A DNA stretch of 64,000 nucleotides from Methanoculleus taiwanensis (GTDB taxonomy: Archaea > Halobacteriota > Methanomicrobia > Methanomicrobiales > Methanoculleaceae). The stretch covers positions 611,984 through 675,983 of the forward strand of contig NZ_LHQS01000002.1 of NCBI RefSeq assembly GCF_004102725.1. The letters run 5' to 3'. The position numbers and the translations under genes were made by a program. The notes beneath the pieces were generated by a model. That model saw nothing but the letters and a program-made list of their open reading frames with translations, ran no database searches and was not told where the DNA came from. Shown one piece after another: positions 1-64,000 of the stretch. Positions within the stretch are counted from its first letter, which is position 1; every line of letters begins with the position of its first letter.

Positions 1-537
1 ACGGGTAATAAATATCAGGTCGTCCGCCGTATGGCCGAGGATCATCTCCCATATCAGCTCGTCGCCGATGGTATCCTTCTTCTCACTCTTCGGCGGATTT
101 CCGAGGAGTTTCCGGCGGTGTGCACGCTCGACATGCTCTTCCGTCCTCCTGATGATCGTCACTCCGGGATCGTCGACGAGCCGGGAGAAGGCGGCATAGA
201 TTGGGTCTCCGGACGGATTGGCGATCATTCCCTCGATATCCGAGACGAGCGACTGGAGCGCAGAATCATACTCTTCGCCGATCCGGAGGAGCCGGGCGAA
301 ATCGGGCTGCTCGCGGACGACGAACGGTGGGTTCAGCTCCCCGATCTCCGTCTTCCGTATCTGGCGGGAGTGGACATCCAGGATCCTGTCCCGGTTCCTA
401 AGGTACTCGTCGAAGACCAGATCGGGAAAGATGAGGTGAGGTTTGAGCGTCTCGATATCGCCGAAGATCTGCCCCGTATCCTCGTCCGACCAGTAGAGGC
501 CGAGGAAGAGATTCGTATCGATAAAGACTTTCGTCAT
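1..537 (-). CDS. PIN-like domain protein (partial, C-terminus beyond left edge)
   Basis: 179 codons are visible from an ATG at 537; the frame is open to the window edge, so the C-terminus is missing. The start reads MTKVFIDTNLFLGLYW, where the VFIDTN motif with an early Asp is the typical first strand and first acidic residue of PIN-like nucleases. Further acidic residues and a late DDLIFITR stretch, where the last catalytic Asp of the fold usually follows, lie at the visible end. The family suggests a metal-dependent RNase, possibly a toxin or an RNA-processing enzyme; target unknown. It lies 65 bp downstream of a MazF-like gene on the same strand, so co-transcription is likely. The length (more than 179 aa) is larger than a minimal VapC toxin (about 130 aa), so a larger PIN-like subfamily is more likely than a standard VapC. 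Confidence 0.7.
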   Translation of the reverse strand, partial: MTKVFIDTNLFLGLYWSDEDTGQIFGDIETLKPHLIFPDLVFDEYLRNRDRILDVHSRQIRKTEIGELNPPFVVREQPDFARLLRIGEEYDSALQSLVSDIEGMIANPSGDPIYAAFSRLVDDPGVTIIRRTEEHVERAHRRKLLGNPPKSEKKDTIGDELIWEMILGHTADDLIFITR

Positions 538-602
538 CGGTGATCCAACAGCATCCTGACACGATAAGCGTTTCCCGGATGCGGGAACCCGTGCCCGTCC
601 GC

Positions 603-941
603 CTATCGCCGGCCGGAGTGCCTGACGAGCGATGCTACCGCTGCAGAGACCTCGTCCGTGACCTTCCCTTTCTTTGCGATGACGGCGTTTCTCCGGATGA
701 CGATACGGTGCGCCGTTAAGATGTAACTCTCCTCGAACATATCAAGGCCGCCCCGGGCGAAGTCGTCGAGCGAGAGCGGGACAGAGGAGCCGTCGGGGGA
801 TGCTCTGCTCGAGATCGGGCAGACGACGAGAGAACCGTCGCTCGATGCCGTGATAACGACTGCAGGCCGGGTTTTTTTGGTCTCCGCTCCACCGAGACGG
901 AGACTTGCTAGAATGACATCTCCGGGGGAGAACTGTCCCAT
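603..941 (-). CDS. PemK/MazF-like toxin family protein
   Basis: 112 aa starting MGQFSPGDVILASLRLGG. The N-terminal FSPGDVILASL, the later TRPAVVITA and the VVCPISSR strand match the SH3-like barrel of MazF/PemK proteins (GDV...P at the start, RPAVVI, then PIT/PIS). Members are usually ribosome-independent mRNA endoribonucleases of type II toxin-antitoxin systems, about 110 aa, as here. No small antitoxin gene is visible immediately upstream; the region between this start and the divergent nitroreductase is only 108 bp. The gene is followed by the PIN-like gene on the same strand. The C-terminal half (RNAVIAKKGKVTDEVSAAVASLV) fits the usual helix. Function as a toxin is inferred from family only. 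Confidence 0.7.
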   Translation of the reverse strand: MGQFSPGDVILASLRLGGAETKKTRPAVVITASSDGSLVVCPISSRASPDGSSVPLSLDDFARGGLDMFEESYILTAHRIVIRRNAVIAKKGKVTDEVSAAVASLVRHSGRR

Positions 942-1010
942 CACGATATGAGTGGACGCCTGGAGAAATAAGAGAATTGATCTTCTTCCGGGAGCCTTGG
1001 TTGCTGAACG

Positions 1011-1018
1011 CATATATA
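1011..1018 (+). promoter_or_regulatory. TATA box of nitroreductase gene
   Basis: The sequence catatata lies about 35 bases ahead of the ATG at 1050. An archaeal start site about 25 bases downstream would give a leader of roughly 10 bases, and no Shine-Dalgarno is seen, which fits near-leaderless translation. Confidence 0.55.
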
Positions 1019-1049
1019 GGATGAGCGCGAGGTTCCCGCCGATTGACCT

Positions 1050-1646
1050 ATGGCTGCTATAACTGGTGAAGGAGATGCGGGTATCGTCTTTCGGACGATA
1101 GGCGAGCGGCGCAGTATCAGGGAGTACGACGAGCGGGAAGTCCCGGAGGAACTGATCCGCCGGATCATCGGTGCCGGCGTCCAGGCGCCGACGGGCCTCG
1201 GCGTTCAGCCCTGGAGGTTTACCGTTGTCAGGGATACGAAACTGATGCGGGAGGTCTCGGACTACTGCAAGGCGGCGATGATCGCGAACTTCGGGGAAAC
1301 GACCGATGAGAATGTACAGCGTTTCCTCTCGTTCCTGCGGCAGAAGGAGTTCAATATCTTCTATAACGCACCGGTACTGATCCTCGTCCTCGGTGCTGTC
1401 GAGGATGAGATGAGCACCCTTGACTGCACGCTCTGTGCGGAGAATATGTTGCTCGCCGCCTGGTCGCTCGGTATCGGGAGCTGCTGGATCGGGTCGGCGG
1501 GCGTCGTCCAGGAGAACCCGGCTCTCCTGGAGCGACTGGCGGTGCCTGACGGGTATGCCGTTGTGGCGCCGCTGATCTTCGGGTATCCGGCGGATGTTCC
1601 GGCAAAGCCTGAGCGGCGGGAGCCGGATATCACCTGGGTCGGGTAG
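1050..1646 (+). CDS. nitroreductase family protein
   Basis: 198 aa. FMN-dependent oxidoreductase of the nitroreductase fold. The N-terminus carries the family signature ERRSIREYDEREVPEELI followed by AGVQAPTGLGVQPWRF (FMN phosphate and ring binding), and the C-terminal half has AAWSLGIGSCWIGSAG and a closing FGYPADVP, as in archaeal and clostridial members. Length is normal. It probably uses NAD(P)H or reduced ferredoxin/F420-derived electrons to reduce nitro or quinone-like compounds, or acts in cofactor metabolism; the true substrate cannot be told. It is a single gene, divergent from the MazF-like gene, with its own TATA box. Confidence 0.85.
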   Translation: MAAITGEGDAGIVFRTIGERRSIREYDEREVPEELIRRIIGAGVQAPTGLGVQPWRFTVVRDTKLMREVSDYCKAAMIANFGETTDENVQRFLSFLRQKEFNIFYNAPVLILVLGAVEDEMSTLDCTLCAENMLLAAWSLGIGSCWIGSAGVVQENPALLERLAVPDGYAVVAPLIFGYPADVPAKPERREPDITWVG

Positions 1647-1785
1647 ACCGGTTGCAGTCCGGGAGATCCCGTTCCGGGTGTTTCCTCTTCTTTTTCCGGT
1701 TTTCATCCTGCAGATCTTCCCCAAAAGAGGCCTCGTTGCATCGGGGGAAAAACACTATATGGCGCCTCTGCGGTAGGTAGCGTTC

Positions 1786-2304
1786 ATGAGACCGATTGCC
1801 GTTCTCGTTATCGCACTCCTGGTGGCGGGCATAGCCGTGCTGGCCGCCGGCTGTACGACCCCCGGCGGAGATAACGCCACCACGCCGACCGAAACCGCTC
1901 CGATGACCGCCACCCCGACGGAGACGGAAACCCCCGCCACGACTGCAACCCCGACCACTGGGGAGAATGGTACCGTGACGACGACCCCGACGGAGAGTGC
2001 GACACCCGGCGAGGGGGGGAGCGTGACCGTCGATCTTAGTGCGGAAAACCTTGCCTTTAACACGAGCGCGATCACGGTGCCCGCCGGAGCGGAGGTGACG
2101 GTGAACTTCGAGAACCGTGATACGGTGCCGCACAACCTCGCCGTCTACCAGACCCCGGCTGCGAACGATCCCATCTTCGTCGGTGAGATCATCGATCAGG
2201 GCAGCACCACGTATACCTTCACCGCTCCGGAGGAGCCCGGTATCTACTTCTTCCGGTGCGACGTCCACCCGACGACCATGACCGGCGACTTCATCGTGCA
2301 GTGA
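1786..2304 (+). CDS. cupredoxin-like lipoprotein
   Basis: 172 aa. Residues 1-23 are a lipoprotein signal ending in VLAAGC (lipid-anchored Cys23). Residues about 25-85 are a Thr/Pro-rich linker. The C-terminal domain (about 85-172) is a plastocyanin/amicyanin-like cupredoxin with a complete type 1 copper site: His116 (TVPHN), Cys158, His161 (FRCDVHP) and Met165 (TTMTG). It should sit outside the membrane and carry electrons or bind copper. No electron-transfer partner gene is adjacent. Blue copper proteins are unusual in strict anaerobes but small cupredoxin lipoproteins are recurrent in Methanomicrobia; copper storage, detoxification or surface redox are possible roles. Confidence 0.85.
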   Translation: MRPIAVLVIALLVAGIAVLAAGCTTPGGDNATTPTETAPMTATPTETETPATTATPTTGENGTVTTTPTESATPGEGGSVTVDLSAENLAFNTSAITVPAGAEVTVNFENRDTVPHNLAVYQTPAANDPIFVGEIIDQGSTTYTFTAPEEPGIYFFRCDVHPTTMTGDFIVQ

Positions 2305-2338
2305 GCGGGCTCCCTGCCCCTCTCTCTCTGCCGCCATA

Positions 2339-2803
2339 TCAGGGTTCGAGGGTGAAATCGACCTCGAACATCACGTACCGCGCCTCCTGCATCCCTGCCG
2401 ATCGGTATGCCCTCCGGGCGGTGAGGTTATCCGCATCGACGTAGAGCCGGAGGCCGACGACGTCTTCCCTCGCCCGTGCCTCGCCTTCGACCGCCCTGTA
2501 GATCCGGGAGAAGATGCCCCTCTGCCGCCAGTCTTTTCGCACATAGACGCTCTGGATCCACCAGAAAAAGCCGCAGCGCCAGTCGCTCCACTCGAATGTC
2601 ACCATGCACTGCCCGACGATGCCGCCGTCCTCCTCGGCAACCAGGTAGAACCCTCTCGACGGGTCGTCGAGGACGGCCTCGACGCCTTTCCTCGCAAGCA
2701 CGGGATCGAGCTCGCGCTCTTCGGTCTCCCATGCCGTAGCACGGTTGTTCTCTGCAAGGATCTCCGCATCGGTTGGGTTTGCCTCTCTGATCAGCAGCGT
2801 CAT
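2339..2803 (-). CDS. GNAT family N-acetyltransferase
   Basis: 154 aa beginning MTLLIREANPTDAEIL, the usual first strand of GNAT enzymes. The acetyl-CoA pyrophosphate loop is seen as VRKDWRQRGIFSRIYRAVE (Q/R-x-x-G-x-[GIF] type), followed by LRLYVDADNLTARRAYRSAGM, the standard NxxARRxYxxxGF end of the fold. The acceptor substrate is unknown. The gene is monocistronic and convergent with the cupredoxin gene; its start lies 124 bp from the divergent hydrolase gene. Confidence 0.88.
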   Translation of the reverse strand: MTLLIREANPTDAEILAENNRATAWETEERELDPVLARKGVEAVLDDPSRGFYLVAEEDGGIVGQCMVTFEWSDWRCGFFWWIQSVYVRKDWRQRGIFSRIYRAVEGEARAREDVVGLRLYVDADNLTARRAYRSAGMQEARYVMFEVDFTLEP

Positions 2804-2926
2804 GACTGTACACGGGTCGAAGAAGGCTATGAGCGTTTCTGATTTGTCCCTCTCCCGTGCGCGGCGCCGGGTGGGAGAGCTCTGCCGCAAACCCCAAATA
2901 CCGCCGGGCAGTAACATCCGTCCCCT

Positions 2927-3613
2927 ATGAGCGGGATGGTCAGGGTTACCGTGGACGGGGAATCGCGAGAGGCGGCGGTACGGGGTGTTGAGAGGCGGCC
3001 TGCAGCATCCGGGCCGTATGATAGCGTGCATATCGAGACCAGCCGGGGGAGGGTCGACTGTCACTACTACGCAGCGAGCGGCGCGAAAAAAGGCGTGATC
3101 ATGGTCGGCGGTGTCGGGGGCGGGTTCGATACCCCTGCCTGCGGACTCTACCCGAGACTCTGCGAAGACCTGCAGCGCCTCGGGATCAGCGCTCTCCGGG
3201 TGCGCTACCGCTACGCCACGAACCTCGCCGAGGCTGTCCTCGATACCGTCATCGCCATCCGGTTTCTGAAGGGTGAAGGAGCTCTGTCGATCGGGCTTAT
3301 CGGCCACTCCCTCGGGGGTGCGGTCGTCGCGACGGCGGCTGCGAACGACGAGGCCGTGGATACGGTCGTCACGCTCTCGACGCAGAGTTACGGAATCGCT
3401 CCGGTCTCCCGCCTGAAGCCGAGCACTTCGGTTCTGGTGATCCACGGTGAGAAGGATGCAATCCTTCCGCCTGCGTCTTCGGTCTACGCCCATCAGCTTG
3501 CGCACGAGCCGAAGCGTCTGATTCTCTACGAAGGGGCAGGGCATATGCTCGACGAAGCGGCGGATGCCGTCTATCGTGAGGTGAAAGACTGGCTTGTCGA
3601 GAACCTTGGGTGA
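2927..3613 (+). CDS. alpha/beta hydrolase family protein
   Basis: 228 aa. The nucleophile elbow GHSLGG gives Ser128, with Asp177 (GEKDAILP) and His206 (GAGHMLDE) completing the triad; the oxyanion strand is VGGVGGGFD. The small size and lack of a cap resemble dienelactone hydrolase-like and cytosolic esterase families. The N-terminal 30 residues are variable. It ends shortly before the aminotransferase gene, and if that gene used its first ATG at 3610 the two would overlap by four bases, so they may be co-transcribed. Substrate unknown. Confidence 0.85.
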   Translation: MSGMVRVTVDGESREAAVRGVERRPAASGPYDSVHIETSRGRVDCHYYAASGAKKGVIMVGGVGGGFDTPACGLYPRLCEDLQRLGISALRVRYRYATNLAEAVLDTVIAIRFLKGEGALSIGLIGHSLGGAVVATAAANDEAVDTVVTLSTQSYGIAPVSRLKPSTSVLVIHGEKDAILPPASSVYAHQLAHEPKRLILYEGAGHMLDEAADAVYREVKDWLVENLG

Positions 3614-3681
3614 TGCTCCCCGATGTTTCGACAGGCTCTTTCCGTGAGGTTAATGACCCAGTCTTGCTAAACCGCTTTAGC

Positions 3682-3687
3682 AGGAGG
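3682..3687 (+). promoter_or_regulatory. Shine-Dalgarno that decides the aminotransferase start
   Basis: AGGAGG at 3682-3687 lies six bases ahead of an in-frame GTG at 3694. The ATG choices at 3610 and 3712 have no comparable ribosome binding site, so GTG 3694 is preferred. Confidence 0.6.
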
Positions 3688-3693
3688 CCTCTC

Positions 3694-4836
3694 GTGGCTC
3701 CGGTGGTACCGATGAAACTACGTGATTTTAAGCTGGAACGGTTTCTCGCAGAGTACGAGTTTCGTGCGCCCTATATCCTCTGTGCGTCTGACTGCGAGAC
3801 GGTCAGCGTTGCCGAGCTTCTGGAAGGGGAAGAAGGAGGTCGCGAAGCACTCATGAACCTGCGGCTCGGCTATGCGGAGCCGATGGGAAGCCCCGGGCTT
3901 CGGGAAGAGATTGCCGGACTCTACACGACGATCTCCCCGGAAGAGATCATCGCCTTCAACGGGGCATCCGAGGGGATTCTCGCGTACATGAACGTCGCTC
4001 TTTCGGCGGGCGATCACGTTGTCGTCCAGTCGCCGGCATACCAGTCGCTCTATGAAGTCGCCCGTTCGGTCGGCTGCGATGTGACGATGTGGCGGATGGA
4101 GGAGCGGGATGGCGCGTGGACGCTCGATCTCGATCTGCTGCAGGAGCAGATCCGGAGCACGACGAAGGCCGTCATCATCAACTCGCCCCACAACCCGACC
4201 GGCTACCAGATCCCGGAGAGTGACTTTCGGGCTATCGCGGAGATCGCCGCCGATCACGGGGCGATCGTCTTCTCCGACGAGGTCTATCGCTATCTCGAGC
4301 ACCCGGGCACCGATCGTCTCCCCGCGATGGCCGACATTGCCGAAACCGGGATCTCGCTCGGGGTGATCTCAAAGGCCTTCGGCCTCGCGGGGCTTCGGAC
4401 CGGCTGGATCGCCACGCACGACCGGGAACTCCTCCGGAAACTCTCGGCGTTCAAGGACTACTCGACGATCTGCAACAACGTGCCGGGCGAATTCTTCACG
4501 GCGCTGGCGCTCCGGCAGAAGGACGCACTGGTTACACGAAACCTCGGGTTCGTCGAGAGCAACCTATCCCTCCTCGAGAGGTTCTTCCGGGAGAACGGCG
4601 ACCTCTTCGTCTGGTCGCACCCTTCCGCGGGTTCGACCGCCTTCCCGGCGCTCCTCTCCGGTGCGAGTGCTTTTGAGTTCTGCACCGACCTCGTCGACCG
4701 GCAGGGTGTGCTGCTGCTCCCCGGGACGGTCTTTGAGTACGACGACCGGCACTTCAGGATCGGCTATGGCCGGGTGGATATGCCCGAATCCCTCCGGCAG
4801 CTCGAACGTTACGTCGAAGCGCACCTCCGCGCCTGA
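3694..4836 (+). CDS. PLP-dependent aminotransferase class I/II
   Basis: 380 aa from the GTG at 3694. Fold-type I aminotransferase: HNPTG substrate/PLP motif, SDEVYRYLEH for the PLP-pyridine Asp and Tyr, and the Schiff-base lysine at residue 227 in SKAFGLAGLRTGW. A final RIGYGR supplies the carboxylate-binding Arg. Length is typical. Specificity is not evident; similar archaeal proteins are annotated aspartate or capreomycidine-synthase-like aminotransferases. It follows the alpha/beta hydrolase gene closely. Starts at 3610 (408 aa) or 3712 (374 aa) are possible, but the strong Shine-Dalgarno favours 3694. Confidence 0.88.
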   Translation: MAPVVPMKLRDFKLERFLAEYEFRAPYILCASDCETVSVAELLEGEEGGREALMNLRLGYAEPMGSPGLREEIAGLYTTISPEEIIAFNGASEGILAYMNVALSAGDHVVVQSPAYQSLYEVARSVGCDVTMWRMEERDGAWTLDLDLLQEQIRSTTKAVIINSPHNPTGYQIPESDFRAIAEIAADHGAIVFSDEVYRYLEHPGTDRLPAMADIAETGISLGVISKAFGLAGLRTGWIATHDRELLRKLSAFKDYSTICNNVPGEFFTALALRQKDALVTRNLGFVESNLSLLERFFRENGDLFVWSHPSAGSTAFPALLSGASAFEFCTDLVDRQGVLLLPGTVFEYDDRHFRIGYGRVDMPESLRQLERYVEAHLRA

Positions 4837-4845
4837 TCCGGATCT

Positions 4846-5535
4846 TCACGCTCCGCCGCGAACCTTCGCAAGGTCGCTCCGCGCCCGGCAGGGGTCGTCG
4901 CTCGCAAACCCGTCGGCGCCGAGCTCGTAGGCACGCCGGATATCCTCTGCACCGTTCAGCACCCAGGGGATCACCAGGAGATGCCGGTCGTGCGCCTCGC
5001 GGATGAGGTCTTCGGTGAGCAGATCGAACCGGGGGAGTATGGCGTCCGCCCCGAGCCGGACGGCATCCCGGACGGGGTCGTCGCGTTCTTCGGAGAAGAT
5101 GAGCCCTGCACCGGCACCGGGGAGCAGTCTCTTCGCCGTCGCGACGCTCCGGTCGTGGAACGAGACGATGAAGAGATTCTCCGGCAGGTTCTCCAGCAGG
5201 ATCGAAGCGACCACCTCCTCGATCCCCTGCTCCTTGATCTCGACGATGAGGCCGGTCGCTCCCGAGACCTGATCGAGCACCTCCCGGAGTGTCGGTATTC
5301 TCTCTCCCCTCCCGGCGTCGAGCTTCTGTACCTCTTCGATGGTGAAGTCTCGCACCGCTCCCGTCCCGCCGGTCGTCCGGTCGACGGTGGCGTCATGGAT
5401 CACCACCGGGATGCCGTCCCGGCTCAGGTGGACGTCGATCTCAACGTAATCGGCACACGCCATGCCTCTCTGAACCGCAGCAAGGGTGTTCTCGGGTTCA
5501 AGGGCACGTGCACCACGGTGTCCGACAATGAACAT
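4846..5535 (-). CDS. glycerophosphodiester phosphodiesterase family protein
   Basis: 229 aa from the ATG at 5535. It begins MFIVGHRGARALEPENT, the hallmark of GDPD enzymes (catalytic His6, Arg7, metal Glu14), followed by YVEIDVHLSRDGIPVVIHD, which gives metal ligands Glu32 and Asp34 and the second catalytic His47. A TIM barrel hydrolysing glycerophosphodiesters to glycerol phosphate and alcohol is expected. No signal peptide, so it should be cytoplasmic. An upstream in-frame start at 5643 adds 36 residues with no family resemblance and is not favoured. Convergent with the aminotransferase gene. Confidence 0.9.
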   Translation of the reverse strand: MFIVGHRGARALEPENTLAAVQRGMACADYVEIDVHLSRDGIPVVIHDATVDRTTGGTGAVRDFTIEEVQKLDAGRGERIPTLREVLDQVSGATGLIVEIKEQGIEEVVASILLENLPENLFIVSFHDRSVATAKRLLPGAGAGLIFSEERDDPVRDAVRLGADAILPRFDLLTEDLIREAHDRHLLVIPWVLNGAEDIRRAYELGADGFASDDPCRARSDLAKVRGGA

Positions 5536-5642
5536 ACTTCCCCCCGGAGCCCGGAGCAGATATACCTTCCTTCCATCCGTGCCCTCAGCGGTATTTGCAG
5601 GGGAAAAAGCGGATGGGGCGAGGGTTCTCTGCGCCCAGAGCA

Positions 5643-5837
5643 TCAGAGTTTCTTCTCGATCGCGATCATGATTGCGCCGGCGATGAGCAGCAGGATAATA
5701 TCGTTGATGTAAGGGATGGAGGAGACGACCGACTGGATAAGGGACGTGATATGGAAGAAATCCTCGATCACCTTTAAAATGATGAATATAATGATGAGAC
5801 CCCCGATGAGTTTTATAACGGGCGTGATATCTTTCAT
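5643..5837 (-). CDS. small two-helix membrane protein
   Basis: 64 aa, MKDITPVIKLIGG..., with two hydrophobic helices (about residues 8-30 and 44-60) and a lysine-ending tail (AIEKKL). Upstream in-frame codons give a low-complexity extension, so the ATG at 5837 is preferred. No recognised family; 107 bp separates it from the GDPD start downstream. Role unknown. Confidence 0.6.
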   Translation of the reverse strand: MKDITPVIKLIGGLIIIFIILKVIEDFFHITSLIQSVVSSIPYINDIILLLIAGAIMIAIEKKL

Positions 5838-6081
5838 GTATGGGAGTAGGGAATCTTCGGTATTAAATCCTGTGCTTTGAGAATTTCCGAATCTAAGGGT
5901 TATTTGAGGAATACGTGCTTCCTTGAAGGCCGGGTGCGTTCCGCCTCCCGGAAAGAGCATCTCTGATTGGTGCGGAAAAAAGTGAAGGGCATATGCTCGC
6001 CCGGGAAAGCCGGGTCGTGATGTTTCGTGCCGGAGGGCTGCACCAACTCCTTCGCAGAGGGAACGTATCTGCCCGGCTACG

Positions 6082-6315
6082 TTACTCCTCCCGGAGCCGG
6101 TTGAACTCCGACTCCACGTCCTCGATCGTTCTGTACAACCGGTCGTCGAACCATTCGAGTACCCGGATCACGGCCGGTATCGCTCCGGTCTTCCGGGCTT
6201 TATTGATGAGCCGCTGCTTTGGTGCCGGGTAGTCGATCCCCTGAATATGCACCTCAAATGCCGGGAAGCTCAGGTTTTCTATCGGCACGGCGGCCGCCGG
6301 GCGCTCTTCTGCCAT
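6082..6315 (-). CDS. DUF2795 domain protein, copy 1 (diverged)
   Basis: 77 aa from an ATG at 6315 (MAEERPAAAVPIENLSFPAF). It is the most diverged of three neighbouring paralogues: the shared pattern is MAEERP at the start, a VxGIDYPAxKxxLI(N/S)xAR core and a closing DV..EF. The DUF2795 core is a small helical fold of unknown function, often met as a short acid-tolerance or plant/soil-associated protein in bacteria. Here two extra aromatic residues (EWFDDRLYRTIEDV) replace the conserved QKFDDxQYQSAADV block. Upstream codons to 6393 look non-coding. Confidence 0.7.
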   Translation of the reverse strand: MAEERPAAAVPIENLSFPAFEVHIQGIDYPAPKQRLINKARKTGAIPAVIRVLEWFDDRLYRTIEDVESEFNRLREE

Positions 6316-6551
6316 ATCGTCGATCACCTCGCCACACCCCCGGGGGGTGCCGGGAGTGCAGGTTCTCAGACCCGGAAAATGGTTTCGGTACACGACTTCA
6401 CGTTTCTGTTAAGCCGCCGTGGAGTCCCGGCTCAGTGGAAAAATAGGGAGTGTCTGTTTCTTCCATGTCCCGGGCTGCACCCCTCATATCCGGACGGGAA
6501 CGATCGCATCGCTCTCTTCGCCTTGCCGGTGCCGCCGGGCTGGAAAAGAGA

Positions 6552-6806
6552 TTATTTTGCCTTCCCAAACTCCTTGCTCACATCCGCAGCGGACTGGTAC
6601 TGCCTGTCATCGAACTTCTGCAGCACCTCTATGACTGCATCCGGAGCGTCGTTCTTCCTGGCGTGGCTGATCAGATCGCCTTTCCCTGCCGGGTAGTCCA
6701 TCCCGCCGAGGTACTTCTGGAACGCGGATGCACTCAGTTCCTCGACCGAAGCAGTTGCCGATGCCGCCGCCCGGCCGCCTTTTACCGATGGTCTCTCTTC
6801 TGCCAT
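6552..6806 (-). CDS. DUF2795 domain protein, copy 2
   Basis: 84 aa from the second ATG (6806, MAEERPSVKGG). The Shine-Dalgarno GGAG abuts an earlier ATG at 6815 but lies nine bases from 6806, so 6806 is more likely; it also makes the start match both paralogues. The DUF2795 core spans about 32-82 (SAFQKYLGGMDYPAGKGDLI ... AADVSKEFGK). Ala/Gly-rich N-terminal tail. Function unknown. Confidence 0.75.
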   Translation of the reverse strand: MAEERPSVKGGRAAASATASVEELSASAFQKYLGGMDYPAGKGDLISHARKNDAPDAVIEVLQKFDDRQYQSAADVSKEFGKAK

Positions 6807-6841
6807 GCTTCTCATCTCCTCGTATCGGGCGGAGCGGGAGG

Positions 6842-7120
6842 TTATTTAACCTTCCCGAACTCCTTGCTCACATCTGCCGCGGACTGGTACTGCTGGTCGC
6901 TGAACTTCTGCAGTGCAGTGATGACCGAATCAGGCGCATTGTTCTTTTTGGCGTGGTTGATCAGGTCGTCCTTCCCTGCCGGATAGTCCATGCCGCCGAG
7001 GTACTTCTGGAGTGCGGATGCGCTCAGCTCCTCAAACGACCCTTCCGCATGGAGCGATGCCTGGCCACCCTTCAGGCCTCCGGCATGTCCGCCTTTTACC
7101 GATGGTCTCTCTTCTGCCAC
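6842..7120 (-). CDS. DUF2795 domain protein, copy 3
   Basis: 92 aa from a GTG at 7120. The upstream AAGGAG is nine bases from this GTG and touches the ATG at 7129, exactly as in copy 2, and the GTG sits where copies 1 and 2 have the ATG of MAEERP. The DUF2795 core (about 38-90) is very close to copy 2: identical SADVSKEFGK tail and KYLGGMDYPAGK. Only 35 bp separates its stop from the start of copy 2, so the two are probably co-transcribed and arose by recent tandem duplication. Confidence 0.75.
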   Translation of the reverse strand: MAEERPSVKGGHAGGLKGGQASLHAEGSFEELSASALQKYLGGMDYPAGKDDLINHAKKNNAPDSVITALQKFSDQQYQSAADVSKEFGKVK

Positions 7121-7335
7121 GTTTCTCATCTCCTTGCACCCGGTGGATGCGCCCCCCTACACCGGTTCAGCCCTCAAATACGTTACGGTCGATCCGGTTC
7201 TCTGCCGGGATATCTCAGGGACGCTCCTTGCAATAAGGGTTTGTCGCCCCGCTGCCCCGTATCCGGCGGCCGGAGATGAAACGAAGAAACCTTATTGGAA
7301 CCGCTGCCGTACCAGTAACCATCTGCCGATCTCCC

Positions 7336-9537
7336 ATGACTGCACGACCGCAACACCTCAAAACCGGCCTTCTCCCGGCCATCATGCTCTTCTGCATCAT
7401 CGCTGCAGGGATCTCCTCTGCGGGATGCATCGCTATGACCGGCACCGATCCCGGCCCCGTCCGTATTGGCGTTCTGCTGCCGGAGAGCGGTTCTCTTGCC
7501 ATGAACACGCTCGACGAACTCACCTGGGCGGCGGACGCGCTGAACCGGCAGGGCGGCATCGGCGGCCGCATGATCGAGTTCGTCTATCGGGACACTGGCA
7601 CCGGCAATATCTCCGCATATGCGGAAGAACTGGCCGGACGCGATGATATCGATATCATCATCGGTCCTGCGACAAGCACGGAGCTCATGCGCATCGCTCC
7701 TCTCGTCACGGGCGAAGGTAAACTCCTTATCTCCCCGAGCGCCACATCGGGTGTCATCACGACCGATTACGAGGAGAACGACCGCCTCTGGAGAACCTGC
7801 GGTGCCGACGGCCAGCAGCTGAAGGCTATTTTCCGGATCCTTCGGGAGAACGGCGCCCGGAACGTCTCGCTTATCGCCGCAAACGCGACCTATGGAGAGA
7901 CGTTTGCGCGGCTTGCCCCGGCAACGGCCGCTATGAACGGAATCCGGCTCACCGGGACGGTATTCGTCGATGCGTCGGATGACTTTGCAGGGATTGCCCT
8001 GCGCATCGGGGAAGAGGCGCCCGATACAGTCGTCGCTGCCGTATACCCCGAAGAGGCGGTCAGGATCGCGGATGCGCTGCACGCTGCGGGCTCGTCTGCC
8101 GACCTCTTCCTGACCGATGCCGGTCGGTCGCCGCACCTGCTTGGGAGCCTGGGCGAGCGGGCGGAGGGGATCCGGGGGACGTCGCTCTCTTCAGATCCCT
8201 CGACCGGATATGCAATCGCCTATGAGGAGATCTTCGGGGAGCTGCCGCCGCCGTTTGCCGCACAGACGTACGACGCCCTCCTCCTCGCCGTCTACACCAC
8301 GGCGCGACAGGAGGCTGCTCCGGCCGAATCGCTTGCCGAATCTCTCCGATGGGTCGTCTCCGGCGACGGCATCACCAAAGGCTGGGACTCCCAGGAAGCG
8401 AGCGAGGCCGTGGCGATGATCCGTGCGGGCGCCCGTCCGCTCGTCACCGGTGCCTCCGGCCCGCTCCGGTTCGCCGAAAAGCCCTCTGCAGGCCCGCTCG
8501 TCGGATACTATACCTGCTGGGCAATCGAAGGCGGCGTCTTCTGCGAGAGCACTCCGGTTCCCTCGGCGGACGTAGACCCGGCTCTTCCCGGCCTCTCGTA
8601 CGATCCGGTCTCCGGCAATTCCGGGGGCTGCAGGACGGTGATCTGGATGGTCTACCCGCTGGTGAAAGGCGACCGGTCGTTCGCCGACTCGGCATACCGG
8701 GGTCTTTTCCGTGCACAGGAGTCGAACTCTTTCATCAAAAGGGAATGCACCTACGACGATCTGCCGCTCCTCGATACCGTATTCTCTGCACGGAACTTCA
8801 CCGAGAAACCCGACCTCGTAATAACCGAGGGGTTCCAGTTCACCGATGCTTCCCGGGCGTGGGCGGAGGCAAACCCCGATATCCGTTTCTTCACCCTCGA
8901 GCAGGCGGACTTTCGCCTCCCGAATACGTGCGATGTCGTGATGGTCCCGTACGGGGCGTCATACCTCGGGGGCGTGATGGCGGCCAATATCACGGCGACG
9001 GGCAGGATCGGTGCGATTGCCGGTGCGCCCGTCTCCGTCATCGCTCCGTTCGTCGAAGGGTTCCGTGCAGGATCGGAGGCGTACGACCCGTCGGTGAACG
9101 TCACGGTGCGCTACGTCGGCGAGAGTTTCGAGGGGTTCGGCATGCCGGAGCGTGCGGGTGCGATCGCCCGGGAGCTCCGTAGCGAGGGCGTCGACGTCAT
9201 CCTGATGATCGCCGGCGCCTCGAACACCGGGATCGCCGATGCCGCCCGGGAGACCGGGGACGTCTACCTCGTCGGTGAGGATACCGATCAGTCCTACCTC
9301 GCCCCCAACCTCGTCGTCGCGTCCGTGGTGAAGCAGATCGATGTGGTCGTCCGCCACGCAGTGGAGGGGGAACTCAATGGGAGGTTCACGCCGGGGCAGG
9401 AGGTCTGGACGCTCGAGAACGGCGGCACCGGACTTTTCATCTCCCCACGGTTTGGGGGGTATGCATGGGTCGCCGCCGACTGGCGGGAACGGGCAATCGC
9501 CGCGGAGAACGACTACCTGAAAACAGCGGCACTCTGA
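7336..9537 (+). CDS. lipoprotein with fused LivK-type and BMP/PnrA-type receptor domains
   Basis: 733 aa from the ATG at 7336 (n-region MTARPQHLK, hydrophobic core, lipobox SSAGC); an in-frame ATG at 7276 would add 20 residues ahead of the signal. Residues about 40-400 form a type I periplasmic-binding domain of the branched-chain amino acid receptor family (VRIGVLLPESGSLA, AADALNRQGGIGGR, DIIIGPATSTELM, SPSATSG). Residues about 425-730 form a basic-membrane-protein (BMP/Med/PnrA) receptor (LVKGDRSFADSAYRGLF, KPDLVITEGFQF, YLGGVMAANITATGRIGAI, VILMIAGASNTG, GEDTDQSYLAPN). Both families are single-domain ABC receptors, so two in one chain is unusual. No permease or ATPase gene is adjacent. Confidence 0.8.
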   Translation: MTARPQHLKTGLLPAIMLFCIIAAGISSAGCIAMTGTDPGPVRIGVLLPESGSLAMNTLDELTWAADALNRQGGIGGRMIEFVYRDTGTGNISAYAEELAGRDDIDIIIGPATSTELMRIAPLVTGEGKLLISPSATSGVITTDYEENDRLWRTCGADGQQLKAIFRILRENGARNVSLIAANATYGETFARLAPATAAMNGIRLTGTVFVDASDDFAGIALRIGEEAPDTVVAAVYPEEAVRIADALHAAGSSADLFLTDAGRSPHLLGSLGERAEGIRGTSLSSDPSTGYAIAYEEIFGELPPPFAAQTYDALLLAVYTTARQEAAPAESLAESLRWVVSGDGITKGWDSQEASEAVAMIRAGARPLVTGASGPLRFAEKPSAGPLVGYYTCWAIEGGVFCESTPVPSADVDPALPGLSYDPVSGNSGGCRTVIWMVYPLVKGDRSFADSAYRGLFRAQESNSFIKRECTYDDLPLLDTVFSARNFTEKPDLVITEGFQFTDASRAWAEANPDIRFFTLEQADFRLPNTCDVVMVPYGASYLGGVMAANITATGRIGAIAGAPVSVIAPFVEGFRAGSEAYDPSVNVTVRYVGESFEGFGMPERAGAIARELRSEGVDVILMIAGASNTGIADAARETGDVYLVGEDTDQSYLAPNLVVASVVKQIDVVVRHAVEGELNGRFTPGQEVWTLENGGTGLFISPRFGGYAWVAADWRERAIAAENDYLKTAAL

Positions 9538-9638
9538 ACCGGACGGATGAAGCCCCGCTGGGGTAGGAATGGGAGGTTTTAGCACTGATCCGGTGGAAAC
9601 AGCCTTCTATCGCCATAATCCCGGGGCGGATTCCAAAG

Positions 9639-9648
9639 ATATTTATTT
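9639..9648 (+). promoter_or_regulatory. TATA box of receptor gene 9671
   Basis: atatttattt at 9639-9648 ahead of the ATG at 9671; a start about 25 bases downstream leaves almost no leader. Confidence 0.5.
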
Positions 9649-9670
9649 TCCTCTCATCCATTGTATTTCC

Positions 9671-10459
9671 ATGGAAAGGAAAGGATTGTTCATTCTGCTG
9701 GCAGCCATCACCGTGTTTGCGGTGCTGTTTGCCGGCTGTACCGGGACGGAGACCCCGACGACGACCGATACGGGAGCCAAACAGGCGTACGTCATCGGTA
9801 TCGATGCCGAGTACCCGAACTTCACCTACATCGACAAGGACGGCAACGCCGTCGGGTTCGACGTCGACTCCGCAAAGTGGATCGCCGAGCAGCAGGGCAT
9901 CGACGTGACGTTCCAGGCGGTCGCATGGGACTCGATCATCCCCGCGCTCCAGGCGAACAAGATCGACATGGTCTACGCAGGCATGACCATCACCGACGAG
10001 CGGAAAGAGAAGGTTAACTTCAGCACTCCCTACTGGACGATCAACCAGGACGTCGCGGCACGTAACGGCTCGAGCGTCACGCTCGATGATGTGCTCGCCG
10101 GCAATGCGACGGTAGGCACCCAGCGTGGCTGCACCGCCGCAATCTGGATCGAGGAGAACCTGATCGAGACCGGCAAGATGCCGGCGGAGAACTTAAAGCA
10201 GTACGACAACACGCCGCTCGCGGTCAACGACCTCGAGGCGGGCAGGGTCGACGCGGTCATGTACGACGACCTGGTGCTGAAGGACATCATCGCCGGCAAA
10301 CCCGTCTCGATCATCGGATCCGTCGAGACGAACGAACAGTTCGGGATCGCAATCCGCAAGACCGACACGGAACTCCTCGAGACGATGAACGAGGGGCTTG
10401 CAAAACTGATGGCCGATCCCTACTGGGAAGAGCTCCAGACGAAGTACAACATGGCGTAA
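9671..10459 (+). CDS. amino acid ABC transporter substrate-binding lipoprotein (family 3)
   Basis: 262 aa. Lipoprotein signal with VLFAGC lipobox, a short Thr linker, then a family 3 solute-binding domain: YVIGIDAEYPNFTY, GFDVDSAKWIAEQQGI, DMVYAGMTITDERKEKVNFS (the usual signature), and IRKTDTELLETMNEGL near the end. It binds a polar amino acid or similar ligand outside the membrane. It is a close paralogue of the receptor at 13945-14730, sharing long identical stretches including the linker, and likely feeds the same permease set. It stands alone with its own TATA box and a clean terminator hairpin. Confidence 0.9.
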   Translation: MERKGLFILLAAITVFAVLFAGCTGTETPTTTDTGAKQAYVIGIDAEYPNFTYIDKDGNAVGFDVDSAKWIAEQQGIDVTFQAVAWDSIIPALQANKIDMVYAGMTITDERKEKVNFSTPYWTINQDVAARNGSSVTLDDVLAGNATVGTQRGCTAAIWIEENLIETGKMPAENLKQYDNTPLAVNDLEAGRVDAVMYDDLVLKDIIAGKPVSIIGSVETNEQFGIAIRKTDTELLETMNEGLAKLMADPYWEELQTKYNMA

Positions 10460-10461
10460 CC

Positions 10462-10480
10462 TTCCGGCACTGAGCCGGAA
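10462..10480 (+). terminator. terminator hairpin after receptor gene
   Basis: Perfect inverted repeat TTCCGGC / GCCGGAA with a five-base loop, starting two bases after the stop codon. Confidence 0.6.
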
Positions 10481-10554
10481 ATGCGAAAGGGCGGTTCCCT
10501 ATCAGGCACCCCCTCTCTCTTCTCTTTACTCTCTGCCGGTCTTTTTGGGATACC

Positions 10555-11637
10555 ATGCATTCACACGACAACAGACCGATAGCAGCTGCTCTTCTGGCTG
10601 CTGCGCTCATCGGCCTCGCCGCACCTCTTGCGAAGCTGCTGCTCGGAGAAGTCGATCCGATAACGCTGGCGGCCCTGCTCTATCTCGGCAGCGGCCTTGG
10701 CGTCTTCCTGATCGGCGGCGTTCAGGCGGCCCGCGGGAGAGACCGGCGGCATACCGAGGCACCTCTCCGGCGTGGCGATCTCCCCTGGCTTTTCGGGGTG
10801 ATCATCTCGGGCGGCGTCGTGGCTCCGGTTCTGCTTATGGTCAGCCTCGAAAGCGTGCCTGCGGCAACGGCGGCAGTGCTGCTGAACTTCGAGGCCGTGG
10901 CGACCACCCTGATCGCCGCACTCATCTTTGCCGAACCGGTCGGCCGCCGGATCTGGGCGGCGATGGCATGCATCACCCTCTCCTGTGTGGTGCTCTCATG
11001 GGATCCGGGCGCCGTGCTCGGTTTTTCCCTCCCTGCGCTCGGGATCCTCGCCACCTGCGTTCTCTGGGCGCTCGACAACAACCTCGGCCAGAGGCTCTCC
11101 GGCCGGGATCCTTTCCAGGTGATCGCCGTCAAGGGGATCGCTGCCGCCGCGATCACCCTCGCCCTGGCGTTCATGCTCGGGGAGAGGCTGCCTGACCTGA
11201 CGACCGCATCGGTTGCCATGCTCTTTGGGTTTGTGAGCTACGGCGGGCTTGTGAGCGTGCTTTTTCTCCTCGCGCTCCGGGGGATGGGGACGGCACGGGC
11301 AGGGTCCCTCCTTGCAATCGCCCCGCTCTTCGGCGTGATCTTCTCGTTCGCCGTTTTTCCCGAGCTTCCGGAGATCCTCTTATTCGCTGCTGCGCCCCTT
11401 ATGGCGCTCGGCGTCTGGCTGCTCTGCTCCGAAAACCACGTGCACCTGCATCATCATCCGGCACTGGTGCACGAACACCGGCACCGGCACGACGATCGCC
11501 ACCACGACCATGCACACGCTCCCGGGGACCCTCCGCTCACGCCGGCGGGCGATCACTCCCATAGCCACCGGCACGATCCGCTCGAGCACGATCACCCGCA
11601 CCGGCCCGATATCCATCACCGGCACACGCACCGGTGA
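10555..11637 (+). CDS. EamA/DMT family transporter with histidine-rich tail
   Basis: 360 aa. About ten transmembrane helices fill residues 8-290, in two EamA repeats (PVLLMVSLESVPAATAAVLL and VSVLFLLALRGMGTARAGSLL are the paired repeat cores). The last ~70 residues, from CSENHVHLHHH, contain about two dozen His in HxH and HDH runs with Asp and Arg; the first residues are MHSHDN. DMT proteins export amino acids, nucleotide sugars or other small solutes; the tail suggests binding of Zn, Ni or Co in the cytoplasm, so metal export or metal sensing is possible. Single gene, convergent with the ABC operon. Confidence 0.85.
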   Translation: MHSHDNRPIAAALLAAALIGLAAPLAKLLLGEVDPITLAALLYLGSGLGVFLIGGVQAARGRDRRHTEAPLRRGDLPWLFGVIISGGVVAPVLLMVSLESVPAATAAVLLNFEAVATTLIAALIFAEPVGRRIWAAMACITLSCVVLSWDPGAVLGFSLPALGILATCVLWALDNNLGQRLSGRDPFQVIAVKGIAAAAITLALAFMLGERLPDLTTASVAMLFGFVSYGGLVSVLFLLALRGMGTARAGSLLAIAPLFGVIFSFAVFPELPEILLFAAAPLMALGVWLLCSENHVHLHHHPALVHEHRHRHDDRHHDHAHAPGDPPLTPAGDHSHSHRHDPLEHDHPHRPDIHHRHTHR

Positions 11638-11654
11638 AAAAAAGAACGGCGTTC
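11637..11654 (-). terminator. terminator of amino acid ABC operon
   Basis: On the minus strand a small hairpin GAAC-GCC-GTTC overlapping the permease stop is followed by seven T residues (11643-11637). Confidence 0.5.
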
Positions 11655-12343
11655 TAGAGCTGCAGGGCGGAGCTCTCCCGCCGGGTCATGCCGGGAACGG
11701 CGAGCTGTTTTTCAAGCAGGTTCACGGCGACCGTCGTGATCGTCACAAGGCCGAGATAGACGATACCGACGATCATGAAACTCTCGGTATACGCAAAATA
11801 CTTGGTTGCGACGAGTTTTCCCGCACCGGAGAGCTCGATCACCGTCAGCATGTACGCGAGGGACGAGTACTTGATCAGGTAGATGAACTCGTTCGATAAG
11901 CCCGGAATGGCTCTTATGAGCGCCTGCGGGAGGACGATATTCCGGATCGCCTGCATCCGCGTCATTCCGAGCGCCTGTGCCGCGACCATCTGCCCGTCTT
12001 TGATCGAGAGGATCGCACCCCGGATGTACTCCGAGTTGTACGCGCCGTTGCAGAGGATGAATCCGATCACCGATGCGGTGAACGCAGAGAACGTGATCCC
12101 GATCGACGGGAGACCGAAGTAGAGGATGATGAGCAGCAGCAGCAGGGGGGTTCCCTTGATCAGGTAGACGAAGACCTTGCAGACCGGGGAGAGGATGCTC
12201 CCTCCGTACTGCCTTCCCACCGCAACCCCGATCCCGAGCAGGAGGCCGAACGGTGCGGAGAACGCGATGAGCTGCAACGTGACGATGAGCCCGCTCATCA
12301 GTGCCGGGAGGAGGATCTCGGTGAGGAAGGTTATCTGATCCAT
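11654..12343 (-). CDS. amino acid ABC transporter permease (HisM/GlnP type), distal
   Basis: 229 aa, about five transmembrane helices. It begins MDQITFLTEILLPALMSGLIVTLQL, the normal start of polar amino acid permeases, and has the EAA-loop region as AQALGMTRMQAIRNIVLPQALIRAIPGLSNEF, which contacts the ATPase. Last gene of a four-gene operon (receptor, permease, ATPase, this permease). Having two different permease genes suggests a heterodimeric pore, as in HisQM. Confidence 0.9.
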   Translation of the reverse strand: MDQITFLTEILLPALMSGLIVTLQLIAFSAPFGLLLGIGVAVGRQYGGSILSPVCKVFVYLIKGTPLLLLLIILYFGLPSIGITFSAFTASVIGFILCNGAYNSEYIRGAILSIKDGQMVAAQALGMTRMQAIRNIVLPQALIRAIPGLSNEFIYLIKYSSLAYMLTVIELSGAGKLVATKYFAYTESFMIVGIVYLGLVTITTVAVNLLEKQLAVPGMTRRESSALQL

Positions 12344-12358
12344 GCTTTCTGTTCCTTA

Positions 12359-13102
12359 TCAGTCGGCGAGCTGGCCGAGGAAGTTCCTGGTCCGGGTATA
12401 CTGCGGGTCGGAGAGCAGCATCTCCGGCGATCCCTGTTCTGCGATGAGACCGTTCTCCATGAAGAGGATCTCTGTCGCCACCGAACAGGCAAAGCCCATC
12501 TCGTGCGTGACCACAAGCATCGTCATTCCCTGCTGCGCGAGTTTCTTCATCACTTCGAGCACCTCCCGCGTCAGCTCCGGGTCGAGCGCCGAGGTGGGTT
12601 CGTCGAAGAGGATGACGTCCGGGTCCATGGCGAGCGCACGGGCGATCGAGACACGCTGCGCCTGGCCTCCGGAAAGTTCGGCGGGATAGTGGTCGGCCCA
12701 GTCCTCCATCCCGACCTGGCGGAGTTCGTAGAGCGCCTTTTCGCGTGCCTCTTCCTTGCCCATCCCCTTCACCTTCAGGAGTGCAACCTCGACGTTCCGG
12801 ACCGCGGTGAGGTGGTCGAAGAGGAAGAAGTTCTGGAAGACCATCCCGATCTTCTGGCGGAAGTGGTTGATCCGCGCCCCGGAGTTCGTGACCTCCTCGC
12901 CGTGCAGCCAGACCCTTCCTTTGTCGGGAAGGGTCAGCTGGTTGATGCACCGCAGCAGAGTGCTCTTCCCGGTTCCGGAAGGGCCGATGAAGACTTTGGT
13001 GTCCCCTTTCCTGACATTGAACGAAACGCCGCGGAGAACCTCGTTGTTCCCGAAAGACTTGTGAATGTCCTCCACGTTCAGAATGTAGTTGTTCGTGTTC
13101 AT
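12359..13102 (-). CDS. amino acid ABC transporter ATPase (GlnQ/HisP type)
   Basis: 247 aa. Walker [10 protein letters not shown] (40-48), Q-loop [13 protein letters not shown], signature LSGGQAQRV, Walker [15 protein letters not shown] and H-loop VTHEMGFA are all intact. The sequence is that of polar amino acid uptake ATPases. The ATG at 13102 is two bases after the upstream permease stop, giving tight translational coupling; an upstream extension to 13336 overlaps the permease and is not coding. Confidence 0.93.
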
Positions 13103-13104
13103 CG

Positions 13105-13782
13105 TTACACCGCTCCGGACCCGAAGCCCGGTATTGCTATTCTCTTCTCCAGCCGGTGCAGAATTCTCATGCCGCCGTAGTTGAGGAGTATGAAGACCCC
13201 GGCGGTTGCTATGTAGATCGGCATCGTTACATGGGTCTGCGAGACGATCTGCGATGCCCGGGTGAGGAGCTCCGCAACCCCGATGGCATAGCAGATCGCG
13301 GAGTCGGTCAGGATGTTCGGGTACTCGTTCGACCACCCGGGAAGGGCGATTCGCACCGACTGCGGCAGGATGATCGAGCGGATAGCGGTCAGCCTGCTCA
13401 TCCCGAGCGAGCGTGCCGCGATCATCTGCCCTTCGCTGATCGACTGGATGGCTCCCCGGAAGATCTGCGACTGGTAGGCGGCTCCACGAAGGCCGAGCAC
13501 CACCGCGCCGACGACGAACGCCGGGAGGTCATCGAGTCCGAGAGCCGGGAAGATGCCGAAGTAGAAGAGGAAGAGGAGGACGAGGATAGGGAGCCCTCTG
13601 AAGAACCAGACGTAGATGCCGATGACCCATCGCAGCGGGCGCGAGCCGTAGACCTGCCCGAGCGCCATCGGAAGTCCCATGGCGACCCCAAGCCCGAGTG
13701 CACTCAGGACAAGTCCCAGCGTCACCAGGACGCCACCGAGGAGATACGGAGCCCAGTCGATGAGTATTGGCAAAATATCCAT
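13105..13782 (-). CDS. amino acid ABC transporter permease (HisQ type), proximal
   Basis: 225 aa from the ATG at 13782 ([17 protein letters not shown]). About five helices and the EAA-loop [33 protein letters not shown]. Pairs with the distal permease. The receptor gene lies 162 bp upstream with a hairpin between, so receptor and membrane parts are probably made in different amounts. A longer frame to 13908 has no permease-like sequence. Confidence 0.9.
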
Positions 13783-13882
13783 GTGTGGTATCCCTGAAAG
13801 AGCGTTACCTCCCCTCCTTCCCGGCACCGAAGGTGCATGGGGGTGGGCAGGTATCGATTGATTAACTAACAATTCCGGTGGA

Positions 13883-13914
13883 AAGGAAATAAAATTTGTT
13901 AATTTCATTTCCTT
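13883..13914 (-). promoter_or_regulatory. inter-gene stem-loop in ABC operon
   Basis: Arms 13883-13896 and 13901-13914 are complementary over 13 of 14 positions with a four-base loop. It lies between receptor and permease genes. It may be a partial terminator or mRNA stabiliser that keeps the receptor more abundant; the AT-rich arms could also hold a second promoter. Confidence 0.55.
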
Positions 13915-13944
13915 CCCTTTAAAAAGGGTTGAGCGAATGCTCGT

Positions 13945-14730
13945 CTACATATCCCAGGTGGTCTTGAGCTCCTCCCAGTAGGGATCGGCCATCAGTTTTG
14001 TGAGCCCCTCGTTCATCGTTTCGAGGAGTTCCGTGTCGGTCTTGCGGATGGCGATGCCGTAGACCTCGCCGGTGTCGATCTCGCCGATGATATGCGCCGG
14101 CTTGTCTGCGATGGCGTCGAGCATCGGGGGCTTGTCATAGATGGCGGCGTCAATCCGCTTGTTCTGCAGGTCGGCGGCAACGAGCGGGAAGCTGTCGTAG
14201 AGCTTTAAGTTCTCCGACGGCATCTTGCCGGAGTCGATCAGGTTCTCCTCGACCCAGATCTGGCCGGTTGTTCCGCGCTGAGCGCCGACGATCAGGGTGC
14301 CGGCGTAGAAGTTGTCCATGGTGACCGCTGTGTCGTTATGGATCGCCACGGTCTGGTTCACCTGCCAGTAGGGGATGCTGAAGTTGACCTTCTCTTTCCG
14401 CTCGTCGGTGATGGTCATCCCGGAGTAGACCATATCGATCTTCCCTGCCTGGAGTGCGGGGATGATGCCGTCCCATGCCGTCGGCTGGAATTTCACCTCG
14501 AAGCCCTGCTGCTCGGCGATCCACTTTGCGGAGTCGACATCAAAGCCGATCGCGTTGCCGTCCTTGTCGAGGTACGAGTAGGGTGGATACTCGGCATCGA
14601 TACCGATGATGTACGTCTGTTTGGCTCCCGTGTCGGTCGTTGTCGGGGTTTCTGTTCCGGTACAGCCGGCAATCCCGACGACCAGCATGAGGATGCACGC
14701 ACAGAGTGCACCTAAAACCTTCCTTTCCAT
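13945..14730 (-). CDS. amino acid ABC transporter substrate-binding lipoprotein (operon copy)
   Basis: 261 aa. Lipoprotein signal MERKVLGALCACILMLVVG with lipobox GIAGC, Thr-rich linker nearly identical to the paralogue at 9671, then a family 3 binding domain (YIIGIDAEYPPYSYLDKDG, DMVYSGMTITDERKEKVNFS, IRKTDTELLETMNEGLTKLM). First gene of the operon with two permeases and an ATPase. Differences from the paralogue concentrate in the second half of the domain, which suggests a related but different ligand. Ends close to the inter-gene hairpin. Confidence 0.92.
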   Translation of the reverse strand: MERKVLGALCACILMLVVGIAGCTGTETPTTTDTGAKQTYIIGIDAEYPPYSYLDKDGNAIGFDVDSAKWIAEQQGFEVKFQPTAWDGIIPALQAGKIDMVYSGMTITDERKEKVNFSIPYWQVNQTVAIHNDTAVTMDNFYAGTLIVGAQRGTTGQIWVEENLIDSGKMPSENLKLYDSFPLVAADLQNKRIDAAIYDKPPMLDAIADKPAHIIGEIDTGEVYGIAIRKTDTELLETMNEGLTKLMADPYWEELKTTWDM

Positions 14731-14856
14731 AACAGGAACATATCTGGAATCAGATATTTAGGTCTTATGACTTGAAGTTCCGAAAAAAACCTCTCTTTGC
14801 TCCCAAAAAACGCTGTACATAAATCGTTTCCCGGCATACCTGCTACGGGACGAGCA

Positions 14857-15168
14857 ATGCTGAAGAAAACGTATATCAAAAGGTTCGGTATCATCTCGGT
14901 TGCAAAGTTCACGGCGGTGCTCGCGGCGATGTACGGCGTGGTCATCGGGCTTCTCGCTGCGGTCGGGGCGGGTGGAAAGACGGCGTGGCTCGGTGCACCA
15001 GGCTATGGGGCTATCGGGACGATTGGCTTTTCCGTCGGGGTCGTCGTGCTGGTTGTTCTTGCCATGGCTCTCCTCGGGTTCGTCACCGGTGCAGTCCTCG
15101 CCTTCATCTATAACATCGCCTCGAGGGCGACGGGCGGTATCGAGATCGATCTCGATGTAACGGAATAA
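14857..15168 (+). CDS. DUF3566-like membrane protein
   Basis: 103 aa from the ATG at 14857 (MLKKTYIKRFGIISVAKF). Two strong helices (about 16-36 and 55-88) and a short acidic tail (GGIEIDLDV). The IKRFGIISVAKF start and FIYNIASRATGGI end resemble DUF3566-type integral membrane proteins of unknown function. A TATA-like acataaat at 14817-14824 supports a start downstream of the first in-frame ATG (14797). Monocistronic and divergent from the ABC operon. Confidence 0.65.
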   Translation: MLKKTYIKRFGIISVAKFTAVLAAMYGVVIGLLAAVGAGGKTAWLGAPGYGAIGTIGFSVGVVVLVVLAMALLGFVTGAVLAFIYNIASRATGGIEIDLDVTE

Positions 15169-15290
15169 TGATACCCGGCCGCACCTCTCTTTTACCGCAT
15201 TTCGGGATCCCCCGTGTATACTGCCGCTTCTCCCTCACCGCTCTCTGCCGGTGAGCAACACTTAAGTAGATGGGAGCGAGGAGTGGGGGT

Positions 15291-16208
15291 ATGCCAGCAG
15301 AATCCGAGATCATCATTCCCCTCGATGTGCCGAAGGAGGCAGCCGAGACCTACCGGGAGAATTACCGGAGAATGACCCACGGGACCGGGAACCTGATGCT
15401 CTTTGCCGGAGACCAGAAGATCGAGCATCTCAACGCCGATTTCTACGGGGAAGGAATATCCCCCGACGACGCCGGGCCGGAGCATCTCTTCCGCATCGCC
15501 AAACATGCACGGATCGGTGTATTTGCGACCCAGCTTGGATTGATCGCCCGTTATGGCAGCGACTATGCGGATCTGCCCTACCTCGTCAAGCTCAACTCCA
15601 AGACCGACCTCGTCAAGACCGCTCAGCGCGATCCGCTGAGCTCGGAACTACACCACGTCCAGCAGGCCATCGATCTTCGCGACCGGGCGGGTCTCGATAT
15701 CATGGGTGTCGGATACACTGTCTACCTCGGCAGCGATTACGAGGCCGTGATGCTCTACCAGGCGGCGCAGATCGTTCACCGGGCTCATCAGCACGGCCTC
15801 CTTACCGTGCTCTGGATGTACCCCCGCGGAAAAGCGGTTCCGAATGAGAAGGATCCGCACCTGATCGCCGGAGCGGCGGGAGTGGCGGCGGCGCTCGGCA
15901 CCGACTTCGCGAAGGTGAACGCCCCGCAGCGGGACGGCGTTGCCGACTCGAGGCTCCTCAAAGAGGCGACGCTTGCTTCCGGGCGGACGAAAGTCGTCTG
16001 TGCAGGAGGTTCCCGCACGGACGCGAAATCGTTCCTGCAGCAGCTCCACGACCAGATCCACCTCGGCGGTGCGGCGGGGAACGCGACCGGACGGAACATC
16101 CACCAGCTCGGTCTCGACGAAGCGGTCCGAATGTGCAACGCGATCTCCGCCATCACGCTCGACGATGCAAGCGTCGATACGGCGCTCGCGATCTACCAGG
16201 GGCGGTAG
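15291..16208 (+). CDS. class I fructose-bisphosphate aldolase family (DeoC/FbaB type)
   Basis: 305 aa from the ATG at 15291; GCGAGGAG at 15276-15283 gives a good ribosome site for it, while the in-frame ATG at 15270 lacks one. The protein is a TIM barrel of the archaeal aldolase family: LMLFAGDQKIEHLN near the start, the strand GLLTVLWMYPRGKAV, and DFAKVNAPQ, which carries the probable Schiff-base lysine, followed by KVVCAGGSRTD for phosphate binding. It should cleave or form fructose 1,6-bisphosphate. The stop is two bases before the phosphofructokinase start, so the two are an operon. Confidence 0.85.
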   Translation: MPAESEIIIPLDVPKEAAETYRENYRRMTHGTGNLMLFAGDQKIEHLNADFYGEGISPDDAGPEHLFRIAKHARIGVFATQLGLIARYGSDYADLPYLVKLNSKTDLVKTAQRDPLSSELHHVQQAIDLRDRAGLDIMGVGYTVYLGSDYEAVMLYQAAQIVHRAHQHGLLTVLWMYPRGKAVPNEKDPHLIAGAAGVAAALGTDFAKVNAPQRDGVADSRLLKEATLASGRTKVVCAGGSRTDAKSFLQQLHDQIHLGGAAGNATGRNIHQLGLDEAVRMCNAISAITLDDASVDTALAIYQGR

Positions 16209-16210
16209 CA

Positions 16211-17245
16211 ATGGCGACGATAGGCGTACTGACCGGTGGGGGCGACTGTCCGGGGCTGAACGCCGTCATCAGGGCGGTCGTCAGGACGGGCATCAAATAC
16301 GGCTACGATACGCTCGGGATCCGTGACGGCTGGGCGGGGCTCGTCGAGGGCAACGTCGAACCGCTCACCGACTACTCGGTGACCGGCATCCTCCCGAAAG
16401 GCGGTACGATCCTCGGCACGTCGCGGACGAATCCCTTCAAGAAAGATGCGGATCTCCAGCGCCTCAAGGACAATATCAGAAAGTTTGGTATCGACGCGAT
16501 CGTTGCGATCGGGGGCGAAGATACCCTCGGGGTGGCATCGAAACTCTCCGGTATGGGCATACCGGTCGTCGGTGTCCCGAAGACGATCGACAACGACGTC
16601 TCCGGGACGGACTATACCTTCGGCTTCGATACGGCCGTCGCCATCGTGACCGAAGCCATCGACCGCCTGCACACGACTGCCGAGTCGCACCACCGGATCA
16701 TGGTGGTTGAGGTGATGGGGCGGCACGCCGGGTGGATTGCGACGATGTCGGGGATCGCCGGGGGTGCAGACGAGATCCTCATCCCCGAGGTGCCGTTCGA
16801 CCTTGATGAGGTCTGCAAACACCTCCGGGCACGCTACGAGAGCGGGAAACTCTTCAGCATCGTCGTCGTGGCCGAAGGGGCAAAACCGAGCGGTGGTGAA
16901 GGGGTCATCACCCAGTCCGAGAAGACGGATGCGTTCGGGCACGCCCGGCTCGGCGGAGTCGGGAATTACCTTCGCGAGGAGCTTGAAGAGCGGCTCGGCA
17001 TGGAGACCCGGGTGACCGTTCTCGGCCACGTCCAGCGGGGAGGGTCTCCGACGGCGCACGACCGCGTTCTCGCCACCCGGTTCGGCGTCAAAGCGGTCGA
17101 GCTGATCCGGGAGAAGAACTACGGGAAGATGGCCGCCCTGTGTGGGGACGCCATCGTGGCGGTACCGATAGAGGAGGCGGTCGCCACGCTAAAGACCGTC
17201 GATATGGATCTCTACGACCTCTCTAAGATCTTCTTTGGGGGATGA
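16211..17245 (+). CDS. 6-phosphofructokinase PfkA family, PPi-type residues
   Basis: 344 aa from the ATG at 16211. PfkA family: GVLTGGGDCPGLNAVI at the N-terminus, PKTIDNDVSGTDYTFGFDTA in the active site, MGRHAGWIA and RGGSPTAHDR for substrate binding. At the two positions used to predict the phosphoryl donor it has Asp104 (GGED) and Lys124 (VPKTIDND), the combination of pyrophosphate-dependent enzymes; ATP enzymes carry Gly at both. It phosphorylates fructose 6-phosphate and with PPi is reversible. Most methanogens known to have PFK use the unrelated ADP-dependent enzyme, so transfer from bacteria (the sequence is actinobacterial in style) is likely. Confidence 0.88.
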   Translation: MATIGVLTGGGDCPGLNAVIRAVVRTGIKYGYDTLGIRDGWAGLVEGNVEPLTDYSVTGILPKGGTILGTSRTNPFKKDADLQRLKDNIRKFGIDAIVAIGGEDTLGVASKLSGMGIPVVGVPKTIDNDVSGTDYTFGFDTAVAIVTEAIDRLHTTAESHHRIMVVEVMGRHAGWIATMSGIAGGADEILIPEVPFDLDEVCKHLRARYESGKLFSIVVVAEGAKPSGGEGVITQSEKTDAFGHARLGGVGNYLREELEERLGMETRVTVLGHVQRGGSPTAHDRVLATRFGVKAVELIREKNYGKMAALCGDAIVAVPIEEAVATLKTVDMDLYDLSKIFFGG

Positions 17246-17253
17246 ACTCCCCC
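17237..17253 (+). terminator. terminator hairpin after PFK
   Basis: GGGGG / CCCCC stem with a seven-base loop, overlapping the PFK stop codon and followed by a short T run. Confidence 0.5.
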
Positions 17254-17292
17254 CTTTCCGGTCTTTTGCGGTGCCGTCGAGCCGGGTATTCA

Positions 17293-17931
17293 TCAGTCGA
17301 TCAGGAGGAGCGCCATCGGCTCCGGATGTTCCGTGCAGGGGAATGTGATCGGCATCCCGGCGAGCTCCGCGGTCTTCTTCATATTGATCCCGACGGCATG
17401 CTCGGGCATCCGGGCCATTGTCGGATGGACGCAGAGGCCTCCTTTTACATTGCAGGTCTCGCAGAGCCGGCATGAACCATTGACGAGAGCAAGCGCCAGC
17501 GTGTATCCGGCATTGAACGCGGCCTTCTCGAGTTCCAGCATGACCGGCAGGATCTCACGGCTTCCGGAGAAGTAATCCTTCCAGAACTGCTCCGCCTTCT
17601 CCTTCTTTTCCTGAGGAGAATCCGGATCCAGCCAGTACTTGTAGATCGAACGTACGACGTCGGGATCAACCTCCGCATCCGACCGGAACTTTACCAGCAG
17701 GACGTACCGGTACTCCCCCAGGATCTTCCGGAATTCATCCGGCGTCGGGACATACGGCGGGCATGTCAGCTTTTTGCCATAGGTGACGCACCCTGATCTG
17801 CACTTGAGAGGGACGCGGTTCTCCACAATCACATCGCACGCCGGAATAATCCGGGCATCCTTTGCACCCAGCGTGAAGGCGGTCTGCCGGATGAACTCGA
17901 ATTCATTGGTTTCATTCGTGTCGAAGGTCAT
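17293..17931 (-). CDS. DUF2284 metal-binding protein
   Basis: 212 aa. Cysteines come in two clusters: CRSGCVTYGKKLTCPPY near residue 45 and CRLCETCNVKGGLCVHP near 155, plus FPCTEHPEP at the end. This is the pattern of DUF2284 proteins, predicted metal or iron-sulfur binding, common in methanogens and clostridia. Soluble, no signal. Role unknown; related proteins are found near corrinoid and hydrogenase-maturation genes, but no such gene is near here. Convergent with PFK. Confidence 0.85.
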   Translation of the reverse strand: MTFDTNETNEFEFIRQTAFTLGAKDARIIPACDVIVENRVPLKCRSGCVTYGKKLTCPPYVPTPDEFRKILGEYRYVLLVKFRSDAEVDPDVVRSIYKYWLDPDSPQEKKEKAEQFWKDYFSGSREILPVMLELEKAAFNAGYTLALALVNGSCRLCETCNVKGGLCVHPTMARMPEHAVGINMKKTAELAGMPITFPCTEHPEPMALLLID

Positions 17932-18062
17932 TATGATCAGTCCGTCCGTCTCGAAGATTCTATCGTATCATTATTCCTCGCCCTCCGGCAAATAATCTCT
18001 CTGCCGGCGACCCGTTCTTCACTGATCCTGAATAATCACTTTTTGCCGTGCCGTCACCACAG

Positions 18063-18070
18063 GGCTTAAT
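18063..18070 (+). promoter_or_regulatory. TATA-like box upstream of ABC exporter
   Basis: gcttaata at 18063-18070 predicts a start near 18095, just ahead of a GGAGG at 18098-18102. Confidence 0.4.
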
Positions 18071-18218
18071 ACCTTCAGGAGACTGTTAGCCTCTTCTGGA
18101 GGAAACTGTTCTGGCCGACATACGGAACTCCGGGTTTTTCAGGCGCTCCCGCCACGGGCTCTCGTTCGTCAGGGAGATACTCCGCTCTCCCGACGGGGGG
18201 AACCAGGGGCTTCGAGCC

Positions 18219-20015
18219 GTGGATCTCGCATTCTTCCTCCGCTATGCCCGGCCGATCTGGAAGGTTGGCCTTCTCGCCCTCCTTGCCACGGTCGTCGTCG
18301 CGGGCTTAAAGACGCTCATTCCGCTCTCAAGCAAGTTCTTCATCGATACCATTCTCCCCGGCGGTGCCGGAACCGGAGGTGGGGGTATGCTCTCGTCGCT
18401 GCTCCCGGAGGGTCTCTCCGCACCCGTATCGCTTGCCCTCGGGTCGCTTACCGGGCTCGCGGTAGCCCTGCTCCTGGTCGGCATCGTTACGGGCGGCGTG
18501 GACGTCGTCCGGAACTACCTCATCGCCCAGTTCCGGGAGCGGTTCTCGTTCAACCTCCAGACCGATCTCTTCGACCACGTCCTCCGGTTCCCGCTCTCCT
18601 ACTTCAAAACGCAGCAGACCGGGTATGTGATGTCGCGGATCTCCGACGATGTGCAGATCCTGCAGTACATCTTCTCCCAGTTTCTGCCGAATATGATCTC
18701 GAACACGCTCTACGTAGTCTTCTCCTTCATCATTCTCTTCAGCCTGAGCTCCCGGCTGACGGTGGTCGTGATCGCTTTCGTCCCGCTCTTTCTGCTGGTG
18801 AACGCGCTCTTCATCAGCCGCATCAGGGCGGTGACCTACCGCGAGCGGGAACGGCAGGCATACGTCCTGCGCGATCTCGCCGAGGTGCTCGCCGGCATCG
18901 ATACCGTCAAGACCTATGCGGCGGAAGACCGCGAGGTCGGCAGGATCTCCCGCACCTTGCAGAGCGTCATCAATACCCGGATCCGGAATACCATGCTCGG
19001 GGCCTTCTCCGAGTACGTCCGGCTTACGGTTCAGTTTCTCATGCTCATCGCAGTCTTCTGGTTCGGCGGAACCGAAGTGCTCGCGGGACGGATGACGCCC
19101 GGGGATTTCGTAGCGTTCATCGTCTACATCGCAACCTTTGCGGCAACGGTGAACACGTTCTTCTCGTTCCCGGTCGTGCTCCAGCCAGCCCTCACGTCCG
19201 CAGGAAGGCTCCGGGAGATCTTCGGCCTCGCTCCCGAGTACGAGCGGGACGAACTCCTTACTCCCGGGAGTGTCGAGGGGCGGATCGCCTTCTCGAATGT
19301 GACCTTTGCGTATACCGAAGGCGCACCGGTGCTCAAAAACGTCAGTTTCACCGTTCAACCGGGCGATGTGGTCGCCGTCGTCGGCAGAACCGGCGCCGGG
19401 AAGACCACGCTTGCCAACCTGCTCCTGAAGGCCGCCGCGCCGCAGTCGGGAACCATCACCCTTGACTCCTGCGATCTCGACCTCATCGATCCACGGTGGC
19501 TGCGCCGCCGGATCGCGATCGTCTCGCAGGATCTCTTCCTCTTCCACACGACGATCGAGGATAATATCCGCTACAGCAGACCGGAGGCCACGAGGGACGA
19601 GGTTATCGAGGCGGCGAAGAAAGCCCGTATCCATGATGATATCACGCGTTTTCCGGGCGGCTACGAGACCGTCGTCGGAGAGCGGGGCACCCGGCTCTCG
19701 GTCGGCCAGCGGCAGCGGATCGCCATCGCCCGGGCGTTCCTCAAGGATGCACCGATCCTCATCCTCGACGAGCCCACCTCTGCCCTTGACCGGGAGACCG
19801 AGCGCGAACTGCAGGAGACGCTGCGGACGCTCGTGCGCCGCCGCACGACGATCATCATATCGCACCGCCTCTCGCTGCTCTCGATCGCAGACCGGGTGCT
19901 CTCGGTTGAGGACGGGCTCGTGCGTGAGGTAAAGCCCGGCAGCCTTCGTGCCGGTGATGCGATCGGCGGCGGCGCTCCGGAACGCGGAGCACCGGCAGCC
20001 GCGTATAACCTCTGA
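18219..20015 (+). CDS. ABC exporter, fused membrane and ATPase domains
   Basis: 598 aa from a GTG at 18219 with AGGGG about nine bases upstream. Residues 1-320 are a six-helix type 1 exporter domain (FSFNLQTDLFDHVLRFPLSYF, TGYVMSRISDDVQIL). Residues about 340-580 are the ATPase: Walker A GRTGAGKTT (~390), signature LSVGQRQRIAIARAF (~493), Walker [13 protein letters not shown] (~514), H-loop IIISHRLS. Works as a dimer exporting lipid, peptide or drug. The frame stays open upstream to 18090 with a GGAGG eight bases before a CTG at 18111, so a longer N-terminus with a non-standard start is possible. Confidence 0.88.
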   Translation: MDLAFFLRYARPIWKVGLLALLATVVVAGLKTLIPLSSKFFIDTILPGGAGTGGGGMLSSLLPEGLSAPVSLALGSLTGLAVALLLVGIVTGGVDVVRNYLIAQFRERFSFNLQTDLFDHVLRFPLSYFKTQQTGYVMSRISDDVQILQYIFSQFLPNMISNTLYVVFSFIILFSLSSRLTVVVIAFVPLFLLVNALFISRIRAVTYRERERQAYVLRDLAEVLAGIDTVKTYAAEDREVGRISRTLQSVINTRIRNTMLGAFSEYVRLTVQFLMLIAVFWFGGTEVLAGRMTPGDFVAFIVYIATFAATVNTFFSFPVVLQPALTSAGRLREIFGLAPEYERDELLTPGSVEGRIAFSNVTFAYTEGAPVLKNVSFTVQPGDVVAVVGRTGAGKTTLANLLLKAAAPQSGTITLDSCDLDLIDPRWLRRRIAIVSQDLFLFHTTIEDNIRYSRPEATRDEVIEAAKKARIHDDITRFPGGYETVVGERGTRLSVGQRQRIAIARAFLKDAPILILDEPTSALDRETERELQETLRTLVRRRTTIIISHRLSLLSIADRVLSVEDGLVREVKPGSLRAGDAIGGGAPERGAPAAAYNL

Positions 20016-20022
20016 AAATACT

Positions 20023-20030
20023 ATTTATAT
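20023..20030 (+). promoter_or_regulatory. TATA box of DUF5714 gene
   Basis: atttatat at 20023-20030; predicted start lies within a few bases of the ATG at 20054, so the message should be leaderless and the in-frame upstream start at 20033 is excluded. Confidence 0.55.
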
Positions 20031-20053
20031 GGGTGCGTGAGCCAGGTACATGC

Positions 20054-20779
20054 ATGGAACATACCACGGGCTGCCTGGTCTGCGGCCGGGATCTCGTGTA
20101 CCTCGACGGACCGCGCCGGGTAACGTGCACCTACTGCGGTGAGACGGAGGATGCCGAGGTCATCTGTCCGGAGGGGCACTTCATCTGCGATCGCTGCCAC
20201 AGTCTCTCCGCGCTCGACCTGATCGAACGGTACTGCGAGAGGACGACCGATACTGATCCGCTCGCGATCGCCTGCACGCTGATGCAAAGTCCGGCGGTCA
20301 GGATGCACGGGCCCGAACACCACTTTCTGGTTCCTGCCGTCCTCCTTGCGGCATACTACAACCATACCGGCGAGCCGGAGATGAAGGCGAAGATGCTTCC
20401 GATCGCGAAAAATCGGGCGGAAGCGGTGAAAGGCGGCTTCTGCGGGACGCATGGGACATGCGGGGGCGCCGTTGGAACCGGTATCTTCATAAGCCTGATC
20501 ACCGGCGCAACGCCGGTGAAGCAGAAGGAATGGTCGCTTGCGAACCAGATGACCGCACGGAGCCTGATGCTGATTGCCCGGCACGGGGGGCCACGGTGCT
20601 GCAAGCGGAACTCCTGGCTTGCGATAACGGCGGCAGTCACGTTCCTTTCGGAGCGGTTCGGTATCGATCTTCCGGTCCGGACGACAGTCCGGTGTTCATT
20701 CTCCGCGATCAACCGCGAGTGTCTCGGCGAGGCCTGCCCGTTTAATCCGGCCGCGGCACGGGCAGCTAAAGAGGGGTGA
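20054..20779 (+). CDS. DUF5714 cysteine-rich protein
   Basis: 241 aa. The N-terminal ~55 residues hold a zinc-ribbon-like set of cysteines (CLVCGRDL, CTYCGE, CPEGHFICDRCHS). The rest is helical with further conserved cysteines (GFCGTHGTCGGAVGTGIF, RCCKRNSW, CLGEACPF). This resembles DUF5714 proteins of methanogens and clostridia, some linked to radical SAM enzymes. Metal or iron-sulfur binding is likely; reaction unknown. The start follows from the TATA position. Confidence 0.75.
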   Translation: MEHTTGCLVCGRDLVYLDGPRRVTCTYCGETEDAEVICPEGHFICDRCHSLSALDLIERYCERTTDTDPLAIACTLMQSPAVRMHGPEHHFLVPAVLLAAYYNHTGEPEMKAKMLPIAKNRAEAVKGGFCGTHGTCGGAVGTGIFISLITGATPVKQKEWSLANQMTARSLMLIARHGGPRCCKRNSWLAITAAVTFLSERFGIDLPVRTTVRCSFSAINRECLGEACPFNPAAARAAKEG

Positions 20780-20788
20780 TCCGGCCGG

Positions 20789-20980
20789 TCACTCGACCGG
20801 AAACCCGGCTTTTCGCGCGACAAACGCGATCGCGTAGTACGCAACGACGACTCCGGCAAAGGTCGCCGCAAGAGAGGTGAGGTTGCCCGGCCAGACCGCC
20901 GATGCCCACGAACCGAAGGCAAAACCGATGAGCACCGAGAGAAAGAGGACGATGATGGTTATTCTATCTGAGAACGGCAT
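20789..20980 (-). CDS. small two-helix membrane protein
   Basis: 63 aa, MPFSDRITIIVLFLSVLIGFA, with two hydrophobic helices (about 8-27 and 34-54) and a basic end (RKAGFPVE). No recognised family. Convergent with the DUF5714 gene. A longer frame upstream has biased, non-coding composition. Confidence 0.55.
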   Translation of the reverse strand: MPFSDRITIIVLFLSVLIGFAFGSWASAVWPGNLTSLAATFAGVVVAYYAIAFVARKAGFPVE

Positions 20981-21136
20981 TCTGTATCCCGGACAGATGG
21001 TAGATCGCCTGAGGCTAATAGCCTTCCCTTCTCTTGTGCAGGGCTGATTGCGGCAGCGGATCGAGCTCTCTGCAGACCTCTCCACCAGAGCCTCCATCTC
21101 AACATTTTTCCATCTCCCCGGACGAGAAGTACTCCG

Positions 21137-21835
21137 ATGTTTCTTGCGTGCCACCTCTTTGTCGGCGTGCTGATCGGCCTTCTGCTTGCCGATCGTTTTC
21201 GGGATCGGAGGCTTCTTCCCATCGCCGCCGCTGGCGCGCTCCTCCCCGATCTCATCGACAAACCGCTTGGCCACCTGCTGCTCGCCGACTCGATCGACGA
21301 CGGACGGATCTACATGCACGGGCTCTTCATCGTTCTCTTTCTCCTCCTTGCAGGGATTCTGCTCTGGCGAAAGAGGCATTCTTTTGTTCTCCTCGCCCTC
21401 GCGCTCGGCATCCTCTCGCACCAGATCCTCGACGCGATGTGGGAGGTTCCCGTCAGCTGGTTCTATCCGCTCTTTGGGCCCTACCAGGCGGGCGACTTCC
21501 CCGACTTCTTTGCATTCGCCCTCTGGAGCGAGCTTGCCTCTCTCTCCGAGTGGGTCTTTGCCGCAGTCTCCGCCGTCCTTCTGGTGCTCGCCTACCGGGA
21601 TGTGGTGGAGCGCCGCCTCGGGTCACGACCGGTTGTCGCCGCCCGGAGTGCAGTTCCCCTGCTCGCTCCGCTTCTTGCGGGGCTCGGATCCGCCGCAATG
21701 CTCCTCCTCATGACCGGAAGCACGAGTGAGGTGTTCATGGTCGGCGAGACTCCGGAGACGAACCTCCTCCTTATGGCCGTCGGTTTCGGCGGGGCGGTGC
21801 TGCTCCGGCGGCGCCCTGCTACGGTATGCGAGTGA
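21137..21835 (+). CDS. membrane-bound metal-dependent hydrolase, YdjM/DUF457 type
   Basis: 232 aa, about six helices. Conserved polar motifs within the membrane are LACHLFVGVLIG, AAGALLPDLIDKPL, DDGRIYMHGLF and SHQILDAMWEVPV, giving the His/Asp set of the family. Reaction is unknown; members are called LexA-regulated or inner-membrane hydrolases, often tied to phospholipids. The last 17 bases overlap the convergent archaellin gene, an unusually tight tail-to-tail arrangement. Confidence 0.8.
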   Translation: MFLACHLFVGVLIGLLLADRFRDRRLLPIAAAGALLPDLIDKPLGHLLLADSIDDGRIYMHGLFIVLFLLLAGILLWRKRHSFVLLALALGILSHQILDAMWEVPVSWFYPLFGPYQAGDFPDFFAFALWSELASLSEWVFAAVSAVLLVLAYRDVVERRLGSRPVVAARSAVPLLAPLLAGLGSAAMLLLMTGSTSEVFMVGETPETNLLLMAVGFGGAVLLRRRPATVCE

Positions 21836-22397
21836 CGGGATCGATGGCGGCGGGGAGGTGCCTCTCCACCCGGAGAGCGCCGGCGCCGGCAGGCTTTATC
21901 TCGACGGTAAACTCACCGTTGGCGACGAGGTCGCTGACGAATAACGGCGCGACGTAGATCTGGAACTCCTCGCCCGGTTCGAGCATGCTGTCACCATCGT
22001 CGTTGAAGGTCTCTCCGACGCTCCACTTGCTGGAACCGATGGGCGGGATCGTATGCATCAACGGGACTTCCTGCGTCAGGTCACGTTTATGGTTCCGGCT
22101 GAGGAACCGGACGGCTGCCGTGCTGATATCGACGGCTCCCCCTCCCGCGGCGAGGCCGACCGGGATGCAGATCCTCTGCACATGGACGCCATCCTGGCTG
22201 AATCCGTAGATCGATCCCGTGGCCTTCAGGCTCGAGCTCGCCTGCTGCACCTCGTCGTGCACGACCTGCTGGGTATTCTGGATGGCGATAAACCCGGTGC
22301 CGAGCACCATATAGGAGAAGACGGATGCGACGACGACAAACGCGATGAGGATGATGGCGGCCTCAAGCCCGGTGAAGCCATCATCCCTATCGCACAT
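21819..22397 (-). CDS. archaellin (flagellin) homologue, short leader
   Basis: 192 aa. The class III signal is a seven-residue leader MCDRDDG followed by FTGLEAAIILIAFVVVASVF, the archaellin N-terminal helix cleaved by prepilin peptidase after Gly7. The C-terminal domain is a beta domain (GSIYGFSQDGVHVQRICIPV, VAPLFVSDLVANGEFTVEIKP). Last gene of an operon with a second archaellin, a cohesin protein and a dockerin protease. No archaellum motor genes are in the window, so it may build an archaellum from elsewhere or a dedicated pilus. Confidence 0.85.
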   Translation of the reverse strand: MCDRDDGFTGLEAAIILIAFVVVASVFSYMVLGTGFIAIQNTQQVVHDEVQQASSSLKATGSIYGFSQDGVHVQRICIPVGLAAGGGAVDISTAAVRFLSRNHKRDLTQEVPLMHTIPPIGSSKWSVGETFNDDGDSMLEPGEEFQIYVAPLFVSDLVANGEFTVEIKPAGAGALRVERHLPAAIDPVTRIP

Positions 22398-22412
22398 CCC
22401 ATCATCTCCTGT

Positions 22413-23021
22413 TCAGATCAGTTCATAGTAGTCGTTTGCCGTTATATCGGGTGGGGCTGTCCGTGTCAGCGCAAGGGCGACTCCCGTATCGGGGATGATC
22501 TCGACAGTGAAGGTATCCCCTTCGGCGATATTTGCGGTACTGAGATCGAGTTTGACCGCAACAAGTTCTCCCGCCTCGAGGATAGTATTGGAGTCTTTGC
22601 GGTATCGCCAGACTATCTCTTCTATCTTCGGATCCCCGGGAGGGATTGTCAGGAGAACATCATGGAGCGCTATCCGGTAGGACACCCGGGTCATATCGAC
22701 GCCGGTCCCTTTGCTGGCGGTCTCGAGGTTGATCTCGACCTTGCCTACCTTCCCTCCGGACGGATCGCCCTGGCAGACCACCGTCCCGCCGAGGGCGAGC
22801 GCGTTTCCCGACTGCTCGATACCGGCGTGGATGACCTCCTGGCTCTTCTGGGTTGCAAAAAAACCGCTGCCGAGGACGACGAAGGAGAAGACCGAGGCGA
22901 CGACGATAAAAGCGATGAGGATGATCGCCGCCTCAAGACCCGTAAAGGCCTCGTCGCCGTTCGCCGCCCCTGCCGGGAACCGGTGCCGTTTCTGCCTGGT
23001 TCCTGGAGCCGGGGTCTGCAT
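22413..23021 (-). CDS. archaellin homologue, long leader
   Basis: 202 aa from the ATG at 23021, with GGTGAG seven bases upstream; a GTG at 23033 is also in frame. The leader is unusually long (about 25 residues, basic: GTRQKRHRFPAGAANGDEA) before FTGLEAAIILIAFIVVASVF, and the residue before the cleavage point would be Ala rather than Gly. The mature part is archaellin-like with a beta domain (VSYRIALHDVLLTIPPGDP). It lies eight bases downstream of the cohesin gene and 15 bases upstream of the second archaellin. Confidence 0.82.
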   Translation of the reverse strand: MQTPAPGTRQKRHRFPAGAANGDEAFTGLEAAIILIAFIVVASVFSFVVLGSGFFATQKSQEVIHAGIEQSGNALALGGTVVCQGDPSGGKVGKVEINLETASKGTGVDMTRVSYRIALHDVLLTIPPGDPKIEEIVWRYRKDSNTILEAGELVAVKLDLSTANIAEGDTFTVEIIPDTGVALALTRTAPPDITANDYYELI

Positions 23022-23029
23022 GGTTCGTC

Positions 23030-24025
23030 TCACCGCCGGAGTATTGAGATCAGGAGCACACCGGCGAGTGCAAGCCAGATCGAGAAACCGGGCGCAGCGG
23101 TGCTCGCCGGAGTTGCCGGGCTCTCCGTGGTACGTATTGCCGTAAACGACGGCGTTACCACTGTCGTGCTCGCTGCTGTCGCCGTCGGCGTGGACACCTC
23201 TGCCGCTCCCGACGCTGCAGCGGAGAGAGACGTCGGTTCGGGTGTCGGGGTGGCCGTACCCGATGCTCCGCTAAGGTCGATGACGGCAACGAACGTCTGC
23301 TTCGCAAGATCGGTGATCGTCGCCGTCGGCACCGTGCAGGTTACCGTGTTCGGGCTCTCAGAAAGGGTATACTCGATACCCGCGGTCTCGAGATACTCGA
23401 TGAGTGCTGCGACCTCTCCGGTCACCACAACCGGTATCCCCTCGGAAGCTCCTGTGCGGTCCATTCTGTCACGGAGGCTCTCCGTGACGAGCGCCGCGTG
23501 CGGTGTCGCCGTTGGCTCGGGGTCGCTTCCGCCGCTATCGGGGGTAGGCGTCGGCGTTCCGGCAATATGTATCTGCCCGCTCCGAAGAGAGGCCTCGATC
23601 TCTGCTCCGGTGGGCGTGGCATCGGTCAGGGTCGCCGAGACAATCGTGAGTGACGTGGAGGCACCTGCAGCCCCTACCGCCTCGATCCCGATCTCGCAGA
23701 CCGTCGCCGCTCCTTCAAGTCCGGGGCTCTGGATCTGGAAAGCACCTATCCGGGCGGTTCCGAGCGAGTTATTGTAGTTCGAAAGCGGCCCGGTATCGAA
23801 ACTCCCACCGCTCACCCCGGTCACCTGCACGACCGCAGGGTTGTACGCAAGGTCGAGTGCGATCGTTCCGAGGTTCTCGGCGCCCGTCACGGAGACCTCC
23901 GCGACCGTCGTCTCACCCGGATTGAGAGTGATATCCTGAATCGATACCGTAGGTATGGCCTGCACCGCAACCGTTGCGTATGCCAGGCAGACGATAACCA
24001 GTATCCATTGCCATCTCTTCATCAT
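23030..24025 (-). CDS. cohesin-domain surface protein with PGF-CTERM anchor
   Basis: 331 aa. Signal peptide (1-23), then a cohesin-like domain at about 25-155 (VSIQDITLNPGETTVAEVSV, NLGTIALDLAYNPAVVQVTG, ARIGAFQIQSPGLEGAATV), a Thr/Pro linker, a small domain at about 180-255 (GIPVVVTGEVAALIEYLETA), another Thr/Ser/Pro linker and a C-terminal APGFSIWLALAGVLLISILR. That end is a PGF-CTERM type sorting signal, recognised by archaeosortase A, so the protein should be lipid-anchored on the surface. It follows the dockerin protease by 12 bases, making it the obvious partner. Confidence 0.83.
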   Translation of the reverse strand: MMKRWQWILVIVCLAYATVAVQAIPTVSIQDITLNPGETTVAEVSVTGAENLGTIALDLAYNPAVVQVTGVSGGSFDTGPLSNYNNSLGTARIGAFQIQSPGLEGAATVCEIGIEAVGAAGASTSLTIVSATLTDATPTGAEIEASLRSGQIHIAGTPTPTPDSGGSDPEPTATPHAALVTESLRDRMDRTGASEGIPVVVTGEVAALIEYLETAGIEYTLSESPNTVTCTVPTATITDLAKQTFVAVIDLSGASGTATPTPEPTSLSAAASGAAEVSTPTATAASTTVVTPSFTAIRTTESPATPASTAAPGFSIWLALAGVLLISILRR

Positions 24026-24037
24026 AGTTCACCAGGA

Positions 24038-25774
24038 TTAGTGCAATTCCAGAAAGCCCGGTACGCTGAGCACGTGCTTTGCCAGGTACATGGCGTCGGG
24101 CATGCCGACCGTTCCGTCGTTCGTGACGTCGGCGATGTTCGTATCGATATTCTCATATCCCTCGGTTCCGAGGAGATGCCGTGCGGTGTACAGGGCGTCG
24201 TAGAGGGTCACCCGGTTGTCCCTGGTGACGTCGCCGTTCCTGATCACGAGCAGCGGTATCGTGGCTGACGTGTTCGTACAGCCATAGGTGTCGGTTGCGG
24301 TGAGGGCAAGGTCGAACGGCCGGTAGGCTCCGTCGATGTACGGGGAGGGTACGCTGCTCGAGACGTTCAGCACCCAGGTCGCCCCCGTGCTCCGGTTCAT
24401 TGCTACGGCGGGTGCGCCGCCGAGCGGGGAGAGATCGATTGTCACGGTTGCGATCGGGTTGTCGCCGGTGACGGTAGCCGTCAGTGTCGTGGCCTCCCCG
24501 ATGCCCGGAGTGCCGCCGCCGAGGCTTGGGATGGATGCCGGTATCACCGTGCTCTCCGCAAGGGTGATAACCGATCGGCTGACGACCGCTTCGAAGGCGT
24601 CCACCCTGCCGTAGCCGTAGTACGAGTCCCTTCCGGCCGCGCCGAGATCGTCGGCGGTGGCCGCGAGGAGAGAGCGGAGCTCTGCATTCGTCATATCGGG
24701 ATAGCGAGACTTGACGAGAGCGGAGACGCCTGCGACGAAGGGGGTTGCCATCGATGTTCCCGAGGAGCTTTTGTACTGCCCCCCCGGCCAGGTCGAGTAG
24801 ATCCCTCTCCCCGGCACGACGAGCTCCTGCTCGCTGCCGTAATTGCTGAAGTCGCTGAGTACATTATTCGAATCGAGAGACCCGACCGCTATCACCGTGC
24901 TGAGGGCGGCAGGATAGAGGACGGGGCTGCGATACCCGTTTCCCGAGGCTGCGACGACGAGACACCCATTATCCCACGCATACTGGCAGGCTTCCTGCAG
25001 CGTAGTGGACGGGCTGCTGCTCCCGAGGCTGAGACTGATGATATCCGCACCATTGTCGACGGCGTGGGTGATGCCGCTCGCAACAGTGGATGAATAGCCG
25101 CCACCTCCTGCGTCGAGCACCTTCTCGGCAAGAATGCCGACCTGCGCGATCCCGGCAACACCGGCGCTGTTGTTGATCGTCGCGGCGGCGATACCGGCGC
25201 AATGGGTGCCGTGGCCGTTATCGTCCCGTGGATCGGCGTCGCCGTTCACCCAGTCATACCCGCCTGCCAGGTAGTTTGCTGCAAGGTCGGGGTGGGTATA
25301 GTCGACTCCGGAATCCACGATGGCTATGATGACGCTCGCGTCGCCCTGCTCGAGGTTCCATGCCTCGTCGGCCCTGATGGCGGCAGGCCCCCACTGGAGG
25401 GAATAGTAGGGATCGTTTGGAAGGAACGATGCCGGAGTGCAGGCGTATACGGGATAGTCCGGTTCGACGAATGCCACGTCCTCCCGGGCCGCCATCCCGG
25501 CGATAAACCGGTTGGTATCGTTCACCGCATAGATGACGGCATTCAGCGGTTCGCAGGTCTCGACCACCGCCGCACCGGCGATCTCTTCGGGTATCGGATC
25601 GGAAGAGGACACTGCTGCAACCTGCAGGCGTACCGGAGACGGCGTTTTGTAGCCGACGATCACACGCCCCGGAGTGCCCGTATCGTCGAAGGATGCTGCA
25701 ATGGCGAGAGCAGGTATCAGGAGTATTCCCGCAAGGAATGAAAATGCCAGTAATCGCTGTATATGGTTGTCCAT
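24038..25774 (-). CDS. secreted subtilisin-like (S8) protease with C-terminal dockerin
   Basis: 578 aa from the ATG at 25774. Signal peptide (1-27), an inhibitor-like propeptide (about 35-110, RVIVGYK ... EDVAFVEPDYPVY), and an S8 catalytic domain with Asp154 (VDSGVDYTHPD), His188 (GHGTHCAG), oxyanion Asn279 and Ser341 (GTSMATPF). A beta domain follows (about 430-510). Residues 515-571 hold two dockerin type I calcium loops, DVTRDNRVTLYDALYTARHL and DVTNDGTVGMPDAMYLAKHV. It should be secreted and held by a cohesin. First gene of an operon with a cohesin protein and two archaellins; clear TATA box upstream. Confidence 0.93.
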   Translation of the reverse strand: MDNHIQRLLAFSFLAGILLIPALAIAASFDDTGTPGRVIVGYKTPSPVRLQVAAVSSSDPIPEEIAGAAVVETCEPLNAVIYAVNDTNRFIAGMAAREDVAFVEPDYPVYACTPASFLPNDPYYSLQWGPAAIRADEAWNLEQGDASVIIAIVDSGVDYTHPDLAANYLAGGYDWVNGDADPRDDNGHGTHCAGIAAATINNSAGVAGIAQVGILAEKVLDAGGGGYSSTVASGITHAVDNGADIISLSLGSSSPSTTLQEACQYAWDNGCLVVAASGNGYRSPVLYPAALSTVIAVGSLDSNNVLSDFSNYGSEQELVVPGRGIYSTWPGGQYKSSSGTSMATPFVAGVSALVKSRYPDMTNAELRSLLAATADDLGAAGRDSYYGYGRVDAFEAVVSRSVITLAESTVIPASIPSLGGGTPGIGEATTLTATVTGDNPIATVTIDLSPLGGAPAVAMNRSTGATWVLNVSSSVPSPYIDGAYRPFDLALTATDTYGCTNTSATIPLLVIRNGDVTRDNRVTLYDALYTARHLLGTEGYENIDTNIADVTNDGTVGMPDAMYLAKHVLSVPGFLELH

Positions 25775-25820
25775 CGTTCTGTTCCCGTTCCGGTCGTTGA
25801 CACAGTGTCTTTTTGGATAC

Positions 25821-25832
25821 GATATATATAAT
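25821..25832 (-). promoter_or_regulatory. TATA box of protease-cohesin-archaellin operon
   Basis: Alternating tatatata run ~48 bases upstream of the ATG; start expected near 25797. Confidence 0.65.
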
Positions 25833-25974
25833 TGTTCCTTCCGCATAAATGCCGCGAAACCTCTTCTTTTAAAAATCTGTGTTATCCCCCGGATGCATGG
25901 GGCTTAGCATGACGTCGTGCCGGAGCAAAGGTCGGACTCATCGGTACGACCCGGCGCTCTGTGGTGCGCCCTCG

Positions 25975-26013
25975 AAAAAAAGTGAAGGAGATGATCCCGG
26001 GCTCTTGCCCGGG
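25975..26013 (-). terminator. terminator of surface protein gene 26018
   Basis: Stem CCCGGGC / GCCCGGG (25996-26013) with a TCTT-type loop, four bases after the stop, then seven T residues at 25981-25975 on the minus strand. It separates the upstream surface genes from the protease operon. Confidence 0.7.
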
Positions 26014-26017
26014 AAGG

Positions 26018-27268
26018 TTACTGCCTCTTCCGGGCTACCAGCAGTGCCCCGCCGGCGATCGCCGCAAGCGAGAGCATGCCGAGGAACCAGGCGTCAGGTC
26101 CTGCCTTCTGGGTCGGCGTCCCGGTCACCGGCGTCGTCTCGCCGGAGGCAGGGATGACTGTGGGGCTCTCCACGTCCGGGGTCACCGTCGCCTCGCTGGC
26201 AAAGGTCATGAGGGCGAACTGCCCGGGGGCGGTGATATCGGCAACGATGGCGTTCCCTTCGATACGGCTCGGGACGATCGTCCAGGTGCCGCTTGCGTAC
26301 GCCGCAAGGAACGGAGTGGCCGCTTCACCGTTCAGGCGGAGGGAGAGTGTTGCGGCGGGGCTGAACCGTGCCGCTGCGGGCGAGACGACGTAGGTTCCCG
26401 CGATGACCTGCCAGTCGGCGGGGACGCTCATCGGGCTTGACTCGATGATGGCGAGGCTCTCCGGGTTTACCCCGGTGATCGCATCGCGGGCGACGATGAT
26501 CCCGGCGACACCGTCGAGCGATCCCGCAGAAATGCTGTTGGACGGTTCAGGGGTGGTCGTCGGTATGCTGCCGGACGGTGCACCCGTTGAACCGCTGCTC
26601 CCGGGCAAGGTGGTGGCGGTCGGGGATGCCGTGGGCGTCTGTGTCGGTGTCGCCGTCGGCACCTCGCCGATGATGATATTCTTATTCACTTCTTCGTTGC
26701 CGTTGACGAGGATGACGATCCGTGCCGTTCCCTGGTCGATCCCCGCGAGATCGAAGGTTATCTGCGAGTTATCAGGACCCATCTTCGTCCCGGAGAGTTC
26801 GAGTGAGAAATCGACACTCTCCGACCCGGATACGGCATCGCCGTAGGCGCGGAGCAGGTCTACGGAACCGCCTTTAATATTTTCGAGCCCCTGCGGATCG
26901 GGGTTCACGACACCGTCGTCATTATCGAACGCTTCTATGCTTTTTGCAGTGCCGCCGGTCTGTACTCGGAGTCCGGCACGCGTCGCCGGTTCGGCGCGAA
27001 TCCGTACGACGGGACTATTGAGCGAGAAGGGGATGTTCACGTTGGTGGCCTCGAAACTGAACTCGTCCTGGCCTTCGAGGCCGACCGTGGCCTCCATCCG
27101 GAGCGCGAATGTGCTGCCGTTCGCAAGACCGGCAGCGTTGATCGTAACGGTATCGCCGCTCTCGATATGGTCGGGGGTAATTGAGATGTCGAGGGCCGCT
27201 GCTCCTTCCACCGCGCAGAAGGCGAGCAGAATAAGGCCGCATAGGGTAAGTAATCGTTGATGCTTCAT
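26018..27268 (-). CDS. membrane-anchored surface protein
   Basis: 416 aa. Signal peptide (1-26, ending AAALD), then a beta-rich domain (about 27-205; DHIESGDTVTINAAGLANGS, EFSFEATNVNIPFSL). A Thr/Pro/Ser linker follows (PTATPTQTPTASPTATTLPG), then a second domain (about 255-360; PADWQVIAGTYVVSPAAARF) and a C-terminal helix AWFLGMLSLAAIAGGALLVA with basic end RKRQ. The domain pattern recalls the PGF-pre-PGF region of methanogen surface proteins. The tail (QKAGPDAW before the helix) could be a variant sorting signal. Own terminator, and 229 bp separates it from the next gene upstream. No catalytic motif seen. Confidence 0.7.
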   Translation of the reverse strand: MKHQRLLTLCGLILLAFCAVEGAAALDISITPDHIESGDTVTINAAGLANGSTFALRMEATVGLEGQDEFSFEATNVNIPFSLNSPVVRIRAEPATRAGLRVQTGGTAKSIEAFDNDDGVVNPDPQGLENIKGGSVDLLRAYGDAVSGSESVDFSLELSGTKMGPDNSQITFDLAGIDQGTARIVILVNGNEEVNKNIIIGEVPTATPTQTPTASPTATTLPGSSGSTGAPSGSIPTTTPEPSNSISAGSLDGVAGIIVARDAITGVNPESLAIIESSPMSVPADWQVIAGTYVVSPAAARFSPAATLSLRLNGEAATPFLAAYASGTWTIVPSRIEGNAIVADITAPGQFALMTFASEATVTPDVESPTVIPASGETTPVTGTPTQKAGPDAWFLGMLSLAAIAGGALLVARKRQ

Positions 27269-27485
27269 AGGACACCCGTCGCGCTAATATGTGGTCATCT
27301 CTATCTCCGTAATTTTATCTAACCTTATCGATATTTTATGGCCGGCTATGATGGCTCTGCCTGTCGGTGTGGTATTTTATACCGATAATTTCGGAAGATG
27401 CGGCAAAATGAGCGCTCTTTTGTGGCGAAATGCTTATAGAGCGAATCGATCTTTCGGGAAAACTCCCCGGATACTTCGTGAGTGC

Positions 27486-27492
27486 AAAAAAA
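27486..27492 (-). terminator. U-tract terminator after gene 27498
   Basis: Seven consecutive T on the minus strand starting six bases after the stop codon; no strong hairpin seen. Confidence 0.4.
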
Positions 27493-27497
27493 GATGG

Positions 27498-30400
27498 TTA
27501 GTTGTCCTTCTTCATGTAGAAGAACGCTGCTCCCGCGACGACGATGATCGCGACGATGGCGATGATGATCATCATGAACGGAAGTTCTTCGGTAGGCTGT
27601 GCCGGGGTCGTCGGGGTGACCTCAGTCGGGGTGGCCGTTACGACTTCAGTCGGGGTGGCCGTCGGCAGGACACCGGTGGTGTAGACGACCGCGAACATGC
27701 TGAAGTGCGTGACGGTGGCGGTCACCGTTCTCGTAGCCGCGTTGACCGTGGTCGGGACATCCTCCCAGGCATCGGTCTCTGCGTTGTACCACTTGAACGT
27801 CGGCACCTGGCCGCTGGCGATCATCGCGTTCCAGTCCTCTTCGGAGAGGGTGGCGGTGAGCGTCATGCCCGGGTTGAAGGTGGCGCCTGCAGGGCCGCAC
27901 TCATAGACGTAGCCGGAAACGCTGAAGAGGGCACCCGCCGGGGCTGCCGGAGCGTCGCTGGCCCGCTCGATGGTGATGCTACTGATGGGGTTGCCGTCTG
28001 CATCGAGAGCACGCACACCCGACTGCAGGGTGAGTTTCGCGCTCTCGTCGCTTGCAACGACGGCGATCGTCTTGGTCACGATACCGCTGCTGCTGGTCGA
28101 GACCACACCGCTTCCCTCATAGGTAACGACGCTACGGCTGCTGCCGCCGCCGCCGCCACCGCCGCCACTGGGCGTGTACGGCGTGGGCGTGGGGGTCGGC
28201 GGGGTTACCGGCACCAGGGAGATGCTGGCCTGGTTGTAGAGGGTCATGTTACCGTTGTTCTCGGTGAACATGTAGAGGTAGTAGTTGCCGGCGACAAGGC
28301 CGCTCGTTGCGACCTGGACGGTGCTCGAGTTCGTTGCAGTACCGTATTTGCCGTAGCCGGGCGTGATGTAGATGTTGCTGATGAGTTTCTCAACGGTCGT
28401 GTTGCCGTTCGCGTAGAGCCTCACGTCCTCGAGCGATCCGGTGCCGAGGGTCGTGAGGTTCAGCGCCATAGCGCCGGTGTAGGTCGCGTCCCTGTTGATC
28501 AGGAGCGCTGCGATGTTCTGCCCGGTGCTGCCTGCAGTGACCACGACGGGGCTGCCGATGGTGTAGCTCGAGGCGCTCGGGTTGATGTTCTGGCCACTCG
28601 CGGCGACCTGGAAGGTCTCCATGGTGATGATGCTGAACCGGTCCTGGTCGACGCAGACCGCGAGGACGACATACTCACCGGCGCCGAGATCGCTGATCTG
28701 CAGGGGCGTCGTGATGCCCGTTGCGGTTGCCGAGTTGAAACCGGCGTCGAGGTTGAGGTAGTTCGAGCGGATAGCGCTCATCAGGTTGCTGGACGCGCTG
28801 ATGGTACCTTCCTGCTTGAGGATGGTGATCGACCCGTCATTTGCTACACTGATGATACCGTAGCCGTACTGTCCGCCACCCTTGCCGTAGAGCACGATCT
28901 TGTCCTGGCTGAGCAGTTCCTGGAGCGTGCCTGCCGACGGGGAGGTGCTGGACGGGTTTCTGATCATCTGGTCGAGCAGGGTGCTGTTCGCCTTGCCGAT
29001 CATGATGGTGGCGTTGTCGACGTCGGGCACCTGGATCGTGAAGTCGAGGCTGCCGGTGGGGGTCGCGTAGATCTTGATCGCCGCAGGCAGCTCGCCGGCG
29101 GTTATGGGATCGTTCTTCCGGTTGTCGAGGGTTGCATTGCTTCCCGGGACGATCGTCTTCGTAAACGTGCCGAAGGTCGGGAAGGTCATCGCCGTGTTCG
29201 GGCCGGTCAGGGTGATCGCCCGGGCGACGTCGAAGTAGTTGAAGATAGCCGTCTTCGAGAGATCGATGCCTGCAAAGGTGCCGAGCGAGGCATCGTTGTA
29301 GTAGGCGAGATAGTTGTTGTAGAGGTGGAACTGTGCGCTCTGACCCTGGTTGCCGGCGAGGTCGACCGCAGAGACGGTCAGGTTCCGGTTGCCGGGCGCG
29401 GTGTTCAGGAAGAGCATGCCGGGGTTTGTCGTGTTGGTGACGGTCTCCACCCATGCCTGCTTGAAGTTCGCGTCGGTTACGGTGTAGGAGATGATCAGGT
29501 TCTCGTTCGCCTCGACGAATCCGTCACCGTCGGAGTCCTGGATGCCGGTGATGGTAACGACGGGCGCTGTGGTGTCCTTGGTGAAGGTCACGGTCGCGCT
29601 CTGCTGGGAGGCGTCAAGCGAGCTCGTGCCGTTGACGACGACTACGTAGGTGTTGTCCGCGAGGACGCCGTACGAGGCGTAGTTGAGGGCGATGGCTCCG
29701 TCGGTTGCGCCGCCGCTGACCGTACAGTCAGTCGTGACGTCGACGTTGTTTAAGAACATCTTGACACTTGCCTGGTTCACCTGCACGAAGGCCGCGGTGA
29801 TCGGGGGCTGTGCCTGGTTCGTGTAGTTGCCGTCCGCAGGAGCGGTGATGGTGACACCGGACTGGGCGACGGTGACGTAGTGGATCCTTGTGCCGATGTT
29901 TCCTGTCAGGTCGCTTGCCGAGACTGCGACCGGGACGTTGGTTCCGATAGCGACGCCGCTCTTCGTGGCGGTGACACGGTACCCGCCGGCAATGGCCACG
30001 GTGTTCAGGGTGTCGGCCTGCTCGCCGCCGACGCTGACAGCGATGCTGGTCACGTTCACACCACCGACATCGGTGATATCAGCGACGACGGTCACGGACT
30101 GTGCAACCGTTGCGCCGTCAGCCGGGGATGAGATAGTGATCGCAGGCGAGGTGTAATCGGTTGTGGTGAACGTACCGGGTACGAGGGAGTACTGACCTGT
30201 CACATCGCCGCCGACCTTTTCATCGACTTCATGATTCGCATAAGCGCCGTCGATGGCGATTGCGGTTGAAGTGCCGTCGTGGACAAGTGCATTACAGGTC
30301 AGGGACAGCAGCGTCTGATTTCCGGTAACACTCTTGCTGCCGGAGAAGTCCTGGACATAGACAATACCATTTGTTACGGGAACAGGTGGATTGTAGAACT

Positions 30401-30641
30401 GCCCAAGCCCTGCGTAGTCAGTAACGGCCGTGACATTCATCACTGCCGGGTCCCAGGTGATCTTTAAGTTATACCCGTTGAGCTGATCCGAACCGTTACA
30501 GGTTACGAATATCTCAACCCCCGCAGTGCCCGTTGCGGACGACACCTGCAGCTCTTTTGCGGCAGATGCTCCGGAAACGGCAAACACGGAGAGAATGAAT
30601 AGAATGCTAATGCATAAGCAAGCTTGGCGTATGGTGGACAT
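27498..30641 (-). CDS. large surface protein with cohesin-like and Ig-like domains
   Basis: 1047 aa from the ATG at 30641, with GAGGAG five bases upstream. Signal peptide (1-28, ending SGASA). Residues about 30-155 are cohesin-like (LNGYNLKITWDPAVMNVTAV, GIVYVQDFSGSKSVTGNQTL). Two Ig-like repeats follow (about 165-350; PAITISSPADGATVAQSVTV and VTITAPADGNYTNQAQPPIT), then a calcium-loop-like DSDGDGFVEANE, a long middle region, a Pro/Thr and nine-Gly hinge, and a PGF-pre-PGF-like domain (FNPGMTLTATLSEEDWNAMI, TVTHFSMFAVVY). The end is a Thr/Pro stalk and one helix (MMIIIAIVAIIVVAGAAFFY) with MKKDN. Many NxT/S sites. Probably a cell-surface scaffold; 53 bases after the gene upstream. Confidence 0.75.
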   Translation of the reverse strand: MSTIRQACLCISILFILSVFAVSGASAAKELQVSSATGTAGVEIFVTCNGSDQLNGYNLKITWDPAVMNVTAVTDYAGLGQFYNPPVPVTNGIVYVQDFSGSKSVTGNQTLLSLTCNALVHDGTSTAIAIDGAYANHEVDEKVGGDVTGQYSLVPGTFTTTDYTSPAITISSPADGATVAQSVTVVADITDVGGVNVTSIAVSVGGEQADTLNTVAIAGGYRVTATKSGVAIGTNVPVAVSASDLTGNIGTRIHYVTVAQSGVTITAPADGNYTNQAQPPITAAFVQVNQASVKMFLNNVDVTTDCTVSGGATDGAIALNYASYGVLADNTYVVVVNGTSSLDASQQSATVTFTKDTTAPVVTITGIQDSDGDGFVEANENLIISYTVTDANFKQAWVETVTNTTNPGMLFLNTAPGNRNLTVSAVDLAGNQGQSAQFHLYNNYLAYYNDASLGTFAGIDLSKTAIFNYFDVARAITLTGPNTAMTFPTFGTFTKTIVPGSNATLDNRKNDPITAGELPAAIKIYATPTGSLDFTIQVPDVDNATIMIGKANSTLLDQMIRNPSSTSPSAGTLQELLSQDKIVLYGKGGGQYGYGIISVANDGSITILKQEGTISASSNLMSAIRSNYLNLDAGFNSATATGITTPLQISDLGAGEYVVLAVCVDQDRFSIITMETFQVAASGQNINPSASSYTIGSPVVVTAGSTGQNIAALLINRDATYTGAMALNLTTLGTGSLEDVRLYANGNTTVEKLISNIYITPGYGKYGTATNSSTVQVATSGLVAGNYYLYMFTENNGNMTLYNQASISLVPVTPPTPTPTPYTPSGGGGGGGGSSRSVVTYEGSGVVSTSSSGIVTKTIAVVASDESAKLTLQSGVRALDADGNPISSITIERASDAPAAPAGALFSVSGYVYECGPAGATFNPGMTLTATLSEEDWNAMIASGQVPTFKWYNAETDAWEDVPTTVNAATRTVTATVTHFSMFAVVYTTGVLPTATPTEVVTATPTEVTPTTPAQPTEELPFMMIIIAIVAIIVVAGAAFFYMKKDN

Positions 30642-30694
30642 ACTTACTCCTCTCGAGGTTTGATTTCTAACATCAGATAAAAAGTTTTGTAAAT

Positions 30695-31477
30695 TTAAAT
30701 AAGTTTTCTTATCTTTGCGAGGCAAATTGCGGCAATAATCACTCCGCTAATTACGAGTAGCGGGCTCGACGGTGACCTGGGGGTTGTTTGGGGTTCGGTG
30801 CTTTTTGCCGTCGTTTCTGCCGACACCGCGGGCGCCAAAGAAGGCGATGGCGTCGGCAGCGGCGTGCTGCCCTCCGTGAGTGCAGGGGATGCGGCAGGTA
30901 TCACCGTCGATGATGGCTCCGGAGTTCCGGAGGGCGCGGGTGCCGGGTTGCCGGTGACACCCGACCCGGTAGACCCGCCGGTTGCAGTGGATGTTGATCC
31001 ACTTGCAGTGCCGGTCGGGGGCACGTATCCGGTTTCCGGCTGATAGGCAGGCACTGTGGGCGTCGGCGAGCCGGTTGCATCGGGCATGGCGCCGATTGTA
31101 TTGGAGACCGCCACATCATTGAGGTCGCTGTCATACAGTTCGTACACCACGATCGAGAAATTGCCCTTACCGGCATAGGTAAACCTGGCAAGGCGGGCAG
31201 AGTACGTATCGCCTCCGGTAAACCCGACGATCCGTGTCCACCCTTCATCGTTCCTGATCCCGAACACGCCGGTGTAGGGCGGGAGCGCTTCGACATCCAG
31301 AATACTGGTATCTGCAGAGTAGTTCAGCTGGATATTGTATCCTGCGATCTTTGTCGAATCACTGGCTACAAAGGTGAGATACTGCTGATCGCCATCACTC
31401 TCGATGACGATCTCACTTGCTGCTGTCACTGAAACGAGTGCGATTGCGAGTAAAAAAATGAGTGCTGTTCGGGTCAT
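30695..31477 (-). CDS. cohesin-like membrane-anchored protein
   Basis: 260 aa. Signal peptide (1-19, VSVTAAS), then a compact cohesin-like domain (about 20-130; KIAGYNIQLNYSADTSILDV, GWTRIVGFTGGDTYSARL, ARFTYAGKGNFSIVVYEL). A ~100-residue Pro/Thr/Ser/Gly stalk follows and then a C-terminal helix (LLVISGVIIAAICLAKIRKL). Built like an anchoring scaffoldin with one cohesin. It sits 22 bases after the giant thioester/dockerin protein and is the nearest candidate to hold that dockerin. Confidence 0.72.
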   Translation of the reverse strand: MTRTALIFLLAIALVSVTAASEIVIESDGDQQYLTFVASDSTKIAGYNIQLNYSADTSILDVEALPPYTGVFGIRNDEGWTRIVGFTGGDTYSARLARFTYAGKGNFSIVVYELYDSDLNDVAVSNTIGAMPDATGSPTPTVPAYQPETGYVPPTGTASGSTSTATGGSTGSGVTGNPAPAPSGTPEPSSTVIPAASPALTEGSTPLPTPSPSLAPAVSAETTAKSTEPQTTPRSPSSPLLVISGVIIAAICLAKIRKLI

Positions 31478-31499
31478 AGACCCAATCCTCCTCCCCTCA

Positions 31500-34400
31500 T
31501 TAGAGGGGCTGGTAGTTGTCGTCGTACTGACCGGGGATCAGATACTGTGCAATGCTGATTGCATCCTGCAGCCGTATACGGCCTGAGTCGTCGACATCGC
31601 CGTAGAACTCATCGTTACCCGTCAGTTCTCCCTGACCCGGCAAGAGCGACTGTGCAATGGTGATGGCGTCGGTCAGACGGATCCTGCCGTTGTTGTCGAC
31701 ATCTCCGAGCATTCTGCCCTCGAAGTCGAGGTAGATCTGATCGATATCTCCGGTATCGACGTTGTTCAGGATGAGCTGGCCGTTCTCGATGGTGAAGTCG
31801 GTGTAGGCGAACCATCCGGAGGCGTTGTGCACGAGCACGCTGATCGTGTCGTTCACCATCGCCGTGCCGATAGTCCGGTTGACCGTCGGGATCTCGACTG
31901 CAATCGTCGCCCGTCCGCCGCTGCTCGAGATACTCGAGTTGAACGACGTCATGGCTCTGGTCGCGGCATTCCAGCGGTTGGTACTGCCGTTGCTGATAGT
32001 CTCCTCGATAGCCGGCGGCATCACGCGTGCATTGCCGCTCGCGCCCTCGATCTGTGCGATGTGCGGCAGCGTGCGGTCGGAGACGAACTGGGCACTGTAG
32101 GTCGTGGTATCGCCGGGTGTGACGGTGATGGTGGTGTTGACCCAGGAGGTCTCGTTCCGGATTGCGACGGCGTAGGCGCCCTCGACCCGCTCCACTGAGG
32201 TGATGTTGGTGTTCACTGCGACCGCTGCACCGTCAACGTAGAAGTCGGCGAGAACCGCTGCTCCCTCTTCGTTGACTGCATCCAGCGTGATGTTTCCGTA
32301 GCCCTTGATGTAGGTTGCCCCGTCGGCGACCGCCATCCAGGTGTCGTTGTACATCGGGTAGGCACGTGCTTCGACCGAGTTGTTGCCGTAAGCCTCGAAG
32401 GTCAGCGGCACGTAGAAGGTCTTGCTCGCGCCGGCGGTGATACTCGGCTGCGATTCGTCGTCAGAGCCGGGGTAGACGTAGAGTTTCGCCGTGGTGGCGT
32501 TGTACATGTGGTTGATGTAGACCGGGCTGCCTTCGGAGAGGTAGTACGCGGTGGCCGAGCCCGTTGCACTGCCCGTGAAGTTCACGCGGGACGTGATCGG
32601 GATCTCGATGATCATCGTCGTCTGATCCACGGCTCCGGGCCCGTTGTTGTTAATCGTGAACCCGACGTCGGCAGCGTCGCCTTCGGTGAGCGTGTATCCG
32701 CTGTTCGGGATAGCCACGTCGAGGAAGAAGTCGGTTGCGATCGGGTCGATGAACTCCGCGGGGATGGATGCATATGCGATAGACTGCGGCACCTTCTCGA
32801 AGCTGTTGACCTCGACGAAGAGTTTCGCCTCATCCACGGTTCCGACATCCGACTTGCCGGAGACGATCACCTGTGCCACGGAGTCTGCCGAGGGGACGCT
32901 GTAGAGCGAGGCCACCTGGGCGGGCGAGAGGGTGTAGACGTACTGGAAGTTGGCATTGTCGAACTGGATGTTGTTCAGCGACCATACGGTGTCGCCGTTT
33001 CCGTTCTTCAGCTCCGCGTCGACGTTGAAGTTGATGGTTGCGTGCGGCTGCACCTGGGTTAAGGTGTTGATGACGACTGCGGTCGTCCGGGTGCTGCCCC
33101 AGCCCCAGCTGCCCTTGGCGCCGAGCAGGTAGCGGACACCGCCGGCGATCGTCTCGTTGTCGGCGTCGAGTCCGGACCGGTTCAGGGCGAGGACTGCGTG
33201 AGCCGTGGCCTCGGCGCTCTGGTCCCAGGAGTAGGATCCTGCCAACGCTGCGCTCTTCTGGTTCAGGAGTTTCGTCTGCAGGGCGGTGATGTTGCTGTTG
33301 ATAAGCGCAGCATCGCCGAGACCGTGTTCGCGGATCGCGACGAGACCGTAGATCCCGTGAGCGACTGCCTGCGGCCCCTCGCTGTTGTAGTTGTGGTTCT
33401 CGAGCCAGGTGAGCGACTTGTTCAGGGTGGCGTTCACGCTGGTCTTCATCGTGTCGTTGAGGTAGGGATAGTCGTTTGCCAGCTTCTCGCTGGTGAACCC
33501 AGTCCACTCCACCTCGTTGTAGATGTAGCCGTAACCGGACCAGCGCCCATCGGTCTTCTGCTGGTTGATCAGCCAGTTCGAACTTGCGTTCAGGTTGATC
33601 TCGTCAGGAGTGAAGTTGACCGCACTGCCCCAGTACTCGGGGTCGTTGTCGTTTAAGAGTTCGGTGATGACGTAGTTCGGGTAGAGCGTGTAGAACGCAG
33701 ACGGCCTTGAGTTCTTGCCCCAGGCCCATCCGCCGGATCCGTCACCGTACGATGCGCCCGGGAGCTGCTGGGCGTTGTAGCCGTTCGGTGCGCTCATCCG
33801 CGCGATGGCATCCTGCATGTTCTGCTGGAAGGAAGCGTTCATCGCGTCGGTCAGCGCCCCGCGCTGCTCGTAGTACTGCTTAACTCTGAGGATAGCGAGC
33901 GCCGGGCTCATCGTCTGCTCGGGGCATCCGTGCGGGTAGCCGACGAGCTGTTCAAGACCGTTCAGCGTCCTTCCCTCCGCTCCCGCGGCGAGGGTCACTT
34001 TGACGCTCTTCCCCTGCGAAGGCGACCGGTTGAAGACGTCGAAAGGCACCGCATCTCCGGCAGTGTCGGCGATCAGGGTGCTGTTGACCACCTTGATGTC
34101 GAGGAGCGGTTCCAGCACCCGGATGGTGCCGTTGACGTAGTCGGACTCGCCGCGCGCTTCAAGGCTGATCGAGTAGTCGAACGTGCCGAGCACCTTCGGT
34201 CTGATGTAATACCAGGTCACCGAGTTCCAGGTCGAGTCGTAGCAGTACGGCTGGAGCGTCGCCGGGTAGTAGTAGTGGAGGTCGAAGGGCGAGTCCTGTG
34301 ACAGGTCGACCGGCGTCCCGTTCGGATACCAGATCGAGAGGGTGGCGTTTGGCCGTGCCGGCTGGTTTGCGGTGTAGTAGGTGCCGAGCGAGAAGTACTG

Positions 34401-37400
34401 GTTGACGTACGGGGTCTTGTTGTAGTTGTAGTACCGCTCGTAGTAGTTCTCGTTCGTGGTGGTGATCTCGAGGGTGAACGGCTGAATTACGGTGTTCCGG
34501 ACGGCGGCATTTCCTATGGGGTAGTCGTCACCGGAGATCTGCGCCTTCACCTCGTAGGTGCCGGGCACCATGGGTTTCCATGTGTTGATCGTGAAGTACT
34601 TGCTTGCGTAGGCGCCGAGCGGCACCGACGAGGCCGACCAGATCTCGGTGCCGTTGATCGTCACGTTGACGTCGACGGTGACCGGGTTGGTCTTCGCGTT
34701 CCAGACGCTGACCGATATGGTCTGGTTGTAGCCCTCCGAACCGATCGTCGGGACATACAGGTTCACGCGTGCATCGGAGACATTCTCCTGCGTGTACAGG
34801 CCTTTCGTAATGCCGAGATTGAGATAATTGCCGCCGGTCGTCTTGACGTAGGCGTCGGTCTGCGAGTCGAGTACACTCGTTCTGCCTGCATCGGCTCTTG
34901 CTTTCAGGGTGATATCGGCAACGTTGATGTTACCGAAGATGTTGACGTCCGTCCCGGTGATCGTTACCCGTCCGTAGGACGACGACCAGGTGACACCGCT
35001 TCCGGTCTTTACGGAGGATACGTAGCAGACGGTCGGGTCATACTTGATCGGTACGGAGAACGCCGTGATCGGTGCGGAGACATTCGTCAGCCAGAGAGAG
35101 AGCGTCGCGTCTGACGACGTCGAACCGGTCACACTCGGCAGAATGACGGTCACGGGTGCGTAGGCCTGGTAGCCGGTCGTGCGGGTGTTGTTGTTCGGGT
35201 TCGTCTCGACCTCGGCACCGTCGCTGTTGACGGTGACGGTGAAGGCCTTCTGGCTGCTGCCGATCGCAACGCCGGTCAGGGTCTGTGTCCAGGACTCGCC
35301 GGGCTGCAGGGCGGGAACATTGTAGATGGTGCTCGCACCCTGGTTTGTGAAGTTGAGCTTCGTCGCGACCGCGTAGACGTTGCCGATGTTCCGAACACCG
35401 TAGGTCACGTTGTAGGTGCCGGGCACGACCTCTTCCTGGATGGTGGTCTCGCTCGACGGGAGACCGGCGGTCAGTTCGGTCGAGAGAACCGGGATGAGAT
35501 CGGGTTTCGTGATGGCGGCCTGGTGGGTGACGTAGTTGTTCTCCTCGTTGACCTCTTCGACCTCATTGTCGACATCGATTCCAAGGCCGATGGAGTAGTC
35601 GCCGACGCTGATGTCACCGCCGGTCGTGATGACGTAGGTGCGTTCCGATCCCGATCCGCCCATGACGACACTGGTCTCCGGGTAGCCGGGGATGACATTC
35701 ATCGTCATGTGGTAGGTGAGCTTCCCACCGGCGGCGATGTCGTCGGTGATGGTAATGTTTGTCTTCTGGCTTCCAAAGCCTCCCTCAATCTTGAAGTCCT
35801 CGGTGACGCCCACGGTGCCGACGTTCTCGATCACCATGGTGGTCGTGAAGTTGAGGTGGCCGTCTGCGTACTTCTTGATGTATGCAGGGGCGTCCACGAG
35901 GTAGCCGCGGAGGTCGGCGCCCGCCGGTGAGACGATGGTTACTTCGCCATTTACGATGCTCGCGAACGGAGTGCTGATCGTTACGTTCTCGCGGGGGTAG
36001 TACCACTTCTGGATGTGGTAGTACGCGGCGAATTCGGTCTTATCACCGACATCTCCGACCGCCTTCATTTTGAAATCGGCGAGCGGCGTGACAGCGTTCG
36101 TGTTCAGACCTCTCGTATTGTTGAAGAACAGCCAGGCGGAGCTGGATCCGCTTTCATACTCGCTCAGCCACGGGTCGTCGAGCATCACGCCGGCAGCGGT
36201 AGCGGTCTGGCTTACGGTGATGTTCGCGATGTTCGTGAAGGTGACGATGGAACTGTTGTAGTTAGGGACGCACATCATCTCGTCGACCAGTCCCAGGTCC
36301 TGTACGGAGAGCGAGAGCGTCTTCTGGGTGCCGACGGTCACGGTGCCGTTCGGTAACGTGAGTATACCGCGGGCCGCCGGGATGTTGCCGCCGGATGCGG
36401 TGACGGTGCCGTTGACAGTCCTGTTGAACTGGAAGTCCCAGTACGCTGCTGCGCCGACGTCGGCGCCGGACTGCATCTGCTCGATGATATCGGTGCTGTA
36501 GAGGTTGACGGAGCCGGTTCCGTAAGACCCGTACATGACGGTCTTACTCTCGCCCGCCCTGTCCGTTGTCCGGTAGGTGATATCGAGGATCGGTGTCGAA
36601 TCCGAGACGGTAAGCCCTGCTGGTGCGAAGACGTAGGCATTAACGTAGCCTATCGTAGAGGAGTACTCGCCTTCGAGCATTCCGTTGCCGCCCCATCCGT
36701 TCGAGAGGAAAACGCCCTCCGGCATCCCCTGGCTGAGCTGCATATCCTCAACGGCGATGTAGGCCGCATCGAACTCGACCTGGATCCACACCGCGGTCGC
36801 GTCCGTCAGGTTTGCAACGCTGACGCTGAAGGTACCGCTCTGCCCGGAAGCGATGCTCCCGGATGGCCCCGTGAGTGTTGACAGGGGTGCCTGCGTCGGG
36901 GTCGGAGTCGGCGTCACCGTGGGTGTGCCGCCCAGAACCGTGAACGTGCCGTTGACGGTGGTGACCGGGATGCTTTCACCGCCTTCGCTTTCGAGGCACA
37001 TGACGCTGAGGTTCAGCGGGCTCGTCTCCCCGGCAGTGCCGACAGCCCGCAGACTCACATTACAGACCTTCACCGGGCCGGTGAGTTCGGAGCCGCTGAT
37101 CTGCAGTCCCCCGATGGAGGCCCAGCCGGTTTCGTTGTCGATGAAGTAGATCGGGGTGTCAAAGTCGCTGCCCGAAAGTGCATCGACGTAGACCACATCC
37201 GGATCGTACACAAGGGCGACACCGCATGTGGCGGGGGATGTCGGAAGATCGTTGATCATAATCGGTACGGTCATCGTCCCGCCCGGGGCGACCGCGGCGC
37301 CACCAACAGATATGGTGGTCGCCACGACCGCGCCCGCGGGAAGAATGATCATTGCTATCAGGATGAGTAGCAATGGCAGAATTTTAGCGGTATTCTTCGC

Positions 37401-37415
37401 TTCTTTTTCAGTCAT
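31500..37415 (-). CDS. giant surface protein: cohesin-like and CARDB repeats, thioester domain, C-terminal dockerin
   Basis: 1971 aa from the ATG at 37415, with GAGGTG about seven bases upstream. Signal peptide about 12-32. Cohesin-like domains are near 33-160, 180-345, 350-490 and 775-900 (for example CGVALVYDPDVVYVDALSGS and ITAFSVPIKYDPTVCYVSSV), with CARDB-like repeats at about 495-770 (EEVNEENNYV, VETNPNNNT). Residues about 1145-1450 match the thioester domain of alpha-2-macroglobulin/complement proteins: LEQLVGYPHGCPEQTMSPA gives Cys1164 and Gln1167, followed by the helical toroid (SSNWLINQQKTDGRWSGYGY, GWGSTRTTAVVINTLTQVQP). Residues 1905-1964 are a dockerin with loops DVDNNGRIRLTDAITIAQSL and DVDDSGRIRLQDAISIAQYL. 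First gene of its operon; no membrane anchor, so it should be held by a cohesin. Confidence 0.85.
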   Translation of the reverse strand: MTEKEAKNTAKILPLLLILIAMIILPAGAVVATTISVGGAAVAPGGTMTVPIMINDLPTSPATCGVALVYDPDVVYVDALSGSDFDTPIYFIDNETGWASIGGLQISGSELTGPVKVCNVSLRAVGTAGETSPLNLSVMCLESEGGESIPVTTVNGTFTVLGGTPTVTPTPTPTQAPLSTLTGPSGSIASGQSGTFSVSVANLTDATAVWIQVEFDAAYIAVEDMQLSQGMPEGVFLSNGWGGNGMLEGEYSSTIGYVNAYVFAPAGLTVSDSTPILDITYRTTDRAGESKTVMYGSYGTGSVNLYSTDIIEQMQSGADVGAAAYWDFQFNRTVNGTVTASGGNIPAARGILTLPNGTVTVGTQKTLSLSVQDLGLVDEMMCVPNYNSSIVTFTNIANITVSQTATAAGVMLDDPWLSEYESGSSSAWLFFNNTRGLNTNAVTPLADFKMKAVGDVGDKTEFAAYYHIQKWYYPRENVTISTPFASIVNGEVTIVSPAGADLRGYLVDAPAYIKKYADGHLNFTTTMVIENVGTVGVTEDFKIEGGFGSQKTNITITDDIAAGGKLTYHMTMNVIPGYPETSVVMGGSGSERTYVITTGGDISVGDYSIGLGIDVDNEVEEVNEENNYVTHQAAITKPDLIPVLSTELTAGLPSSETTIQEEVVPGTYNVTYGVRNIGNVYAVATKLNFTNQGASTIYNVPALQPGESWTQTLTGVAIGSSQKAFTVTVNSDGAEVETNPNNNTRTTGYQAYAPVTVILPSVTGSTSSDATLSLWLTNVSAPITAFSVPIKYDPTVCYVSSVKTGSGVTWSSSYGRVTITGTDVNIFGNINVADITLKARADAGRTSVLDSQTDAYVKTTGGNYLNLGITKGLYTQENVSDARVNLYVPTIGSEGYNQTISVSVWNAKTNPVTVDVNVTINGTEIWSASSVPLGAYASKYFTINTWKPMVPGTYEVKAQISGDDYPIGNAAVRNTVIQPFTLEITTTNENYYERYYNYNKTPYVNQYFSLGTYYTANQPARPNATLSIWYPNGTPVDLSQDSPFDLHYYYPATLQPYCYDSTWNSVTWYYIRPKVLGTFDYSISLEARGESDYVNGTIRVLEPLLDIKVVNSTLIADTAGDAVPFDVFNRSPSQGKSVKVTLAAGAEGRTLNGLEQLVGYPHGCPEQTMSPALAILRVKQYYEQRGALTDAMNASFQQNMQDAIARMSAPNGYNAQQLPGASYGDGSGGWAWGKNSRPSAFYTLYPNYVITELLNDNDPEYWGSAVNFTPDEINLNASSNWLINQQKTDGRWSGYGYIYNEVEWTGFTSEKLANDYPYLNDTMKTSVNATLNKSLTWLENHNYNSEGPQAVAHGIYGLVAIREHGLGDAALINSNITALQTKLLNQKSAALAGSYSWDQSAEATAHAVLALNRSGLDADNETIAGGVRYLLGAKGSWGWGSTRTTAVVINTLTQVQPHATINFNVDAELKNGNGDTVWSLNNIQFDNANFQYVYTLSPAQVASLYSVPSADSVAQVIVSGKSDVGTVDEAKLFVEVNSFEKVPQSIAYASIPAEFIDPIATDFFLDVAIPNSGYTLTEGDAADVGFTINNNGPGAVDQTTMIIEIPITSRVNFTGSATGSATAYYLSEGSPVYINHMYNATTAKLYVYPGSDDESQPSITAGASKTFYVPLTFEAYGNNSVEARAYPMYNDTWMAVADGATYIKGYGNITLDAVNEEGAAVLADFYVDGAAVAVNTNITSVERVEGAYAVAIRNETSWVNTTITVTPGDTTTYSAQFVSDRTLPHIAQIEGASGNARVMPPAIEETISNGSTNRWNAATRAMTSFNSSISSSGGRATIAVEIPTVNRTIGTAMVNDTISVLVHNASGWFAYTDFTIENGQLILNNVDTGDIDQIYLDFEGRMLGDVDNNGRIRLTDAITIAQSLLPGQGELTGNDEFYGDVDDSGRIRLQDAISIAQYLIPGQYDDNYQPL

Positions 37416-37774
37416 ACTCTTCCACCTCAAAAGGATTCTTGCGGAAGGGAACAGTTGTGCTCTGATGTAGGGAGATACGTAGATCTTCTCTCAATGGTGG
37501 ATAAATACATTTCTGTTTACAGAATTTCCACAAAACAGGTTTAAACGAAATTATATTTGATATTTGAGCTATTTTTCGATTGCACCTGATCAGCGGCTCC
37601 GGCAAAGCACCCCGTGATACATACGTCTTCTGCCCGAAATAGTCTCTTCCCATTCCGTTTCTCCGGTTTGGGGCGATGCCGGAAGCCGGCGCACCACCCC
37701 GAAGGCTACGATGCCTATCCGTGCGTGGTTAACCGTCAGTGCCTGTCTGAATCCGTATATAATGGTATCCCGAT

Positions 37775-37806
37775 GCCGGATGCCGTCTTTTTGGAGAGCA
37801 TCCGGC
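37775..37806. repeat. intergenic inverted repeat
   Basis: Perfect 9-base arms GCCGGATGC / GCATCCGGC separated by 14 bases containing five T residues; TTTTT at 37818-37822 follows. About 12 bases after a TATA-like motif. Could be a regulator site or part of a small RNA. Confidence 0.45.
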
Positions 37807-37864
37807 CGTGCGGAGCCTTTTTGAATTGGAACCCGTGGAATCGAATCTTTCCGTCCCGGAGATA

Positions 37865-37874
37865 TCTATTTATT
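37865..37874 (+). promoter_or_regulatory. TATA box of DUF1616 gene
   Basis: tctatttatt at 37865-37874; expected start near the ATG at 37901, so near-leaderless. Confidence 0.5.
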
Positions 37875-37900
37875 CGATCATCCATCTATGAGATAACTGA

Positions 37901-38881
37901 ATGCCACCCGACGCTTCCGCCGATGCGCTGATCACTGCACTGAACCCGCGGGCGATTCCTCGCGACCTCGCGATAATCTATGCCTGGATCCTCGTAACTC
38001 TCGCGAGTATCTATCTCCCTGTGTTCAATACCAGTTTTCTTCGGGTGCTCTTCGCGCTCCCCTTCATCCTCTTCATCCCCGGATACCTCCTGATCGCCGC
38101 GCTCTTCCCGAGAAGCGACGATCTCGATGGCATAGAACGCGTCGCCCTCTCGTTCGGACTCTCCATCGCGGTCGTCCCGCTGATCGGGCTTGCCCTGAAC
38201 TACACGCCGTGGGGTATCAGGCTCGATCCGATCGTCGCCTCGCTCCTGATCTTCAGTGCCGCGATGGGGCTCATCGCCCAGTACCGGCGCTCGGCCGTCC
38301 CTGCCGGAGAGCGGTTCGTCGTTCCTTTCGGCGAGGCCGCCGCTGCCGTTCGCGGAGAATTCTTCAATAAAGACGCCTCCCGCCTTGACCGGGTCTTAAG
38401 CATCGTGCTGCTCGCCTCGATCCTGGTCGCCGTCGCGACGACGGTCTACGTCATAGCCGTCCCGAAAGAAGGGGAGAAGTTCACCGAGTTCTATATCCTC
38501 GGGTCGAAAGGCATGGCTGCGGACTACCCGACCGACTTTGCCGCGGGAACCGCTCAGACGGTGATCATCGGGGTGGGGAACCACGAATACCGGAACGTCA
38601 CCTATACCGTCGAGACCCTCGGGCTCAACCAGGTCTTCGATGAGACGACGAACGAGTCCGCGATTCTGTCGTCGACACTGCTCGACCGGTTCACCGTGAC
38701 CGTGCCGCATAACGAGACCGTCGAACAACCTTATACGTTTACCCTCACCGATCCTGCGGTGAACCGGGTTGAGTTCCTCCTCTATGAAAATCCCCCGGCA
38801 GACTCGGTGACCGCGGCCGAGCGGATCAACGAAAGTTACCGCGACCTGCACCTCTGGGTCAGGGTACGACCGACAGGATGA
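37901..38881 (+). CDS. DUF1616 membrane protein
   Basis: 326 aa. Four or five helices: residues 22-45, 47-70, 80-105, 112-128, then after a cytoplasmic loop a helix at about 165-187 and an extracellular domain (AAGTAQTVIIGVGNHEYRNV, FTVTVPHNETVEQPYTFTLT). This is the layout of archaeal DUF1616 proteins, with the FALPFILFIPGYLLIAALFP start typical of the family. Often found by surface-glycan or surface-protein genes in archaea. Its last 23 bases overlap the convergent gene. Confidence 0.85.
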   Translation: MPPDASADALITALNPRAIPRDLAIIYAWILVTLASIYLPVFNTSFLRVLFALPFILFIPGYLLIAALFPRSDDLDGIERVALSFGLSIAVVPLIGLALNYTPWGIRLDPIVASLLIFSAAMGLIAQYRRSAVPAGERFVVPFGEAAAAVRGEFFNKDASRLDRVLSIVLLASILVAVATTVYVIAVPKEGEKFTEFYILGSKGMAADYPTDFAAGTAQTVIIGVGNHEYRNVTYTVETLGLNQVFDETTNESAILSSTLLDRFTVTVPHNETVEQPYTFTLTDPAVNRVEFLLYENPPADSVTAAERINESYRDLHLWVRVRPTG

Positions 38882-39629
38882 GCCGGAGCGTCCGGCTCTT
38901 TTTATCCGCCGTCGCCTGCTCGATGGTGCAGGCTTGTCCGGTCCCTTTCGCCAGCATGCACGCAATCAGGCTGCAGATTGGGCAGGGGCACATGGTGCAG
39001 GGCTTCTGAGACTCTTTCTGAACCTCCGCACACCCGTCGATGAGCCGGTATCCCCGGAGTTCGACGACGATCGAGTCGCCCGCCCGCGACGCCTCGACCG
39101 TCTCGGCAACCTCGAGGACTTCTTCACAGACCTCCCGGATCGCTGCGAGGATCTCCTCCTCCTCGCCGGGCAGCCGGAGATCAGACGATGCTTCGAGCAG
39201 CCTGAGCAGCGGGTAGCCGAGCGGCGGTATGACAACACCACTTCCGTCACTGCCGGTCTGAAGCGAGAACCCGTCGGCCGATTCGATAGGCCGATACGAC
39301 GAGGCCGGGATCACCTGCATCACCGAAGGGCCGGCTGTATCTGCTGCTGCGGGAACCATGGTGGCATTCCCCTTGATCCCGAGGTCGGCGCAGATCCGGG
39401 CGATGTCGAGGGTGCCCTGCACCGCAAGAAGGCTCGTAAATCGCGTATCAAGCCCTTCCTCCTTCGAGAACGTCAGGACGAAGACGCCTGCGATGAAACT
39501 GCTCACCGCTCCGAGCACCAGGGTGGCGCTCGTCATGTCGCCCCGGTTCGTCACCGCAACGATAACCATGATGACGGCCGCTGCGGCGAAGAGGGCGACT
39601 GCGGCCAGGGTGTATTCATTCTGTTTCAT
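38859..39629 (-). CDS. membrane-anchored protein with cysteine-rich tail, MoxR operon distal gene
   Basis: 256 aa. Two N-terminal helices (about 7-27 and 36-54), then a soluble domain of mixed alpha/beta (LAVQGTLDIARICADLGIKG, VVIPPLGYPLLRLLEASSD) with an acidic helix (GEEEEILAAIREVCEEVLEV) and a cysteine cluster CTMCPCPICSLIACMLAKGT near 215-235. No known family recognised; similar genes end MoxR/DUF58 operons of other methanogens by inference from context. Overlaps the gene upstream by four bases and the convergent DUF1616 gene by 23. Confidence 0.65.
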   Translation of the reverse strand: MKQNEYTLAAVALFAAAAVIMVIVAVTNRGDMTSATLVLGAVSSFIAGVFVLTFSKEEGLDTRFTSLLAVQGTLDIARICADLGIKGNATMVPAAADTAGPSVMQVIPASSYRPIESADGFSLQTGSDGSGVVIPPLGYPLLRLLEASSDLRLPGEEEEILAAIREVCEEVLEVAETVEASRAGDSIVVELRGYRLIDGCAEVQKESQKPCTMCPCPICSLIACMLAKGTGQACTIEQATADKKSRTLRLILSVVP

Positions 39630-40096
39630 ATCTCTTCTTCTCCGAGACAGGTCTTCTGCAGCTGGTATCCGGAAAGGGCAATGGCGACCGATGCGATGAC
39701 GACTCCTGCCCCGATCGCAAGAACCGGCAGGAGGGTGTGGCGAAACGCCGCCATACCCGGGTAGATGAGCAGGATCGCTCCCGCGAGAACGGCGAAGGGA
39801 ACGGCTTCGTGCCGCGATCGAAGGAGATTGTGCGCCCGGAGAAAGACGGCGAAGAGCAGGATCTGCAAGGAAAGCGCGGGGAGCAGCGCTCCCGTCCCGA
39901 CAGCGATGACGGGCGCCTCTCCGGCGCAGAGGAGATAAAAGCCCCGGTCGGGGAGGGTGCGGGTCGCCCGCTCTGCGACGATGTATACACCGAGCAGGGC
40001 GACTATCAGGTACCAGATATCCGATAGGGCGGCGGCCGCAAGCGTGGCGATGCAGAACGCGGCGACAAGGCCGCCGGTCAGCGTCTCTTCTCTCAC
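39626..40096 (-). CDS. polytopic membrane protein of MoxR operon
   Basis: 156 aa from a GTG at 40096, with GAGGTG five bases upstream inside the end of the DUF58 gene; GTGA overlaps the DUF58 stop. About five helices (LTGGLVAAFCIATLAAAALS, WYLIVALLGVYIVAERA, APVIAVGTGALLPALSLQIL, AVLAGAILLIYPGMAAF, VLAIGAGVVIASVAIALSG). No named family. The arginine-rich frame upstream lies inside DUF58 in another frame and is not part of it. Confidence 0.6.
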   Translation of the reverse strand: MREETLTGGLVAAFCIATLAAAALSDIWYLIVALLGVYIVAERATRTLPDRGFYLLCAGEAPVIAVGTGALLPALSLQILLFAVFLRAHNLLRSRHEAVPFAVLAGAILLIYPGMAAFRHTLLPVLAIGAGVVIASVAIALSGYQLQKTCLGEEEI

Positions 40097-41406
40097 GCGA
40101 TCACCTCGACGCTCTCGACGTCGGCGGCGAGCAGTGCTTTGAGCATGCCCGGCGACGCGGCGCTCTCCGGAATGCGGAGGTGGACGTCCTTCTGCATCCG
40201 TTTTGCCTGGGTGATCGTCTGCCATATGTGGCTCAGATCCCCCTCGAACGGGCTGAAGATGTACACTGCCCCGGCATTGATCGATCCCATAACCCTGCCC
40301 ATCTGCATCTCAAAGGCCGTCTTCTGATCCCGGTGCATCTCCCGGTATACCGAAGCGAGCGTGGCGGCGAAGTGGTAATCCGGAGAGTCTTTCGGCAGGC
40401 GGGCGATGTCCCGTTCGCATCTCCCGAGTTTCGATCGAACGGCGACCTCGTCCCGGGCATAGTACTGGTGGACGAGCCGTTCGGCAGGTCGCAGGTCTCC
40501 GACGGCAGACATAACCCGGTGGATGTCGCGCTCGCCCGGGAGGTAGCGCACGACGTTTCCGCCCGAGATGATGAGGAGCGAGACGAACCGGTGCTCCAAA
40601 ATTGCATCCTCGAGCGCTCCGGTCACCGCGGATACGAGCGGGTCGCTGTCCGGCATCTCCGGGCGGAGCGTGGCGTCGGGAAGATCGACGAGGATCAGGG
40701 GAAGGTTTCCCTGCTGGCTTGAATACTCTTTGACGAAGAGTTTCTGGTGTTTCGCGGAGAGTTTCCAGTCTATCCGGCGGGGGTCGTCGCCCGTGACGTA
40801 CTCCCGGAACGAATGGATGCTGTACCCGGAAAACGACGATCGTTCCCGTCGCTCCGCATCTCCGTAATCCCTGCCCCCGCTCTCGCTCTCAAAAGCACCC
40901 GACGGGTGCACGAGGATCTCAGGCAGCGTATCTTCTCCCCTCCTGAATGCGAGATCTCCGGTAAAGAACGGATCGGCGATCGTCACGCCGATTCCGGAAA
41001 ACCTCACCTCTCCCCGTGCCATGATCCGCGCCCGGTAGGTGATGACCGCCGTTCCCTCGCCGGGCCTGGTGGTGGAGGCCGTAGCATCTCCTCCAATCAG
41101 GACGGACCCCGCCGGGGGCATGTCGCGGACGGCAAGGGTCGTCTGTTCGGGCAGAGTATAACTTATGGCGACCGTCACGTCGACGACGCCTCCCTGTCTG
41201 ATGATCGTCCGGTTCGTCGTGCGGTCGACCGTGACCGAGCGGGCTATCGTCCGCATCTTTCGGTCGAAGATGATAGCCCGTGATACGAGGAGCAGGACGA
41301 GTGCTGCTCCCGGGAGGAAGGCTGCCGGTTCGTCGAGCACCAGGGCGAATACAAGGAGTACCAGAATGAGTGCGGCGACGCCTTGCGTGCACCGTGTCGC
41401 CTGCAC
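40093..41406 (-). CDS. DUF58 domain protein
   Basis: 437 aa. Two N-terminal helices (about 8-45), a beta domain (RTIIRQGGVVDVTVAISYTL, RGEVRFSGIGVTIADPF), then the DUF58 signature GRDYGDAERRER followed by SFREYVTGDDPRRIDWKLSA and a vWA-like domain (NLPLILVDLPDATLRPEMPD). DUF58 proteins work with MoxR AAA+ ATPases, apparently in assembling or activating surface or metal-containing complexes. Its start lies three bases after the MoxR stop. Confidence 0.9.
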   Translation of the reverse strand: MQATRCTQGVAALILVLLVFALVLDEPAAFLPGAALVLLLVSRAIIFDRKMRTIARSVTVDRTTNRTIIRQGGVVDVTVAISYTLPEQTTLAVRDMPPAGSVLIGGDATASTTRPGEGTAVITYRARIMARGEVRFSGIGVTIADPFFTGDLAFRRGEDTLPEILVHPSGAFESESGGRDYGDAERRERSSFSGYSIHSFREYVTGDDPRRIDWKLSAKHQKLFVKEYSSQQGNLPLILVDLPDATLRPEMPDSDPLVSAVTGALEDAILEHRFVSLLIISGGNVVRYLPGERDIHRVMSAVGDLRPAERLVHQYYARDEVAVRSKLGRCERDIARLPKDSPDYHFAATLASVYREMHRDQKTAFEMQMGRVMGSINAGAVYIFSPFEGDLSHIWQTITQAKRMQKDVHLRIPESAASPGMLKALLAADVESVEVIA

Positions 41407-41409
41407 GGT

Positions 41410-42384
41410 CTATGGCACCTCTACCGCATCAAGGATCTCCCCGATGATCTGTTTGGTGGTGATGCCCCCGATCTCCGCCTCGCGCTCGAGCATGATCCGG
41501 TGCTGGAGGACCGCGGGTGCCATCCTCTTGATGTCGTCCGGGATGACATACTCCCGGTTCTGCAGTGCGGCAACTGCTTTTCCTCCCCTGACAAGAGCGA
41601 TCGACGCACGGGAACTCGCCCCGAGGCGCACGTCCCCGTGCATCCGCGTGGCGACGACGAGGTCGCGGATATATTGCAGGACGGGCTCCTCGACACGGAT
41701 CTTATTCGTCACCTCGACGATATGCTCGATGGTGTTTCTGTTCATCACCGGCGTCAGACGCTCAAAGAAGGGCTGCCACTTCAGCGCACCGGTATGCTCC
41801 CGCCTGACCACCTCAAGTTCGTCGTCCCCCGAGAGGTGGTGCGAGTTGTAACTGAACATGAACCGGTCTTTCTGCGCCTCGATGAGCGGGAACGTTCCTT
41901 CGAACTCGAAGGGGTTCTGGGTGGCGATGACGAAGAACGGCGAGTAGAGATCGAGCGTGATACCGTCGATCGTCGCCTGCCGTTCGCTCATCACCTCGAT
42001 AAAGGCACTCTGGGTCTTCGGGTTGAGACGGTTGATCTCGTCGATGAGGAGAATATTTGCAAAGACCGGCCCTCTTCGAAGCTGGAACTCCTTCGTCTCC
42101 TGGTCGTAGACCCGCACTCCGATGATATCCGCGGGCTGGGTATCGACCGCGCACTGCACCCGGCGGAACTCGCACCCGGTGATCCGGGCCATCGCTTTTG
42201 CGATCGTCGTCTTCGCGGTTCCCGGGACTCCCTCGATAAGGACGTGGCCGCCCGAGAGGACGCCGATCACCAGCAGTTCGATGAGTTCGTCGTTGCCGAC
42301 AATATACTGGTTCAGCATACCGTGGGTGGCGTTGTAGATATTTGTCAGCAGGGAGAGTTCCTTTGTCATGTTCGCGTCGGTCAT
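41410..42384 (-). CDS. MoxR family AAA+ ATPase
   Basis: 324 aa. Walker A EGVPGTAKTT (residues 51-60), Walker B ILLIDEINRLNPKTQ, sensor FFVIATQNPFEFEGTFPL, arginine region EAQKDRFMF and the C-terminal lid with GASSRASIAL. Closest to the MoxR/RavA branch found with DUF58. A chaperone-like ATPase expected to act on partner proteins at the membrane. Gene order DUF4129, DUF4350, MoxR, DUF58 with short gaps supports one complex. Confidence 0.93.
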   Translation of the reverse strand: MTDANMTKELSLLTNIYNATHGMLNQYIVGNDELIELLVIGVLSGGHVLIEGVPGTAKTTIAKAMARITGCEFRRVQCAVDTQPADIIGVRVYDQETKEFQLRRGPVFANILLIDEINRLNPKTQSAFIEVMSERQATIDGITLDLYSPFFVIATQNPFEFEGTFPLIEAQKDRFMFSYNSHHLSGDDELEVVRREHTGALKWQPFFERLTPVMNRNTIEHIVEVTNKIRVEEPVLQYIRDLVVATRMHGDVRLGASSRASIALVRGGKAVAALQNREYVIPDDIKRMAPAVLQHRIMLEREAEIGGITTKQIIGEILDAVEVP

Positions 42385-42393
42385 GGTGATCGC

Positions 42394-43275
42394 CTAGAGT
42401 ATGTTCCTTCGAAATGCGTACGCAACCAGCAGAAGTACGGTACATATGAGAATTATTTTTATTATGGTTGTGCTTTTCACGGCAGCAAGCAGGGATGTGA
42501 CGGCGCTGCCGCTCGTCGTCTCCGAGTTGGTCAGATCGATGAGCAGGGTTTCGTTGCCTTCGAGAATATTTTGGACGAACTGCTGGTTGTCGCGGACGCT
42601 TCCGAGCGTGAGCATGCCGTTGATGAAGAGGCTCGGGTCGGCGAGAACGAAGAGGTCTCCCTCGCCGATCCGCTCGTATGCCACGACCCCGTGCTTCCCG
42701 AGCGTCTCGTCTGCATCGATATGCAGGTCTCCGTCCGTGTCGACGAAACTTAAGATCGAGGTCTCGAGGAGTATCTCGCCGCCGGTGAGCGAGGCGGGCC
42801 GGTTCATCACGACGATCTCCACTCCTTCGGTGAGGGTACTGTTCGCGCTCCGGTAGGCAAGGACGGTATGGGGGTTGCTGTACTCGGCGTCCATGCTCGA
42901 GAGGTTCCCGTCCTGTATCCGGATCGTGCTGCCGAGTCCCGCGAGCAGCTGGTTCGCCGTGCCGAAGTCGTCCGCGAGAACGAGCGTGCTCCCCGCCTCG
43001 ACGTAGTCCCGGTAGCGAGCGATCGCCTCGTCGTCGAACGCCGCTCCCGGCGCGATCAGGAGGAGGCGGGAGTGCGGGTAGGCGTCGAGGTCGTCGAGGT
43101 CGGTGATAGTCACGGCACCGAGGTCCCCCGCCCGTTCGAAGAGCACGGAGGTGCCGTTCCACTGGATGTTGTACCTGCTGTAATCCTCTGTTGTCGTGGC
43201 GAGGTGAACGAAGAGCACCGCGGCCAGCAGGAGGAGGATACACCCGACCAGCGCGAATAGATTCTTAATCTGCAT
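42394..43275 (-). CDS. DUF4350 domain protein
   Basis: 293 aa from the ATG at 43275. N-terminal helix (5-25), a GATase-like domain (SRLLLIAPGAAFDDEAIARY, STLVLADDFGTANQLLAGLG, EGDLFVLADPSLFINGML) of the DUF4350 type, and a C-terminal helix (IIKIILICTVLLLVAYAF) with a basic end. A calcium-loop-like DTDGDLHIDADE sits near 210. The start overlaps the DUF4129 end by 11 bases. Structural rather than catalytic role in the MoxR system is likely. Confidence 0.85.
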   Translation of the reverse strand: MQIKNLFALVGCILLLLAAVLFVHLATTTEDYSRYNIQWNGTSVLFERAGDLGAVTITDLDDLDAYPHSRLLLIAPGAAFDDEAIARYRDYVEAGSTLVLADDFGTANQLLAGLGSTIRIQDGNLSSMDAEYSNPHTVLAYRSANSTLTEGVEIVVMNRPASLTGGEILLETSILSFVDTDGDLHIDADETLGKHGVVAYERIGEGDLFVLADPSLFINGMLTLGSVRDNQQFVQNILEGNETLLIDLTNSETTSGSAVTSLLAAVKSTTIIKIILICTVLLLVAYAFRRNIL

Positions 43276-44992
43276 CACGCTCCGTATCTTCGGAGATCTG
43301 CTCGAAGAGGCCTGCAAGCTCCCGGCGCTCCTCGTCCGTCGGCTGCTTTCCGCCGTAGCGGACGGCCTCGTATCTCCGGACGAACTCGGCAAGCCGTTCT
43401 CCGAGGGGGAGTCTTCTGCAGGCCGCGAGGAGCTCCCGCGGGGTCATGGCGAGGTGGTTGTCGATCCGCTGCGCCTTTGCGATCCTGCCTGCGAGGTGCA
43501 GGTAGAGTGCGTGAACCGCATCGCTGATCCGGCCTCCGGCAACCAGCCGGGCGAACTTCTCGGCGGCGTTCTCGTCCTCTCCGGGAAGGGGCTCTTCGAC
43601 TGCCGGTTCATCCGGTAGATCGGCACGCTCTTCCGAAAGCGCCTCTGCCGCCGGTTCGCCCGGCTGCCCCCGCCGCCTGCGGATGTACCAGACGCTGCCT
43701 ATCGCGGCGAGGAGGAGGAAACCCCCGTAGACGAAGATCGGGGAGCCGAAGAGCGAGGGTGCGATCTCTACGAGCACGGGAGCGCTCTCCGTCCCGTTGA
43801 GGGGGAAGGACGAGCTCTCGAATATCGCCGTGACCCGGTAGGTGCCCGCCTCGAACTGCTGCTCGAGGGTATAGTTTCCGGTATCGTCCGTCGTCGCCGT
43901 CGCGATTGTCCTGCCGTCCGCCGTTAGCCGGACGGGAGCATCGGCGACCGGTATCTCTCCTGCCCGGAGGCTGCCGGCAAGCGTCCGGTTCTCCGCCCGT
44001 GCCCCCTCCACCACCTCAAGGGTGAGGACGGTGTCGAGCGGGAGGACGGTGAAGGTGACGACCTCCGAGTAGGTGGAACCGTGGACGGCGTAAGCGAGGT
44101 GCTTCCCTGCCCGGATCCGGTCGACGGTGAAGGTGGTGCCGTACCGCCCGTCGTCGCCGGTGGCGACCGTCGTCCAGTACTTGCTGTCGATGTAGAGGGT
44201 GACGTTCTCTCTGCCGACACGCTTCCCCGTCAGTTCTCCCGACGCCCAGAGCCGGTCCTGGTACACGCCGGTATCCGGACTGATCGCAATCGAGAGCCGC
44301 TGCGGCGTGGTCGGAGGAGCGGGGGTCTCCGTCCGGCGCGTTTCCTGCTTCGCCTCGATCTCCTCGACGATCTCCTCGAAGTCGTCGATGCTCTGCTCGT
44401 AGGTCGTAGTATCGAGCTCGAAACGGGAGCTCGTGTTCACCATCGCGCTCTCGCGGGACCGGTAGCCTTTGAAGTTCTCGGCGATCTGCGATCGCAGCGC
44501 TTCGCCCTCGTAGCTGACCGAGTAGAGGAGGTCGGGGCGGTTTTCGTCGCGATAGCGGATCTCGAGGCTCTGCAACTCCTGGAACCGCCGGGTGTCGTTT
44601 AAGAGCGACTGCATGCTCTCGACATTCTTTTTATTGTTCCTCCGGAACTCCTCAAGCTCCGTCTCCGACATATCGAGGTTGATCACCATGCTGTCGAGGC
44701 GCCGGGACTGCTCCATGTACTGCTGCAGATCGCGCTCGGCAGATTCGAAGTCCTTCAGCTTGATATTCAGTACGAGCGTGCCGGTGTTGTCGAGCACCTC
44801 GGACATCAGCGGGAGGAGTACCTGGGACTGCTCGCGGGAGATCTGCTTCAGCGCCTCCGGGTTCTGGTGGAACGGGGTATCAGAGTCGCTTTTGAATGTG
44901 TAGAGGGCGGGGGACGCCGCATATTGGGCGATAAGGGCAAAGAATAGGACTGCAAGGACTACGAGCAGAACCTGCGTGTACCGCCGCTTCAT
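43265..44992 (-). CDS. DUF4129 domain protein
   Basis: 575 aa. Signal-anchor helix (6-28), a ~180-residue coiled-coil-rich extracellular part (QQYMEQSRRLDSMVINLDMS, IDDFEEIVEEIEAKQETR), two transthyretin-like Ig domains (about 235-330 and 335-405; VTLYIDSKYWTTVATGDDGR, TATTDDTGNYTLEQQFEAGT), a helix at about 410-428 with RRRRG, and the cytoplasmic DUF4129 domain (RIDNHLAMTPRELLAACRRL, EAVRYGGKQPTDEERREL). The DUF4129 end commonly partners MoxR/DUF58. The outside part could sense or bind surface material. Confidence 0.88.
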   Translation of the reverse strand: MKRRYTQVLLVVLAVLFFALIAQYAASPALYTFKSDSDTPFHQNPEALKQISREQSQVLLPLMSEVLDNTGTLVLNIKLKDFESAERDLQQYMEQSRRLDSMVINLDMSETELEEFRRNNKKNVESMQSLLNDTRRFQELQSLEIRYRDENRPDLLYSVSYEGEALRSQIAENFKGYRSRESAMVNTSSRFELDTTTYEQSIDDFEEIVEEIEAKQETRRTETPAPPTTPQRLSIAISPDTGVYQDRLWASGELTGKRVGRENVTLYIDSKYWTTVATGDDGRYGTTFTVDRIRAGKHLAYAVHGSTYSEVVTFTVLPLDTVLTLEVVEGARAENRTLAGSLRAGEIPVADAPVRLTADGRTIATATTDDTGNYTLEQQFEAGTYRVTAIFESSSFPLNGTESAPVLVEIAPSLFGSPIFVYGGFLLLAAIGSVWYIRRRRGQPGEPAAEALSEERADLPDEPAVEEPLPGEDENAAEKFARLVAGGRISDAVHALYLHLAGRIAKAQRIDNHLAMTPRELLAACRRLPLGERLAEFVRRYEAVRYGGKQPTDEERRELAGLFEQISEDTERDAD

Positions 44993-45255
44993 GAATTCAG
45001 GATCTCCAGGACTTTATGGGCGACGATGGCACCGAAGAGGATGACGCCCGTTGCAATCGCATACCGAAGATAGTGCAGGTAGGACGGCCGCGAGAACGCC
45101 GGATCGATCAGTTCCACGGCGATAAGAATGCCGATGAGCCAGAGGACGAAGAAGATCTCGAGATCGAGGTTTCCTGCGAGGATCATGAAGAACGTGACGA
45201 TGAGCAGCCAGACGATGAGCCCGCCCGCAGCCAGATGTTTCTTTTTGATCGTCAC
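44989..45255 (-). CDS. small membrane protein, first gene of MoxR operon
   Basis: 88 aa with three helices (about 8-28, 31-48, 63-82). MTIKKKHLAAGGLIVWLLIV start; no known family. ATGA overlap with the DUF4129 gene shows coupling. Its start lies 124 bp from the divergent gene at 45380. Confidence 0.7.
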   Translation of the reverse strand: MTIKKKHLAAGGLIVWLLIVTFFMILAGNLDLEIFFVLWLIGILIAVELIDPAFSRPSYLHYLRYAIATGVILFGAIVAHKVLEILNS

Positions 45256-45335
45256 GGCATCTTCCCCCTATACCCCTTTCTTTTGTAGGATTTTTGGAAA
45301 TACCTCTGTCAGGTAGAGATCTATTGGTTACAAAT

Positions 45336-45372
45336 ATTTATAAAACCAAATGACATTACTGCCTGAGGAGGT
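45336..45372 (+). promoter_or_regulatory. TATA box and Shine-Dalgarno of gene 45380
   Basis: atttataaaa at 45336-45345 and GAGGAGGT at 45365-45372, seven bases before the ATG at 45380. The upstream in-frame ATG at 45350 would lie before the expected transcription start. Confidence 0.6.
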
Positions 45373-45379
45373 ATTCGAG

Positions 45380-45880
45380 ATGAGACGCTATGGTTTGGTA
45401 CTTCTGTCGCTCCTGGTTGCGGCGCTCCTGGTCGCTCCGGCCGGTGCGTTCACCGCCGATTCTCTCGACATCGCCGTCGATGAGAGCGGAGATGCAGAGG
45501 TGAGGTTTGATTATTCGTTCTCGTGGATCGAGCAGATTGCTGTCTTCTTCAAGATAACGGCGCCCGAACAGGAACTGAAGAGCGCACTTGAGAGTTACTC
45601 GGGGAAACCCGTCACGATCGTTGCGGTAAAGAGCGGGTACTCCGTCTTCGACGTCCGTGAGTTCGCCCATATCAGGGAGAACGGGACGAGCAGGGTCTAC
45701 ACGCTTCCGGCACTTGACTTCACCGCAGCCGAGAAGAAACTCAAGGAATACTGGTTTGCCCCGCTCATCGAGGCCGATTTCTCCCCGGCAGTGACCACCG
45801 TCCGCTTCCCCGACGGCTACGAGGAGAAGGTCTTTGATCAGAGTGCGATCCCGTCGCTCTCCCACGAGATAACCGCATAA
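45380..45880 (+). CDS. exported hypothetical protein
   Basis: 166 aa from the ATG at 45380, fixed by a strong GAGGAGGT. Signal peptide 1-23 (LLSLLVAALLVAPAGAF). The mature part is a small alpha/beta domain (DESGDAEVRFDYSFSWIEQI, VVAVKSGYSVFDV-like strands, EKKLKEYWFAPLIEADFSPA) without anchor or cysteines. No family recognised. Divergent from the MoxR operon and could share its control. A run of seven T follows the stop. Confidence 0.7.
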   Translation: MRRYGLVLLSLLVAALLVAPAGAFTADSLDIAVDESGDAEVRFDYSFSWIEQIAVFFKITAPEQELKSALESYSGKPVTIVAVKSGYSVFDVREFAHIRENGTSRVYTLPALDFTAAEKKLKEYWFAPLIEADFSPAVTTVRFPDGYEEKVFDQSAIPSLSHEITA

Positions 45881-45882
45881 CC

Positions 45883-45889
45883 TTTTTTT
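45883..45889 (+). terminator. U-tract terminator after gene 45380
   Basis: Seven T residues three bases past the stop codon. Confidence 0.4.
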
Positions 45890-45896
45890 GAAGATC

Positions 45897-47138
45897 TTAT
45901 CCGAGAGCCGCTTCGACGAGGAGAGCGGCCGCCAGCGTCACAACCCCCGCAATCGATAACGGGAGGGTGTACCGGCGCACGACGGTTTCGAACCCTTCGC
46001 CGGTCGTCCGCTTGAGCAGCCAGAAGAACGGGTCGCTGACGTAGCTGAACATGAACGCTCCCGCGGCGATCATCAGCACGAGGGCGGCGGGATGGAGCTC
46101 CGGAACCAGCCCCGTCGTGGAGAGAACCGTCGCGGTGACGGCGGCGGTGACGACCCGGGAGCCCTGTGCCGCCTGAAGGAGCGCTGCGATGACGAACGGC
46201 AGGAGAAGCCCCGGAAGGTGGCCCGCAACGAGCGCTGCAACATCGGACGGGAACGTGCTCGCGGCGATCACCCCGCCGAAGGCGCCGGCGCCGGTAAGGT
46301 CGAAGATGATGATCCCCGCGTTCTTTGTCCCCCGGGCGAGCGCCCGCTCCCGGACGTCGGCAGGAACGTCGATGAGCGCCACGAAGAGCGCTGCAAGAAG
46401 CGCGATGTAGATGTTGGAAAGCCCCCTGAGCGGAGGGACGATAAACCCGATCCCGAGCATCAGGAAGAGCACGATGAGTGGCAGCCACGTACGGACGGCA
46501 ATGCCGCCGCCGGATCTCTGTTCAGGCGCCTCTCCCGCCGGGATGCGGCTCCGCCAGAAGAGGAGGAGGGCGCTGAGCAGCAGGAGCGAGATCGGGAGCG
46601 TGAAGAGGTCGACCCGCCAGGGCTCGCCCGGGTACAGGCCGAGTGTGGTGACGACGGTATGGATCACGGGCGAAGGGTAGAGGAGGACGTAGGAGATGAT
46701 CCCTGCAACACCGGTCACAAAGAGGAGAGTGGTTGCCGCCGCCCGTTCACTTCGAAGATGGGAGACGATCGGTGCGAGGATCACAAAGGAGGTGATCCCG
46801 CACATCAGGGGCACGGAGAGGAGGTAGCCGGCAATCCCTGCCGTGTAGAGCGGGTGGCGGGCGACCTTCCTGATGTCGGCGACGATATCCTCGATCCTGC
46901 CGCTCTCCCGGAGCACCTGCGCGATGACGACGCCTGCGAAGATGACGATCCCGAGGATCGCGAAGATCCGTCCCGCTCCGGCGGTGACGGCCGGCATGAA
47001 GACGTCCACCGGCATCCCGGAGAGAACGCCGAAGAGCACCGCCGCACCGGTGAGGGTGAGAAACGGCGGCAGGTGGTACCTGACCGAGGCGAGCGTGATC
47101 AGGACGAGGCAGACGGCGAACGGGAGGAGGGTATCCAT
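45897..47138 (-). CDS. GntP/DUF401-type permease
   Basis: 413 aa with about eleven helices. Features are the N-terminal PPFLTLTGAAVLFGVLSGMP, FAILGIVIFAGVVIAQVLRE, an ion-transporter style repeat (GVIAASTFPSDVAALVAGHL, QGSRVVTAAVTATVLSTTG) and SYVSDPFFWLLKR near the end. These match the gluconate permease-like/DUF401 group within the ion transporter superfamily, which take up organic acids with protons. The DPFFW motif is shared with GntP. Substrate unknown. Single gene. Confidence 0.75.
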   Translation of the reverse strand: MDTLLPFAVCLVLITLASVRYHLPPFLTLTGAAVLFGVLSGMPVDVFMPAVTAGAGRIFAILGIVIFAGVVIAQVLRESGRIEDIVADIRKVARHPLYTAGIAGYLLSVPLMCGITSFVILAPIVSHLRSERAAATTLLFVTGVAGIISYVLLYPSPVIHTVVTTLGLYPGEPWRVDLFTLPISLLLLSALLLFWRSRIPAGEAPEQRSGGGIAVRTWLPLIVLFLMLGIGFIVPPLRGLSNIYIALLAALFVALIDVPADVRERALARGTKNAGIIIFDLTGAGAFGGVIAASTFPSDVAALVAGHLPGLLLPFVIAALLQAAQGSRVVTAAVTATVLSTTGLVPELHPAALVLMIAAGAFMFSYVSDPFFWLLKRTTGEGFETVVRRYTLPLSIAGVVTLAAALLVEAALG

Positions 47139-47195
47139 CAGTACAGATATACTGGTACCCCGCGTCTCAAAATATCGCCGCTTCGCCTCCTCGGC

Positions 47196-48041
47196 TTACC
47201 GGTGCTCTGCTACCCTCGTCCTCGCGATATCAGCGTATTCGGGGTCGATCTCAAACCCGATATACTGCGTCCCGAGCGTGGTGCAGGCAAGAGCGGTGCT
47301 GCCGATGCCCATGAAGGGGTCGAGGACGAGCGTCGCAGCAGAGTAGCCGTGGAGCCGTATGCACATCTCCGGGAGTTTTTCAGGAAAACTCGTCGGGTGC
47401 GGCCGCGACGACCGTATCGTCCGGTAGGGGATGAACCAGGTGTTCCCCCGGTCGCGGAGATCCTGCTGCGCAGCCTTCCACCGGCCGATATTTGATTTGT
47501 CCTGGTAGGCCACGCCGACGTCGAGCTTCTGTAAGGAGACGCCGCCTTCTTTGGTGAAGTGGAAGATATGCTCGTGGCACTGGCTCAGGTACCGCGTGCT
47601 GTTCACCGGCTGGTAGTGGCCGACTGCGATGTCGCCGGTTATCCGGTCGTAGTTCCCGACGTCTGCTTTCTCGATCGCGATGGATTTGACCCAGTGTATC
47701 ACGTTCTGGAGGGCATAGTGCGGCCGGAACCGCTGGACTGCGTCGAAGGGTATCCAGGGGTCGCTCGGTTTCCCGCCAACGTTCAGGAAGAACGAGCCGT
47801 CTGCTTTCAACACCCGCTTTGCCGCGACGGCCACCTCCTCGATCCAGTCGAGATACTCTTCCCGGGGTTTTTGATCGTCGTAGCGGTTGTAGTCTTTGCC
47901 GATATTGTAGGGCGGCGAGGTGACGACGATATCGACCGATCCTGCCTGCATCTGCCGCATGCCGGTCAGGCAGTCCATGGCGTGAATCGTGTTCGTCGCT
48001 ACGTAGGAGGGAGCGTCTCTTCCATCTTCCACTGCTATCAT
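47196..48041 (-). CDS. DNA (cytosine-N4 or adenine-N6) methyltransferase, type II beta class
   Basis: 281 aa. Catalytic motif [11 protein letters not shown] at residues 41-51 comes before the SAM-binding motif [14 protein letters not shown] at about 243, the beta-class order. The [16 protein letters not shown] end is motif II. SPPY favours N4-cytosine, but N6-adenine enzymes can also have it. A target recognition region lies between (about 110-215). No restriction endonuclease gene is visible next to it, so it may be an orphan methylase or part of a decayed system. Divergent from the P-type ATPase remnant. Confidence 0.88.
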
Positions 48042-48073
48042 AGAACTGTTGGCGCTCCTTATCCAAAAGGTGA

Positions 48074-48526
48074 ACGGGGCTTATCGGTGCCGCCCGGCAG
48101 TTCTTTGAACGCCGGCAGATCACCCGGATCCTGATCTTCGGGCTGGTTATGGGCGTGGCGAGTTTTCTGGTCTTCGAGCACCTTATTTTCCGGTTCCCCT
48201 ACGAGAGCGCCAATGCGATCATCTTCACCGCGTTCGCGGCGTTCCAGTGGTTCAACGGTATCCAGGCACAGAAGGAGCACGAACCGTTCTTCGTGAACAT
48301 CCGGCGCAGCCTGACGATCAACCCGCTCATCTTCCTCGGCGTTCTCATCGGGCTCCTCCTGCAGCTGGTCGCGATTTACATCGTCCCCTCCTGGTTTAAT
48401 GCCGTGCCCCTGGCGCCGGAGCAGTGGATCTATGTTATTCTCCTCTCCGTCGTGGCCTTCGCCGTGGTTGAGACGATCAAGTGGGTGGAGTACCTGGCCG
48501 ACAGAACGGCAGAGTCAGCGGGGTAA
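48074..48526 (+). pseudogene. C-terminal remnant of cation P-type ATPase
   Basis: About 150 codons with no start before 48149; an in-frame stop lies at 48071. The sequence matches the end of cation-transporting P-type ATPases: ARQFFERRQITRILIFGLVM, AIIFTAFAAFQWFNGIQAQK, then NPLIFLGVLIGLLLQLVAIY and IYVILLSVVAFAVVETIKWV, i.e. the last four or so membrane helices. The phosphorylation and nucleotide domains are gone; the 5' side is the methyltransferase promoter. Translation from the ATG at 48149 (125 aa) is possible, but a functional pump is not. Confidence 0.75.
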
Positions 48527-48535
48527 ACCGCTTTC

Positions 48536-49831
48536 TCACCCTGCACTCCGGACGATCTGTGCCAGGAGCGTGACAGAGAGCACCAGTGGAATGGCGTAGC
48601 GGATGAGGAACCGGAACACCCGTTGCATCCTCTCGCTCCCGCCGATCTCATCGAAGATCCAGTCCTGATTCATAAACCACCCTGCAACGATGCTCACGAG
48701 CAGGCCTGCTACGATGAGCCCGAGCGTTCCGAAGGCGTAGTCGCCAAGATCGAGGAGCGGCGTTTCGAAGAGTTCCAGCCGGAGTGCGGTGTAACTGAGC
48801 GCCGACGGGAGGCCGAGGAGCATGACGGCGCAAAAAACGAGGCGTGTCGCCCGCCCCCGGGAATACCCGTATGAATCGATGATCGTCGCGACCGGCACCT
48901 CGAGCATGGATACCGCCGATGTGAGCGCTGCAACGAAGAGCATGGTAAAGAAGAGCAGTCCGAGAACGGCTCCGAACGGAACGCTGCCAAAGACCGAAGG
49001 CAGGGCGACGAACGCGAGGTTCACGCCCGCTGCCGGGTCAAGGCCGAACGAGAAGACGAGCGGGAAGATGATCAGGCCGGCGAGGAGGGCGATCAGGATG
49101 TCGGCGACGGCTATCACCGAGGCGCTCCTGAAGATATTCGTCCGCCCGAGGTAACTGCCGTAGGTGATCAGGATACCCATCCCGACCGAGAGGGAGAAGA
49201 ACGCCTGCCCGAATGCTGCCGCCCAGACGAGCGGATCCGAGAGGCGGGAGGTGTCGGGTGTCAGGTAGAACGCGATCCCGGCGAGCGCACCGGATCCCGT
49301 GAGGGCGTATGCAGCCAGAATCAGGAGGATCGCCACGAGTACGGGGATGAGGTAGCGTGAGAGCCGCTCGATCCCCTCCCGGACTCCCGATCTGACCGTA
49401 GCGTAGACGACGAGGCCGGTGAGGAGGAAGAATATCAGCGGGTAGTAGGAGTTCGTGAAGGCTTCGAACTCGACCGGCCTGTTCAGGGCGAAGAAGAGGG
49501 TGTAGGCAAAGACCCAGCTCGTGATCACGAGGTAGTAGCTCAGGATCAGGCTTATGATGGCGACGATGAGGATGCCGACCGGGAAGAACCGTTCGCCGAT
49601 AGCCCGGAAGGCCGGCCCCACCGAGGTCTGCAGGTGCCGCCCGATGGCAAGTTCGAGCATCATGAGCGGCAGGGCGAAGAGGAAGACGGAGATCAGGTAG
49701 GGTATCAGGAACGCCCCGCCGCCGTTCTGCCCCACGATGTACGGAAACCGCCAGATGTTCCCGATACCGACAGCGGAGCCGATGCTGGCGAGGATAAACC
49801 CTGTCCATGAGGACCATCGTTCGCGAACCAT
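48536..49831 (-). CDS. sodium-dependent transporter, NSS/SNF family
   Basis: 431 aa, about eleven helices. The N-terminal signature WSSWTGFILASIGSAVGIGN with NIWRFPYIVGQNGGGAFLIP is the unwound helix 1 and Na+ site of neurotransmitter:sodium symporters. Helix 6 reads AAAFGQAFFSLSVGMGILIT, and the archaeal GSYLGRTN follows. Bacterial and archaeal members take up amino acids with Na+, for example tryptophan or tyrosine. Single gene, convergent with the ATPase remnant by nine bases. Confidence 0.92.
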   Translation of the reverse strand: MVRERWSSWTGFILASIGSAVGIGNIWRFPYIVGQNGGGAFLIPYLISVFLFALPLMMLELAIGRHLQTSVGPAFRAIGERFFPVGILIVAIISLILSYYLVITSWVFAYTLFFALNRPVEFEAFTNSYYPLIFFLLTGLVVYATVRSGVREGIERLSRYLIPVLVAILLILAAYALTGSGALAGIAFYLTPDTSRLSDPLVWAAAFGQAFFSLSVGMGILITYGSYLGRTNIFRSASVIAVADILIALLAGLIIFPLVFSFGLDPAAGVNLAFVALPSVFGSVPFGAVLGLLFFTMLFVAALTSAVSMLEVPVATIIDSYGYSRGRATRLVFCAVMLLGLPSALSYTALRLELFETPLLDLGDYAFGTLGLIVAGLLVSIVAGWFMNQDWIFDEIGGSERMQRVFRFLIRYAIPLVLSVTLLAQIVRSAG

Positions 49832-49924
49832 TGCAACCGCCGTTCGTTGCCGTTCAGGATGGCCTCCATCGCCTTAAGCATTCCCCTGGCCGGCTGCCGC
49901 GGGCAGAGGGGTGAAAAAAGAAGG

Positions 49925-51127
49925 TCAGGTGTTGCCGGACTCCTGCTCATAGGTGCAGTATTCACCCTTGAAGAACCAGTTCCGGTAGACGATCGGCGTG
50001 ATGATGGTGGTCAGAAGACTCATCAGGACGATGGCGACGAATATCCCCTGGCCGATGAGCCCCTGATCGAGCCCGATCAGCGCGACGATCATTGCAACCT
50101 CGCCCCGCGGCGCCATCCCGAACCCGATGATCAGCGAGTCTTCCCGGCACATGCCCATCGCCCGGGCAGGGAGGCCGCAGCCGACGACCTTGGTGATGAT
50201 GGCCACGACCGTCAGCGCAACGAGGAAGACGAGGATCTCAGGCGTGAGCGCCGTGAAGTCTGCAAGGATACCGAGCGAGACGAAGAAGATCGACGCGAAT
50301 ATGATCTGAAGGTACTCGGCGCCTTCCCTGACGTCCTTGCTGTTCCGCAGGCCCACGCCCTCGAAGGCGACGCCGGCGATGAACGCGCCGACGATCCCGG
50401 AGAGCCCCATCAGGTCTGCGAACATCGCGTAGAGGAATGCTATCATCATCGCGAAGATGAAGACGAACTCGGGATACTTCTTCGCAAGGTTGGACGCGTC
50501 CATCCGTTCGATGAGCCGGCTCACACCGAAGAGCCCGATCGCGCCTCCGATGATGATGAACCCGAAGGCTTTCGCGAGAACGATGCCGATCGAGACCGCC
50601 GAGATGCTCCCGCCCACGAGGTCTCCGGTGATCGAGAGCGCAACCAGGGAGAGGACGTCGTCGATGATCGCAACGCCGATGATCGCCCTCGCGGCCTCGG
50701 TCTGGAGCATGCCGATCTCTTTTAAGACGTTTGCCGTGATGGCGATACTGGTGGCGGTGAGCGCCGTCCCGACGAAGATCGCGCTTGCGAGGTCGAACCC
50801 GAAGAGCAGGGTGATGGCGTAGCCGCCTATCCACGGGACGATGACGCCGATGATTCCTATGACGCCGTAGCTTGCTTTCAGGATATCCTTGATGTTGAAC
50901 TCGAATCCGATGACGAAGAGGAGGATGATCGCTCCGAGGTGCGCGAGACTCCTGACGAAATCGGTGTAGGTGATCAGGCCGAGCATGCTCGGGCCGACGA
51001 GGAGTCCGACAAGAATGGCTCCGATGACTGCCGACTGGTTTATCCTGGATGCCAGGAGGTAGCCGGCAAGTGCAAGGAAGAGGAGCAGACTCATCTGAAA
51101 CTCAATTGAGGTGGCGATGCTCTCCAT
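49925..51127 (-). CDS. cation:proton antiporter, CPA2 (KefB/NapA) family
   Basis: 400 aa from the ATG at 51127. About twelve helices. The ion site is VAIIDDVLSLVALS (paired Asp), with ALTATSIAITANVLKEIGML upstream and FGMAPRGEVAMIVALIGLDQ near the C-terminus, all family signatures. Exchanges Na+ or K+ for H+ across the membrane. No TrkA domain. The start is set by a minus-strand TATA about 25 bases upstream; a longer frame to 51310 lies before the expected start of transcription. Confidence 0.92.
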   Translation of the reverse strand: MESIATSIEFQMSLLLFLALAGYLLASRINQSAVIGAILVGLLVGPSMLGLITYTDFVRSLAHLGAIILLFVIGFEFNIKDILKASYGVIGIIGVIVPWIGGYAITLLFGFDLASAIFVGTALTATSIAITANVLKEIGMLQTEAARAIIGVAIIDDVLSLVALSITGDLVGGSISAVSIGIVLAKAFGFIIIGGAIGLFGVSRLIERMDASNLAKKYPEFVFIFAMMIAFLYAMFADLMGLSGIVGAFIAGVAFEGVGLRNSKDVREGAEYLQIIFASIFFVSLGILADFTALTPEILVFLVALTVVAIITKVVGCGLPARAMGMCREDSLIIGFGMAPRGEVAMIVALIGLDQGLIGQGIFVAIVLMSLLTTIITPIVYRNWFFKGEYCTYEQESGNT

Positions 51128-51148
51128 GCAACAATATGGATGGGAGTT

Positions 51149-51160
51149 CTTAAAAATTAT
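51149..51160 (-). promoter_or_regulatory. TATA box of CPA2 antiporter
   Basis: On the minus strand gataatttttaa; predicted start within about ten bases of the ATG at 51127. Confidence 0.45.
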
Positions 51161-51400
51161 CTGCCCAATTTCCATTCCGGGAGCGATCCACCGTGCAGGG
51201 TCCGCTCCTGCGGCTCGTTCGCCGGATGATTCGACGGCCGGGGAGGGTGCGAAGATCGGTGATGAGCGTTCTCCAGCCCTGCCGGTCACAACCGGGGCTG
51301 CCGGCTGCACCCTGCTTTTGCAGGTGCTATGGCAGTGAAAGCGCCACGTTTTTGATGCGTCTCCTGCCCGTGCCGTCTACCGGCAAAGGCCGGGAACGGG

Positions 51401-53164
51401 TTATGCGCCTTTGTCCGCCTCTCCGAGAGGCCGCCATGCCCGGGAGGGGACCTGCAGTTCAAACCGCGCTCCCCTGCCTGCCGTGCCGGTCTCGGCGATC
51501 CCGATGCCGGTGATCGAGAGGATGTCGCGGGAGAAGGCGAGCCCGAGGCCGGTGTTCTTTCCATAGCCGTACCTGAAGATCTTCTCTTTCTCCGCATCTC
51601 CGATCCCGGCGCCGTTATCCTCGAATGCCACGATGAGGCTCCCGTCTCTCTCTTCCTCCGTTGCTATCCGTATCTCCGTGAGCCCGTCCCCGTGGCGGAG
51701 TGCGTTCTCGAGCAGGTTATAGATGACTTTGACCGAGAGCGGGTCGGTGTAGATCTCCACCGGCATAACCCGGGAGGTGATCGAGACGCTGTCGAGGGGG
51801 AGGTCGTCGACAGCCTGGGTGATCAGCGATTCGAGTGGCTGCCAGATCGGCTGGTGCAGCCCGATCTCCTGGTAATCGCGGGAGAACTGGAGGTGGCGGG
51901 TGATCTTCCCGACGAGATCGATAGATGAGGAGAGGTAGGCGTCGCCCGCAGGGGATGCCCGGTCCTCCTGGAGAAGGGTCAGGTACCAGGAGAGGGCGGT
52001 GAGCAGGTTGCCGATATCGTGGCGGGTCAGCCGGGTTAAGAGGGAGATCTTCTCCCCGGCTATCCGGAGGGCTCTCTCCGATGCCTTTCGGCCGGTAATG
52101 TCCCTGATGATCAGGACAATCCCGACAGGCTCGGCGTCCGGGTCTTTGACGAGTGATCCTGCAATACTGACATACGTCTCCTCCTTCCCCTCGAGAAGTG
52201 CCTCACGATCGGAGAGTCTCCCCTGCTCCGTGATGGTCGCCCTGATCGATGCGTAGGCGGTCTCGGGGATGAGCGTCCCGACAGACCGGCCGGGAAGGTC
52301 GCTCTCCGCTATTCCGAAGATCTCCGCCGCAGCTCTGTTCGTCGTAATGATCCTGCCGTCCATATCTGCAAGGACAAGGCCGTCCGGCATCGTCCGGATG
52401 ATATCCGGAACTGCCGTCTCCGGACTGAGTACGAAGAGCCCGTACTTATGGACGGCGTAGACAATGAGCAGGGAGAAGATGACGATCCCGATGAAGACGA
52501 GGTTCGGGGTGTATATCCTGTAGGCTGGGAGGAGTATTCCGGAGAGGAATCCGAATCCGATGACGGTCGCAATACCGATGCCGACGAGCCTGTTCTGGCG
52601 TCGGATCTTCCCCGGTTGTGCTCTTCGCCAGGCGGTGATACTGATGTATGCCGCGGTGACCATTACGAGCGTGACATAGATCGCTTCGATCTGGTAGGCC
52701 GGGCTTGCGGAAACCGGGAGGTAGACGTAGCCTGTCCCGGGCTCGTAGCCTACGGTATAGATCTGACCGGTGAGTATCTCGACGAGGGCGATGAGGAGGG
52801 CAGGGAGATAGAGCGCGATGAGGAGATGCCAGGTTTTCTTCTCCTTCGCGAGGGGGTGGCCGGTGAAGGCGAGGATGAAGTGGGCGGTGAGTGCGGCGAC
52901 GAGCGGCCAGAAAGCGCTGGCTTTCAGCCAGAACCAGACCTCGTCGTACCCGGTTGCCTGCCAGATGAAGAACTCGCCGAGAGCCCAGTAGGTTGCGGCG
53001 AGCATTGTGGCGAGGAAGAGGCGGTTGACCGTCGACGAGGGGTTTTTGGCAAAGACGAATACTCCGAGGCCGTAGGTGATGAGCGCCGATACGAGGCAGA
53101 AGATGACCAGGAAGGTGAAGACGACCATAGCAATCGCAGAGCCCGCGCGACCCCGGGCAGCCAT
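51401..53164 (-). CDS. membrane histidine kinase: 7TM-PAS-HisKA-like-HATPase
   Basis: 587 aa from the ATG at 53164. Residues about 10-235 contain seven helices of the N-terminal histidine kinase 7TM type (FFIWQATGYDEVWFWLKASA, HFILAFTGHP). A PAS domain lies at about 250-365 (TMPDGLVLADMDGRIITTNR, AAEIFGIAESDLPGRSVGTL). The phospho-acceptor helix is LLTRLTRHDIGNLLTALSWY (His in RHDIGN), and the ATPase has NLLENALRHG (N box), VAFEDNGAGIG and GYGKNTGLGLAFSRDI. Senses an unknown signal at the membrane. No response regulator is adjacent. The ATG at 53128 is an alternative start. Confidence 0.88.
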   Translation of the reverse strand: MAARGRAGSAIAMVVFTFLVIFCLVSALITYGLGVFVFAKNPSSTVNRLFLATMLAATYWALGEFFIWQATGYDEVWFWLKASAFWPLVAALTAHFILAFTGHPLAKEKKTWHLLIALYLPALLIALVEILTGQIYTVGYEPGTGYVYLPVSASPAYQIEAIYVTLVMVTAAYISITAWRRAQPGKIRRQNRLVGIGIATVIGFGFLSGILLPAYRIYTPNLVFIGIVIFSLLIVYAVHKYGLFVLSPETAVPDIIRTMPDGLVLADMDGRIITTNRAAAEIFGIAESDLPGRSVGTLIPETAYASIRATITEQGRLSDREALLEGKEETYVSIAGSLVKDPDAEPVGIVLIIRDITGRKASERALRIAGEKISLLTRLTRHDIGNLLTALSWYLTLLQEDRASPAGDAYLSSSIDLVGKITRHLQFSRDYQEIGLHQPIWQPLESLITQAVDDLPLDSVSITSRVMPVEIYTDPLSVKVIYNLLENALRHGDGLTEIRIATEEERDGSLIVAFEDNGAGIGDAEKEKIFRYGYGKNTGLGLAFSRDILSITGIGIAETGTAGRGARFELQVPSRAWRPLGEADKGA

Positions 53165-53739
53165 ATCCCTCGGGTTTCGCCGGGAGCTGCTGCCCGACTC
53201 CCGGCTATCGATATGGCTCGCTGCAAGGTCCGGTGTGGATGTTACTTGCTCTGTTTTCGGCCGGGAAAACGGTTTGCTTTTTGGTTCGTGGCGCCGGTGC
53301 CCGGGTGCGGCTTTCCGGAGGTTTCCGCTCTTTTGAAACCGGATTCCCGGCAGCACGGGGGTTTACAGCCTCCGGGCGGAAACTGCGATGGTACCGGCGG
53401 CCGTTCCGGGGTTCTGCCGGATGACGTGCAGCCGGATGCTCATGTTTTCCTCCGCCCGGGTAGGGCGACTCACGCCGTTATGAAAAGTCGCCAGAACGGG
53501 GTTATTTTCCGCTTTTACGCCTGCTTTCTGAGGTCGGATCCTGCGGTCGGAGAAATCCTGTGGATATTGTGCTGATTGCGAAAAAGAGAATAATCCTTGA
53601 GGTATATCGGCCGTATGAGCGGGGGTGATTTTTCGAGGATGGATACCCTCACCGGGGGTGCGATCGGCCGTCTGTGGGCGTCTGTGAGGGTGGTCGTTTC
53701 GGGGGTCGGGCCGGCTTGGGGTGAGGGCACTGATACTTA
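53165..53739. other. gene-poor stretch with repeat copy A
   Basis: 575 bp without a convincing gene. Positions 53501-53715 are repeat copy A. A TATA-like ggtatat at 53602 precedes a short open frame beginning MSGGDFSRMDTL that is also seen, diverged, in copy B. Confidence 0.6.
53501..53715 (+). repeat. dispersed ~215 bp repeat, copy A
   Basis: Aligned by eye to 58712-58924: the same order of shared blocks, including gattgcgaaaa, aatccttgaggtatat and tgtgagggtggtc, with roughly four of five positions equal. Same orientation as copy B, 5.2 kb apart. Not inside a known gene. Confidence 0.7.
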
Positions 53740-54348
53740 CTATCTTTCGTTTGTTTGGGGTAAGATCAGCAGTTGCATCGCTTCCCGCCAGATCCGGCGT
53801 GTCTCCTCTTCCCCCATCGACGTCATCTTATAGTTCAGCATGCCGGAATAGAGAGCAACCATGATCAGTGCCAGTGTCCGTGAGTCCGTCCGGGCTTTGA
53901 TCCGCCCCGTTTTTTGTTCTCTCTTGATTGCGCTTTCCGTTGCGGATACCAGTGCGTCTATATAGTCTACCGCTGCCCCGCGGACCGCGGAATTTCGTAG
54001 GGCAAGAGCAAACATCTCGTAAAATAGTGCACGCCGCTCTTCATCGCCAAGATCGAACTGCTCGAAGATAGGGGAGAATAACTCCGTATACAACTCTTCC
54101 AGCGTCGCATGCCGGGAAGATTCGTCGGTTACCTTCTGCATCTCCCTCTGGATGGTGGCCATCACCTCCCGGAGCAGTGCCTCTCTGCTCGGGAAGTACC
54201 AGTATACCGCTCCTTTGCTAACGTTCAGTTTCTGTGCTATTGCATGGATGGTCGCCTGTGCGTACCCTCGTTCGGCGATCACCTCTATCGCGGCCTTGAT
54301 GATCTTCTTCTTTGCGTCTTCCTTATATTCGGGTATGACTTTCGGCAT
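53740..54348 (-). CDS. TetR family transcriptional regulator
   Basis: 202 aa. Helix-turn-helix at about 15-55: AAIEVIAERGYAQATIHAIA followed by KLNVSKGAVYWYFPSREALL, the TetR signature. The C-terminal part is helical with a probable ligand pocket (FEQFDLGDEERRALFYEMFA). It is divergent from a methyltransferase gene with a 120 bp shared control region containing candidate operators, so it probably represses both genes until a small molecule is bound. Confidence 0.92.
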   Translation of the reverse strand: MPKVIPEYKEDAKKKIIKAAIEVIAERGYAQATIHAIAQKLNVSKGAVYWYFPSREALLREVMATIQREMQKVTDESSRHATLEELYTELFSPIFEQFDLGDEERRALFYEMFALALRNSAVRGAAVDYIDALVSATESAIKREQKTGRIKARTDSRTLALIMVALYSGMLNYKMTSMGEEETRRIWREAMQLLILPQTNER

Positions 54349-54353
54349 GAACT

Positions 54354-54374
54354 GTCAGTACTTCAATTCCTGAC
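54354..54374. promoter_or_regulatory. candidate TetR operator (inverted repeat)
   Basis: GTCAG at 54354-54358 and CTGAC at 54370-54374, 11-base spacer, at the expected transcription start of the tetR gene. Confidence 0.4.
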
Positions 54375-54415
54375 CGCATTATTTTTGTTATCTGGGTATT
54401 GTTCCCTACCGCTTT

Positions 54416-54425
54416 GTATTTATAC
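54416..54425 (+). promoter_or_regulatory. TATA box of SAM methyltransferase gene
   Basis: gtatttatac 54 bases before the ATG at 54469. Confidence 0.5.
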
Positions 54426-54431
54426 ATTCCA

Positions 54432-54460
54432 ATGCGTATGTTTATTTGCCTATGCGAATG
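54432..54460. promoter_or_regulatory. direct repeat near methyltransferase start site
   Basis: atgcgtatg (54432-54440) and atgcgaatg (54452-54460), 20 bases apart, that is two helix turns, around the predicted start. Candidate second regulator site. Confidence 0.4.
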
Positions 54461-54468
54461 GTGATTTC

Positions 54469-55362
54469 ATGACCCTGACGACGAAGGAGAGAAAAGATCC
54501 CAGCAAAATGGCAGAGGGGATCGCGATGCACCGGTTCAAAGAATCGCAAAAACCCGAAGGCGAACGCCTCTGTTATGACCCTTATGCAATCCACTTCATC
54601 ACCCCTGCGATCCTGGAGTTCGCAGCACGTCACCCGGCAGAGGCGAATGCGATGGTGGAGCGGATGGAACGCAGGTTTCCGGGTTTGAGCAGCTCGATTC
54701 TCGCAAGGGTCCGGTATTTCGACGATTTCGTGTTGCAATCCCTCGCGGAAGGGCTCGAACAGCTGGTCATCCTCGGTGCGGGCTACGATACCCGGGCGTA
54801 TCGCATCGAAGGACTGCGCGAGCAGGTCCGCGTGTTTGAAGTCGACCACCCCGAGACCCAGTCGGTAAAGAGGGAGAAAGTTCGGGAGCTCTTCGGCTCG
54901 CTTCCGGAGCATGTCGTGTATGTCCCCCTTGATCTCGAAACCGGAGATCTCGGTCGGGAGCTGACCGGCAATGGCTATAATCCTGATAAACAGACTCTCT
55001 TTATTCTGGAGGGACTGGTGATGTATATCCCTCCGCACGCGGTCGACGAGATCCTTGCCTTTATCCGAAATACCTCGGCTCCGGGCAGTGCCGTCATCTT
55101 CGATTACTATCCTTCGAGTGTCGTTGACGGGACGTGCGATCGGGAGATCGCACAAAATATTCGCACGTATGTTGCACAGCTGGGAGAGCCCCTTCGGTTC
55201 GGCATTCCGGAGGGAACTGCGGAGGCATTTCTTTCGGAACGCGGGTTTTGCAATGTCGTAAATGTGACGAACGAGGATTATAAAAAACTCTATTTCAATG
55301 GGAAGAACGAAAACCGGGAAGTCTGCAGCGCATTATATTTCGCACACGGGATGGTGGAGTGA
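54469..55362 (+). CDS. class I SAM methyltransferase, leucine carboxyl methyltransferase-like
   Basis: 297 aa from the ATG at 54469 (GGTGAT three bases upstream). The SAM site is LEQLVILGAGYDTRAYR, with VFEVDHPETQSVKREKVREL as motif II and FILEGLVMYIPPHAVDEILA as motif IV. This is the LCM/TIGR00027 (PpmM-type) family that methylates carboxyl or hydroxyl groups, often on polyketide-like or xenobiotic compounds. Divergent from a TetR regulator, which suggests induction by its substrate. Base composition is AT-richer than the neighbours near the promoter, hinting at acquisition. Confidence 0.88.
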   Translation: MTLTTKERKDPSKMAEGIAMHRFKESQKPEGERLCYDPYAIHFITPAILEFAARHPAEANAMVERMERRFPGLSSSILARVRYFDDFVLQSLAEGLEQLVILGAGYDTRAYRIEGLREQVRVFEVDHPETQSVKREKVRELFGSLPEHVVYVPLDLETGDLGRELTGNGYNPDKQTLFILEGLVMYIPPHAVDEILAFIRNTSAPGSAVIFDYYPSSVVDGTCDREIAQNIRTYVAQLGEPLRFGIPEGTAEAFLSERGFCNVVNVTNEDYKKLYFNGKNENREVCSALYFAHGMVE

Positions 55363-55816
55363 TGGGGCAGAACCCTTTCGCGGCACATTTTTTACCGAAA
55401 ATACCGGCACATCGGTTTCGTGTGCACACTCGTATGCCTCACTGATAACTTTTGAAGGAATGCAGGATCATAGTCCCTGCGATAGGGTCATCGCCCCGGA
55501 GCCGTCTCCGGACCTTTTCAAGGCGCCGAAGGCCATACTCCATGGCCTGCATCGCCGGCTAGGCCGGGGCATGCTCGCTGCTGGTGATTGAAATGGTGCC
55601 GATGTCGGCAGGTTTCCTACTCAGGGAGAAGCCTGCGTGACAGATAATCCGGGTGGTGGTAAACCGATGGTTTTCAGGCCCCGATACCAGAGCCTGTGTC
55701 AACGGGATATACGGTCGGTGGATCCCAACGGTCATTCACCTCCCTTCATCGTACTCTCACCGGATGCCCCGGCAGTCGAGTCCGCCTCCCCAGTGTAAGC
55801 CGGGTCTCTCCGTATC
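55363..55816. other. intergenic stretch without recognised feature
   Basis: 454 bp. No convincing frame on either strand. A short GC hairpin (CCGGAGCC-GT-CTCCGG type) lies near 55498; otherwise I see nothing. Confidence 0.5.
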
Positions 55817-57001
55817 TCACGCCTTTTTCAGCGTGAACCTGAATGCCGCCCCTTCCTCCGGGTGCCCGGGCACCCGATCCTCAACCCAGATCTTTCCGCC
55901 GTAACGCTCGACCAGGATCTGCACCAGGTAGAGCCCGAGTCCTTCGCCGACGCCCCGCTTCTCCTGTTCATAGCGGTGGAAGATCGCCTCTTTCTGGTCG
56001 TCCGGCACGCCGGGACCGGTATCCTCGACCGAAACCCGGACGAGCCCGTTCGCATCTTCCGTCCGGATGTTGATCGCGATGTCGGGGCCGCCGAACTTGA
56101 TGGCGTTTCCGATCAGGTTCGAAAAGACTTCCGGGAGCAGGCCGTCGACCTGGACGCGATAGGGTGAACCCCTGTACCGGATGATACCCTCGGGGAAGTG
56201 GCTGGTCTCCTCCCGGATGACTGCATTGAGGTCAGTAGGCCTCAGTTCTGCTGTTCCGGAATGAATTCTGCGGATCTTCGAGACCCTCCGCAGGATCTCG
56301 ATACTCTTCCGGACGCTCCGCTGGAGTTTCCCCGCGTACCTGGCTGCCTCTCCCTTCCCCTGCAGGCTGTCGATGAGCAGGTCTGCGTAGAGGTTCGAGA
56401 CGTTCTCGGTGTTGCCGATGTCGTGGGTTAGGATGTCGAGGTACAGATTCGTTTCCCGGTGGGCGGATGCAAGGTTCCTGTTCAGCCGGGCGAGGTCTTC
56501 GGCGTGGTGCCGGAGAGCCTCCTCGGCCCGCTTGCGCTCGGTGATCTCGCGGGCCACGGCAACGGCGTACTGCTCCTCGCCGAAGGTTACGAATCTGATG
56601 GTGATCTCGACCGGCACCTCGGCTCCGCCTGATGTGAGGAGATCTGCGGTCACCATCTGCTGCCTCCGAGAATGGTTCTTCCCGGACGAGAGGATCTCGA
56701 GGAACCGAAGCCGCCTTGCCGGTGCGATCAGGCTGCAGAACGGTATCTGCATCAGATCGTCGCGCTCGTAGCCGAGTTGCACCCAGGCTGATTCGTTTGC
56801 ATCGACAAGAAGGCCTGTCCGGGTATCGATGAGAAATATGGCATCGTTTGCCTGGTCCAGGAGTGCACGAAACCGTTCGAGCTCGGCGAGGCGTTCCTGC
56901 AGCTCGGGGTAGTAACTCTTGTGGATCGAGTGCTCCCCAAGTCCGATGATACGCTGACGGAGCGCATCCCAGTTAGGTTTCTGATCAGAGCGCCGATGCA
57001 T
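55817..57001 (-). CDS. PAS histidine kinase (soluble)
   Basis: 394 aa from the ATG at 57001. A coiled N-terminal part (YYPELQERLAELERFRALLD), a PAS domain at about 45-165 (QANDAIFLIDTRTGLLVDAN, ITERKRAEEAL end), a phospho-acceptor helix ETNLYLDILTHDIGNTENVS and an ATPase with NLIGNAIKFGG, VEDTGPGVPDD and GLGLYLVQILVERYGG. No membrane helix, so the sensor is cytoplasmic. Its start overlaps the end of the iron alcohol dehydrogenase gene by 17 bases, so the two are co-translated. No receiver domain nearby. Confidence 0.9.
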   Translation of the reverse strand: MHRRSDQKPNWDALRQRIIGLGEHSIHKSYYPELQERLAELERFRALLDQANDAIFLIDTRTGLLVDANESAWVQLGYERDDLMQIPFCSLIAPARRLRFLEILSSGKNHSRRQQMVTADLLTSGGAEVPVEITIRFVTFGEEQYAVAVAREITERKRAEEALRHHAEDLARLNRNLASAHRETNLYLDILTHDIGNTENVSNLYADLLIDSLQGKGEAARYAGKLQRSVRKSIEILRRVSKIRRIHSGTAELRPTDLNAVIREETSHFPEGIIRYRGSPYRVQVDGLLPEVFSNLIGNAIKFGGPDIAINIRTEDANGLVRVSVEDTGPGVPDDQKEAIFHRYEQEKRGVGEGLGLYLVQILVERYGGKIWVEDRVPGHPEEGAAFRFTLKKA

Positions 57002-58151
57002 AGATCTCCTCAATCTCTTTCAGTTCCAGTCTCCGCGGATTGGTTGCCATGCAGGGGTCGATGAGCGCACGTTTCGCAAGATCCGGGAGATCGCCAGGTC
57101 TTACTCCGAGATCGGAGAGCGTCGCATCGATGCCGAGCGATCGGCGGAAATCGCCGATGGCACGGGTGAGAGCCTTCTGCCGTTCAGTCCCGGGCAACCT
57201 GTCCGGCTGCAGCCCCATCGTCCGGGCGATCTCGTCGAACCGGTCGGGCACCGCGGCGTAGTTGTAGCCGACCACGTGCTCCAGGAGAATGGCGTTGCAC
57301 CGTCCGTGTGGCAGGTCGAGAAGACCGCCGAGGCTGTGCGACATGGCGTGCGCGGCCCCGAGGCTCGCGTTCGAGAAAGCGAGGCCGGCGTACAGGCTCC
57401 CGAGCATCGTCCGGTAGCGTGTCTGCAGGTCTTCGGGGGCGCTGAAAGCGTTCGGAAGGGCGGATACCTGCAGCCGGATGGCCTGCATCGCGTGCAGGTC
57501 TGTTACCGACGAGCTCGCGTTCGAGACATATGCTTCAATCGCATGAGCGAGGGCGTCCATCCCGGTGTCGACGGTCAGTGTCGTATCCATAGTGGTGAGC
57601 GGAAGCGGGTCAAGGAGGGAGATGTCCGGAACCAGCGTCTTGCTGATGATCGCAATCTTCCGCCGCCCCTCTTCATCTGTGATGATGGCGAACTGCGAGA
57701 CGTCCGCAGAACTTCCGGCAGTTGTCGGAATGCAGATGAGCGGGGGGCCTGGCAGCTGCACCTGGTCGACCCCCTCGAATGTCAGGATGTGGCGCCGGTT
57801 GGAATTGACGATCCCGATCCCCTTCGCGCAGTCTATGGGACTGCCGCCGCCGACGGCAACAATCCCCTGGCATTCCGCCGCACGGTAGACCTCCGCCCCG
57901 GTCATCACCTCACCTACCCGGGGATTGGGAGAGACGCAGTCGAATACCTCGTAGGGGATGCCGGCCTCATCGAGGCTGCTACAGACGCAGTCAGCCCATC
58001 CTGCCTTTGTCACTCCGGCATCGGTGACGAGCAGCACCTTTCTCAGGCCAACATTGCGGGCGTACCGTCCGGCGAGCTCCAGTGCACCGCGGCCGAATAT
58101 GAACTCGGGAACAAAGAATTTTTTCAGTTCGAGTTCGTCTCTTACGAGCAT
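56985..58151 (-). CDS. iron-containing alcohol dehydrogenase
   Basis: 388 aa from the ATG at 58151, with GGTGGAG nine bases upstream. NAD(P) binding is VAVGGGSPIDCAKGIGI, the fold continues ICIPTTAGSSADVSQFAIIT, and the metal ligands lie in DTGMDALAHAIEAY (Asp, His), GAAHAMSHSLGG (His) and DLPHGRCNAILL (His), all intact. Oxidises or reduces short alcohols/aldehydes; secondary alcohol use is known in Methanoculleus, but usually by other dehydrogenase types. Heads a two-gene operon with a sensor kinase. Confidence 0.92.
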   Translation of the reverse strand: MLVRDELELKKFFVPEFIFGRGALELAGRYARNVGLRKVLLVTDAGVTKAGWADCVCSSLDEAGIPYEVFDCVSPNPRVGEVMTGAEVYRAAECQGIVAVGGGSPIDCAKGIGIVNSNRRHILTFEGVDQVQLPGPPLICIPTTAGSSADVSQFAIITDEEGRRKIAIISKTLVPDISLLDPLPLTTMDTTLTVDTGMDALAHAIEAYVSNASSSVTDLHAMQAIRLQVSALPNAFSAPEDLQTRYRTMLGSLYAGLAFSNASLGAAHAMSHSLGGLLDLPHGRCNAILLEHVVGYNYAAVPDRFDEIARTMGLQPDRLPGTERQKALTRAIGDFRRSLGIDATLSDLGVRPGDLPDLAKRALIDPCMATNPRRLELKEIEEIYASAL

Positions 58152-58218
58152 AGACACAATCTCCACCCGCGAGGGATCGTGACAGTCCCCCTACGATGGG
58201 ACTCATCCCCGTTATCCA

Positions 58219-58227
58219 CATATATAC
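58219..58227 (-). promoter_or_regulatory. TATA box of iron alcohol dehydrogenase operon
   Basis: gtatatatg on the minus strand, 68 bases before the ATG; leader about 45 bases with a Shine-Dalgarno. Confidence 0.6.
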
Positions 58228-58711
58228 ATTAGCCCCTCCCGAATTTACCACTCAGCTACGCTCTGAATCAGGTTCTTTCGGTTAGTCCTCGCGAAAATGT
58301 TCGTCCCTATCAGAGGTACGTTCAGAACGATGAATTTTGTGACAGGGAGCCTTGCATTGCGGTGCATCGCCCGAAGGGCGAACGCTTCCTTGGCTAATGT
58401 GAAGATATCCCGATCAGGGATCCTACCGTGGATACTCCTCCCATCGCTCCGGCAAGGAGAGCAGCTTTCGGACAATGTCCGTGTAGGTCTGCCGGGTTTT
58501 CCGGTGGTTGCGATGGGAAACGGTGGCGGGCGGATAATGCAAACTGCTCTGCAGTTCCTATGGTAATCGCTTTTAAAACGGAAACGGGAGTCGGATTGCC
58601 GATTTTCACCTCTCGAGCCTCCGGCCGGTGTGCCCTCATCGGTGGTTTTGGGCTCTCACCGCGGTTTTCCTCTGCCCTGTGCCCCCCGCCCAGAAATGCG
58701 GTCAAATTGAC

Positions 58712-58924
58712 GTTATTTCCGGTTTTACGCCTGCTTCCGGAGGCCGGATCCTGCCGCCGCAGGGAACCTGTGCATGTCGCGCCGATTGCGAAAACGAGAA
58801 GAATCCTTGAGGTATATTGGCCATATGAGCGGCGGTAATTTTTCGAGGATGGATACCCTGCCTCGACCCGAGATCGCCCGTCTGTGGGCTTCTGTGAGGG
58901 TGGTCTTTTTGGGGGATCCGGCCG
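58712..58924 (+). repeat. dispersed ~215 bp repeat, copy B
   Basis: Counterpart of 53501-53715. Contains the same TATA-like ggtatat followed by an ATG frame MSGGNFSRMDTL with synonymous and conservative differences from copy A. Confidence 0.7.
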
Positions 58925-59240
58925 GGAGTAAGGGTATTTAAGATTTCCGTGACCTGTCCCGCCTGCGAGGAGTCGCCCCGGCGGATCTCCGGGCTCGGGT
59001 CGGTGATACGAAGCGGTTCCGAAGAGCAGTCTCACGTTGCGGGGAGTCCGGGGTTTCGTACAGGTACCGGAGGGGAAGCTCGCCCGGTCACTCAGCCGGA
59101 GGTGGGTATTGCGTCCCCTGTAAGGGAGTCCGCCGTGCGTCGGGTTTCCGTAAGGCCTCGAATGCCTCCCGCACCTGCCGGCAAAAGAGATCCGGTACTT
59201 CGTCGGATCCGCAGTTCTTCATGAGCGAGATAGTACCGGG

Positions 59241-59408
59241 TCAGTTCCGATTATAGATCCAGCAGATCTTCTTCTGTGCATCGGAAGTAGTCTTCCCCGA
59301 CTCTTCGAGGTACTCGATGATCGTCTTGAAGGTCTGCTACATCATCTTCTTCGGCAGGTTCTCCCATAGAGCCCGGCGGCGGTACTCACCGCTGTGTTCC
59401 CGGGTGGC
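59241..59408 (-). pseudogene. broken small DNA-binding-like protein
   Basis: The frame reads EYRRRALWENLPKKMM, then an in-frame TAG at 59339-59337, then QTFKTIIEYLEESGKTTSDA and QKKICWIYNRN before TGA. The pieces fit one small helical, wing-ended protein common in methanogens (the stop probably replaces Trp or Tyr). No start codon with a ribosome site is seen. Likely decayed. Confidence 0.45.
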
Positions 59409-59464
59409 TCATCGGTTGAACGCCTGTAATCTTTTTAGAAAATGGCTTTGCACAAAAGAATGAA

Positions 59465-59537
59465 AGCCCCAGCCGAGATTTGAACTCGGGGCCTGCTGAT
59501 TACAAGTCAGCCGCTCTGCCAGCTAAGCCACTGGGGC
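59465..59537 (-). tRNA. tRNA-Thr (anticodon TGT)
   Basis: The minus strand folds as a tRNA: acceptor GCCCCAG / CTGGGGC, anticodon stem GCTGA / TCAGC around loop CTTGTAA (anticodon TGT, Thr ACA codon), T arm with GTTCAAATC. 73 bases including discriminator; CCA is not encoded. No intron. A TATA-like CTTTTTATC lies about 25 bases upstream. Confidence 0.95.
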
Positions 59538-59561
59538 GCAGCATATACATTGGTCTTCCCT

Positions 59562-59570
59562 GATAAAAAG
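59562..59570 (-). promoter_or_regulatory. box A/TATA of tRNA-Thr
   Basis: CTTTTTATC on the minus strand 25-33 bases upstream of the mature tRNA 5' end. Confidence 0.5.
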
Positions 59571-59587
59571 GGTGGTGTTTGCACGAG

Positions 59588-59854
59588 CTATCCCTCGTCG
59601 CTGCCGGCGGGAGCCCGGCTCCAGACGACCCGGCCGGCGTACCGGATCTCCGCCAGGCGGTGGTACGGGATGCAGGTTACGCGATCTCCCGAGTCGACCT
59701 CGAAGTAGTAGGCGTCGAGCTTCCGGATCGCTCCCCCTTCGACGGAGGAGACGCCCCCCGGAGCGCCGCGGTTGACGTAGGTCAGCGAGACTCTGGCAAA
59801 GTCGCACTCCGGATCGTGGTAGAGCCGCAGCAGCAGGCGGTGACTTGTTCGCAT
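59588..59854 (-). CDS. DUF504 / UPF0248 family protein
   Basis: 88 aa. MRTSHRLLLRLYHDPECDFA, then VSLTYVNRGAPGG, IRKLDAYYFEV and the signature VTCIPYHRLAEIRYAGRVVW are the UPF0248 (DUF504) pattern: a small basic archaeal protein of about 80-90 aa. The IPYHRI motif is strongly conserved; the family is linked to RNA repair or processing, exact role unknown. Lies just upstream of the tRNA gene on the same strand. Confidence 0.88.
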   Translation of the reverse strand: MRTSHRLLLRLYHDPECDFARVSLTYVNRGAPGGVSSVEGGAIRKLDAYYFEVDSGDRVTCIPYHRLAEIRYAGRVVWSRAPAGSDEG

Positions 59855-59994
59855 ACGTCCGTGCCCCCATGAACCATTCTCTTCTCCCGTTTAATACTGC
59901 CGTGCGGATCCCCCCGGCCCGTGCGGTGGGTGCAGATCGGGATCATCCTTAAGATAAGGTTTGCCTAGAAGAGGGCACGGATCAGGATCTGCCT

Positions 59995-60789
59995 ATGCCC
60001 CACGGAGACCATACCGCTCCGGCCGATGAGGACGGCGTCGCGATATCGGTTATCGTACCCGCCCGGAACGAAGCCGAGACCATCGGAGTCTGTCTTCGTT
60101 CCCTCGCCAAGCAGCATCTGCCACGGGAGGCGTACGAGATCATCGTGGTGGACGGGGACTCGTCGGACGAGACCTGCGCGATCGCCGGGCGGCATGCGGA
60201 CACCGTGGTCGCCCAGGTCAGACGAGGGATCGGCGGCGCCCGGAAAGACGGCGTGGATGCGGCATCGGGCCGGGTGCTCGTCTTTACCGATGCCGATACA
60301 TCTCCCGCACCGACGTGGCTCGCGGCCATCGCTGAGAACCTGCTCGTCGGCGGCTACGACGCCAGCACCGGGCCGACACGCTTCTGCGAACGGACCGTGC
60401 GCTCGGAGATCCTCCAGATCTGGCGCAAACAGTACCACCTCTATCACGTCTTCAACTACTACCGGCTGATCGGCTCGAACATCGCCATCACCCGCCAGGC
60501 GTACGACCGGGTCAGCGGGCATCGCGACATCTCGCTGCTCGAGGACTACGATCTCTCGCTCCGGATGTTCCGGGAAGGCTCGATCCTCTGCAACTACGAC
60601 CCGCGCCAGATCGTCTACACCTCGAGCAGACGGATCTGCAACCTTTTTTCCTACATGCTCGTCTACCTCTACGGCCAGTACCACTACCACGTCACCCGGG
60701 ACTATGCCCGCCTGCTGCAGTACCCGCGGTTCGACGAGATGAGCCTCAAGGTCATGCTCGAGCGCCTCGCCGAAGACCCTGAAGAGTGA
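59995..60789 (+). CDS. glycosyltransferase family 2
   Basis: 264 aa. GT-A fold: ISVIVPARNEAETIGVCLRS, then IIVVDGDSSDETC (nucleotide-binding DGxSxD), VLVFTDADTSPAPTW (metal-binding DAD) and ISLLEDYDLSLRMFREG (catalytic ED). It adds a sugar to a lipid or polymer; no membrane helix, so cytoplasmic or peripheral. Acceptor unknown. Upstream ccttaaga near 59949 may be its TATA. Next to the Mmp10 gene but with no known link to it. Confidence 0.9.
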   Translation: MPHGDHTAPADEDGVAISVIVPARNEAETIGVCLRSLAKQHLPREAYEIIVVDGDSSDETCAIAGRHADTVVAQVRRGIGGARKDGVDAASGRVLVFTDADTSPAPTWLAAIAENLLVGGYDASTGPTRFCERTVRSEILQIWRKQYHLYHVFNYYRLIGSNIAITRQAYDRVSGHRDISLLEDYDLSLRMFREGSILCNYDPRQIVYTSSRRICNLFSYMLVYLYGQYHYHVTRDYARLLQYPRFDEMSLKVMLERLAEDPEE

Positions 60790-60861
60790 GCAGGCGGCTC
60801 GTACTCCGCCTTGCGAGAAATAACAAACTCATTATGCAGTGATGACAAGAGTGTACCCACG

Positions 60862-62088
60862 ATGGCTCACCTCACCGTTGATATCGGCGGTCGCCCCGGC
60901 CTTGACTGCAGGGGATTCTGCGACTACTGCTACTTCAAACACGTCTCCGGTGTCCGGTCGCTCGGGTGCCGCTACTGCCTTCCCTTCAAAGTCGGGTGCG
61001 ACTACTGCACCCGGGGCGTCCGGGAGCTCTACGAGGGGTTCAAGGATCTCCGGACCGTCGCGGACGAGACGCTCGCGAACCTCAGCACCCGCGGCGACGA
61101 CATCGACCGGATCACCATCAGCGGCGGAGGCGATCCGAGTTGCTACCCGCACTTTGCCGATCTCGTCGACCTGCTCTCCTCTATGGAAGCGCCGCTCCAT
61201 ATCGGCTATACGAGCGGGAAGGGGTTCGATGACCCCGGCGTCGCCGACCTCCTGATCGACGGCGGGCTCTCCGAGGTATCGTACACGGTCTTTGCCTCCG
61301 ACCCGGCCCTCCGGAAGCGCTGGATGCACGACCCCACCCCCGAGGCCTCGCTCAAAGTGCTCGAGCGGCTTGCCGAAGAGATCGACGTCTACGCCGCTGC
61401 GGTGGTCGTCCCCGGCGTCAACGACGGCCAGGTTCTCGAGGAGACCTGCGACTGGCTCGAGGGGTGCGGGGTGAAAGGCCTCATCCTGATGCGGTTTGCA
61501 AACACGACTGAGCAGGGGCTGATCCTCGGCAACGCTCCCATCCTGAAGGGGCAGCGGGTGCATACGGTGCGGGAGTTTGAAGAGCTCGTCAGCGGCGCTG
61601 CCGAGCGGCACGCTCTGAAGATAAGCGGAACGCCGCTCCTCGATCCGGAGATCGGCTCGCCGTTCGCCATCCTGCACGAACCCGACCTCCTAAAGAAGCT
61701 CCCCCGGGTCCGGAAGCGGGCGACCGTCGTCACCGGAAGCGTCGCGGCGCCGTTCATCCAGCGGGTGCTGCAGATCCGCGGCTACCAGTCCCGGGTCGTC
61801 AGGGCCAGAAAGGATATCGCCTGCCTGATCACGACCGACGATCTCCGTGCCCTTGACTTAAAACGGCTCGAAGAGGTCGTGATAATCCCGGGCAGGGCGT
61901 TCGTGCACGACACCGAGGCACAGGACGTCCTCTCTGCCGACGGCGTCTACCGCGAGGTGGTGCGAGGCCCGGAGACCCTGACGGCCGACGCCGAGACCAG
62001 CATGGGGATGACGAAGGCCGAAGTTCTGCAGATGGAACTTGATGGGTTTGCCGCCCTGATCAACACCATCAACCTCCACGGGCGGTAG
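60862..62088 (+). CDS. mmp10: radical SAM Mmp10, McrA arginine methyltransferase
   Basis: 408 aa from the ATG at 60862 (MAHLTVDIGGRPGLDCRGFC). The radical SAM cluster is CX3CX2C (Cys16, Cys20, Cys23), as in Mmp10, with extra cysteines at 36, 39, 46 and 49 (CRYCLPFKVGCDYC) for additional metal sites. ITISGGGDPSCYPHFADLVD and the C-terminal MRFANTTEQGLILGN complete the match. Mmp10 installs the 5-methyl group on an active-site arginine of methyl-coenzyme M reductase and uses a corrinoid. Presence implies a methanogen. An in-frame start at 60811 lacks family sequence. Confidence 0.93.
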   Translation: MAHLTVDIGGRPGLDCRGFCDYCYFKHVSGVRSLGCRYCLPFKVGCDYCTRGVRELYEGFKDLRTVADETLANLSTRGDDIDRITISGGGDPSCYPHFADLVDLLSSMEAPLHIGYTSGKGFDDPGVADLLIDGGLSEVSYTVFASDPALRKRWMHDPTPEASLKVLERLAEEIDVYAAAVVVPGVNDGQVLEETCDWLEGCGVKGLILMRFANTTEQGLILGNAPILKGQRVHTVREFEELVSGAAERHALKISGTPLLDPEIGSPFAILHEPDLLKKLPRVRKRATVVTGSVAAPFIQRVLQIRGYQSRVVRARKDIACLITTDDLRALDLKRLEEVVIIPGRAFVHDTEAQDVLSADGVYREVVRGPETLTADAETSMGMTKAEVLQMELDGFAALINTINLHGR

Positions 62089-62091
62089 CGC

Positions 62092-64000
62092 TCACTCAGC
62101 GGCTTTCGGCAGCGTAAACCGGATCGCCGCCCCTTCGCCGGGAGAGCCCGCCACCCGGTCATCCGCCCGGATCTCCCCGCCGTAGCGCTCTACGAGAACC
62201 CGGCTGATATAGAGGCCAAGACCCTTCCCGCTCTTTTTCCCCCCGCTCCTCCGGAACCGGTGAAATATCTCGGGTTTTAAGGGGTCGGGAATCCCGGGGC
62301 CGGTATCCTCCACCGATACCTCGACAGATCCGTCTCTCTCCCGGACGCCTATCATGATCGCCACACCAGGCCCGCCGAACTTCGCGGCGTTGCCGATAAG
62401 GTTGATGAAGACCTCCGGGAGGAGATCGTCGGCGAGCACGACCGCATCCGTCCCCGGGTAGCGGACGTCCGCCTCCGGGAAGAGGCGTATCACCTCGCGT
62501 ATGGCTGTATCGAGCACCGTCGGGGCGAGAGCGGCCGTCTCCTCCTGCAGCCTCCGGATCGTCGAGACGTTGCCGATGATCTCGATGCTCTGCCGGATGC
62601 CGGTGAGGAGTTTCTGCGCGTATACCTTCTCGTCCCCGGTGAGGATCTCTTCGAGGAGGGTCGCATACATCAGCGACGAGGTGTTGGCGTTGCTGATGTC
62701 GTGCGCCATCACGTCGAGGTAGAAGTTCGCCTGCTCGTTTGCCTCCTCGAGCCTGCGCTGGAGCATCAGCCGGTCGAGGGCTCTGCCGACCTCCCTGCCG
62801 ATCGAGACGAGAATGCTCTTCTCCTCGTCCGTGAAGCGGTGCGGACGCCTGCCGGTAAGGATCATCGCCCCGAGACGGCCGCCGTCCGAGGTGAGGGGGA
62901 TCCGGGCGAAGGCACGGATCGCGGCGTTGCCCGGATGGTCGTCAGCGAAACAGGCTCCCTCTCCCGCAAGGATACGATCGAAGGGGGGTGCATCGAGGCC
63001 GACTTCTCCCGTCCCGGGCAGCAGATCCGCGGGAAGTCCTCGCCCGACGATCAGTCTCGCCGTCCGGCCGGATAGGTTGAAGAGGAAGACCCCTCCCCCT
63101 TCTATCCCGACGAGATCGAGTGTCCGGTGAAGCGTTTTCCGCACCAGATCCTCCGGGTCGGCAGAGGTGCTCGTGGCGCCGATCACCTGGTTGATCGCGT
63201 AAAGTTGCCGGTTCCGCCTCGTTATCCGCTCCTCGGCGGTCTTCCGCTCGCTGATATCGCTGATGTAGAGGGAGAGGCCCCGCTCCTGCGGGAAGACCCT
63301 GACCTCGAAGTATCTGTTGTGCCGGGGAGAGAAGATTTCGAACGTGGCGGGATGCCGCCCGGTAAGCACCCGGCGGAGGCTCTCCTCAAACGCGGGGCTT
63401 TCGGGTCCCGGAAAGACCTCGGAGTACTGTTTGCCGACGATCTCGCTGCGCTGCATCCCGAGCAGCCGCCCGGCGGCCTCGTTGGTGTAGGTGATCCGGC
63501 GTTCGTCGTCCATGGCGATGAATGCGTCGCTGATGCTCTCGAGGATCGCCTGTACCCGTATCTTCGACTCAAGCAGCGCTCTTTCCGCCAGTTTCCTCGC
63601 GGTGATGTCGTGGACGATCGAATGGAGGAGAGGCCGGTTTTTTACGGTGATCGCCCCGCTGTACACCTCGACGTCCCTGACCTCGCCGCTCGCAAGCACG
63701 TGGCAGAATTCGAAGTAGTTCCTGCGCTCGGCGGCTGCATCCGCCATCTCAGTGAGAATCGCCTCCTTGTTCGGTGTGCTGATATCGGCGATCGTCATCC
63801 GGGTCAGGACGTCGTGCGGATACCCGTAGAAGTGTGACGCAGCAGGGTTTGCATCGACGATCTCCCCGGTGGCGGGATCGATGAGGAGCATAACGGCGAG
63901 GCTCTCGGTGAAGATGCTTCGATACCGCTCTTCGCTCTCGCGGAGCATCTTTTCGGTCCGTATCCGTTCCACGAACCTGCCGAGCTGCCCGGCGACGGTA
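62092..64000 (-). CDS. multi-PAS histidine kinase (5' end beyond right edge)
   Basis: At least 636 codons, still open at the window edge, so the N-terminus is missing; the first visible residues (VAGQLGRFVERIRTE) look like the end of a GAF domain. Then come PAS 1 (ESEERYRSIFTESLAVMLLI), PAS 2 (QAILESISDAFIAMDDERRI), a GAF domain (about 300-410), a phospho-acceptor helix ANFYLDVMAHDISNANTSSL and an ATPase with NLIGNAAKFGG and GLGLYISRVLVERYGG. Cytoplasmic, probably sensing redox or a small ligand. The closest relative in the window is the kinase at 55817. No response regulator seen. Confidence 0.9.
   Translation of the reverse strand, partial: TVAGQLGRFVERIRTEKMLRESEERYRSIFTESLAVMLLIDPATGEIVDANPAASHFYGYPHDVLTRMTIADISTPNKEAILTEMADAAAERRNYFEFCHVLASGEVRDVEVYSGAITVKNRPLLHSIVHDITARKLAERALLESKIRVQAILESISDAFIAMDDERRITYTNEAAGRLLGMQRSEIVGKQYSEVFPGPESPAFEESLRRVLTGRHPATFEIFSPRHNRYFEVRVFPQERGLSLYISDISERKTAEERITRRNRQLYAINQVIGATSTSADPEDLVRKTLHRTLDLVGIEGGGVFLFNLSGRTARLIVGRGLPADLLPGTGEVGLDAPPFDRILAGEGACFADDHPGNAAIRAFARIPLTSDGGRLGAMILTGRRPHRFTDEEKSILVSIGREVGRALDRLMLQRRLEEANEQANFYLDVMAHDISNANTSSLMYATLLEEILTGDEKVYAQKLLTGIRQSIEIIGNVSTIRRLQEETAALAPTVLDTAIREVIRLFPEADVRYPGTDAVVLADDLLPEVFINLIGNAAKFGGPGVAIMIGVRERDGSVEVSVEDTGPGIPDPLKPEIFHRFRRSGGKKSGKGLGLYISRVLVERYGGEIRADDRVAGSPGEGAAIRFTLPKAAE

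Follow-up and report, generated by a model that had tools for sequence, protein, structure and literature searches.

We describe here an operon of four minus-strand genes, running from position 25774 to 21819 of the window (the whole stretch of 64,000 nucleotides of Methanoculleus taiwanensis that was analysed; genome G000), which encode an S8 protease with a dockerin, a protein with a single cohesin and two archaellins. On balance we favour the reading that the locus represents a docking system of cohesins and dockerins at the cell surface, in which the protease gene has captured a pair of archaellin genes. The idea of docking is strengthened by the recurrence of similar neighbours in the family. 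The coupling of the archaellins is real as gene order, probably real as transcription, and seems to be confined to one genus. An earlier note on this DNA had reported the operon at 21819-25774, and its ORFs, domains and gaps were confirmed as claimed. The operon and its flanks consist of the following features:

25823..25840, minus strand: TATA-type operon promoter element AAGGAACAATTATATATA, assigned by sequence and kept in the sister genome G117 at an equivalent distance
24038..25774, minus strand: P0001, secreted S8 subtilase with an Ig-like module and a C-terminal two-loop dockerin (Pfam; G117 ortholog 52%)
24068..24235, minus strand: dockerin module of P0001 (residues 538-593 of the 602-aa ORF; Dockerin_1, 36.1 bits)
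23030..24025, minus strand: P0002, protein with one cohesin, linkers rich in Thr and Pro, an orphan domain of 80 aa and an APGF-hydrophobic-RR C-terminus
23564..23950, minus strand: cohesin module of P0002 (residues 26-154; Cohesin, 34.9 bits)
23261-23512, minus strand: orphan 80-aa domain of P0002 (residues 172-255)
22413..23021, minus strand: P0003, archaellin, first of pair A (ORF opens with GTG at 23033; Arch_flagellin, 88.4 bits)
21819..22397, minus strand: P0004, archaellin, second of pair A (Arch_flagellin, 90.6 bits)
21137..21835, plus strand: conserved YdjM-family flank of archaellin pair A
37901..38881, plus strand: g37901, membrane-protein gene, copies of which adjoin pair A and the island in relatives

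The description of P0001 as a subtilisin with a two-loop dockerin was borne out by its Pfam scores (Peptidase_S8 212.6 bits, Dockerin_1 36.1 bits) and by intact Asp/His/Ser triad motifs, which make it an S8 subtilase. Its closest solved structure is thermitase, and its dockerin, which reached 40.9 bits in the genome search, is by sequence of the two-loop, calcium type. The ORF opens at 25846 (24038-25846, 602 aa) and the likely start is the ATG at 25774. As the earlier note had put it, one promoter and gaps of 8-15 bases link the genes: the intergenic gaps measure 12, 8 and 15 nt in gene order, and a single TATA-like element, AAGGAACAATTATATATA, begins 66 nt ahead of the start codon of the protease. 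Its counterpart in G117, AAGGAACTATTATATATC, lies 67 nt before the protease start and is identical to it in 16 of 18 letters, a match that none of 100 shuffles reached. The most AT-rich 12-mer holds 12 A/T before the protease and 8 A/T upstream of the archaellins in G000 and G117 (150 nt). From these sequences we infer that one promoter serves the protease, cohesin and archaellin genes.

Both P0003 and P0004 match the Arch_flagellin profile over most of their length and carry an archaellin N-terminus, and hence are archaellins; solved relatives of the pair are 7txi, 5tfy and 9i5h. Pair A goes back to an old duplication of the main archaellin pair, which sits apart from it at C3:117645-118795 of G000; in the tree, the clades that hold the window genes are supported at 100/99 and do not include the main-pair rows. 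Four archaellin matches, i.e. two pairs, were obtained in most well-assembled genomes of the Methanoculleus type. Pair A may provide minor or alternative subunits of the archaellum. In six of the seven relatives' loci tested we found a proximal promoter, CTTTTAATC, 32-33 nt before the first pair-A archaellin, the exception being L108, where the exact string is missing. A promoter of this type is absent from the 150 nt examined upstream of pair A in G000 and G117, where the best match to its core TTTTAATC amounts to 5/8 and 6/8 letters, respectively. In both genomes of the genus pair A is located directly behind docking genes, and the proximal promoter of the relatives is gone. Since we see no separate promoter for these archaellins, their transcription should start at the protease promoter. 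Pair A would then be made together with the docked protease, and such joining need not imply that the protease acts on filaments.

G117, the sole other genome of the genus in our comparison, matches Methanoculleus sp. FWC-SCC1 (a stretch of its contig 3 occurs in NZ_VCYH01000003.1). Its gene order is ABC, g20033, YdjM, archaellin 2, archaellin 1, S8-dockerin, a cohesin/dockerin cluster, g37901 and g38859, so that the protease-archaellin order is kept, at 52, 66 and 64% identity. P0002 is absent between the protease and archaellin genes of G117, and hence the protease there appears to work without it; at the far end of that locus, a 373-aa cohesin-PKD-dockerin protein has the cohesin nearest to that of P0002 (35%). 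In the family, g37901 adjoins archaellin 1 in 11 and YdjM adjoins archaellin 2 in 12 of 13 pair-A loci. Both archaellins are present in 14 of 23 named loci, with an S8-dockerin at FWC-SCC1 only; in the other 13, g37901 takes the place of the S8-dockerin beside pair A. We also fetched 20 archaellin stretches and left out a short contig end, which gave 19 loci, 16 of pair A and three (L120, L121, L123) of the main-pair type by tree. No S8 or P0002-like gene matched at any of the 19. So far, the archaellin-protease link appears to be genus-specific, being found in two genomes of the genus. The proposed tie between archaellins and docking genes is thus present in both genomes of the genus but is not general, as relatives keep the pair elsewhere with its own promoter. 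When gene order was compared across relatives, a check that the earlier note had called for, none had all four genes in a row, although each pairwise link occurred in some relative.

It might well be, although we would not bet on it, that the genes are merely adjacent. Under such a scenario rearrangement placed the archaellins behind surface-protein genes, their co-transcription has no function, and docking and filaments are independent. This would fit the missing P0002 in G117, as well as the lack of an S8-dockerin or P0002-like cohesin gene near pair A in 13/13 named loci (FWC-SCC1 aside) and 16/16 fetched pair-A loci, two counts that overlap because they partly come from the same genomes. 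However, order and tight spacing have been kept even though the proteases are only 52% identical, and the archaellin promoter has been lost in both genomes.

P0002 had been called a PGF-CTERM protein. The PGF-CTERM model gave no match to it among NCBIfam matches to E 1, but the APGF-hydrophobic-RR tail is present and G000 encodes archaeosortase A (TIGR04125, 297.3 bits against a cut-off of 75). Because it has one cohesin only, P0002 is better regarded as an anchor than as the scaffold proposed before; the candidate for a multi-cohesin scaffold is encoded at 31500-37430. Full-length relatives of P0002 were not found in a 100-genome sample of the order, nor was there a PDB match to E 0.1, and its 80-aa domain has no clear relative across 231 genomes of the order (best other E 0.0086). 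We considered this domain as a subtilisin-propeptide-like (I9) inhibitor of P0001 and found no support from model, Foldseek or genome search: AlphaFold gave a weak model (pLDDT 60), and the best Foldseek hit has an E of 0.28, with no propeptide in the best 50.

Besides that of G117, P0001 has orthologs in G040, G103 and G107, with up to 52% identity in the catalytic part. A different dockerin type closes the G040 and G103 proteins, and the G107 locus stops within the tail. About 1.7 kb from its protease, G103 encodes an anchor of 268 aa with one cohesin (30.9 bits) and an APGF tail. Homologs of this anchor are present in 5/40 family genomes (G103 as the query itself, G040, G106, G004 and G010), and in each of them an S8 shares the contig with the anchor, about 0.15-1.8 kb away in four and 14 kb away in G040. 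In G106 the anchor begins ~145 nt past the stop codon of the S8-dockerin gene, with both on one strand; in G004 the anchor comes first and the S8-dockerin follows ~175 nt later; and in G010 ~200 nt lie between the anchor and an S8 that runs off the contig, its end unseen. The cohesins of these anchors score 29.2 (G106), 27.1 (G040), 26.4 (G010) and 23.0 bits (G004, just below the cut-off). The protease dockerin is called by Pfam in G106 and G004, and in G103 and G040 by likeness to those only. In the gene lists read for these loci, no archaellin was noted. A search with the G103 anchor does not retrieve P0002 at E 1e-5; the likeness between these anchors is thus one of layout, and they need not be orthologs. 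Since a protease-dockerin beside a tethered single cohesin recurs in the family, docking of the protease to the anchor can soundly be inferred. The earlier prediction of a protease docked to a lipid-anchored scaffold has thus gained from a neighbourhood that recurs in 5/40 genomes, all with an S8 on the contig of the anchor, albeit with an anchor where a scaffold had been proposed. We suggest that the P0001 dockerin would bind the P0002 cohesin in a calcium-dependent manner, by which the protease would be held at the surface.

P0001 may not be the only partner of such an anchor. Using phmmer, we found the full P0001-type tail (Ig-like plus dockerin) in 13 G000 proteins including P0001, and a partial tail in one more; the twelve other tail-bearing proteins are encoded on C1 and C2 (L081-L088). 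Three of the 13 are peptidases (two S8, one papain-like C1), and the remaining ten have NHL, beta-helix or PKD domains, or domains that were not recognised. Of the 13 tails, eight have a degenerate second calcium loop, and Pfam recognises the dockerin in five. Within the family the tail was seen at E 1e-10 in G000 and G117 only, and genus g2 carries a different tail type. Further cohesin-bearing and surface proteins are encoded upstream of the operon:

26018..27268, minus strand: P0005, surface protein, homologs of which flank the island in relatives
27498..30725, minus strand: large surface protein with a divergent cohesin at its N-terminus (23.5 bits, just below the cut-off) and a C-terminal hydrophobic tail
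30695..31477, minus strand: small protein with a linker, a C-terminal hydrophobic tail and weak cohesin likeness (hhalign probability 64)
31500..37430, minus strand: scaffold candidate, 1976 aa, with two Pfam cohesins, CARDB, a TED domain with GCPEQ and a C-terminal dockerin

The scaffold candidate has two cohesins over the Pfam cut-off and two further cohesin-like stretches by a local profile; that profile had been trained on one of these two stretches, which therefore is not independent. Its TED_complement match (29.6 bits, cut-off 22) with GCPEQ identifies a thioester domain of the alpha-2-macroglobulin type, and CxEQ is kept in 7/7 TED proteins examined, this one included. The four places with a cohesin that we found in G000 all fall within the locus, three of them over the cut-off. 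A P0005-type N-terminal domain precedes the dockerin tail in three other proteins, L086 and L087 of G000 and L093 of G117. With 13 proteins sharing the tail and a 1976-aa scaffold candidate encoded upstream, the anchor may have partners besides the protease; other tail-bearing proteins may dock to P0002 or to the scaffold. One could think of protease, anchor and scaffold as a complex for nutrient acquisition, similar to a cellulosome but for proteins. We consider this unlikely: three peptidases among 13 tail proteins and a multi-cohesin scaffold candidate close by would agree with it, but the other ten look more like a general tether for surface proteins, and hydrogenotrophic methanogens are not known to live on protein.

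How has the joined locus originated? An S8/TED gene pair is present in 7/7 loci fetched, which were chosen because they match, and P0005- and g37901-like flanks at five of these seven indicate equivalent outer genes in other genera. In genus g2 the S8/TED island lies apart from pair A, whereas in the genus of G000 the two are joined. In the g37901 tree, the window gene and that of FWC-SCC1 fall in a clade (97/94) with island copies and the archaellin-side copy of G100, and the g2 archaellin-side copies fall outside this clade. The link probably arose by juxtaposition, within the genus, of two loci that most relatives keep apart. However, in two f4 genomes YdjM genes are also located close to the island, and an ancestral joined order that was split later could therefore be the case as well; the joined state could be new or old. 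We also considered a simple insertion of the island between archaellin 1 and its divergent neighbour, which is weakened by the finding that the island elsewhere has its own copy of that neighbour. As a side observation, the S8 (~1760 aa) and the TED protein (~1270 aa) are a kept neighbour pair in seven genomes (L139-L145). In G117 the S8 of this pair carries a dockerin and a cohesin just below the cut-off, and its TED partner likewise has a dockerin, together with a cohesin by the local profile; copies of these proteins could therefore bind each other and form chains.

It is very unlikely in our view that the protease matures or remodels archaellin filaments or co-made surface proteins. Archaellins are processed by prepilin peptidase at a conserved G/A before F and are not known to be matured by subtilisins, and the archaellins of relatives have no S8 nearby (0/19 loci), despite the tight linkage in two genomes that such a role would explain. 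Even more speculative, and in our opinion the least probable, is a trap-and-cut machine in which a thioester scaffold would capture foreign or own proteins, dockerin proteases would plug into the scaffold and tethered cohesins, and archaellins would be co-made so that filaments and docked proteases appear together. If instead a docking system has captured the archaellins, methanogens would fix proteases on their envelope by plug-and-socket assembly. The recurring protease and tethered-cohesin neighbours offer a defined pair for binding tests, and the archaellins, if co-transcribed as predicted, could serve to monitor surface expression.

Archaeal cohesins and dockerins have been catalogued for years, yet a clear role has been lacking. 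Among open-licence papers we found none that joins dockerin and archaellum and none on Methanoculleus FWC-SCC1. With the bacterial cellulosome the locus has in common a tethered cohesin, a multi-cohesin protein with its own dockerin and a common dockerin tail. A candidate multi-cohesin scaffoldin (31500-37430) is present, as are dockerin proteins elsewhere in the genome. However, Pfam detected no glycoside hydrolases or carbohydrate-binding modules in the 13 tail proteins and the island proteins; here we find peptidases, beta-helix and NHL proteins, and the scaffold bears a TED domain. Closer are the non-cellulosomal systems of archaea, with which the locus shares exported proteins that bear recognisable modules of both the cohesin and the dockerin type. 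According to the accessible text of PMC9012536, such modules occur on surface proteins of Archaeoglobus and ANME without cellulose degradation, binding has been shown for some, and ANME have scaffold-like proteins with several cohesins and a dockerin. Compared with what that text covers, the system described here is centred on a protease, has a tethered single cohesin in the operon and has archaellins downstream. An S8 subtilase with a dockerin has been tabulated in Halobacterium (NP_280653; PMC2605481); it shares this combination with P0001, and the accessible text of that paper describes neither a cohesin partner nor an archaellin operon. With the archaellin pairs of Methanomicrobiales, finally, pair A has in common the Arch_flagellin domain and the N-terminus, but here it is a second pair, which lies behind the predicted promoter of a protease.

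What the first reader, a model, noticed from the sequence alone, without database searches (positions are those of the whole stretch)
31500..37415. Giant archaeal surface protein with an alpha-2-macroglobulin-type thioester and a dockerin
Gly1163-Cys1164-Pro-Glu-Gln1167 within a helical toroid region matches the reactive thioester of complement/A2M proteins, joined to at least three to four cohesin-like domains, CARDB repeats and a dockerin. It could link covalently to targets (cells, proteases or surface partners) while held non-covalently by its dockerin and offering cohesins to others. With a dockerin protease 6 kb away, a protease-plus-trap system is conceivable.
Basis: partly seen in the sequence, partly recalled or inferred. 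Interest (0 to 1): 0.88.

Follow-up and report, generated by a model that had tools for sequence, protein, structure and literature searches.

The report
Archaeal complement-like thioester protein with protease partner
A methane-making microbe carries a giant surface protein with the covalent-grabbing domain of our complement proteins; in its relatives a cutting enzyme gene almost always travels with it, so the pair looks like a surface 'grab-and-cut' device that can now be tested.

Summary
Window 31500-37430(-) encodes a 1,976-aa secreted protein with four cohesin-type domains, CARDB repeats, an MG7-CUB-TED core with an intact GCPEQ thioester motif, and a C-terminal dockerin. TED is above Pfam's cut-off; the AlphaFold model matches TEP1, C3, CD109 and A2M (Foldseek E 2.6e-21). 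Cys, Glu and Gln are invariant in 25/25 orthologues, and this is the protein's only conserved cysteine. It is not a standard A2M trap: MG1-MG6 and the bait region are not detected.

The larger finding is a conserved cassette in Methanomicrobiales: giant S8 subtilase (with cohesin and dockerin) > TED protein > cohesin-TM protein > Ig/TM protein. The S8 giant directly precedes TED in 21/25 loci and co-occurs with it (21 both, 4 TED only, 3 S8 only, 171 neither). In one distant archaeon S8 and TED are fused in one 2,671-aa ORF. The window's own branch lost the giant but has a dockerin-bearing subtilase in the same gene run.

Best reading: a membrane-tethered complex in which subtilase and thioester protein act on the same target. 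Archaeal A2M homologues near endoproteases were reported in 2021 (PMC8416519); I found no report of this cassette or fusion. Thioester formation and mechanism are untested.

The parts
31500..37430 (-). Giant secreted TED protein, 1,976 aa (likely start ATG 37415)
36936..37316 (-). Cohesin domain 1 (res 39-165)
   Evidence: Pfam PF00963
36396..36878 (-). Cohesin-like domain 2 (res ~185-345)
   Evidence: hhalign to domain 1, prob 97.7
35916..36383 (-). Cohesin-like domain 3 (res ~350-505)
   Evidence: hhalign to domain 1, prob 94.3
35178..35504 (-). CARDB repeat (res 643-751); further CARDB-like stretches are present
   Evidence: Pfam PF07705, 3 stretches
34806..35162 (-). Cohesin domain 4 (res ~757-875)
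   Evidence: Pfam cohesin in genome search; hhalign
34116..34502 (-). MG7-like domain (res ~977-1105)
   Evidence: position in Foldseek and profile matches to CD109/TEP1; low model confidence
33042..33977 (-). Thioester domain, helical toroid (res ~1152-1463)
   Evidence: Pfam, AlphaFold helices, Foldseek
33915..33929 (-). Thioester motif Gly-Cys-Pro-Glu-Gln (res 1168-1172)
   Evidence: Cys, Glu, Gln 25/25 conserved
32781..33023 (-). C-terminal half of the CUB-like domain (res ~1470-1550)
   Evidence: strands in model; profile match into C3 beyond TED
31539..31709 (-). Dockerin, two calcium-loop repeats (res 1908-1964)
   Evidence: Pfam, loops
30695..31477 (-). 260-aa protein: N-terminal cohesin-like domain, Thr/Pro/Ser linker, C-terminal TM; adjacent to TED in nearly all loci
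27498..30641 (-). Large Ig-type protein with N-terminal cohesin (weak), C-terminal TM (ORF open to 30725)
26018..27268 (-). 416-aa protein with signal sequence and C-terminal TM, found at many of the loci
24038..25846 (-). S8 subtilase with dockerin
   Evidence: Pfam S8 1e-62 + dockerin 7e-9
23030..24025 (-). Cohesin protein with C-terminal TM (probable anchor for dockerin cargo)
   Evidence: Pfam cohesin 2e-8; TM

Best explanation
The gene encodes the covalent-capture subunit of a surface complex of methanogenic archaea. The TED protein is exported, its Cys1169-Gln1172 pair forms an internal thioester buried against neighbouring domains, and its dockerin docks it on membrane-anchored cohesins encoded in the same gene run (260-aa, Ig/TM or 331-aa protein). 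Its own cohesins recruit dockerin partners. Its functional partner is a secreted subtilase: normally the giant S8-cohesin-dockerin protein encoded just upstream, here probably the S8-dockerin protein encoded downstream. On contact, cleavage or a conformational change exposes the thioester, the protein bonds covalently to the target, and the co-localised protease cuts either the TED protein (activation) or the held target. Shown: domains, motif conservation, fold match, gene order, co-occurrence, fusion. Inferred: thioester formation, cohesin-dockerin pairing, activation step, target.
For: TED over Pfam threshold used in 25/25 orthologues; GCxEQ invariant and the only conserved Cys; archaeal-only profile matches C3 1.8e-10, CD109 2.7e-10, TEP1 5e-8; Foldseek TEP1 2.6e-21, C3, A2M, CD109. 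Cassette order in the 24 other loci, S8 giant directly upstream in 21/25. S8 giant and TED co-occur (21/4/3/171, Fisher 1.9e-21; full-length Ig/TM protein in 25/25 TED genomes plus 2 without TED, 8.9e-30). S8 giants carry cohesin (18/20) and dockerin (15/20) with triad motifs intact in nearly all full-length copies. S8 + TED fused in one ORF in L157, S8-dockerin genes near TED in L158 and L159. All Pfam-detectable cohesins of this genome lie in this gene run.
Against: No bait or activation site was identified; no MG1-MG6 ring. In the window's own subclade the S8 giant is absent, and in two of its members (G011, G037) no S8 gene was found nearby. The window subtilase's dockerin is of the type found on six other proteins of the genome, so its pairing with the TED protein is uncertain. 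Fisher values ignore shared ancestry. Three genomes have the S8 giant without TED.
Confidence: 0.5

Rival explanations
1. Covalent adhesin or cross-linker: the thioester bonds the cell to neighbours, syntrophic partners or its own surface layer; the subtilase only matures or sheds surface proteins.
For: Cohesin-, CARDB- and PKD-rich surface architecture with TM-anchored neighbours; patchy distribution across related methanogens.
Against: Helical TED of the A2M/complement type rather than a TIE adhesin fold; tight S8 linkage and fusion need a reason.
Confidence: 0.25
2. Protease inhibitor in the A2M sense: the TED protein covalently captures attacking proteases, or regulates its own subtilase.
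For: TED family membership. The window's protein has Asn, as A2M does, where C3 and C4B have the hydroxyl-directing His, by a loose alignment (PMC7864068); amine-preferring thioesters suit protein targets.
Against: No MG1-MG6 or bait-region domain, whereas another archaeal homologue with them is found easily. In L157 the protease is part of the same chain, odd for an inhibitor. The second class has an invariant His near this position.
Confidence: 0.15
3. The motif is a relic: the domain folds as a toroid but forms no thioester.
For: L158 has Trp in place of the Gly before Cys; the toroid also resembles squalene cyclases.
Against: Cys, Glu, Gln and the Tyr four residues before the Cys are 25/25 invariant in orthologues down to about 25% identity; that Tyr corresponds to the pocket tyrosine of Salmonella A2M (PMC4498604).
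Confidence: 0.07

Closest known systems
Archaeal alpha-2-macroglobulin homologues (Halobacteria, Methanomicrobia) described in PMC8416519
   Same: TED with CxEQ, signal peptide, Ig-type domains, some near endoproteases; immunity suggested
   Different: The main text of that paper does not mention cohesin, dockerin or subtilisin. Its main-text example is from Halobacteria; the halophile-type TEDs examined here lie in another branch of the tree without S8 neighbours. I could not read its supplement, so individual members of this cassette may be listed there.
Insect TEP1 / complement C3, C4 / CD109 / A2M
   Same: MG7-CUB-TED arrangement, GCxEQ motif, helical toroid
   Different: No MG1-MG6 ring, bait or anaphylatoxin region detected; cohesins, CARDB and a dockerin instead
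Bacterial A2M (ECAM/YfhM, Salmonella A2M)
   Same: YPxGCxEQ with pocket tyrosine
   Different: Separate branch of the tree; the bacterial loci sampled have no S8 hit
Cellulosome scaffoldins and ANME dockerin/cohesin proteins (PMC9012536)
   Same: Multiple cohesins plus a dockerin on one protein; membrane-anchored cohesins; dockerin cargo
   Different: Cargo is protease and thioester protein, not glycoside hydrolases or ABC binding proteins

Membership tests
A2M / TEP / complement superfamily | Helical TED | tested here: met
   Pfam TED in 25/25, over cut-off for the window protein; helices; Foldseek
A2M / TEP / complement superfamily | GCxEQ motif with Cys and Gln conserved | tested here: met
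   25/25
A2M / TEP / complement superfamily | CUB and MG7 around TED | tested here: met
   Profile of archaeal sequences alone matches CD109 and TEP1 from before TED (197-619) and C3 into the CUB (498-671); Foldseek alignments span the model; MG7 part has low pLDDT
A2M / TEP / complement superfamily | MG1-MG6 ring with bait or anaphylatoxin region | tested here: not met
   No such Pfam domain at E<=1; positive control L161 matches A2M over both halves
A2M / TEP / complement superfamily | Internal thioester bond and covalent conjugation | not testable with these tools
   Needs mass spectrometry or methylamine assay
Complement C3/C4B-type hydroxyl-reactive subgroup | Acyl-imidazole-forming His | tested here: inconclusive
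   Window class has Asn/Asp near the position; the other class has invariant VCH; the alignment is loose here
Scaffoldin-like cohesin/dockerin protein | Multiple cohesins plus a dockerin with two Ca-loop repeats | tested here: met
Scaffoldin-like cohesin/dockerin protein | Cohesin-dockerin binding | not testable with these tools
   Needs pull-down or calorimetry
Gram-positive thioester (TIE) adhesins | TIE fold and motif | tested here: not met
   All listed fold matches are A2M/complement TED proteins

The most novel reading that the evidence does not exclude
A two-component complement-like system of archaea: a dedicated subtilase ('convertase') and a thioester opsonin assembled on membrane-anchored cohesins. 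The macroglobulin is split or rewired: MG-type domains sit in the S8 giant (MG4 hits in 5 of 18, best 7e-6) and the CUB-TED core in its neighbour, with the two fused in one lineage.
Probability: 0.25. Interest if true: 0.88.

Novelty: new variant of a known kind. Interest (0 to 1): 0.68.

Why it matters
Thioester proteins are known in animals, where they are central to complement, and in bacteria as periplasmic protease traps. A conserved archaeal cassette joining a thioester domain, a subtilase and cohesin-dockerin assembly would show a third way of using this chemistry. It would give a tractable test of whether archaea have complement-like covalent tagging or capture at their surface, and it names the genes: some members are cultured methanogens, e.g. 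Methanogenium marinum.

Tried and rejected
Chance motif: rejected (25/25 conservation, fold, Pfam). TED as a squalene-cyclase-like toroid only: those proteins (about 670 aa) hit only the C-terminal part of the TED profile, while these carry GCxEQ with CUB and MG7 context. Window subtilase as orthologue of the giant S8: rejected (no giant in this genome). The 2,417-aa subtilase elsewhere in the genome as the giant: rejected (S8 plus beta-helix and PKD, no long match to the giants). MG ring hidden in the S8 giant: inconclusive (MG4 5/18; no significant PDB hit). 260-aa protein as cohesin by PDB profile: no significant hit; only 2/25 pass Pfam, so its cohesin label rests on similarity to neighbours. 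The second structure job was not used because the orthologues come from genome searches whose sequences are not among those admitted to folding.

Full report
Observation. Pfam finds cohesin, CARDB, TED_complement and dockerin, each over its cut-off. It is the only TED protein of this 2.75-Mb genome. The motif is LVGYPHGCPEQTMSPALAILRVKQYY. Residues 1152-1463 are predicted as about a dozen helices with pLDDT mostly 80-90, flanked by strands. The model covers residues 870-1700; mean pLDDT is 65 and its N-terminal part is poor. Foldseek against PDB gives TEP1, C3, A2M, A2ML1, C5 and CD109, E 2.6e-21 and weaker. The alignment used for the model contained bacterial A2Ms, so this is not wholly independent; but a profile built only from nine archaeal sequences already matches CD109, C3, C4 and TEP1, and the match runs into CUB and MG7. 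The distance between Cys1169 and Gln1172 could not be measured here.

Architecture. Residues 39-165, 185-345, 350-505 and 757-875 are cohesin-type domains: two by Pfam or genome search, the others by profile comparison. CARDB lies between. No MG1-MG6 or bait domain is detected at E<=1. As a control, a halophile-type archaeal homologue matches human A2M in both halves at 8e-124. The two dockerin loops are intact.

Orthologues. A search of 199 genomes of the order gives 25 TED proteins, one cassette per genome, in two classes: eight with GYPHGCPEQ (1.7-2.0k aa, extra N-terminal cohesins/CARDB) and seventeen with GYPYGCVEQ (about 1.27k aa). No genome has both. Cys, Glu, Gln and Tyr(-4) are invariant; no other Cys is conserved. 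In the tree the 25 plus L157, L159 and L025 form one group (100/100), apart from bacterial A2Ms, Asgard homologues and the halophile-type archaeal homologues. Contig lengths identify one member as Methanogenium marinum, hence Methanomicrobiales (inferred).

Neighbourhood. In the 24 other loci the TED gene is followed in order by the 260-aa cohesin-TM gene (not recognised by BLAST in L138 and L140) and the Ig/TM gene; in 21 a giant of the S8 family lies directly upstream. In 17 of the 20 giants scanned the S8 domain is visible; the others are cut or shortened ORFs. Eighteen of 20 carry a cohesin and 15 a dockerin, and the Asp, His and Ser motifs are intact in nearly all full-length copies. Genome-wide, 21 genomes have both, 4 TED only, 3 giant only, 171 neither; the full-length Ig/TM protein is in all 25 TED genomes and 2 others. 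These counts are not corrected for ancestry. The four TED-only genomes are one branch of the tree that includes the window; G024 has another S8 gene upstream, the window has S8-dockerin downstream, and in G011 and G037 none was found in the stretches read.

Outside the order, L157 has S8 (res 279-421 and on) and TED (2271-2451) in one open frame of 2,671 aa; L159 has an S8-dockerin gene just upstream and an Ig/TM homologue downstream; L158 has an S8-dockerin gene nearby and a changed motif YPYWCVEQ. Halophile-type TEDs showed no S8 hit in the 20-kb stretches read.

Window gene run. On the minus strand: TED, 260-aa cohesin-TM, Ig/TM, 416-aa TM, S8-dockerin, 331-aa cohesin-TM, with gaps of at most 229 bases. 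All Pfam-detectable cohesins of the genome lie in this run. The S8 dockerin resembles those of six other proteins of the genome, unlike the TED dockerin, so S8 most likely docks on the neighbouring 331-aa cohesin and the TED protein on another; this pairing is inference.

Mechanism. Conserved order, co-occurrence and fusion argue that protease and thioester act together. Fusion in one chain favours joint action on one target, or activation, over an inhibitor-prey relation. The window's class has Asn/Asp near where C3 and C4B have the His that gives hydroxyl reactivity (PMC7864068), the other class an invariant His; the alignment is loose there, so the idea that the two classes prefer amines and hydroxyls respectively is only a prediction.

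Prior art. PMC8416519 reports 27 archaeal A2M homologues with CxEQ, some near endoproteases, and proposes immunity. Its main text does not mention cohesin, dockerin or subtilisin; its supplement was not readable here. PMC9012536 describes dockerin/cohesin proteins in ANME archaea. I found no paper describing the cassette.

Noticed in passing
L160-L165 (G357, G247, G316, G319, G401, G312): Another archaeal TED family of about 1,280-1,460 aa with MPYGCGEQNM-type motif and an IHQDMMGG-type segment resembling the complement His site; L161 matches human A2M at 8e-124 in both halves.
   Followed up: partly
L158, TED gene: Thioester motif reads YPYWCVEQ (Gly replaced by Trp); in L157 and L158 the TED frame ends after the CUB and the rest, with dockerin in L158, continues in another frame.
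   Followed up: no
L025:3-3068: A contig binned as Nanohaloarchaea carries a class-a-like TED with dockerin; misbinning or transfer.
   Followed up: no
window 37901-38881; L024, L143, L145, L146, L148, L149, L158: A DUF1616 membrane protein gene sits beside the cassette repeatedly.
   Followed up: no
L172-L176 (same genome, contigs C1 and C2): A second dockerin type on six other proteins, including a 2,417-aa S8/beta-helix protein, although Pfam-level cohesins occur only in the window gene run.
   Followed up: partly
G006, G046, G086; G039, G031: S8 giant without TED, and full-length Ig/TM protein without TED: possible recent losses that could date the cassette.
   Followed up: no
window 40093-44992: Genes that look like a DUF58/MoxR/DUF4129 set next to the cassette (only DUF4129 confirmed).
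   Followed up: no
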